A DNA stretch of 22,543 nt from a virus. The notes below the pieces were generated by a model. That model made no database searches and was not told where the DNA came from. It worked only from the letters and a program-made list of their open reading frames with translations. This document shows, in pieces, positions 1 to 22,543 of this stretch. The DNA is taken from positions 1 to 22,543 of IMG/VR virus record IMGVR_UViG_3300043429_000350. One strand, given 5' to 3'. Positions within the stretch are counted from its first letter, which is position 1; each line of letters begins with the position of its first letter. The position numbers and the translations under genes were made by a program.

Positions 1-675
1 CTTGCTTCGTATGTCCACGCATACGAACAAAAAATGCAAATGAAACGTGAAGGCCTTTCAGATAAAGGTATCTGGACTGCCAAGAAACGTTATATCTTAA
101 ACGTATATAATAATGAAGGTGTCCAGTATGCTGAACCTAAGATGAAAGTCATGGGTTTAGAAATGGTTAAATCTTCTACACCAGCAATCATTCGTGAGAA
201 GATGAAACAAGCAATCAAACTTATGGTGAGTGGAACACAAGAAGATTTACATGAGTTCATAGATAACTTCCGTAAAGAATTTAATAAGTTGCCAGTTGAA
301 GATATTTCTTTCCCTCGTGGTTGTAATGGACTGGCCACTTATTATGATGCAGCAACGTTGTATAAGAAAGGCACACCGATTCATGTAAAGGGTGCAATAT
401 TATATAATCATTTCCTGAAACAAATGGATCTAACGAAAAAGTATCCATTAATTCAAGAAGGTGAAAAACTTAAATTCACTTATCTGAAATTACCAAATCA
501 TTTCAAAGATATGGTTATTTCTTTACCTAGTAGATTACCTGTTGAATTCAATTTACAGAATTACATAGATTACGACACACAGTTCGACAAGACATTTGTT
601 GAACCAATTAAAGTTGTATTGGATTGTATGGGTTGGACTACAGAGAAAAACTTTTCATTAGAGGACTTCTTTTAA
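1..675 (+). CDS. 43: DNA polymerase, family B (T4 gp43-like), C-terminal part
   Basis: This is the C-terminal part (225 codons) of the replicative DNA polymerase; the reading frame is open from base 1, so the 5' end with the exonuclease and most of the palm lies outside the window. The sequence KKRYILNVYNNEG, followed by YAEPKMKVMGLE and KSSTP, closely follows the end of the palm and start of the thumb of T4 gp43 as I remember it (KKRYAINVYDMEG, YAEP, MGMET, SSTP). The last residues, NFSLEDFF, correspond to the short hydrophobic tail with which T4 gp43 binds its sliding clamp gp45. The protein would act in the phage replisome with the helicase encoded downstream. The next gene starts two bases after the stop, so the two are likely co-transcribed and translationally coupled. 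The family assignment is firm; fidelity and exonuclease features cannot be judged from this part. Confidence 0.95.
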   Translation, partial: LASYVHAYEQKMQMKREGLSDKGIWTAKKRYILNVYNNEGVQYAEPKMKVMGLEMVKSSTPAIIREKMKQAIKLMVSGTQEDLHEFIDNFRKEFNKLPVEDISFPRGCNGLATYYDAATLYKKGTPIHVKGAILYNHFLKQMDLTKKYPLIQEGEKLKFTYLKLPNHFKDMVISLPSRLPVEFNLQNYIDYDTQFDKTFVEPIKVVLDCMGWTTEKNFSLEDFF

Positions 676-676
676 A

Positions 677-1738
677 ATGGTTTACTTGACATTTCTTTCC
701 GCACTACTACTCTCTGGTATTGCTGCATATTATTCTATCATAGGCCTTGCATCGATATTTGTCGGTGCATTTTGGCCTGTTGTGTTTATGGGTTCTAGTT
801 TAGAGTTTGCTAAAGTGGTTACAACATCTTGGCTATATAGAAACTGGAGAAAAATACCCCTTCTACTAAAGATATATCTTACCGTTGCTGTAGTAATTTT
901 AATGTTGATTACTTCAATGGGAATATTTGGTTACCTTTCCAAATCTCACTTAGAACAATCTGTCATGATTGGTCCTATTGCAGATAAGGTTGCCATGTAT
1001 GATGATAAAATAAAGACGTTAAAGGAGAATATAGATGCAAACAAGTTGGCAATTAAACAGCTTGATGCGGCTGTGGATCAGGTCATGGCACGAACGGAAG
1101 ACTCGAAGGGAGCTGAAAGATCGGTCCAAATACGCAAAGCTCAACAGAAAGAACGCAGTCGCCTTAATGATGAAATTGCGGGGTCGCAAAAAGAAATCGT
1201 TAAGATCACAGAAGAAAAAGCGCCGATCCAGAATGAGTTACGCAAGAGTGAGTCGGATTTTGGCCCGATTAAATATGTAGCCGAATTAATTTATGGTAGT
1301 AGTGATAGAGATATTATTGATAAGGCCGTTCGATTGGTAATTATTTTAATTATGCTTGTGTTTGACCCGCTAGCTGTGTTATTATTGATAGCAGGTAACA
1401 TGACAATGAAAGAACAGGAAGAGGAAGAAAAGAAAAAGAATCCACTTGATATCATAAAAGAAAGAGTGGAAGAAAGAATCTCTACCTTAAAAAAGAAACC
1501 TGAACCAGTAGAAGAAATAGTTCAGATTGAAAAAGAAAACATTACCAACATGGAAGAAGTTCCACAACGAAAAGTGGAAATATATCATGAACCTAATTAT
1601 GTTGAACCTGTGGAAACAAAATCACCTGGTGTATCAGTGAAAACAATTGAACCTAAGTATGACTATGAAGCAGCATTTGCTTTTAGAGAAAAAGAATCAG
1701 CACCATATGAAATACCAACATTTAAGGATAAAAAATGA
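677..1738 (+). CDS. Membrane protein with central coiled coil, between polymerase and uvsX
   Basis: A 353-residue protein of unknown function. It has hydrophobic segments at about residues 3-25, 26-45, 62-85 and 218-240. Between the third and fourth lies a charged, heptad-like stretch (about 105-195) that should form a coiled coil. After the last membrane segment comes a long acidic and lysine-rich tail (about 245-353) rich in E, K, P and V. The likely topology is a membrane-anchored coiled-coil hairpin with a soluble tail. I recall similar proteins at this position in marine T4-like phages, but no function is known to me. Its place inside the replication operon, one base after the polymerase stop and overlapping uvsX by ATGA, suggests expression with the replisome. 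It could tether replication complexes or phage DNA to the membrane; that is inference only. Confidence 0.8.
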   Translation: MVYLTFLSALLLSGIAAYYSIIGLASIFVGAFWPVVFMGSSLEFAKVVTTSWLYRNWRKIPLLLKIYLTVAVVILMLITSMGIFGYLSKSHLEQSVMIGPIADKVAMYDDKIKTLKENIDANKLAIKQLDAAVDQVMARTEDSKGAERSVQIRKAQQKERSRLNDEIAGSQKEIVKITEEKAPIQNELRKSESDFGPIKYVAELIYGSSDRDIIDKAVRLVIILIMLVFDPLAVLLLIAGNMTMKEQEEEEKKKNPLDIIKERVEERISTLKKKPEPVEEIVQIEKENITNMEEVPQRKVEIYHEPNYVEPVETKSPGVSVKTIEPKYDYEAAFAFREKESAPYEIPTFKDKK

Positions 1739-2802
1739 GTATACTTGACAAAATTAAAAAGAATAGTAGTATCAAAGAATCAGCTATTCTTTCTAAGTCT
1801 AAGTTCTTTACGGACAAAGACATGATCCCAACATCCATTCCTATTATTAATGTGGCCTTATCTGGTCGATTGGATGGCGGGTTGACACCTGGTCTTACAA
1901 TGTGGGCAGGTCCATCAAAACATTTTAAGACTGCCTTTTCACTTTTAATGGCGAAATCATATCTTGACAAATATCCTGAAGCAGCACTATTATTCTATGA
2001 CTCAGAGTTTGGCACTCCTCAGTCTTATTTTGATTCCTTTGGCATCGACACAGATCGTGTCCTTCATACTCCTCTTACTGATATTGAACAGTTAAAATTT
2101 GATGTAATGCAACAATTAACTAGTTTAGAACGAAATGATAAACTGATTATTGTTATCGATTCTATTGGTAACTTAGCATCTAAGAAAGAAGTTGATGATG
2201 CACTTGAAGGTAAATCTGTGGCTGACATGTCACGTGCTAAACAAGTTAAATCGTTATTCAGAATGGTAACACCACATCTGACTATGAAAGATATTCCTAT
2301 GATTGTTGTTAATCATACTTACAAAGAGATTGGTATGTTCCCCAAAGACATCGTTGGTGGTGGTACAGGTTCATACTATTCAGCAGATAACATTTTTATT
2401 CTTGGTCGTCAACAAGAGAAAGAAGGTACAGAAATTGTTGGCTATAATTTTATCATCAATGTCGAAAAATCTAGATATGTCAAAGAAAAGTCTAAGATAC
2501 CTGTTTCTGTATCTTTTGATGGTGGTATTAGTAAGTGGTCTGGTCTACTTGATATTGCACTCGAAAGTGGTCACGTAATTAAACCATCGAATGGTTGGTA
2601 TTCTAAACGTGATGAAGATGGTGTATATGAAGAAAAGAAATATCGTATCAAAGAAACAGACACAAAAGAGTTTTGGTTACCAATACTAAAACAAAAATCA
2701 TTCCAAGAATATATCGTAAACAAGTATCAAATCGCTTCTGGTAGTATTATTCAAAGTGATGTTGCTGAGGCCTTTGAAGTTGAAACTATGAATGGAACCT
2801 AA
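1735..2802 (+). CDS. uvsX: UvsX, RecA-like recombinase
   Basis: A 355-residue strand-exchange protein of the RecA superfamily, as in T4 UvsX. It forms filaments on single-stranded DNA and drives recombination-dependent replication and repair. The Walker A motif is GPSKHFKT (residues 59-66), the same variant as in T4 UvsX. Walker B is LIIVIDS (137-143), followed by IGNLASKKE. The block GGGTGSYYSADNIFILGRQQ and the following INVEKSRYVKEKSKIP and GGISKWSG are near-identical to T4 UvsX as I remember it. Length is close to the family norm (T4 about 390), with a shorter C-terminus. The start ATG overlaps the stop of the upstream gene (ATGA), typical of coupled translation. Partners such as UvsY and gp32 are not in the window. 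Confidence 0.97.
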   Translation: MSILDKIKKNSSIKESAILSKSKFFTDKDMIPTSIPIINVALSGRLDGGLTPGLTMWAGPSKHFKTAFSLLMAKSYLDKYPEAALLFYDSEFGTPQSYFDSFGIDTDRVLHTPLTDIEQLKFDVMQQLTSLERNDKLIIVIDSIGNLASKKEVDDALEGKSVADMSRAKQVKSLFRMVTPHLTMKDIPMIVVNHTYKEIGMFPKDIVGGGTGSYYSADNIFILGRQQEKEGTEIVGYNFIINVEKSRYVKEKSKIPVSVSFDGGISKWSGLLDIALESGHVIKPSNGWYSKRDEDGVYEEKKYRIKETDTKEFWLPILKQKSFQEYIVNKYQIASGSIIQSDVAEAFEVETMNGT

Positions 2803-2803
2803 A

Positions 2804-3061
2804 ATGGATGAAGAAGCCAAAATAAAACACTCTAAACGTATTCACCAAAAAGAGGTGAAAGTGGAAAAAGAAATTAAATTGGCAAGAGAGTTTGGAATCG
2901 AAGTTAAAGAACCACACAAATTACATAAGAGGCATCTATTCAATTGTGGTAATCCTAATTGTTTTATGTGTATGAATCCACGCAAATCAATTGGTGAGAA
3001 AACAATACAAGAAAAAAAATTCAATCAAAAGAAATTGCATGAGGAAGGAATAGAAGAATGA
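2804..3061 (+). CDS. Small basic protein with Cys/His cluster
   Basis: An 85-residue, lysine-rich protein with a helical, charged N-terminus and a compact Cys/His cluster: H38, H41, H44, C48, C53 and C56 in the context HLFNCGNPNCFMCMNPRK. The C-x4-C-x2-C spacing with adjacent histidines resembles a small zinc-binding knuckle. An upstream in-frame ATG at 2792 would add four residues and overlap uvsX by 11 bases; I prefer the ATG at 2804, just after the uvsX stop, but neither has a strong ribosome binding site. The CGNPNCxxCxNPRK pattern recurs in marine T4-like phages as far as I recall, without assigned function. Its position between the recombinase and helicase genes suggests a role in DNA metabolism, possibly nucleic-acid binding (inference). 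Confidence 0.75.
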   Translation: MDEEAKIKHSKRIHQKEVKVEKEIKLAREFGIEVKEPHKLHKRHLFNCGNPNCFMCMNPRKSIGEKTIQEKKFNQKKLHEEGIEE

Positions 3062-3378
3062 CAGAAGGTGTAGATTATTGTTTCATCTATCCTAAAGATG
3101 ATGCACAAACTGTACATATTAAATTATTGGATGGTCCATATAAAGACACCACATTTAAGTATGGTAAGGTAAAGTTTGAAGAAAAAAATGAAGAAATGCA
3201 TTTACTTTTTGCATTTGATGTGTTAGAATCCACTATCAAACCTAAGAAGTTACAGAAGGATTTGGATTTTAAAAATTATATTGGTGATCTGTTGGTACAA
3301 TTAATGTCCAACAATATGGAACAGGAAATAATTGATGAGACTGGAACAAACGATACTAAAGAATCTGATCTACAATGA
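3058..3378 (+). CDS. Conserved hypothetical protein upstream of the helicase
   Basis: A 106-residue protein I do not recognise. The first 70 residues look like a small beta-rich fold (VHIKLLDGPYKDTTFKYGKVKFEE, with a second strand pair around MHLLFAFDVLES). A helical, acidic C-terminus follows (about 75-106). It has no signal peptide, membrane segment or cysteine cluster. The start is well supported: GAGGAAGGA lies upstream and the ATG overlaps the previous stop as ATGA. Its last 44 bases overlap the start of the helicase gene in another frame, so it is probably translationally coupled to gp41. A replisome accessory role is possible from context alone. Confidence 0.75.
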   Translation: MTEGVDYCFIYPKDDAQTVHIKLLDGPYKDTTFKYGKVKFEEKNEEMHLLFAFDVLESTIKPKKLQKDLDFKNYIGDLLVQLMSNNMEQEIIDETGTNDTKESDLQ

Positions 3379-4738
3379 AGAATATCTCAGGAAAGTATTA
3401 CCATTTTTAAAGGCTGAATATTTTTTAGATAGAATAGAAAGAACTCTGTTTAATGAAATATCATCATTCATATCTACGTACAACAGTACACCAACGATTG
3501 AAGCTGTTGTACTTGCCGTGCAAGAAAAGAAAAATCTTTCAGCTGACGAAGTTACGCAATGTGAAACATATCTACAAGAAATTGAAAAGACTTCAAAGGA
3601 TGAAACCAAAATCGCTTGGCTCATCGACAAATCCGAGGCATTTTGCCAAGAGAAAGCTGTTTATAATGCTGTCTTGGAAGCTATTTCTATTCTCGATGGA
3701 AAGAATAAAACACAAGATAAGGGTGCGATACCCCAGATATTGGCAGACTCACTGGCTGTAGGTTTCGACACAAACGTTGGCCACGATTACTTGGAAAACT
3801 CAGATGCACGATACGAATTTTACCACAGAAAAGAAGAACGAATACCGTTCGACCTGGAATACCTTAACAAGATTACAAAAGGTGGATTACCTAATAAGAC
3901 CCTTAATATTGCTTTGGCTGGGACTGGCGTTGGTAAGTCTCTTTTTATGTGTCACGTTGCCGCTGGTGCTATGTCACAAGGTCGTAACGTTCTCTATATC
4001 ACGATGGAAATGTCGGAAGAAAAGATTGCAGAACGAATAGATGCAAACCTTTTGAATGTAACTATTGATGAATTGGTTAATTTATCGAAAGATATGTATG
4101 ACAAGAAAGTTGAACGTGTAAGAAGCAAGACTACAGGTAAACTTATTATTAAAGAATATCCAACAGCCTCAGCATCGGCTGTTCACTTTAGGACTTTATT
4201 AAATGAACTTAATCTCAAACGTAGTTTTGTACCTGATATCATCTTTATTGATTATCTTAACATCTGTTGCTCTTCTCGTATTAAACCTGGGGCTTCTATT
4301 AATTCCTACACCTACGTTAAGGCAATTGCTGAGGAATTACGTGGACTTGCAGTTGAGTTCAACGTCCCAGTTGTTTCAGCAACGCAGACCACAAGAAGTG
4401 GTTTCACAAGCACAGATCCAGGACTCGAAGATACAAGTGAATCGTTCGGACTCCCTGCTACCGCCGATTTAATGTTTGCTTTGGTTTCATCTGAACAGAT
4501 GGAATCTATGAATCAGATTATGATTAAGCAGTTGAAGAATCGTTATAATGATCCGACAACCTTCAAACGTTTTACTCTTGGTATCGATAGAGCAAAGATG
4601 AGATTGTATGATGTTGAACAATCTGCACAAGATGGTATTGCTGATTCTGGCCAAGATGACAAACCTTTAAATTCATTTGGTGAACGTGAACGACAATCTA
4701 GTTTTGGTAAAAAATCTTTTAATGGGTTTAAAGTATGA
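3335..4738 (+). CDS. 41: Replicative DNA helicase, DnaB/T4 gp41 family
   Basis: A 467-residue hexameric 5'-3' helicase that unwinds the fork and works with primase and the clamp-loaded polymerase. A helical N-terminal domain (about 1-145) is followed by the RecA-like motor. Walker A is GTGVGKS (196-202), the DnaB motif 1a-like region reads NVLYITMEMSEEKIAERIDAN (about 218-238), and Walker B is DIIFIDYLN (301-309). The loop VPVVSATQTTRSGF follows. Length matches T4 gp41 (475). I chose ATG at 3335, preceded by AGGAA at a good distance; an adjacent TTG at 3332 would add only one residue. The C-terminus (about 430-467) is a disordered, Gly/Ser/Asp-rich tail ending in FGKKSFNGFKV, a plausible partner-binding tail. 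The gene overlaps its upstream neighbour by 44 bases and the next gene by ATGA. Confidence 0.95.
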   Translation: MRLEQTILKNLIYNEEYLRKVLPFLKAEYFLDRIERTLFNEISSFISTYNSTPTIEAVVLAVQEKKNLSADEVTQCETYLQEIEKTSKDETKIAWLIDKSEAFCQEKAVYNAVLEAISILDGKNKTQDKGAIPQILADSLAVGFDTNVGHDYLENSDARYEFYHRKEERIPFDLEYLNKITKGGLPNKTLNIALAGTGVGKSLFMCHVAAGAMSQGRNVLYITMEMSEEKIAERIDANLLNVTIDELVNLSKDMYDKKVERVRSKTTGKLIIKEYPTASASAVHFRTLLNELNLKRSFVPDIIFIDYLNICCSSRIKPGASINSYTYVKAIAEELRGLAVEFNVPVVSATQTTRSGFTSTDPGLEDTSESFGLPATADLMFALVSSEQMESMNQIMIKQLKNRYNDPTTFKRFTLGIDRAKMRLYDVEQSAQDGIADSGQDDKPLNSFGERERQSSFGKKSFNGFKV

Positions 4739-5838
4739 TGTTGACTAAAGAAGATGCCTTGGTTTGTGCCAAGGCATTTCATGATTATTTCAGTAACTTT
4801 GATCGTATTGATGAATATATGAGAGATCAAAAGTTAAACTCATTATCAGAGATACCACAAGGTATATTTCCCATCGAAGATGATTTGTTCTCCGATTTCT
4901 CGATGCATCCAAATGATATGGATTTAGAAGTGGTAGAAATACCATCTGAATCATGGGAATCGATGTTGAGTATTACCTCATCACATATTAATATTGCACC
5001 TGTTGGCCGTAATGTTAAAGTGGCAGTAAGAGAAAAGAATACAGGAAAGTTCGTAGGTTTCATTCGGCTAGGTTCACCTGTAATCAACTGTAGACCTAGA
5101 AACGAAATGCTTGGACAAGTTTTTACACAGACTCCTGAAGGTGCCAAACGTTTTAATAACTCTGCAATGATGGGTTTTGTTATTGTACCAAGTCAACCTT
5201 TTGGTTATAATTATCTTGGTGGTAAATTATTGGCTGCCATTTGCACTTCTCATGAAATGCGTGAAATCGTCAATAAGAAATACAACATGAATCTTTGCCT
5301 GTTTGAAACCACTAGTTTATATGGTAGTTCTAAAACAACATCACAATATGATGGCATGAAACCTTATATTAGATATAAAGGCCTTACCGAATCAGATTTC
5401 TTACCGATGATGCACGGTAAACCATATTCTGAACTCAGAGATTTTGTACAGTCTAAGGTTGGAGAGTTGGTTGATAAAGATGTTTCAAGTAAGAAACTTA
5501 AAATTAGTATGAAGATCATTGCTCTGACTAAGGCTGCACTGAAAGGTACTCCTGAAGGTGTTGAATTTCAGACAACAATCGATAATGCAAAGAATCTAAC
5601 TGAACAGAAACGGTACTATGTTTCTGATTATGGATTTAAGAATATGGTTGACTTTGTGAACGGAACGTGCGATAATCTGGTCAAGGGTGATAATTATGAG
5701 AAACACAATCTGGAAAACATAGTTAAGTGGTGGAAACACAAAGCGACTAACCGATATGAAACACTAAAATCGGAAGGTCGACTAAGAAGTGAATTAGAAG
5801 TATGGACTAGTGGCAAACACATAGATATCATAAGATAA
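4735..5838 (+). CDS. DUF4338/DruA-like conserved phage protein
   Basis: A 367-residue soluble protein. A short N-terminal helical region (1-75) is followed by a conserved core: VKVAVREKNTGKFVGFIRLG (about 94-113), FNNSAMMGFVIVPSQPFG (140-157), YNYLGGKLLAAICTS (158-172) and ETTSLYGSSKTTSQYDGMKPY (191-211). The FNN...VP...LGGKLLA...ETTSLYGSS order resembles the DUF4338 fold, which includes DruA of the Druantia anti-phage system and transposase-like proteins. I base this on remembered motif order, so the link is tentative. Related proteins are common in marine T4-like phages with no experimental function that I know of. The start overlaps the helicase stop (ATGA); a second ATG follows at 4738. 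A strong hairpin lies in codons 6-15. The C-terminal half (230-367) is helical and basic. A role in DNA processing next to the helicase is plausible. Confidence 0.75.
   Translation: MMLTKEDALVCAKAFHDYFSNFDRIDEYMRDQKLNSLSEIPQGIFPIEDDLFSDFSMHPNDMDLEVVEIPSESWESMLSITSSHINIAPVGRNVKVAVREKNTGKFVGFIRLGSPVINCRPRNEMLGQVFTQTPEGAKRFNNSAMMGFVIVPSQPFGYNYLGGKLLAAICTSHEMREIVNKKYNMNLCLFETTSLYGSSKTTSQYDGMKPYIRYKGLTESDFLPMMHGKPYSELRDFVQSKVGELVDKDVSSKKLKISMKIIALTKAALKGTPEGVEFQTTIDNAKNLTEQKRYYVSDYGFKNMVDFVNGTCDNLVKGDNYEKHNLENIVKWWKHKATNRYETLKSEGRLRSELEVWTSGKHIDIIR
4752..4779 (+). promoter_or_regulatory. Strong RNA hairpin near the start of the DruA-like gene
   Basis: A perfect 9-bp inverted repeat, ATGCCTTGG (4754-4762) and CCAAGGCAT (4769-4777), encloses the six-base loop TTTGTG. 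It extends to 11 pairs with one G-U and one A-U pair. It starts 17 bases after the start codon of the 4735 gene and 14 bases after the helicase stop. Its stem is GC-rich compared with its surroundings. There is no run of U long enough for a classic intrinsic terminator (TTTCATGATT follows). It could act as a transcription attenuator, as an RNA-stability element for the helicase message, or as a brake on ribosomes starting the next gene. Confidence 0.55.
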
Positions 5839-5841
5839 ATA
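5834..5841 (+). promoter_or_regulatory. Possible T4-type late promoter (GATAAATA)
   Basis: GATAAATA differs at one base from the T4 late promoter box TATAAATA and fits the looser NATAAATA form described for cyanophages. It overlaps the stop codon of the upstream gene and lies about 20 bases before the ATG at 5861. That places a predicted RNA start only about 6-8 bases upstream of the gene, leaving little room for a leader. The same eight bases also occur inside a coding region near 19035, so chance is a real alternative in this AT-rich sequence. Confidence 0.3.
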
Positions 5842-5860
5842 CTTTTATTTAAGGGTTGAA

Positions 5861-7150
5861 ATGGCCTACGAAGCGTCCGAGATTATGTTAGCAGCTGCTA
5901 TGATGTATTCTAACCAAGAGTTGGATGCATACACTCAAGATGTTGGAAAGTTGCGTGAGTTGATGATTGACGCCAGAACAAAATTAAAGAAACATACAGA
6001 TAAACATATTCATTTCGGAAGTGTTGCCATCGAAAAAGGATTTACTGATTTGATGGATGAAAATAATAAAGAAGCACTAAAAGACCTGGCTGGAGGAATT
6101 TCTGCTGCAAAAGGAGTTCGTGACTATCTATCAAAATCAGGTGAAAGTGGTGGAAGTAGATTATCACCATCAATTTATATGACAGGTAATGTTTGGCCAA
6201 AAGATGTTGAGAAATTCAGAATAAGTGCTTATGGATTCGAAGATTACAATTCAGCAGATGTAATTATGACAGCTGATAGTAAAATGTATTATGGTGTATC
6301 ATTAAAGAAAAAAAGAAGTTCAACTGGTGGCGAACCGACACTCATCAATAAAGCCTTTGATAGTGTTTTACAGGGTAAAAAATTTGATCCAATTAAAGAT
6401 AAATTGGCAAAAGTAAGACAAGAATATTTTGCTTCACTAGTAATAGAAGCTGTAGAAAAGGGAATAATTTTAAAGAGTCATATTAAAAATTTTGATGCTT
6501 TAAAGAAAACTGAACAAGGCCGAAAAGAACTTTTTGAAGCTAAACAACGTGATAAAAAATTATTTGATCGATCTTATATTGATACTAAAGGATCTGCAAA
6601 ATTAAAAGATGGGTATCTTTCGAATGATACCACGAATGAAAACTCTATGAGGTATTTTGTTAATAAAAAATTAGCAGAAAAGAATAATCCATTATGGAAA
6701 GAATTCGTTAAAGTCATGAATGAATATTCAGACTTGTTCGCTGATTCACTCATTAACATTATACTAAAGACTAAATTGTTTGAAGAACTAGATGCAAAGA
6801 GTTTAGGTAAATACAAATTTAATTTTTTTCTTGTTACTGGTGTAGGTGATATTTCTTCAAAGGGTGAAGTCAGAATTGGTGATGCTTCCGTATTACCATT
6901 AAAAACCACTCTATGTGGTTTGACAAGAATAGAACAAGACTTTAAAAATAAAAAATATGAAATTGTGTTGAATGAACAGAAAAAAGAATCTTCAGATGCA
7001 GCTAAGATTTTCTTACAATTAAAACGTGGAAATGTTACACTATTGGATTTAGAAATTAGATACAAGGGCGCTTTTACTCCACAACCACAATTTCAAGGCA
7101 CATTAAATTCTGATTTTAAAAAGTTATTAGAAAAAGAGTGTGGATTTTAA
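5861..7150 (+). CDS. Conserved hypothetical protein, possible PD-(D/E)xK-like fold
   Basis: A 429-residue soluble protein of a type I recall from T4-like marine phages; its function is not established. The N-terminal 100 residues are helical. A central motif, SADVIM (131-136), about 13 residues, then YGVSLKKK (144-151) and EPTLINKAF (158-166), has the spacing of a PD-(D/E)xK nuclease core: D133, then S147-x-K149 with serine where Glu/Asp is usual. The glutamate position is therefore degenerate, and the nuclease idea is only a hypothesis. A helical middle section follows (170-310), then a beta-rich C-terminal domain (about 320-429) starting near NFFLVTGVGDIS. The gene starts 22 bases after its neighbour, with AAGGG as ribosome binding site. 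An open frame of 164 codons on the opposite strand (6574-7065) looks like a compositional shadow. Confidence 0.75.
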   Translation: MAYEASEIMLAAAMMYSNQELDAYTQDVGKLRELMIDARTKLKKHTDKHIHFGSVAIEKGFTDLMDENNKEALKDLAGGISAAKGVRDYLSKSGESGGSRLSPSIYMTGNVWPKDVEKFRISAYGFEDYNSADVIMTADSKMYYGVSLKKKRSSTGGEPTLINKAFDSVLQGKKFDPIKDKLAKVRQEYFASLVIEAVEKGIILKSHIKNFDALKKTEQGRKELFEAKQRDKKLFDRSYIDTKGSAKLKDGYLSNDTTNENSMRYFVNKKLAEKNNPLWKEFVKVMNEYSDLFADSLINIILKTKLFEELDAKSLGKYKFNFFLVTGVGDISSKGEVRIGDASVLPLKTTLCGLTRIEQDFKNKKYEIVLNEQKKESSDAAKIFLQLKRGNVTLLDLEIRYKGAFTPQPQFQGTLNSDFKKLLEKECGF

Positions 7151-7177
7151 AATAATTTAACATCAAGAGAGAACTAA

Positions 7178-7459
7178 ATGGCATTCAGTGATTTTGATAA
7201 AATTCTAAGAGAGTACCAAACAATCGATGATGATTTTGGTTTCTCTGCCGTATCAGAAGAAGAATATAATTCAGTCATCAACAAGACAGCCGAAACCGCT
7301 GACGATTACAAGACAAGGTTGAGTGAAGTTGAAAAGATGATTATACCTTTTCTGCAAAAGTTACATTCAACAGGAGATAAAGAATACATATATTGGCCAA
7401 ACAGGAAGCCAATGATTGAGAAACAAATAGAGAGAATACTAAAACTAACAAGAGGTTAA
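7178..7459 (+). CDS. Small conserved phage protein (YIYWPNRK motif)
   Basis: A 93-residue, mostly helical acidic protein with a clear ribosome binding site (AGAGAGA before the ATG). Its most distinctive part is the C-terminal block EYIYWPNRKPMIEKQIERILKLTRG. I remember similar WPNR-containing proteins in T4-like phages of cyanobacteria and other marine hosts, with no assigned role. There are no membrane segments or cysteines. It leads a run of three very small genes between the replication block and the glycan block. Confidence 0.75.
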   Translation: MAFSDFDKILREYQTIDDDFGFSAVSEEEYNSVINKTAETADDYKTRLSEVEKMIIPFLQKLHSTGDKEYIYWPNRKPMIEKQIERILKLTRG

Positions 7460-7470
7460 ATGCCCATTAA

Positions 7471-7680
7471 ATGTCGGACGAAATAGACGAACTAAAAAAG
7501 AAATTAAAACAATTTAAACCGGCGAAAAAGAAATTAACAATACCAAAAGAATTATTAAACGATGCAAAAAGTTATGAAGATAAATTGGCAGTGATTAAAA
7601 CGGTATCTGAAAGAGAAATGAAACGTGTAATTATGATTGTCAGAGATATGTTAAAGGATGATCTGAAAAAAAGAAAATGA
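7471..7680 (+). CDS. Small lysine-rich helical protein
   Basis: A 69-residue protein made almost entirely of charged helix (EIDELKKKLKQFKPAKKKL at the N-terminus, ending in LKDDLKKRK). It could form a coiled coil. I do not recognise a family. Its stop overlaps the next start as ATGA, and its start lies 11 bases after the previous gene, which supports it as a real member of the operon despite its size. No ribosome binding site is obvious; AGAGG lies somewhat far upstream. Confidence 0.6.
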   Translation: MSDEIDELKKKLKQFKPAKKKLTIPKELLNDAKSYEDKLAVIKTVSEREMKRVIMIVRDMLKDDLKKRK

Positions 7681-7922
7681 AAGATTTGCTGAAATATTTA
7701 CCCCAGTTATTGAATATATTGCCAGGTGTAATTAAATACTTGAAGTACATTCCTGTATTAATGATACTCGGTGGCCTAGGTTATGCGGGGTATTATTTTG
7801 CGACAAATATGAAAGATAGATATATGTGTTTTAATAATGATATATATGAACAAGTAGAATTTAATTCTAGTGTTTATAAATTTAAGGGTGGTTACTGTAT
7901 CAGTGACAAAGATGTGAAGTAA
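7677..7922 (+). CDS. Small single-pass membrane protein
   Basis: An 81-residue protein with an amphipathic N-terminus (about 1-23) and one clear membrane segment (about 25-43, YIPVLMILGGLGYAGYYFA). A short C-terminal domain with two cysteines (MCFNND and GGYCISD) follows. If the N-terminus stays in the cytoplasm, the cysteine pair would be periplasmic and could form a disulfide. Small membrane proteins of this type are common in T4-like phages and may affect lysis timing, superinfection or the host envelope; nothing here decides between these. The start overlaps the upstream stop by four bases. Confidence 0.65.
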   Translation: MKDLLKYLPQLLNILPGVIKYLKYIPVLMILGGLGYAGYYFATNMKDRYMCFNNDIYEQVEFNSSVYKFKGGYCISDKDVK

Positions 7923-7940
7923 TTTTTAAGTGAGGTTATT

Positions 7941-8651
7941 ATGAGTGCTGTTGTTATTTTACCTACCACAGGTGCGCCTGAGGTACGTACTGCAATTGAA
8001 AGTGTTTTAAATCAAACATATCCCACCAAATTATATTTGGTATGTGATGGTGACCAATTCAAAGGCAAGGTTAAAACTATTGCTGATGAATACTTAGGAA
8101 ATCCCAACTTTAAAGTCTGTTATCTACCAGACAACGTAGGTGCAAATGGTTTTTATGGCCATCGTGTCTATGCAGCTTTCTCACACCTAGTTAACGAAGA
8201 ATATGTTTTATTCTTAGATCAAGACTGTTGGTTCGATAAAGATCATGTAGGTTCTTGTGTCTTAAAGATCAAAGAGAAAAATCTTGAGTGGTCTTATTCA
8301 CTTAGAAAGATAATGGACAAAGACGGCAATTACATATGTAACGATGATTGTGAAAGTCTTGGTTTGTGGCCTGCATGGACAAAAGTAAATCACATCGACA
8401 CAAATTCTTATTGTGTGCGTAGAGATGTTCTAATCAGAATGGCCTCAATTTGGCATGGTGGATGGGGACAAGATAGAGTATTCTTGCAAGCAATAACCAC
8501 TCATTTCAAGAGATGGGATTGTACCAAAAAATATACAGTAAATTATAGATTAGCTGGTAATCAAGGTTCTGTTACTAAAGAATTTTTTGATGAAGGCAAC
8601 AAAGTGATGTCTGAAAAATATAATGGAGTTCTACCTTGGCGAAACGACTAG
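7941..8651 (+). CDS. Family 2 glycosyltransferase (GT-A fold)
   Basis: A 236-residue glycosyltransferase, first gene of the glycan cluster. The N-terminus VVILPTTGAPEVRTAIESVL followed by NQTYP is a typical GT2 nucleotide-sugar binding start. LVCDGDQ (33-39) is the first acidic motif, and FLDQDCWF (91-98) matches the DxD motif that holds the metal and sugar nucleotide. A later WGQDR motif sits where GT2 enzymes have the catalytic base. There is no membrane segment, so it should act in the cytoplasm. Donor and acceptor cannot be told. Its end overlaps the next gene by 16 bases. Confidence 0.85.
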   Translation: MSAVVILPTTGAPEVRTAIESVLNQTYPTKLYLVCDGDQFKGKVKTIADEYLGNPNFKVCYLPDNVGANGFYGHRVYAAFSHLVNEEYVLFLDQDCWFDKDHVGSCVLKIKEKNLEWSYSLRKIMDKDGNYICNDDCESLGLWPAWTKVNHIDTNSYCVRRDVLIRMASIWHGGWGQDRVFLQAITTHFKRWDCTKKYTVNYRLAGNQGSVTKEFFDEGNKVMSEKYNGVLPWRND

Positions 8652-9427
8652 TAATCGGTAAGACCAGTTTTATTGCAAAGGAACTGGCCAAACTAGAAGA
8701 TTTTGATATAGTTGGGTATAATAATATACATCATGTTGATTTTTCAAAATATGATTGTGTGGTTAATTGTGCATTGAATCCAACATTTAAAACACAACCT
8801 TATGACCAAGAAAAGGATGTGGATTATCAGATGGCAAAACTTTCATATGAAAGTGGATGTAATTATGTAATGTTGTCCACAAGAAAGGTATATGGTTCAT
8901 ATGCAGATTTAAGAACATTTACCGAAGAAAGTCAGACAAATCCATTTGACTTTTATAGTGAAAATAAGTTAATATCTGAATACAAGATTCAAAAAGAATT
9001 TGGTGATAAGTCGGTAATTGTTCGTGGATCAAACCTTTTCGGTTTTGAACTTGGTAGACAATCATTCATGGGATTTTGCATGAATCAATTGATATCCGAC
9101 TCAAAGATTGTCTTTACTATCAGTGAACATGTAAAAAGAGATTTCATTGATATAGGTACATCATGTATGTTGCTTGATAGTATTTCAAAAAGAAAATTAA
9201 CTGGAATTTATAATTTGAGTTCCAACTATGGATTAGAAATAGGAAAAGTTGCAAAATATCTGATTCGTGGATATGGCGCTGGTGAATTTTTATGCACAAG
9301 TGATGTTATGAAAGAACAGTTCATCATAGACAATAACAAGCTCACAAAAGAACTTAATATATCTACTCAACCATTGTATATTACTAACATCATTCGGAAA
9401 TTGGGAGAAGAATTGTGCGAGATATGA
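8636..9427 (+). CDS. NAD(P)-dependent sugar-nucleotide epimerase/reductase (extended SDR)
   Basis: A 263-residue Rossmann-fold protein of the extended short-chain dehydrogenase family that acts on nucleotide sugars. It has a degenerate glycine motif GKTSFIA (8-14), a conserved serine/threonine segment STRKVYG (81-87) and the catalytic pair Y107-x3-K111 (YSENK). VRGSNLFG and VKRDFI are in the expected places for dTDP-4-dehydrorhamnose reductase or UDP-sugar epimerase relatives. The start is a TTG; GGAG lies seven bases before it, and the first beta strand (KRLVIG) begins at once, so no ATG start would preserve the fold. The glycine motif lacks the third glycine, as in several reductases of this group. 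It probably makes or interconverts a sugar donor for the neighbouring transferases. Confidence 0.8.
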   Translation: MAKRLVIGKTSFIAKELAKLEDFDIVGYNNIHHVDFSKYDCVVNCALNPTFKTQPYDQEKDVDYQMAKLSYESGCNYVMLSTRKVYGSYADLRTFTEESQTNPFDFYSENKLISEYKIQKEFGDKSVIVRGSNLFGFELGRQSFMGFCMNQLISDSKIVFTISEHVKRDFIDIGTSCMLLDSISKRKLTGIYNLSSNYGLEIGKVAKYLIRGYGAGEFLCTSDVMKEQFIIDNNKLTKELNISTQPLYITNIIRKLGEELCEI

Positions 9428-10269
9428 TTATTAGTGCCGTATCCGAATATGGTTACGACAAGATGAAGTATTGGGTAAACTCAATCAAACAAACTGGATT
9501 CAAGGGTATAATTGCAATTATAGCCTTTAATATGAAAGATGAAACGAAGAAGAAACTTGAAGAACAGGGTGTAACTGTTTATCTTGCTTCTCAGAATAGA
9601 AACAAAAATAATGATGGTTACTTATTCGTTGAAGGATTAACTTATCAAGTACCAATGCTCAGACATCATTTCTATTGGGCATTATTGAATCAACTCAAAG
9701 ACCAAGATATACGATATGTTATTTCAACCGATATATCTGATGTCGTATTTCAAGTGAATCCATCAACATGGCTTGAAAACAATCTTGGTGACAAAAAACT
9801 TAATTATGGTTGCGAAGGTTTAAAATATAAAGATGAGGCCTGGGGAAATCAAAATATGATGGATTGTTTTCCTCAACTTTATCAACACATGAAAGATAGG
9901 CCAATCTATAATGCCGGTTCAATGGCAGGTGAATTTAATACATTTAAAGACTTTTCATTGGCTGTTTCTTTGGCAATAAGTAATATACAAAATCCAACAC
10001 CAGATCAAGCTGGTGTTAATGTGATGTTATCTATTGAACCATATCTTTCATTAACCAAATTTAACGATCATGATGACAATTGGGCATGTGAATGTGGAAC
10101 TACAGTAGACCCCAACAAAATAAACACCTTTAGGCCTCATCTATTGAGTCCTGAACCTGTTTTTGATGGTGAGTATGTTTACACAAGTAAAGGTGAAAAA
10201 TATGTAATGGTGCATCAATATAATAGAGTACCGGATTGGAAAGATAAAATTGAAAGAAAATATGAATAA
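9424..10269 (+). CDS. Putative glycosyltransferase (GT-A-like)
   Basis: A protein of 281 residues from ATG 9424, or 284 from GTG 9415. The ATG forms an ATGA overlap with the upstream stop, while the GTG has GGAGAAG close upstream; I cannot decide. The N-terminus reads like a nucleotide-diphospho-sugar transferase (YDKMKYWVNSIKQTGFKGI). YVISTDISDVVFQ (about 98-110) is a likely acidic metal motif. YNAGSMAGEF and DQAGVNVML are typical of later GT-A motifs, and VHQYNRVP near the C-terminus supplies a histidine as in GT8-like enzymes. I cannot place it in a numbered family. It lies in the middle of the glycan operon, consistent with the assignment. Confidence 0.7.
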   Translation: MIISAVSEYGYDKMKYWVNSIKQTGFKGIIAIIAFNMKDETKKKLEEQGVTVYLASQNRNKNNDGYLFVEGLTYQVPMLRHHFYWALLNQLKDQDIRYVISTDISDVVFQVNPSTWLENNLGDKKLNYGCEGLKYKDEAWGNQNMMDCFPQLYQHMKDRPIYNAGSMAGEFNTFKDFSLAVSLAISNIQNPTPDQAGVNVMLSIEPYLSLTKFNDHDDNWACECGTTVDPNKINTFRPHLLSPEPVFDGEYVYTSKGEKYVMVHQYNRVPDWKDKIERKYE

Positions 10270-11083
10270 AGATATTTCAGTTGTCACAGCATTTTATGAT
10301 ATAGGTAGAGGAAATTTACCAAAGTCTAAACATGGACGTGAACTGCCATTCTATCAACATAGAAGTGTTGACACTTATTTTGAATTCTTTAGTAACTTAG
10401 CTAAACTACAAAATGAGATGGTGATATACACCACTCCAGATTTTGAAGATAGAGTTTTAACAATTCGAAAAGAAAATGGACTTGAAGAACTCACTAAAGT
10501 TGTAACTAGAGAATCGTATCTACCAACAGAATATGAACAAATAAAAGAACGTGTTCAAAAAACTATGGATGATCCTAATTATTATGATAAAGTCATTAAT
10601 CCACAATTAATAGAATATTGGCATGCTGATTATGTGTTGGTTAATATATTCAAGGCTTGGTATGTAACAGATGCTATCGAAAAGAATTTAATATCAAACG
10701 ACTTGACTGCATGGATCGATTTTGGTTACGTTCGTAATAACACTACGATACCTGCATCAAATCGTTGGACATATGATTTCAATAAAGAGAAAATACATTT
10801 CTTTAATCAACGTAATATTGATCCTAGACCAATAAATGACATAATATATACTGGAGATGTTTATATACAAGGTTGTCATATTGTTGCTGGCACAAAGAAA
10901 TGGTCATTACTGAAAGAACTAGTAATGGACAATGTAAATTTATTATTGTTACACAATTTGATTGATGATGACCAAACTCTTTTGTTGATGTCATTTCTCA
11001 CCAAACCCGATGAATTTGAATTGCATCCAGCAGATCCAAATGATTGGTTCAGAATTTTTAGAAAATATAATGATAACATATGA
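10262..11083 (+). CDS. HtrL/YibB-family glycosyltransferase-like protein
   Basis: A 273-residue protein resembling the HtrL_YibB family, found in LPS and surface-glycan loci. The N-terminal motif VVTAFYDIGRG (7-17) is the family hallmark, followed by an MVIYTT strand (53-58) and WIDFGYVRN (151-159), the probable acidic sugar-nucleotide motif. C-terminal sequences such as CHIVAGTKKW and DDQTLLL also fit. I chose ATG 10262; a TTG at 10250 would add four residues. The gene overlaps its upstream neighbour by eight bases and the next gene by ATGA. Family members are thought to be transferases, but the sugar is unknown. Confidence 0.8.
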   Translation: MNKDISVVTAFYDIGRGNLPKSKHGRELPFYQHRSVDTYFEFFSNLAKLQNEMVIYTTPDFEDRVLTIRKENGLEELTKVVTRESYLPTEYEQIKERVQKTMDDPNYYDKVINPQLIEYWHADYVLVNIFKAWYVTDAIEKNLISNDLTAWIDFGYVRNNTTIPASNRWTYDFNKEKIHFFNQRNIDPRPINDIIYTGDVYIQGCHIVAGTKKWSLLKELVMDNVNLLLLHNLIDDDQTLLLMSFLTKPDEFELHPADPNDWFRIFRKYNDNI

Positions 11084-11823
11084 ACATCGATATAGTATCT
11101 CCTAGAATCCATAATTTGGGTGATTTTGCTCATTGTTTACCTGCATTATCGGCCTTATATAAAAGGTTTGACAAGAAAATATCATTTACAATCTGTGATA
11201 GATTACAAAGATTTAAAGGTATCAGAGAACTACTATTGGAACAGGAAATGTTTTCTAATGTTTGGTTCTTACACGAAAAACAGTTCAACCCTATGAATTG
11301 TGTACTTATGGATGATACAGGAACAGAAGAAGGCAATCTCAATTCTCCTATTGTCGTTAGAAAATATCTAAACTTTTTAAATCACACATACAAATTAGAT
11401 TTAGAAAGTGATGATAACTTTGAATTACAAATACCAAAATATGATATCGATTACCACTCCGACAAACTTATTATTGGTGATAGATGGTCACCAAAAGATG
11501 CACCTGATGTGGATGAACGGAGATATTCCAATTTAATAGAAACATCTGAAATTATTCCACATAAAAAAGGTTTTTGTCTTGACTATACTAATGAATTATT
11601 GTATAATTGTTCGTTAATCAAATATAATACAAATGCATTTGTTACCACATTTACTGGTATTGCTGTACTTGCCGATCTTATGAAGAAAGATAGTTATATC
11701 TTGTGGGACGAAGATATGAGAAATTGGCAAGGTTGGGATATAGAACATGTATTTAAAATGCATTTCTATCAAGATAGGGAATCAAAACTAGTTTATTTAA
11801 AAGATTTTAAATATGATTATTAA
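11080..11823 (+). CDS. GT9-like (heptosyltransferase-like) protein
   Basis: A 247-residue protein that looks like a compact GT-B glycosyltransferase related to the ADP-heptose:LPS transferases. The opening IVSPRIHNLGDFAHCLPAL (5-23) has the GD...PAL pattern of the acceptor-binding start of family 9. The C-terminal part (FVTTFTGIAVLADLMKK, about 187-203) takes the place of the conserved donor-binding GDSGxxHLA region but lacks the classic residues. Catalysis is therefore uncertain. It is shorter than bacterial heptosyltransferases (about 320-350). It is followed by a second GT9-like gene that overlaps it by 11 bases, so the two may work in series or as a pair. Confidence 0.6.
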   Translation: MNIDIVSPRIHNLGDFAHCLPALSALYKRFDKKISFTICDRLQRFKGIRELLLEQEMFSNVWFLHEKQFNPMNCVLMDDTGTEEGNLNSPIVVRKYLNFLNHTYKLDLESDDNFELQIPKYDIDYHSDKLIIGDRWSPKDAPDVDERRYSNLIETSEIIPHKKGFCLDYTNELLYNCSLIKYNTNAFVTTFTGIAVLADLMKKDSYILWDEDMRNWQGWDIEHVFKMHFYQDRESKLVYLKDFKYDY

Positions 11824-12520
11824 TATTGAGCCACACAATTTCGGTGGACCACTCCGCAACGGAGATATTATTGCTGCACTGAATTTCTATGCTTGGTTGG
11901 CACCACAACATGGTGGTGATATTAAACTTCACATTCCAGATCGATCAATACATCAATCTGATTATATCATTAAATTTCGTAATTGGTTGAATGACAACGT
12001 TTCTTTCCTTTCCACCGATGCAGGAACGAATTCATTGAATGTGAATAATGTGAATCTTTGGGATTTTAGATCATTAACTGGTGATATACTATTACTAGAT
12101 TTTAATCGGCCAATGAAAAAGAAAATTGTAATTGCTCCATTGTTTGATGGTGCATATAACACATATAGAAACTGGTCCAATCCAATGTTAGATTCTATCG
12201 TTGAACATTACTCGAAAGATGAGTATAAGGATTATGAAAAGATTATTTGTGCAAAGAGTGATACACATACAACCTTCTATGATGGTTGGAAAAATAGTTA
12301 TGATTTTATTGAAAACATAGAACATATAGTTGATTGTAGTCACTATGTTGGTGGTGATACTGGAACATCACACTTTGCATCTGTCTTACCTAAGAAAGAG
12401 AAATTAAATTATTATTATGGATCAGTAGGACTATTACATACTACTCCTTTCTATGCGATGCAAGGAAAAGGAAATATAAACATGTTTCACAATAGTAATT
12501 GGAGATTAGATTTATTATGA
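11813..12520 (+). CDS. GT9-like (heptosyltransferase-like) protein, second copy
   Basis: A 235-residue GT-B-like protein. FGGPLRNGDIIAALNF (10-25) matches the GD-containing N-terminal loop of family 9 enzymes. VGGDTGTSHFASVL (179-192) is a good match to the donor-binding VGGDSGxxHLA motif, better kept than in the preceding gene. Between them KKKIVIAPL begins the second Rossmann domain. The protein is about a third shorter than bacterial LPS heptosyltransferases. The adjacent gene looks like a distant paralogue with the acceptor loop retained and the donor motif worn. Its stop overlaps the methyltransferase start as ATGA. Confidence 0.65.
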   Translation: MIINIEPHNFGGPLRNGDIIAALNFYAWLAPQHGGDIKLHIPDRSIHQSDYIIKFRNWLNDNVSFLSTDAGTNSLNVNNVNLWDFRSLTGDILLLDFNRPMKKKIVIAPLFDGAYNTYRNWSNPMLDSIVEHYSKDEYKDYEKIICAKSDTHTTFYDGWKNSYDFIENIEHIVDCSHYVGGDTGTSHFASVLPKKEKLNYYYGSVGLLHTTPFYAMQGKGNINMFHNSNWRLDLL

Positions 12521-13170
12521 GAATTTATAAAAAAATGTTTGGTGATATTGGTGGTTATTTGTATCAGGACAAAATGACAGGACCTATACCAGATTATTCT
12601 TCATCATATTCAAAACAAAGATATGATACTTATACAACAAATGATAGAATGTCTGAGTTGAGATTTAATTTGTTAACCAAAGTAATTAAAAACTTTAGTA
12701 GTGTTACCGACTTTGGTTATGGTAATGGTGCATTTCTACAACATTGTGTCAAGAACGGTAAGACAACCTACGGGTTTGATATATCGGATTATCCGACACC
12801 TATAGGTTCTCTAAAAATTGATAATGTAAATGATTATGAAGTTGATGTGGTAACTTTTTATGATTCACTTGAACATCTTCCAGAGATGGAATTAGTTCCT
12901 TTTCTCCGTGGTCTGAAAACAAAATACGTTTGTATTTCTGTACCTTGGTATCACGAAGAACAAGGAAACGAATGGTTTATGAATTGGAAGCACCGTAGAG
13001 AAAACGAACACTTACACCATTTTGATTCACATGGTTTGGCCAATTTACTTAACTCCTCCGATTATAAAGTTCTTTACTTGGGTAATTGTGAAGATGTTGT
13101 AAGAACTCCTGTTGATGGCCTACCCAATATATTAACTGTTATTGCAATCAAAAAGAATCGTAACACATGA
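12517..13170 (+). CDS. SAM-dependent methyltransferase (class I)
   Basis: A 217-residue methyltransferase with a Rossmann-like SAM fold. Motif I is VTDFGYGNGAFL (63-74), the acidic ribose-binding residue is in YGFDIS (85-90), and motif IV appears as TFYDSLEHLPE (113-123), typical of the Methyltransf_11/23 group. VCISVPWYHEEQ and HRRENEHLHHFD suit the later strands and substrate pocket. I chose ATG 12517, which overlaps the upstream stop (ATGA) and has GGAG upstream at a rather long distance; an in-frame TTG at 12499 would add six residues. In this cluster it most likely methylates a sugar residue of the glycan, but a protein or small-molecule target is not excluded. Confidence 0.8.
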   Translation: MRIYKKMFGDIGGYLYQDKMTGPIPDYSSSYSKQRYDTYTTNDRMSELRFNLLTKVIKNFSSVTDFGYGNGAFLQHCVKNGKTTYGFDISDYPTPIGSLKIDNVNDYEVDVVTFYDSLEHLPEMELVPFLRGLKTKYVCISVPWYHEEQGNEWFMNWKHRRENEHLHHFDSHGLANLLNSSDYKVLYLGNCEDVVRTPVDGLPNILTVIAIKKNRNT

Positions 13171-13847
13171 AAACACTTAGTATAACAGTTATTGATACTT
13201 TACACTATACACCAAGTATTAAAGCACTTAAAAAAACACTTGAAACTTTAGGTGATAAGATTACATCGGTTTATTGGTTTAGTGATATTCCTTTTCCTGA
13301 ACCTATTGATGTAGAAGTTTTTTGGATAAAAATACCAAGAATTAAAAGTTATAATGATGAATATGGTAATATTACATTAAAACTTTGTCCTGTTATTTGT
13401 ACTGAAGATTTTAATTTGATTATTCATTCTGATGGGTTTGCAGTCAACAAAGATGCATGGACTGATGAATTCTTTGAATATGATTATATTGGTGCAACAT
13501 GGCAAGACGGCCGTGTTGGTAATGGTGGTTTCTGTTTGAGGTCACAAAAACTGTATCAAGCATTAAATAAAATGAATGTCAATTTTGCTACAGAACAGTT
13601 TGGTGGTTTAATACATAATTCAGATTATCATGTATTTACAAAAGGTCAATATCTTATTCCTGAAGATAATGTTATTTGCAAAATACATAGAAATGAATTA
13701 GAAACAAAACACGGAATCAAATTTGCACCATCACACATTGCAAATAGATTCAGTGTAGAACTTAACTACAATCACGAATGGGTTGGAAAAAGTTTAGGGT
13801 TTCATGGTAAACATGGTATTGCGAAAAATTATGGAGTTGAATTATGA
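13167..13847 (+). CDS. DUF5672-family glycosyltransferase-like protein
   Basis: A 226-residue protein matching the DUF5672 pattern as I remember it. FNLIIHSDGF (82-91) carries the acidic position usually written as QtDsf. YDYIGATW (105-112) and VGNGGFCLRS (117-126) are the family core, and E..F..DYHVF follows at about 142-157. Proteins with this core occur in glycan loci of bacteria, phages and giant viruses and are thought to be GT-A transferases, without much biochemistry. The gene is coupled on both sides by ATGA overlaps. No membrane segment is present, so it should act on a cytoplasmic acceptor. Confidence 0.75.
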   Translation: MKTLSITVIDTLHYTPSIKALKKTLETLGDKITSVYWFSDIPFPEPIDVEVFWIKIPRIKSYNDEYGNITLKLCPVICTEDFNLIIHSDGFAVNKDAWTDEFFEYDYIGATWQDGRVGNGGFCLRSQKLYQALNKMNVNFATEQFGGLIHNSDYHVFTKGQYLIPEDNVICKIHRNELETKHGIKFAPSHIANRFSVELNYNHEWVGKSLGFHGKHGIAKNYGVEL

Positions 13848-14575
13848 AAGATATTAAAATTTACATTCATGCAATGGACTTACCTAACGGTAAACAAATT
13901 TTAGAAGAACAAGTAGAATTACTTGAAAGAACAGGATTAATTGATGCTGCTGCAGAAATTAATTTGATGATGCATTTCAACAAAGAAAATTTCAAGTGGC
14001 TTGAAGATAGATGGCAAAACAGGCCGAATGTAAAATTCCATTTATTTGATGAAAGTTATAAAGAGTGGTTTGAAGGAACTACCATACAAGGAATACAAGA
14101 ACGGGCTCATGCATCAGAAGATGAGTATTATGTTCTTTGCATGACATGTAAAGGAATTTCTCATGCACCAGGTGGCCATCAAAATTGGCGTCACTATATG
14201 CAATACTTCACTGTTGAGAAATGGAAAGAATGTGTAGAAAAACTGAATGAAGGTTATGACACCGTAGGTGCAGCATACTTACCTGATCCTCCTTATGGAT
14301 TCTATCCAGGTACTTTCTTTTGGGCAAAAGCATCATACATCCGTAAATGTCATAGACTCTTACCACCACCTGAGGCAAATTTCAAACCGCAATTTGAAGG
14401 ACAACCGCATCATAGATTTGATATGGAGTGTTGGATTGGCAGTGGAAAACCTAATTGGTATGAAATGCATTTAGGTCCTAGTGGTCGATGGTATTCACCT
14501 CCATCATATTATAGGACAGATGTTCAGGAAGTAACACAAAAAGAAGGTGTTTGGACTTATAAAGTAGAGATGTAA
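13844..14575 (+). CDS. Putative glycosyltransferase-like protein (TCKGISH...NWRxYM family)
   Basis: A 243-residue protein that I link to an unnamed transferase-like family common in viruses and marine bacteria. YYVLCMTCKGISHA (95-108) corresponds to the family pattern ending in HTKG(I/V)S, here with Thr-Cys-Lys. NWRHYMQYFTVEKW (114-127) and YPGTFFWAKASYI (154-166) follow in the expected order. The last block resembles the product-side loop of GT-A enzymes. The first 60 residues look like a nucleotide-binding start (IKIYIHAMDLPNGKQILEEQ). No function has been shown as far as I know. It closes the run of transferase genes before the dehydrase. Confidence 0.65.
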   Translation: MKDIKIYIHAMDLPNGKQILEEQVELLERTGLIDAAAEINLMMHFNKENFKWLEDRWQNRPNVKFHLFDESYKEWFEGTTIQGIQERAHASEDEYYVLCMTCKGISHAPGGHQNWRHYMQYFTVEKWKECVEKLNEGYDTVGAAYLPDPPYGFYPGTFFWAKASYIRKCHRLLPPPEANFKPQFEGQPHHRFDMECWIGSGKPNWYEMHLGPSGRWYSPPSYYRTDVQEVTQKEGVWTYKVEM

Positions 14576-14599
14576 AATTCACATTAAAGGATTTTTTAA

Positions 14600-15886
14600 A
14601 TGAACACGAATGATTTGATTAATGAACTGGCAGTTACAGTTCAACCAAAGTATGTTAAAAAATATGATGATTACAAAGAAGGCGACTTCATTCAATATTC
14701 CGGTCAATTGTGGGATGAAAATGAAATGCGAGTTGCACTTGATGCCTTACTGAATGGTAAATGGGTAACATCAGGTGAAAAGGTCGCACAATTTCAAAAT
14801 AAATTCAGTAAGAAATTTGATGTGAAGTATTCACACATGGTCAATTCTGGTAGTTCGGCCAACCTTGTGATGATTACTGCATTAAAACATTATTTAAAAT
14901 GGCAGGATGGTGATGAGATTATCGTATCACCTGTAGGATTCCCAACCACAATCGCACCTATCGTTCAAAATGGAATGAAGGCCGTATTCATCGATATTGA
15001 ATTGAATACACTCAATTTCGATATTGATCTAATTGAATCTAAGATTACACCTAGAACCAGAGGTATATTTGTTTCTCCCGTACTTGGTAATCCGCCTGAC
15101 ATGGACAAATTGAAAGATATTTGTGAAAGACACAACATTCTTTTGATTGGTGATAACTGTGATTCATTAGGCACACGTTGGGATGGTAAGTTGCTAACAG
15201 ATTATTATTACTGTTGGTCTACATCATTTTATCCGGCGCACCATATCTCTACAGGTGAGGGTGGAATGGTTTGCTCTAATGATGAAGCGTACATGAATAT
15301 TGCACGTAGTGTATCATGGTGGGGACGTGATTGTTACTGTGTTGGTTCAAACAATTTATTGGAATGTGGAACTTGTGGTAATCGTTTTGATGAATGGTTG
15401 GCCAACTATAATGGTACAATCGATCATAAGTATGTTTTCACAACTATGGGTTATAATTTAAAACCTTTAGACTTACAGGGTGCTATTGGTATAGAACAAC
15501 TGAAGAAGTTTGAATACATTGATGAAAAGCGTCGTGAATATAAGGACGTTGTACAAAAATCGATTCGGAATCACATCAAACAAGTAAGAGTAATTGATGC
15601 ATTACCAAAAGGTGATCCTTCTTGGTTTGGTGTTCCTATTTACTGTGAATCACAACAAGTAAAAGAAAAACTGGTTGCACATTTTGAAGCAAACAAGATT
15701 CAAACTCGTAATTACTTTAGTGGTAATATATTGTTGCATCCTGGTTATCAACACCTAGATGATTATAGAAATTATCCAAATTCAAACCTCGCACTCAGTA
15801 ATGTATTCTTTGTTGGATGCTCACCATTATGGAACTATAAAATTCTAAATTATATCGACAAGGTATGTGAAAAATGGAACGATTAA
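14600..15886 (+). CDS. RfbH/E1-type PLP sugar 3-dehydrase with Fe-S cysteine motif
   Basis: A 428-residue member of the DegT/DnrJ/EryC1/StrS fold, specifically the 3-dehydrase branch (RfbH/AscC, E1), which removes the 3-hydroxyl of a CDP-4-keto-6-deoxyhexose. MVNSGSSAN (80-88) binds the PLP phosphate. At the usual PLP-lysine position the sequence is SFYPAHHISTGEGG (209-222), so H214 replaces lysine as in E1 and ColD. Cysteines C187, C245 and C247 reproduce the E1 spacing C-X57-C-X1-C. The fourth, C259 in CGNRF, sits 11 residues on instead of 7 because of a short insertion that adds C256. This indicates a [2Fe-2S] cluster. DHKYVFTTMGYNLKPLDLQ also matches RfbH. The electron-donating reductase (E3/RfbI) is not in the window. 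AAAGGA precedes the ATG by about nine bases. Confidence 0.88.
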   Translation: MNTNDLINELAVTVQPKYVKKYDDYKEGDFIQYSGQLWDENEMRVALDALLNGKWVTSGEKVAQFQNKFSKKFDVKYSHMVNSGSSANLVMITALKHYLKWQDGDEIIVSPVGFPTTIAPIVQNGMKAVFIDIELNTLNFDIDLIESKITPRTRGIFVSPVLGNPPDMDKLKDICERHNILLIGDNCDSLGTRWDGKLLTDYYYCWSTSFYPAHHISTGEGGMVCSNDEAYMNIARSVSWWGRDCYCVGSNNLLECGTCGNRFDEWLANYNGTIDHKYVFTTMGYNLKPLDLQGAIGIEQLKKFEYIDEKRREYKDVVQKSIRNHIKQVRVIDALPKGDPSWFGVPIYCESQQVKEKLVAHFEANKIQTRNYFSGNILLHPGYQHLDDYRNYPNSNLALSNVFFVGCSPLWNYKILNYIDKVCEKWND

Positions 15887-16710
15887 TTAATGTCTTTGGT
15901 AAAGGCTTTGTTGGTACTCGATATTGTGAATTAACTGGCCACACAAAAATTGTTAATGCTCGTGATGACTATGAAGTGACACCTGGTGTCACCGATATAG
16001 TTTATTTCATTTCAACTGTTGATAATTATAATGTGCATACAGACCTACACATCGACATTGATACAAACTTATCTGTATTAATGGATGTGTTGAAATCTTT
16101 TAGAGAGAATTCACCTGATGCAGTCTTTAATTTCATAAGTTCGTGGTTCGTTTACGGTAACGTTGAATTACCAGCCAAAGAAGATTCACATTGTGATCCT
16201 AAAGGTTTCTATTCAATTACAAAAAGAACCGCAGAACAATTACTGATATCATATTGTGAAACTTTTGGATTAAAATATCGCATATTAAGATTAGGTAATG
16301 TTCTAGGTACAACCGATAATAAAGTATCTAAGAAGAAGAACGCCTTACAATACATGATTAATGAAGTTAAACAAGGTAATGATATTGACCTGTATGATAA
16401 CGGAATGGTTTATAGAGATTACTCCCATGTTGATGATATAGTTCGTGCAATCAATATTGTCATTGAAAGTGGTGAAGTCGATGACATCTACAATGTTGGC
16501 AGTGGAGAACCAATTTACATAAAGGATGCGATGGAATATGCAGTCAAGGCCTCAGGTTCGACCTCGAAATTGAATAGTATTCCTCCAGCCGAGTTTCATA
16601 ATGTAGTCCAGACCAAAAACATGGTCTTGGACATTTCCAAGATCAAAAACCTTGGATTTACACCAAAGTATAATTTCTACAATATTGTCGATAGTTTATT
16701 GTATAAATAA
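15874..16710 (+). CDS. NAD(P)-dependent sugar-nucleotide reductase/epimerase (extended SDR)
   Basis: A 278-residue extended SDR. GKGFVG (9-14) is the dinucleotide motif, S89/S90 lie in NFISSWFVYG (86-95), and Y113-x3-K117 (YSITK) is the catalytic pair. RLGNVLG (139-145) and YRDYSHVDDIVRAI are standard for nucleotide-sugar epimerases and reductases. It overlaps the RfbH-like gene by 13 bases. In bacteria the product of that dehydrase is reduced at C4 by an SDR of about this size (paratose or abequose synthase, RfbS/RfbJ). I infer the same pairing here; a 4-epimerase is the main alternative. It is the last gene of the glycan cluster, and its stop codon overlaps a late-promoter box. Confidence 0.8.
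   Translation: MERLINVFGKGFVGTRYCELTGHTKIVNARDDYEVTPGVTDIVYFISTVDNYNVHTDLHIDIDTNLSVLMDVLKSFRENSPDAVFNFISSWFVYGNVELPAKEDSHCDPKGFYSITKRTAEQLLISYCETFGLKYRILRLGNVLGTTDNKVSKKKNALQYMINEVKQGNDIDLYDNGMVYRDYSHVDDIVRAINIVIESGEVDDIYNVGSGEPIYIKDAMEYAVKASGSTSKLNSIPPAEFHNVVQTKNMVLDISKIKNLGFTPKYNFYNIVDSLLYK
16702..16709 (+). promoter_or_regulatory. T4-type late promoter (TATAAATA)
   Basis: TATAAATA is an exact match to the T4 late-promoter -10 box recognised by the gp55 sigma-like factor with gp33 and the gp45 clamp. It overlaps the stop of the last glycan gene and lies 44 bases before the ATG at 16754. RNA would begin near 16714-16717, leaving a leader of about 40 bases that carries AAGGAA as ribosome binding site. 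No sigma70-like -35 box is evident, as expected for this class. It sits exactly where the gene content changes to capsid-targeted proteins, which supports a real late unit. Confidence 0.7.
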
Positions 16711-16753
16711 GTATTAGGCAACCAAAGTGTGTTGCAATTCTAGAAGGAAATTC

Positions 16754-17929
16754 ATGTTATCGTTTATTAAGTTTCTCGGAGAAGAAACGGAAGGTGCTAA
16801 ACTCAAACACATCACCCATGCAGAGGATCGTCCTCTACAAAAGGGTGGTGAGGGTTTTACACATGCCGTTGGTGCATTAAATCAGGCTCATGAACAGATG
16901 AAGTCTGGTGGCCACAGTTCTGCACTCACCATGAAATACGACGGTTCACCTTCTATTGTATTCGGACATCACCCCAAAACAGGTAAATTCTTTGTTGCAT
17001 CCAAATCTGCATTTAATAAGACACCTAAACTAAATTACACAGAATCAGACATCGATAAACATCATGGTCACGCACCTGGTCTGGTAAGTAAATTAAAAGA
17101 CGCTTTAGAACACTTACCAAAAGTTGCACCTAAAAAAGGTGTATATCAAGGTGACCTAATGTTCTCAGGTGACGATAAAAAAGAAACCAAACATGGAGTT
17201 TCTTTTACACCCAACACAATTACCTATTCCGCCAAGGGTGAAATGGGAGACAAGATTCGTAAGGCCAAATTAGGTGTTATTGTACATACTCAGTATCATG
17301 GTGATGATATTACATCAATGTCGGCTGATTCTCATCCAGATATTCACAACTTCAAACAACATAATGATGTGTGGCATCAATCAGCTGAACATGATACATC
17401 TAAGATAAACTACCCTGAAAAAGATCAACAGGAATATCAAAGTCACATCGATGCAGCCAAGAAGATACATGATGGTAAACATGGTGACACCATGTATAGT
17501 GTAACTGAACCACATCAAGGTGAAAGTGGTCATCTAGAAACCTATATCAATCACACTGTAAGAACCGATGAGAAACCTACTGCAAAAGGTTTAATCAAAC
17601 ATATTGAGGGTAAATACAAGAAGGCCGCAATAAAGTTAAAAACGCCTGCTGCACAAGGACGTAAAACTGCTGAAGCACAACAACATACAGACTATATTAA
17701 ATATCACAGTGAACATTATGATAATTTACTGAAAATGCATAATCATTTACAACAAGCGAAAGACATACTTGTTAAAAATTTAGAAAAACACACAGGCGGT
17801 TTGGAACATCACATAGATAATAAACCAACAGGTCCGGAAGGATTCGTTGTTAATCATGGTGGTGAACCTACGAAGTTGGTTAATCGTAAAGAATTCGCTA
17901 AAGCAAACCTTTTAAAAGTTAGAAAATGA
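16754..17929 (+). CDS. Ligase-fold nucleotidyltransferase-like protein with capsid-targeting N-terminus (DUF6267-like)
   Basis: A 391-residue protein. Its first ten residues, MLSFIKFLGE, fit the T4 capsid targeting pattern, with [LI]-x-E at 8-10 as a prohead-protease site. The rest follows the order of motifs in ATP-dependent DNA/RNA ligases and capping enzymes. KYDGSPSIVFG (61-71) is motif I with K61 as candidate nucleotide-bearing lysine. GVYQGDLMF (129-137) resembles motif III, EGFVVNHGG (362-370) motif IV, and TKLVNRK (373-379) motif V. It appears related to phage proteins labelled DUF6267, by memory. A large His-rich insert lies between III and IV. I start at ATG 16754, which has AAGGAA five bases upstream; a GTG at 16727 would bury the targeting peptide. 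Overlap with the next gene is ATGA. Enzymatic activity is inferred. Confidence 0.75.
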   Translation: MLSFIKFLGEETEGAKLKHITHAEDRPLQKGGEGFTHAVGALNQAHEQMKSGGHSSALTMKYDGSPSIVFGHHPKTGKFFVASKSAFNKTPKLNYTESDIDKHHGHAPGLVSKLKDALEHLPKVAPKKGVYQGDLMFSGDDKKETKHGVSFTPNTITYSAKGEMGDKIRKAKLGVIVHTQYHGDDITSMSADSHPDIHNFKQHNDVWHQSAEHDTSKINYPEKDQQEYQSHIDAAKKIHDGKHGDTMYSVTEPHQGESGHLETYINHTVRTDEKPTAKGLIKHIEGKYKKAAIKLKTPAAQGRKTAEAQQHTDYIKYHSEHYDNLLKMHNHLQQAKDILVKNLEKHTGGLEHHIDNKPTGPEGFVVNHGGEPTKLVNRKEFAKANLLKVRK

Positions 17930-19710
17930 GATCATTTTTAGAAGTAATTAAAGAAGAAAAACAGGGTGAAAATCACCACGTTATGACCTTTGGTCGAATG
18001 AATCCACCAACGACTGGTCATTTAAAGTTGATTGATAAAGTGCATGAAATTGCAAAGAAGCATAATGCTGGCCATACAGTATTCACTTCTCATTCGCAAG
18101 ATTCTAAAAAGAATCCATTATCTGCTGCACAAAAAGTCAAACATTTAAAACGTTATGCACCAGGTACTAACTTTAAAGCATCATCAAAAGAACATCCTAC
18201 GTTCTTACATGCAGCTACAAATTTACATAAGAGTGGTGTAACACACCTACACATGGTCGTTGGTTCTGATCGTGTGAAAGAGATGAAAGAGAAGTTACAC
18301 AAATATAATGGAACACATGAGGGTGCATTATATCACTTCAAACATATTACAGTACATTCTGCTGGTCATCGTGATCCAGATGCAGAAGGAACATCTGGTA
18401 TGTCTGGTACCAAGATGCGTGAACACGCCAAGAATAAAGATTTGAAATCATTTAGAGGTGGTGTACCGTCTCATGTATCAGATACTCATGCAAAAGAATT
18501 AATGCATGATACTCGTAAGGGTATGGGTCTACATGAATCACATTATCGTGGTATGTTCAAGGCCATATTTGTTACTGGTGGACCTGGTTCAGGTAAAGAT
18601 GTTGTATTGCGTGAAGCAATTGCAGAAGCAAGAGCTGTCGAACTAAATTCTGTACAGGCCATGGATTATCTGAATGACAAACAAAGATTATCTGAAAAGA
18701 CAAATGATTATCGTAGAGAAGCAATTCGTAATCGTTCACCATTAATTATTAATGGACCTGCTGATAACCAAGAATCAATACTTAGAATCAAGGAAGAATT
18801 GGAAGAACTTGGATATGATACATTGATGGTATTTGTTGATACCACAAATGAGGCAAGTAGAGATAGAAACGAAAAACTAACAAAGATGATTGCTGAAGGT
18901 GTTAGACAAGATAAGTGGAATCAAGCTCAACAAAGTAAAGAATCTTATAATAAAGTCTTTGAGAATTTCATTCATTTTGATAATAGTGCATCTTTAGAAG
19001 ATATTGAAGAAACTATTACTGACACCTATCAAACGATAAATACATTTATAGAAGGTAAAGATTTTAATGAAATATCATATTCTTGGTTACAAAACCATGA
19101 TATGTTAAATACAATTGGAACTATTAAGGAAAATGAAAATGTTAAGCCGTCTTTTAAATTTATTCAAAAGCTCAACGAAAAGCGACAAGCATCCATTGGA
19201 GTTTACAGAAAAAACAGCTCAGTTGAGAAAGCCGACAGTCCAGCCGACATCAAGCAAGACAGTCGACCAGGAGACCCAAGTGCAGACGACATTAAGTGGG
19301 ACGGAAACAAAAAACGTGGTGGGTACACCTTCAGAACCTACACCGAAGGCCAAGATCAAAAAGTCTCCAACTTCCAAAAAGACAAAGAAACAATAAAGAA
19401 GAAAAGATATAGTGATTCTCCCACACCAAATGCAAGGTTGAGAAACACAACAGGTCTAGGACCAGAATTTGATACACGCCAGCAGGGAACAGTATACCCT
19501 ATGTCCGGATTAGGCGATGTAACCTACAGAGAACAAAAAGAGTTTAAGAGTTTCAGAAAAGTCAAAGAAGCTATTGATGATCCAGGTGCAAATGACATGG
19601 GTGTTGGTGGTGTTCTTGGTGGTTCTATGAACAAAGAACCTATGCAGACTTATGCAAATCAAGATAAGAATGTTGAAGTAGAAACACCTAAGAAAAAGAA
19701 AAAGAAATGA
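17926..19710 (+). CDS. Capsid-targeted nucleotidyltransferase-kinase fusion protein
   Basis: A 594-residue multidomain protein. MRSFLEVIKE (1-10) fits the capsid targeting pattern with I-K-E at 8-10. Domain 1 (about 17-195) is a cytidylyltransferase/NMN adenylyltransferase-like fold with TFGRMNPPTTGH (21-32, T-x-G-H signature) and MSGTKMREH (159-167, the second nucleotide-binding signature). Domain 2 (about 208-370) is a P-loop kinase-like domain with FVTGGPGSGKD (215-225), followed by a helical lid region (RDRNEKLTKMIAEG). The order recalls NadR, but the sequence is distant and the substrate unknown. The tail (about 400-594) is disordered and includes modules such as GPEFDTRQQGTVYPMSGLG and VGGVLGGSMNKEP, which I recall from other marine phages. 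Bases 19170-19390 within the tail are richer in G+C than the flanks. It overlaps both neighbours by ATGA. Confidence 0.75.
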   Translation: MRSFLEVIKEEKQGENHHVMTFGRMNPPTTGHLKLIDKVHEIAKKHNAGHTVFTSHSQDSKKNPLSAAQKVKHLKRYAPGTNFKASSKEHPTFLHAATNLHKSGVTHLHMVVGSDRVKEMKEKLHKYNGTHEGALYHFKHITVHSAGHRDPDAEGTSGMSGTKMREHAKNKDLKSFRGGVPSHVSDTHAKELMHDTRKGMGLHESHYRGMFKAIFVTGGPGSGKDVVLREAIAEARAVELNSVQAMDYLNDKQRLSEKTNDYRREAIRNRSPLIINGPADNQESILRIKEELEELGYDTLMVFVDTTNEASRDRNEKLTKMIAEGVRQDKWNQAQQSKESYNKVFENFIHFDNSASLEDIEETITDTYQTINTFIEGKDFNEISYSWLQNHDMLNTIGTIKENENVKPSFKFIQKLNEKRQASIGVYRKNSSVEKADSPADIKQDSRPGDPSADDIKWDGNKKRGGYTFRTYTEGQDQKVSNFQKDKETIKKKRYSDSPTPNARLRNTTGLGPEFDTRQQGTVYPMSGLGDVTYREQKEFKSFRKVKEAIDDPGANDMGVGGVLGGSMNKEPMQTYANQDKNVEVETPKKKKKK

Positions 19711-20231
19711 AAAGTTTCAAACAGTTTTTAAATGAAAAAGGTCGTTGCTGGCCAGGACATAAACCTGTTCCCGGAAAAAAACCATATTCACCTGGTAGTT
19801 GTGTTAAAGAAGATCATGTTGAAAAACTTGAAGCAGGTTTAAAAAAGTTGGATAATACTGATTATGATACTATAGATAGATTGATGAAAAGAATATCTAA
19901 GGATCATGAAGTTAGTCCAAAAGAATTACATAACGATTTTAAATCTAAACATGGAAAAACACCAGATGATTGGATTAAATCTAAGCAAAAATCAGAAATA
20001 AAAGAAGATTTACGTAAGTGGTTTGCTCAAAAATGGGTTCGTATGGACACAAAAGGCAATATTAAAGGCCAATGCGCTCGTGAACCTGGAGAAGGTAAGC
20101 CTAAATGTTTACCACAATCTAAAGCACATGCTTTAGGTAAAGAAGGTAGAGCATCAGCAGCTCAGAGAAAACGTAGAGAAGATCCAAATCCAGAACGTAG
20201 AGGTTCACCAATAAATGTTAGGACAAAGTAA
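19707..20231 (+). CDS. Small basic mosaic protein with capsid-targeting N-terminus
   Basis: A 174-residue, very basic protein. MKSFKQFLNE (1-10) is the best match in the window to the T4 capsid targeting peptide. Three small modules follow: a Cys-containing segment with CWPGHKPVPGKKPYSPGSC (14-32); a helical region with DYDTIDRLMKRISK and HGKTPDDWIK (about 52-91); and, after a second I-K-E site (98-100), a Cys/basic module with DLRKWFAQKWVRMD, QCAREPGEGKPKC and RKRREDPN (101-160). I recall each module in other proteins of marine phages or viruses, in different combinations. The high positive charge suits DNA binding in the head, as for T4 internal proteins. Overlap with the previous gene is ATGA. 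Confidence 0.75.
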   Translation: MKSFKQFLNEKGRCWPGHKPVPGKKPYSPGSCVKEDHVEKLEAGLKKLDNTDYDTIDRLMKRISKDHEVSPKELHNDFKSKHGKTPDDWIKSKQKSEIKEDLRKWFAQKWVRMDTKGNIKGQCAREPGEGKPKCLPQSKAHALGKEGRASAAQRKRREDPNPERRGSPINVRTK

Positions 20232-20726
20232 ATGAAAACATTTAAACAGTTTTTAGATGAATCTGAAACTTTAGAAGAAAAAAATACACCAACAAGTCCT
20301 GAGAAATGGGCTAGAGCAAAAGCTGCAGCTAAGTCAAAGTTTGCAGTTTATCCTTCAGCCTATGCTAATGCTTGGGCTTCAAAGAAATATAAATCTATGG
20401 GTGGTGGATGGAAATCAGTCAGCGAAGAAAACGAAGAAATTGAACTCGATGAAGTTGCTGCATGGCAACGTAAAGAAGGTAAATCTGAATCTGGTGGATT
20501 AAACCGTAAAGGTATTGAATCTTACCGTAGAGAAAATCCAGGTTCTAAGTTATCGATGGCAGTTACAACAAAACCATCTAAACTAAAGGCAGGTTCTAAA
20601 GCAGCTAATAGAAGAAAATCATTTTGTGCTAGAATGACCGGTATGAAGAAAAGACTAACATCTGCGGCCACTGCTCGTGATCCAGATTCAAGAATTAATA
20701 AATCACTACGTAAGTGGAATTGCTAA
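20232..20726 (+). CDS. Small basic mosaic protein with capsid-targeting N-terminus
   Basis: A 164-residue basic protein. MKTFKQFLDE (1-10) closely resembles MKTYQEFIAE of T4 internal proteins and has the L-D-E cleavage site at 8-10. Module 1 (about 22-60) contains PEKWARAKAAAKSKFAVYPS and ANAWASKKYKSMGGGW. An acidic linker EENEEIELDE (65-74) follows, ending in a second L-D-E site. Module 2 (75-164) contains AWQRKEGKSESGGLN, RKSFCARMTGMKK and a C-terminal SLRKWNC, a type I remember as a recurrent phage domain (possibly DUF6321). The gene begins directly after the previous stop. Cleavage at both sites would release two basic domains. Confidence 0.75.
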   Translation: MKTFKQFLDESETLEEKNTPTSPEKWARAKAAAKSKFAVYPSAYANAWASKKYKSMGGGWKSVSEENEEIELDEVAAWQRKEGKSESGGLNRKGIESYRRENPGSKLSMAVTTKPSKLKAGSKAANRRKSFCARMTGMKKRLTSAATARDPDSRINKSLRKWNC

Positions 20727-20738
20727 AAGGAGATTCAC

Positions 20739-21782
20739 ATGTTTAACACTAATAAAAAAGATGCAGTAGCTGAAGCAGTTGCAAAGGTTCTTGCACAAGA
20801 AGCTGAACTATCAGCCAAACAAAAAAAGATTGCTAAAATTGCTGGCGACAAAGAAAAGATCGATGCGGAAGATTTAGCAGCATTACGTGCTGGAAAGAAA
20901 CCTGTTGAAGAAGGTTTCGATGATATGGACAAATATCTAAAAGATAAAAACAAACCACAACCAAGTGGTGGCGCTGGTAAGAAACAAGGTTCGAAATATG
21001 GTGGTAGCAAACAAAAAGAAGAACCAAAAGAAGATATGAAAGAAGATGTTGAATCAGTAGATGAGAAGGCACCTCCAGGTTTCGAAGGTACTGTTAAGGC
21101 CATGAAGAAACATAAAGAGATTGATAATCCTTTTGCATTGGCTTGGTCAATGAAGAATAAGGGATATAAGAGTCACAAAAAGGCCGATGGTTCAATGAAG
21201 AAAGAAGAAGTTGAATCACTTGATGAATTGAAAAAATCAACTCTTGGTTCTTACATAAACAAAGCTGCTAAAGACCAATCAAATGATGCTTTTGACCATG
21301 GTGAAGATGAACACCGTCAATATGGTACACCAGGTGAAGATCCAGAAAGAGATAAAGACCTTGAGGACCGTGAACGCAAAATGTCCAATCGTGAAAAAGG
21401 TATTGGTCGTGCTGTAAAAAAATTATCAAAAGAAGAATTTGAATTAGACGAAGCAGTTTCACGTAAACACTTCCAACAAGTTGCTGATTTAATTAAAACA
21501 CATGATGATGCAGGCAAACGTAAAGAGTTGGCTCAACATCATGCTGAAATCTTCAAACAACAAAATCCACGTTTTGACCATGCTAAGTTCATGAAGGCTG
21601 CTGGCGTAAACGAAGAAGTTGAACATGTTGAAGAAGATATCAACAAAGATAGAACTAAAGACATGATCTCTGGTCGTAAACCAACAAAGCAAACTGACGA
21701 TGTTGGACCAGGTTCAGATGGTAAAAGCACAAAAGCAAAACTATCAGCGGAATCTTGGTTGAAGAACCTAAAAAAAAAGTAG
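20739..21782 (+). CDS. Modular, possibly processed late protein ending at a frameshift-like site
   Basis: A 347-residue charged protein with a strong ribosome binding site (AAAAGGAG). It lacks the capsid targeting peptide of the preceding genes. Modules separated by acidic linkers are visible: KQKKIAKIAGDKEKIDAEDL to KK (about 27-54); APPGFEGTVKAMKKHKEIDN and GYKSH (111-145); LKKSTLGSYINKAAKDQ (164-180); and RKHFQQVADLIKTHDDAG with QHHAEIFKQQNPRFDHAKFM (242-286). Linkers at 101-109, 155-163 and 231-238 end in V-D-E or L-D-E. These modules recur in marine T4-like phages in varied order, as I recall, without known function. A head core/scaffold component or a precursor of internal peptides fits context and linkers. 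The gene ends in AAA AAA AAG TAG, a slippery context, and the -1 frame stays open afterwards. Confidence 0.75.
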   Translation: MFNTNKKDAVAEAVAKVLAQEAELSAKQKKIAKIAGDKEKIDAEDLAALRAGKKPVEEGFDDMDKYLKDKNKPQPSGGAGKKQGSKYGGSKQKEEPKEDMKEDVESVDEKAPPGFEGTVKAMKKHKEIDNPFALAWSMKNKGYKSHKKADGSMKKEEVESLDELKKSTLGSYINKAAKDQSNDAFDHGEDEHRQYGTPGEDPERDKDLEDRERKMSNREKGIGRAVKKLSKEEFELDEAVSRKHFQQVADLIKTHDDAGKRKELAQHHAEIFKQQNPRFDHAKFMKAAGVNEEVEHVEEDINKDRTKDMISGRKPTKQTDDVGPGSDGKSTKAKLSAESWLKNLKKK

Positions 21783-21949
21783 TTGAAGGAAAAGATCCAA
21801 CTATGGATGCAGGTTGTGGATGTGAACCAAATTTTGTACAGAACGCAAACACAACCTCAAGTCCAATGTTGAAATCAAAAGATAACGCAAAGAAATCATT
21901 TAAACGAGTTAAAACTGAAATGTTAGGTAAAGCAGGGACATCAGAATGA
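21755..21949 (+). CDS. Short ORF in the -1 frame, probable frameshift extension of the preceding gene
   Basis: This frame is open from 21725 and ends at 21949. It encodes VEEPKKKVVEGKDPTMDAG, then CGCEPNFVQ, and ends in a basic segment (KKSFKRVKTEMLGKAGTSE). If ribosomes slip -1 at 21773-21779, or if one A is missing from the A tract in this assembly, the preceding protein continues from its residue 347 through VVEGKDPT for 56 more residues, giving 403. Alternatively translation could start independently at the TTG at 21755 or at ATG 21803, which has AAGGAA about 11 bases upstream. The final stop overlaps the next gene by ATGA, as between true operon members, so the frame is probably expressed. 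I recognise no domain beyond the Cys-Gly-Cys motif. Confidence 0.55.
   Translation: MVEEPKKKVVEGKDPTMDAGCGCEPNFVQNANTTSSPMLKSKDNAKKSFKRVKTEMLGKAGTSE
21773..21779 (+). promoter_or_regulatory. Candidate -1 ribosomal frameshift heptamer (A AAA AAG)
   Basis: The 20739 gene ends in codons CTA AAA AAA AAG TAG. This contains A AAA AAG in the correct phase, the same heptamer that drives -1 frameshifting in Escherichia coli dnaX, with the stop codon immediately after it. A possible hairpin begins at once: TAGTTG (21780-21785) pairs with CAACTA (21798-21803) around a 12-base loop. The zero spacing and modest stem are not ideal for stimulation, and I see no strong Shine-Dalgarno-like enhancer upstream. 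A one-base assembly error in the nine-A tract would look the same. Confidence 0.5.
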
Positions 21950-22543
21950 ACGATAAAGTCGAAAAAATTAAATCAATATTATTCGAAGTCAAGGCCTTAG
22001 ATAGATACTTATTGTCTAGAGGTATTGATCCTCGATTTGTGTCCGTAGACCAAAAGGTTAGTCACGCCAAATCTGGTCAATTTCAAAAATGGTTACAAGA
22101 TCGTAAATTTGAAGAATTTGAATCTGAAGATGAAGTTATCGAAGAAGAAACTCCACAAGAGAAATTCAAATCTGGTCTAAAGAAAGCTGGTTACGATCCT
22201 GATAAAGGTGCTAAACGTTTAACTGACCTTATTGCTAAGCAAAAGAAAGACCGTGAAGAACATGAAAAGAAATATGGCCATCTTTATGCAAAAGAAGGAA
22301 CTGATTACTCTTTGGTCAAAGGTCAATCTAGTAATACATACAAAAATGATGTTAAGTTAAGCAATGGTTATGTAACAAAAGTTGCAAAACAACCAAAAGG
22401 TGAGTATGAACGTAGCGTTGACAAATATCTGAAAAAGAAATATAACAAAGAAGAAGTGGACTCTGTTGAAGAAAGTGTTTTAAAAACAGTTAAACGTGCT
22501 GTTCAAGGATGGGGTCATGACCCGATTGGTGTTGGAAGTAAAC
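21946..22543 (+). CDS. Modular charged late protein, 3' end outside the window
   Basis: The frame from ATG 21946 is open to the window end (199 codons), so this is a partial gene. The start overlaps the previous stop as ATGA. The N-terminus, with ILFEVKALDRYLLSRGID, PRFVSVDQKVSHAKSGQF and QKWLQDRK, is a module I recall from other marine phage proteins. It contains L-F-E at 12-14, a weak [LI]-x-E match, but not the ten-residue targeting peptide. An acidic linker (FEEFESEDEVIEEETPQE, about 55-72) leads to a basic region (KFKSGLKKAGYDPDKGAKRL). Another acidic linker (KEEVDSVEES, 168-177) comes before KTVKRAVQGWG. The layout matches the 20739 gene, suggesting the same class of product. Confidence 0.75.
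   Translation, partial: MNDKVEKIKSILFEVKALDRYLLSRGIDPRFVSVDQKVSHAKSGQFQKWLQDRKFEEFESEDEVIEEETPQEKFKSGLKKAGYDPDKGAKRLTDLIAKQKKDREEHEKKYGHLYAKEGTDYSLVKGQSSNTYKNDVKLSNGYVTKVAKQPKGEYERSVDKYLKKKYNKEEVDSVEESVLKTVKRAVQGWGHDPIGVGSK

Follow-up and report, generated by a model that had tools for sequence, protein, structure and literature searches.

A T4-type capsid targeting sequence probably shared by four consecutive genes of an uncultured aquatic phage and by unrelated cargo proteins of its relatives

Phage T4 injects pre-made proteins together with its DNA, among them the ADP-ribosyltransferase Alt and the GmrSD inhibitor IPI. Both are packed in the head for immediate action and have their own, different propeptides. 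The T4 internal proteins IPII and IPIII bear the ten-residue capsid targeting sequence (CTS) MKTYQEFIAE (Mullaney and Black; PMC9026906), and mutagenesis of IPIII revealed that residues 4 and 7 govern targeting, while residues 8 and 10 govern processing (PMC9026906). CTS-like starts on further basic proteins of T-even phages have also been noted in a review (PMC9026906). In phiKZ and SPN3US, ejection proteins of the head are likewise targeted by propeptides and a gp21-related protease is present, but most of these propeptides are longer than 100 residues and the cleavage motif is S/A-x-E (PMC5694885). For the phages S-SM1, S-SCSM1 and S-CREM2, NMNAT/cytidylyltransferase, SAM hydrolase, kinase and Cas9 proteins were described in virions, and the portions of these papers drawn on here treat virion carriage, not a tag (PMC3037559, PMC9602691, PMC10665884).

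In this study, we analyzed an IMG/VR fragment of 22,543 bases from an uncultured T4-like aquatic phage; this whole stretch is called the window. The contig is assigned to the T4-like phages by its putative UvsX-like recombinase gene. The window contains, in this order, a T4-like replication block, a glycan cassette and four consecutive genes with similar N-termini (Table 1). An earlier note on this DNA had read these starts as one shared tag, and its reading was exact when the sequence was rechecked. The tags are like the CTS of IPII and IPIII in length (10 residues), position, aromatic residues 4 and 7, L or I at residue 8 and E at residue 10. Also, unrelated cargo stands behind one tag, as in T4, and an S77 protease and an LxE site in gp23 are found, here in relatives. 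Unlike T4, which has Y at residue 4, the window tags have F, and the cargo includes enzymes of ~390-600 aa in a nucleotide-enzyme block of aquatic T4-like phages, where cleavage of the tag is predicted. The resemblance to Alt and IPI is a functional analogy, with tagged ADP-ribosyltransferase-like proteins in two other contigs; in family scans, Alt and IPI had no homology to the window cargo.

Table 1. Features of the window (positions counted from its first base; a slash marks the putative cleavage position)
Feature	Coordinates	Strand	Remarks
T4-type DNA polymerase, C-terminal part	34..675	+	phrog_262 E=3.8e-85, profile positions 638-851 of 856
UvsX-like recombinase	1735..2802	+	PF21134 E=1.3e-17, RecA E=1.5e-10
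DnaB/gp41-like helicase, T4-like replication block	3332..4738	+	DnaB_C E=1.9e-21
Gene 1, 391 aa, DUF6267 (PF19782)	16754..17929	+	possible nucleotidyltransferase/ligase-like enzyme
Gene 1 tag MLSFIKFLGE/E	16754..16783	+	M1, F4, F7 and E10 invariant and residue 8 L/I among 17 distinct homolog tags
Gene 2, 594 aa, predicted NMN adenylyltransferase/cytidylyltransferase-like and P-loop kinase-like domains, disordered tail	17926..19710	+	
Gene 2 tag MRSFLEVIKE/E	17926..17955	+	ATGA overlap with gene 1 stop; looser among orthologs
Gene 3, 174 aa, C-terminal half basic	19707..20231	+	phrog_10346/727/23735
Gene 3 tag MKSFKQFLNE/K	19707..19736	+	ATGA overlap with gene 2 stop
Gene 4, 164 aa, basic DUF6321 protein (PF19846)	20232..20726	+	family match
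Gene 4 tag MKTFKQFLDE/S	20232..20261	+	26/30 nt identical to tag 3

The four gene starts are credible because of the ATGA overlaps of genes 2 and 3 with the preceding stops, the position of the gene 4 start directly after a TAA, and an AGAAGGA upstream of the gene 1 ATG at 16754. For gene 1, translation could also begin at a GTG nine codons upstream, but the ATG is conserved among relatives. F4 is present in all four tags and F7 in three of them, gene 2 having V7. When all 230 open ATGs of the window were compared with the pattern M.[ST][FY]..[FYVIL][LIV].E, exactly the four tagged genes matched. The search for further tagged proteins, which the earlier note had suggested, gave no others in the window; in related contigs, the strict pattern matched only two to four genes each. 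As a control, the strict pattern was applied to the whole T4 genome, where it matched exactly three genes, ipII, ipIII and gp61.1 (54 residues), and missed IPI and Alt. Therefore, the pattern is specific, but not complete.

For an analysis of conservation, homologs of gene 1 were chosen by homology alone without use of the tag, and a search with gene 2 in IMG/VR yielded 35 relatives. In the gene 1 homologs, residue 3 is S or T, the codons show synonymous variation, and positions 2, 5, 6 and 9 are variable. The invariant positions given in Table 1 coincide with those identified by mutagenesis in T4, thereby supporting the reading of the tag as a sorting signal. Gene 2 orthologs have looser tags, with F4 in 20/20, E10 in 18/20, mixed residues at 7-8 and mostly V, I or L at residue 8. 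Consequently, [LI]xE occupies residues 8-10 in each of the four window genes, as claimed, but many gene 2 orthologs depart from this (MKSFLDLVQE, MKSFLELTEE, MKSFLQRLEDE). In several of these orthologs, the motif is LVE, placed at 7-9, or VxE, placed at 8-10, so that processing may differ or fail there. In relatives, further unrelated proteins bear the tag too, one of them having a HAD-like start (FDMDEVL). The idea that genes 1 and 2 are tagged throughout the cyanophages was considered and rejected, since the DUF6267 proteins of P-HM1, S-CAM1, S-CREM2 and S-SM1 lack the tag, as do the short cytidyltransferases of P-HM1 and S-CAM1.

We propose, with a probability of about 85%, that the shared start is a T4-type CTS which would bind the prohead core, be cut at residue 10 by a gp21-type protease and let its cargo exit with the DNA. 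F4 and F7 (L, V or I at residue 7 in gene 2) with the surrounding residues would bind the core, and the tagged protein would thereby be built into the prohead before DNA entry. The protease would cut after [LI]xE and free the mature protein, which would remain in the head and then exit together with the DNA. In the window, the cargo would comprise an NMN-adenylyltransferase/kinase-like enzyme, a possibly ligase-like DUF6267 enzyme and two small proteins containing many basic residues.

With respect to the protease, the earlier note had called for a search for gp21, which was successful in part. Three longer contigs bearing the same tagged genes (G003, G006, G011) encode gp21 (PF03420), and their gp23 has LNE/A or LNE/L at the site of LTE/A in T4, while no recognised head genes including gp21 were found in the 22.5 kb window fragment. 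Among 50 tagged contigs, gp21 was present in 15-16 and at least one T4 marker (gp21, gp23, gp20 or T4 UvsX) in 27; for gp21, 13.4 contigs would be expected if every one were a fragment of a 170-kb T4-like genome. Of the tagged contigs of at least 52 kb, only G051 carries no marker, and its tagged start (L190) is doubtful, with an in-frame stop lying 121 codons upstream. Cleavage after residue 10 is likely. Alternatively, the tag could be a packaging signal that docks to scaffold or capsid and is never removed, its [LI]xE-like end being just part of an amphipathic helix. The gene 2 orthologs fit this, as they keep F4 and mostly E10, vary at residues 7-8 and in some cases have S8, T8 or D10, and D10 in T4 permits targeting but blocks processing (PMC9026906). 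However, residue 8 is hydrophobic and residue 10 is E in every gene 1 homolog and in most of the tagged cargo proteins (at least 120), and relatives conserve both gp21 and the gp23 LxE site, so that we regard an unremoved tag as unlikely.

For evidence from virions, published proteomes of S-SM1 (PMC3037559), S-SCSM1 (PMC9602691) and S-CREM2 (PMC10665884, Table 3) were reused, the level of evidence being presence in the virion. The virion cytidyltransferase of S-SM1 starts with MKKFSAFLNE/A (PMC3037559) and the virion NMNAT of S-SCSM1 with MKSFLQFLKE (PMC9602691). In S-CREM2, four proteins detected in the virion (PMC10665884) have such a start: MKDFDSFLEE on the SAM hydrolase, MKRFDAFLTE on a kinase, MKNFSSFLTE on the cytidylyltransferase and MQTFSMFFSE on ORF136. 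According to these data, tagged gene 2 homologs occur in the virions of three phages, which is the strongest support for capsid targeting. With the pattern M..F..F[LIVMF].E, which is wider at residue 8 and without [ST]3, 4 of 52 detected but 0 of 167 undetected S-CREM2 proteins matched (p=0.003; small numbers). The DUF6267 homolog of S-CREM2 is untagged and absent from the virion list used, which is the expected contrast (PMC10665884). The majority of the S-CREM2 virion proteins without assigned function in this list have no tag. ORF30 of S-SCSM1 (MKTFKQFMSE) is tagged, yet without virion-protein annotation in the data reused (PMC9602691). A Cas9-like virion protein of S-CREM2 has LRFASFMAE/A at residues 17-25, a match off the usual position. 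Packaging is well supported by the tag, its conservation, gp21 and the gp23 site of relatives and the virion homologs in three cultured phages; for the window phage itself, we infer packaging from these relatives.

The proteins behind the tags were also analyzed individually. Gene 1 has invariant K61-x-D63-G64 and E362-G363-x-V365, corresponding to ligase motif I (KxDG) and an EGxxV-type motif IV. Its structure model has a confident fold from residue 21 (mean pLDDT 83) and the tag at very low confidence. The fold search gave weak, non-significant matches, the best ones being tRNA ligases (best E=0.56), and no sequence match was found in the PDB. The motifs suggest a possible nucleotidyl ligase-like enzyme, and a firm ligase identity was rejected because the fold search was not significant. 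Gene 2 matches PF01467 (E=1.3e-6), contains the motif FGRMNPPTTGH and has an invariant P-loop GGPGSGK. Foldseek matches of its model, in which the tail is disordered and the P-loop region of middling confidence, were ATP sulfurylase, NadR, NadD and FAD synthetase. Gene 2 is therefore predicted to encode an NMNAT/NadR-like nucleotidyltransferase with a P-loop domain. Genes 3 and 4 encode small proteins with many basic residues; tagged orthologs of gene 3 are present in five related contigs, and tagged DUF6321-like proteins in four named contigs (L010, L016, L018, L024) and others.

The cargo had been described as mutually unrelated. This applies to the sequences of the four proteins, but genes 1 and 2, and likewise genes 3 and 4, align to different regions of shared PHROG profiles (phrog_455, phrog_727). 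Fused forms of 1+2 and 3+4 thus probably exist in other phages. In the window, each separate protein bears its own tag.

To determine the breadth of the tag, IMG/VR DNA was scanned with the stricter form MK[ST]FK[QE]F.xE. At least 120 environmental phage contigs matched, nearly all with true starts preceded by an in-frame stop shortly upstream, while a scrambled pattern of the same composition had 0 matches in IMG/VR. In 257 Gb of cellular genomes, 13 matches were found, some plainly by chance. As the scan pattern required E10, only the homology-selected tag set is unbiased at residue 10. Tagged cargo fell, among the matches listed, into about 50 unrelated clusters, and, again among the matches listed, SAM lyases (PF23780) formed a cluster of 15 members, two of which matched the family with E=5.9e-16 and 2.4e-17. 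The tag also precedes ADP-ribosyltransferase-like proteins, with matches to PF18760 (E=9.7e-24) and, below the cut-off of that family, to PF03496 (E=4.8e-4). Other tagged cargo comprised nucleotidyltransferases, short Gly-rich peptides, and one protein each resembling a methyltransferase and a DPBB lytic transglycosylase. Many tagged cargo proteins had no match in Pfam. The signal itself is known from T4, and we found no earlier account of a capsid targeting tag in aquatic or marine phages in the open-access literature; its breadth and the enzyme cargo in aquatic phages appear to be unreported, and the match of the tag with published virion proteomes is also new.

This range of cargo bears on a further explanation, in which the tag would be a docking peptide for the replisome or the sliding clamp that brings nucleotide enzymes to replication. 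Homologs of genes 1 and 2 are indeed located near genes for DNA polymerase, UvsX and helicase in HTVC008M and Melnitz-1. However, SAM lyases, ADP-ribosyltransferases, the DPBB lytic-transglycosylase-like protein and Gly-rich peptides carry the tag as well, and tagged enzymes are present in the virions of S-CREM2, S-SCSM1 and S-SM1. Clamp motifs are not known to require E10, which also counts against docking of this kind. Because of its poor fit to the cargo range, we consider this explanation very improbable.

At internal positions, the core pattern has a background of p=3.75e-5, and the chance expectation is ~0.001 matches over ~28 genes (Poisson P about 5e-14). Duplication did contribute to tags 3 and 4, as their near-identity (Table 1) and the divergence of the next 30 nt, which match at only 11 positions, point to a recent tag duplication. 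In the remaining tag pairs, no more than 16-19 of 30 nt are identical, and a single copied DNA segment was rejected as the source of all tags, since signs of recent copying are limited to tags 3 and 4. Chance, through amphipathic composition, or copied 5' ends as the main cause can be dismissed almost entirely in view of this background, the scrambled pattern with 0 matches against at least 120 contigs, and homologs that keep the amino acids while codons vary.

The reading of the shared start as a sorting signal is thus supported by the conserved positions, gp21 and gp23 of relatives, the unrelated cargo and the virion homologs. With four shared starts in the window and enzymes with the same start in the virions of three relatives, the tag resembles a general address label, and its presence on SAM lyases, ADP-ribosyltransferases, kinases and many unassigned proteins suggests an exchangeable label for effectors of the first minute. 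Injection with the DNA is plausible, and we hypothesize roles of the cargo in counter-defence or NAD metabolism. We lean towards one address code across much of the aquatic T4-like phages, in which a tagged gene would stand for a pre-made protein delivered with the DNA, and phages would exchange injected tools for counter-defence and takeover, among them SAM lyases, ADP-ribosyltransferases, NAD enzymes, kinases and perhaps a Cas9-like nuclease. This would explain the SAM hydrolase, NMNAT-like enzymes and kinase in purified cyanophage virions. Proteomics is usually needed to learn which proteins a phage carries into its host, and the majority of environmental phages cannot be cultivated. Should the tag predict head cargo, sequence alone would suffice to list injected effectors, among them many proteins without assigned function that would become accessible to direct tests, and, with a single address code, the injected set could be read straight from genomes.

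The four-gene tagged cluster of the window has a second of like kind in L166, a contig outside it. In S-CREM2, a cultured cyanophage, the published virion mass spectrometry (PMC10665884) reports the Cas9-like ORF12 protein as present in virions; the L of its LRFASFMAE motif is encoded by a CTG codon.

Features with tagged starts or a tag-like motif, and window genes outside the tagged cluster ("|", putative cleavage site)
Location	Feature	Details
L166:6505-9422	tagged cluster	four mutually unrelated tagged genes inside 3 kb
L245:1-2336	S-CREM2 ORF12, Cas9-like	LRFASFMAE|A, residues 17-25
L176:6037-6813	ADP-ribosyltransferase-like, tagged	
L225:1723-2589	ADP-ribosyltransferase-like, tagged	
L136:1441-2151	SAM lyase (PF23780), tagged	
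L128:1921-2421	SAM lyase (PF23780), tagged	
L107:267-431 (T4 18966-19130, - strand)	T4 gp61.1, hypothetical protein	MKTFKEFIKE
L229:1557	small protein, alphaproteobacterial MAG contig	MKRFKEFISEGSYPFW
L235:2125	small protein, alphaproteobacterial MAG contig	MKTFKQFLNEGSYPLW
window 4735-5838	protein with a DruA/DUF4338 match (Druantia, a defence system)	Pfam E=6e-8, PADLOC E=2.5e-9
window 7941-16710	~8.8 kb cassette	glycosyltransferase, epimerase, methyltransferase, DegT aminotransferase genes

The two MAG contigs, whose similar small proteins start with the sequences listed, are possibly phage contigs binned together with bacteria. In the window, the cassette lies after the helicase region and ahead of the tagged genes, and the protein with the DruA/DUF4338 match sits in a phage replication block.

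After its tagged start, T4 gp61.1 consists of Gly-rich sequence, and similar small Gly-rich tagged proteins occur elsewhere (L013:14491-14685, L223, L204, L168 and L226); gp61.1 may therefore have gone unnoticed as an internal protein. The tagged ADP-ribosyltransferase-like proteins would be functional analogs of the injected T4 Alt. The tagged SAM lyase, found on 13 further contigs, is likely a packaged anti-restriction enzyme.

Follow-up and report, generated by a model that had tools for sequence, protein, structure and literature searches.

The heptamer A_AAA_AAG is among the most efficient –1 frameshift motifs in E. coli (PMC4066793). Such a site can be arranged in two ways in the dnaX gene: in E. 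coli the shift yields the short form of the protein, and a reversed form has been suggested for Chlorobium phaeobacteroides, so that both layouts are on record in the account of dnaX given in PMC5009743. We analyzed a stretch of viral DNA of 22,543 nucleotides (IMG/VR virus record IMGVR_UViG_3300043429_000350, positions 1 to 22,543; hereafter, the window), in which a gene of 347 codons on the + strand (20739-21782) has a 3′ end that reads CTA AAA AAA AAG TAG. An earlier note, made from the letters of the window, had pointed out that A_AAA_AAG stands at this 3′ end in the phase for –1 slippage, and that the –1 frame stays open over 56 codons until an ATGA overlap with the next gene; both statements are borne out by the letters. 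It had also proposed a 403-residue form with a Cys-Gly-Cys motif, and the predicted shifted product indeed has that length (347 + 56 = 403 residues) and includes CGC. The features of the junction are as follows.

20739..21782, + strand: 0-frame gene, short product of 347 aa, modular, with E-E-V-E-x-[LIV]-D-E linkers
21770..21778, + strand: run of nine A's, also nine in the relative L003
21773..21779, + strand: slippery heptamer A_AAA_AAG in the –1 phase
21780..21782, + strand: 0-frame stop TAG, abutting the heptamer
21779..21949, + strand: –1-frame tail, 56 codons plus stop TGA, matching the C-terminus of continuous homologues
21946..22542, + strand: next gene (LDRYLLSRGI protein), ATGA overlap with the tail stop, running off the window

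A second in-phase heptamer, A_AAA_AAA, is found at 21770-21776, and the tail stop TGA (21947-21949) overlaps the start codon of the next gene (ATG, 21946).

Because dozens of sequences from related phages keep this junction of an uncultured T4-like phage, a slip of the ribosome back by one base is probable there. The overall best explanation, which we hold to be likely, is that the gene at 20739 makes two proteins, of 347 and 403 aa, by a –1 slip on A_AAA_AAG. Ribosomes that remain in frame would terminate at TAG after ...KKK and release the 347-aa protein, and a fraction would slip back one base on A_AAA_AAG and continue with GTA GTT GAA..., so that a basic, conserved C-terminal module (56 residues) extends the product to 403 aa. 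With more modest confidence, we suggest that the frameshift may set the number of protein copies carrying the C-terminal module.

Slippery heptamers adjacent to stop codons

The stop-adjacent slippery heptamer at 20739-21782 is more than chance would produce. Of the window's stop-to-stop frames with 60 aa or more (37 on the + strand and 38 on the – strand), only this one carries A_AAA_AAG or A_AAA_AAA before its stop. The loci of 190 contigs supplied 1313 + strand frames of 80 aa or more, and A_AAA_AAG was found directly before the stop in only two of those that do not belong to the gene family, with 2 open –1 codons past the site in L004 and 191 in L169. A_AAA_AAA preceded the stop in nine more loci (L019, L020, L062, L068, L069, L071, L080, L082 and L105).

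The junction in related contigs

In many relatives, found by searches anchored on the next gene and on the tail, a similar tail closes one continuous ORF just 5′ of the homologue of the next gene. The relatives used were the best 80 of 133 from one search and the best 80 of 209 from the next-gene search. A tail profile divided the 110 tail-bearing contigs among the matches listed, window included, into 53 continuous and 57 split contigs, where tail matches ending more than 12 residues before the frame end and contigs with no recognisable tail were left out of the classing. The junction was compared among these relatives, as the earlier note had proposed, and A_AAA_AAG in the same phase, with a shift of –1 in each case, was found in 55 split contigs out of 57, counting the window; together with the conserved tail, this recurrence strongly supports its proposal of programmed frameshifting that yields a short and a long form. 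The 0-frame stop follows the heptamer directly in 54 of the 55, the exception being L129 with one sense codon between, and the 54 split relatives with the heptamer derive from 49 metagenome ids. Two truncated relatives outside the 110, L230 and L234, show the same junction. The users of the heptamer fall into five sequence types, with junctions that read as follows.

Window and L003: CTA AAA AAA AAG TAG
L160: GAA AAA AAA AAG TGA
L141: GAA AAA AAA AAG TAA
L129: GAA AAA AAA AAG AAT TGA
Main clade (50 contigs): GAA AAA AAG TAA

The tail matched no PHROG or Pfam family, and no GenBank phage record was matched by the tail of the window (E up to 0.1), by the L087-type tail (E up to 1) or by the L153-type start of the next gene. 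The upstream modules of the gene do match phages, with 195 records in one search and 121 in another. A scan of 84,980 prokaryote genomes with a pattern of the next gene found no relative, and queries with L160 and L141 returned only their own contigs.

Stimulatory signals and the agent of the slip

No SD-like element was found in the window upstream of the heptamer. Downstream, the fold of the first 60 nt after the stop did not surpass that of shuffles (z 0.07), and out of 500 synonymous recodings of the 57 nt after the junction, 457 folded at least as well as the actual sequence. Two structures were considered there.

21780..21803, + strand: hairpin TAGTTG/CAACTA, –3.5 kcal/mol alone, weak and probably not functional
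21811..21857 (21811-21818/21850-21857), + strand: distal 8-bp stem AGGTTGTG/CACAACCT, 31 nt past the heptamer

The hairpin had been put forward in the earlier note, and the complementarity of TAGTTG (21780-21785) to CAACTA (21798-21803) holds, but its strength does not: it is part of the minimum-energy fold of 83 nt (z –1.96) and absent from that of 66 nt (z 0.21). Of the four other split types tested, only the close relative L003 can form it, and TAGTTG/CAACTA was rejected as the main stimulator. The distal stem makes 102 nt unusual, in that 7 of 500 synonymous recodings fold as well; the usual frameshift stimulators sit closer to the slippery site than its 31 nt. In the window, where the run has nine A's, an SD-like element is absent and the adjacent hairpin is not convincing, the slip may be made by the ribosome or by RNA polymerase.

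The 50 contigs of the main clade have a run of seven A's. In 48 of these 50, AGGA is located 7 or 10 nt 5′ of the heptamer, and the 48 of 55 split contigs with an SD-like element all belong to this clade. An 11-bp stem (GAGGCAAAAGG/CCTTTTGTCTC) starts 5 nt 3′ of the heptamer. The dinucleotide-shuffle z of the stem region averaged –3.54 in the main clade (16 unique sequences), compared with –0.45 over 24 continuous relatives (among them L143 with –5.0) and –0.25 over five other split sequences; continuous rows whose profile match starts after position 3 were left out of the SD and z comparison. Synonymous variation was 0.075 in the first 16 codons after GTA and 0.21 beyond them (22 unique sequences), a drop with a permutation P of 0.008 when relatedness is ignored. 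The stem showed no compensatory pair or covariation, and one of its pairs is broken in L137. Compared with synonymous recodings, six of nine representatives were unexceptional (32 to 79 of 500 recodings folded as low), as was L137 (162 of 500), and L148 and L216 were exceptional (2 of 500 each). In L141, which represents a separate lineage, none of 500 recodings folded as low. The main-clade arrangement of these putative signals (AGGA, A_AAA_AAG and stem) is the layout of E. coli dnaX.

The same long protein would result if RNA polymerase added one A on the nine-A run in some mRNAs, and transcriptional slippage of this kind has been reported for An runs with n > 7 (PMC3711429). The run of nine A's in the window, shared by L003, is above this threshold and the ten A's of L141, L160 and L129 likewise favor slippage by the polymerase, but the seven A's of the main clade are not above it, and these 50 contigs nevertheless stay split and carry an SD-like element (48 of 50) and a stem, neither of which slippage by RNA polymerase would require. 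We therefore regard transcriptional slippage as unlikely. Because family members with seven A's keep the same split, the ribosome is favored over RNA polymerase in the window as well, and we infer that it is the agent of the slip.

Selection on the tail and the origin of the split

The pN/pS ratio of main-clade tails was 0.073 in the –1 frame; in the two remaining frames it was 3.8 and 9.5 (24 unique tails, only pairs of equal length). The nearest relative of the window, L003 (IMGVR_UViG_3300046820_002566), has 88% DNA identity to it over 1117 aligned positions and was assembled separately, with nine A's, phase and stop as in the window. The two tails differ at 8 of 171 positions; the changes comprise 5 synonymous and 3 nonsynonymous ones in the –1 frame, and none is synonymous in either of the other two frames. 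These patterns indicate purifying selection on the tail in the –1 frame. In distant relatives, where a single frame encodes it, the tail forms the conserved C-terminus of the gene, which shows it to be a real domain.

On a tree of the tail and the next gene (73 unique rows of 108, 140 columns, with many open forks), four changes were needed to account for the split state, of which the well-supported branches force only one. The window and L003 were placed beside the continuous L101, and the split and continuous forms were intermixed, which suggests that the layout may have been gained or lost repeatedly. One-base indels in A runs are frequent, and this intermixing would also fit a split that is an inherited frameshift mutation, after which the split phages no longer make the tail, or make it only by tolerated and unprogrammed leakage. 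However, the tail is under purifying selection in its –1 frame, and heptamer and phase are kept in 55 contigs; we consider a mere mutation improbable.

Another way to translate the tail would be as a separate small gene, initiated at ATG 21803, which has AAGGA 11 nt upstream, or at another start codon. The tails of L109 and L115 are genes with their own ATG, and GTG or TTG stands at tail codons 1 and 2 in L160 and L129 and at codon 13 in L141. However, L003 has no AAGGA at the position that precedes ATG 21803 in the window, which therefore counts against a separate gene; in the 50 main-clade contigs, ATG, GTG and TTG are absent from the first 24 tail codons, so that the earliest start is at codon 25 or later; and ATG 21803 falls in the part that reads K-D-P-x-M-D-A-G in continuous relatives, for example L101 and L105. 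Separate initiation at an ATG was rejected on these grounds, and we see very little chance that the tail of the window is expressed in this manner. A homopolymer error, by which the real run would be ten A's and the gene continuous, was discarded as scarcely credible: the window is a single assembly and the continuous L085, L140 and L143 read through KKKV, but the diverged L003 from another sample has the same nine A's and frames, and in 50 contigs the split occurs at a run of just seven A's.

Other layouts of the junction

In L109:3322-3504 and L115:3322-3504, the tail is an ATG gene of its own, which starts with MKSFKEFKSLMEG, a T4-internal-protein-like N-terminus, and has an ATGA overlap with the upstream stop. 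The earlier note had named homologues with a separate tail gene as evidence against frameshifting, and such homologues do occur, in these 2 of the 57 split contigs; because the A run is absent there, we regard them as a third layout and not as a refutation.

The gene reads through the junction AAA AAA AAA GTA in one frame in L143, L085, L140 and L147. A –1 slip at this site would run into a stop two codons later and give a short form, as in E. coli dnaX; this stop is dictated by the conserved V-[TN]-E codons and is therefore not independent evidence. The stem after the junction, a strong one in L143, was matched by none of 500 synonymous recodings in L143, by 10 in L140 and by 339 in L085.

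Each of these layouts could retain two products, with the long form made by a shift (the window and the main clade), the short form made by a shift (continuous relatives with nine A's, such as L143) or the tail made from a separate gene with a capsid-targeting-like start (L109 and L115). A wider and more doubtful proposal, which we offer tentatively, is that a dnaX-like frameshift in T4-type phages of uncultured hosts sets, on a modular polyprotein that is packaged and processed by a protease, the copy ratio of the C-terminal module, with evolution toggling between the layouts.

In L203:1658, L204:1655, L217:1829 and similar contigs, a gene further upstream has a poly-lysine run of A's (AAAAAAAAGAAATGA) at its end, followed by 71 open –1 codons, which is possibly a second slippage site or a plain gene overlap.

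Candidate function in the phage head interior

Two stretches of the 347-aa protein match PHROG families of unknown function (phrog_2922 and phrog_5709). The gene at 20739-21782 and its homologues are mosaic, with small modules in varying order and E-E-V-E-x-[LIV]-D-E linkers between them. The linker pattern E[VILF][EQ]x0-2[LIVM][DEN]E occurred 89 times in 81 unique family proteins, compared with a mean of 0.5 in shuffles, although these counts are not independent because the proteins are related. T4 gp21 cleaves at L/I-X-E (PMC9026906); the family linkers resemble this site and have the appearance of sites for a prohead protease. Of the 12 large relatives searched, 9 have the T4-type prohead protease PF03420.

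The genes directly upstream were compared with the T4 internal proteins (ip), of which ipI begins with MKTFKEF, and ipII and ipIII with MKTYQEFIAE.

17926..20726, + strand: three genes with T4-internal-protein-like N-termini (MRSFLEVIKEE, MKSFKQFLNE and MKTFKQFLDE) that match the ip pattern

Among 42 T4 genes, taken from two stretches with cut and internal-start entries left out, the N-terminal ip pattern matched ipI, ipII and ipIII and nothing else. It matched 3 of 28 hand-picked genes of the window, namely the three directly upstream, and 63 of 486 ORFs in the loci of the relatives; both the ip and the linker pattern were written after examples had been seen. Each of the three upstream genes also has an (L/I)-x-E site just past its ip-like start. 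One of them is a cytidyltransferase/ATPase, so that an enzyme may be packaged. The genes that follow the cytidyltransferase of HTVC008M look unrelated when compared by eye. The 347-aa protein itself starts with MFNTNKKDAVAE, which does not match the pattern of T4 ip or capsid-targeting-like N-termini. With modest confidence, we suggest that the modular protein belongs to the phage head interior and would be cut at (L/I/V)-x-E by a T4-type prohead protease.

Between the T4-type replication genes and this cluster, the window contains a DegT-type aminotransferase and sugar epimerase-like genes (8636-16710), perhaps a sugar-modification island.

Comparison with known systems

The mechanism proposed here is already known, and this phage gene family had not been known to use it; the literature searched and the searches of named-phage records gave no account of frameshifting in this gene. 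The family would bring a widespread phage gene, represented by at least 55 contigs (the window among them), into the range of genes that use programmed –1 frameshifting, and it does not belong to the tail chaperones, in which annotators of phage genomes look for frameshifting. Gene callers that ignore frameshifts would split this protein into two and lose its conserved C-terminus. If the protein does belong to the head interior, a link would exist between frameshifting and the stoichiometry of core proteins or injected proteins.

The tail assembly chaperones of the lambda G/GT type are similar in that a phage gene undergoes a –1 frameshift near the end of its first frame. Genes for tail assembly chaperones precede the tape measure gene within a group of tail genes; the neighbors searched here were a cytidyltransferase/ATPase, a DUF6321 protein and unknowns, with no tail gene identified among them, and identity as a tail assembly chaperone was rejected on this basis. 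The T4 internal proteins IPI-III and the other core proteins processed by gp21 are similar with respect to the ip-like starts of the upstream genes, the (L/I/V)-x-E sites and the presence of PF03420 in relatives. They differ in that the gene at 20739 has no ip-like N-terminus and in that packaging is a prediction here, and T4 internal proteins are not known to us to involve frameshifting.

The carboxysome protein CsoS2 is likewise located within a capsid-like shell and made in two lengths through –1 frameshifting, but its shift yields the short form (PMC5009743), and its sequence appears to be unrelated. E. coli dnaX shares A_AAA_AAG and the pair of short and long forms with the gene at 20739, and the main clade adds the SD-like element and the downstream stem; however, dnaX is an unrelated gene, the window has neither stimulator, and the E. 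coli shift leads to the short form. In this last respect the reversed dnaX layout is closer, since its 0-frame stop abuts the site and its long form needs the shift (as outlined in PMC5009743 and PMC3711429), which is also the arrangement at the junction of the window.
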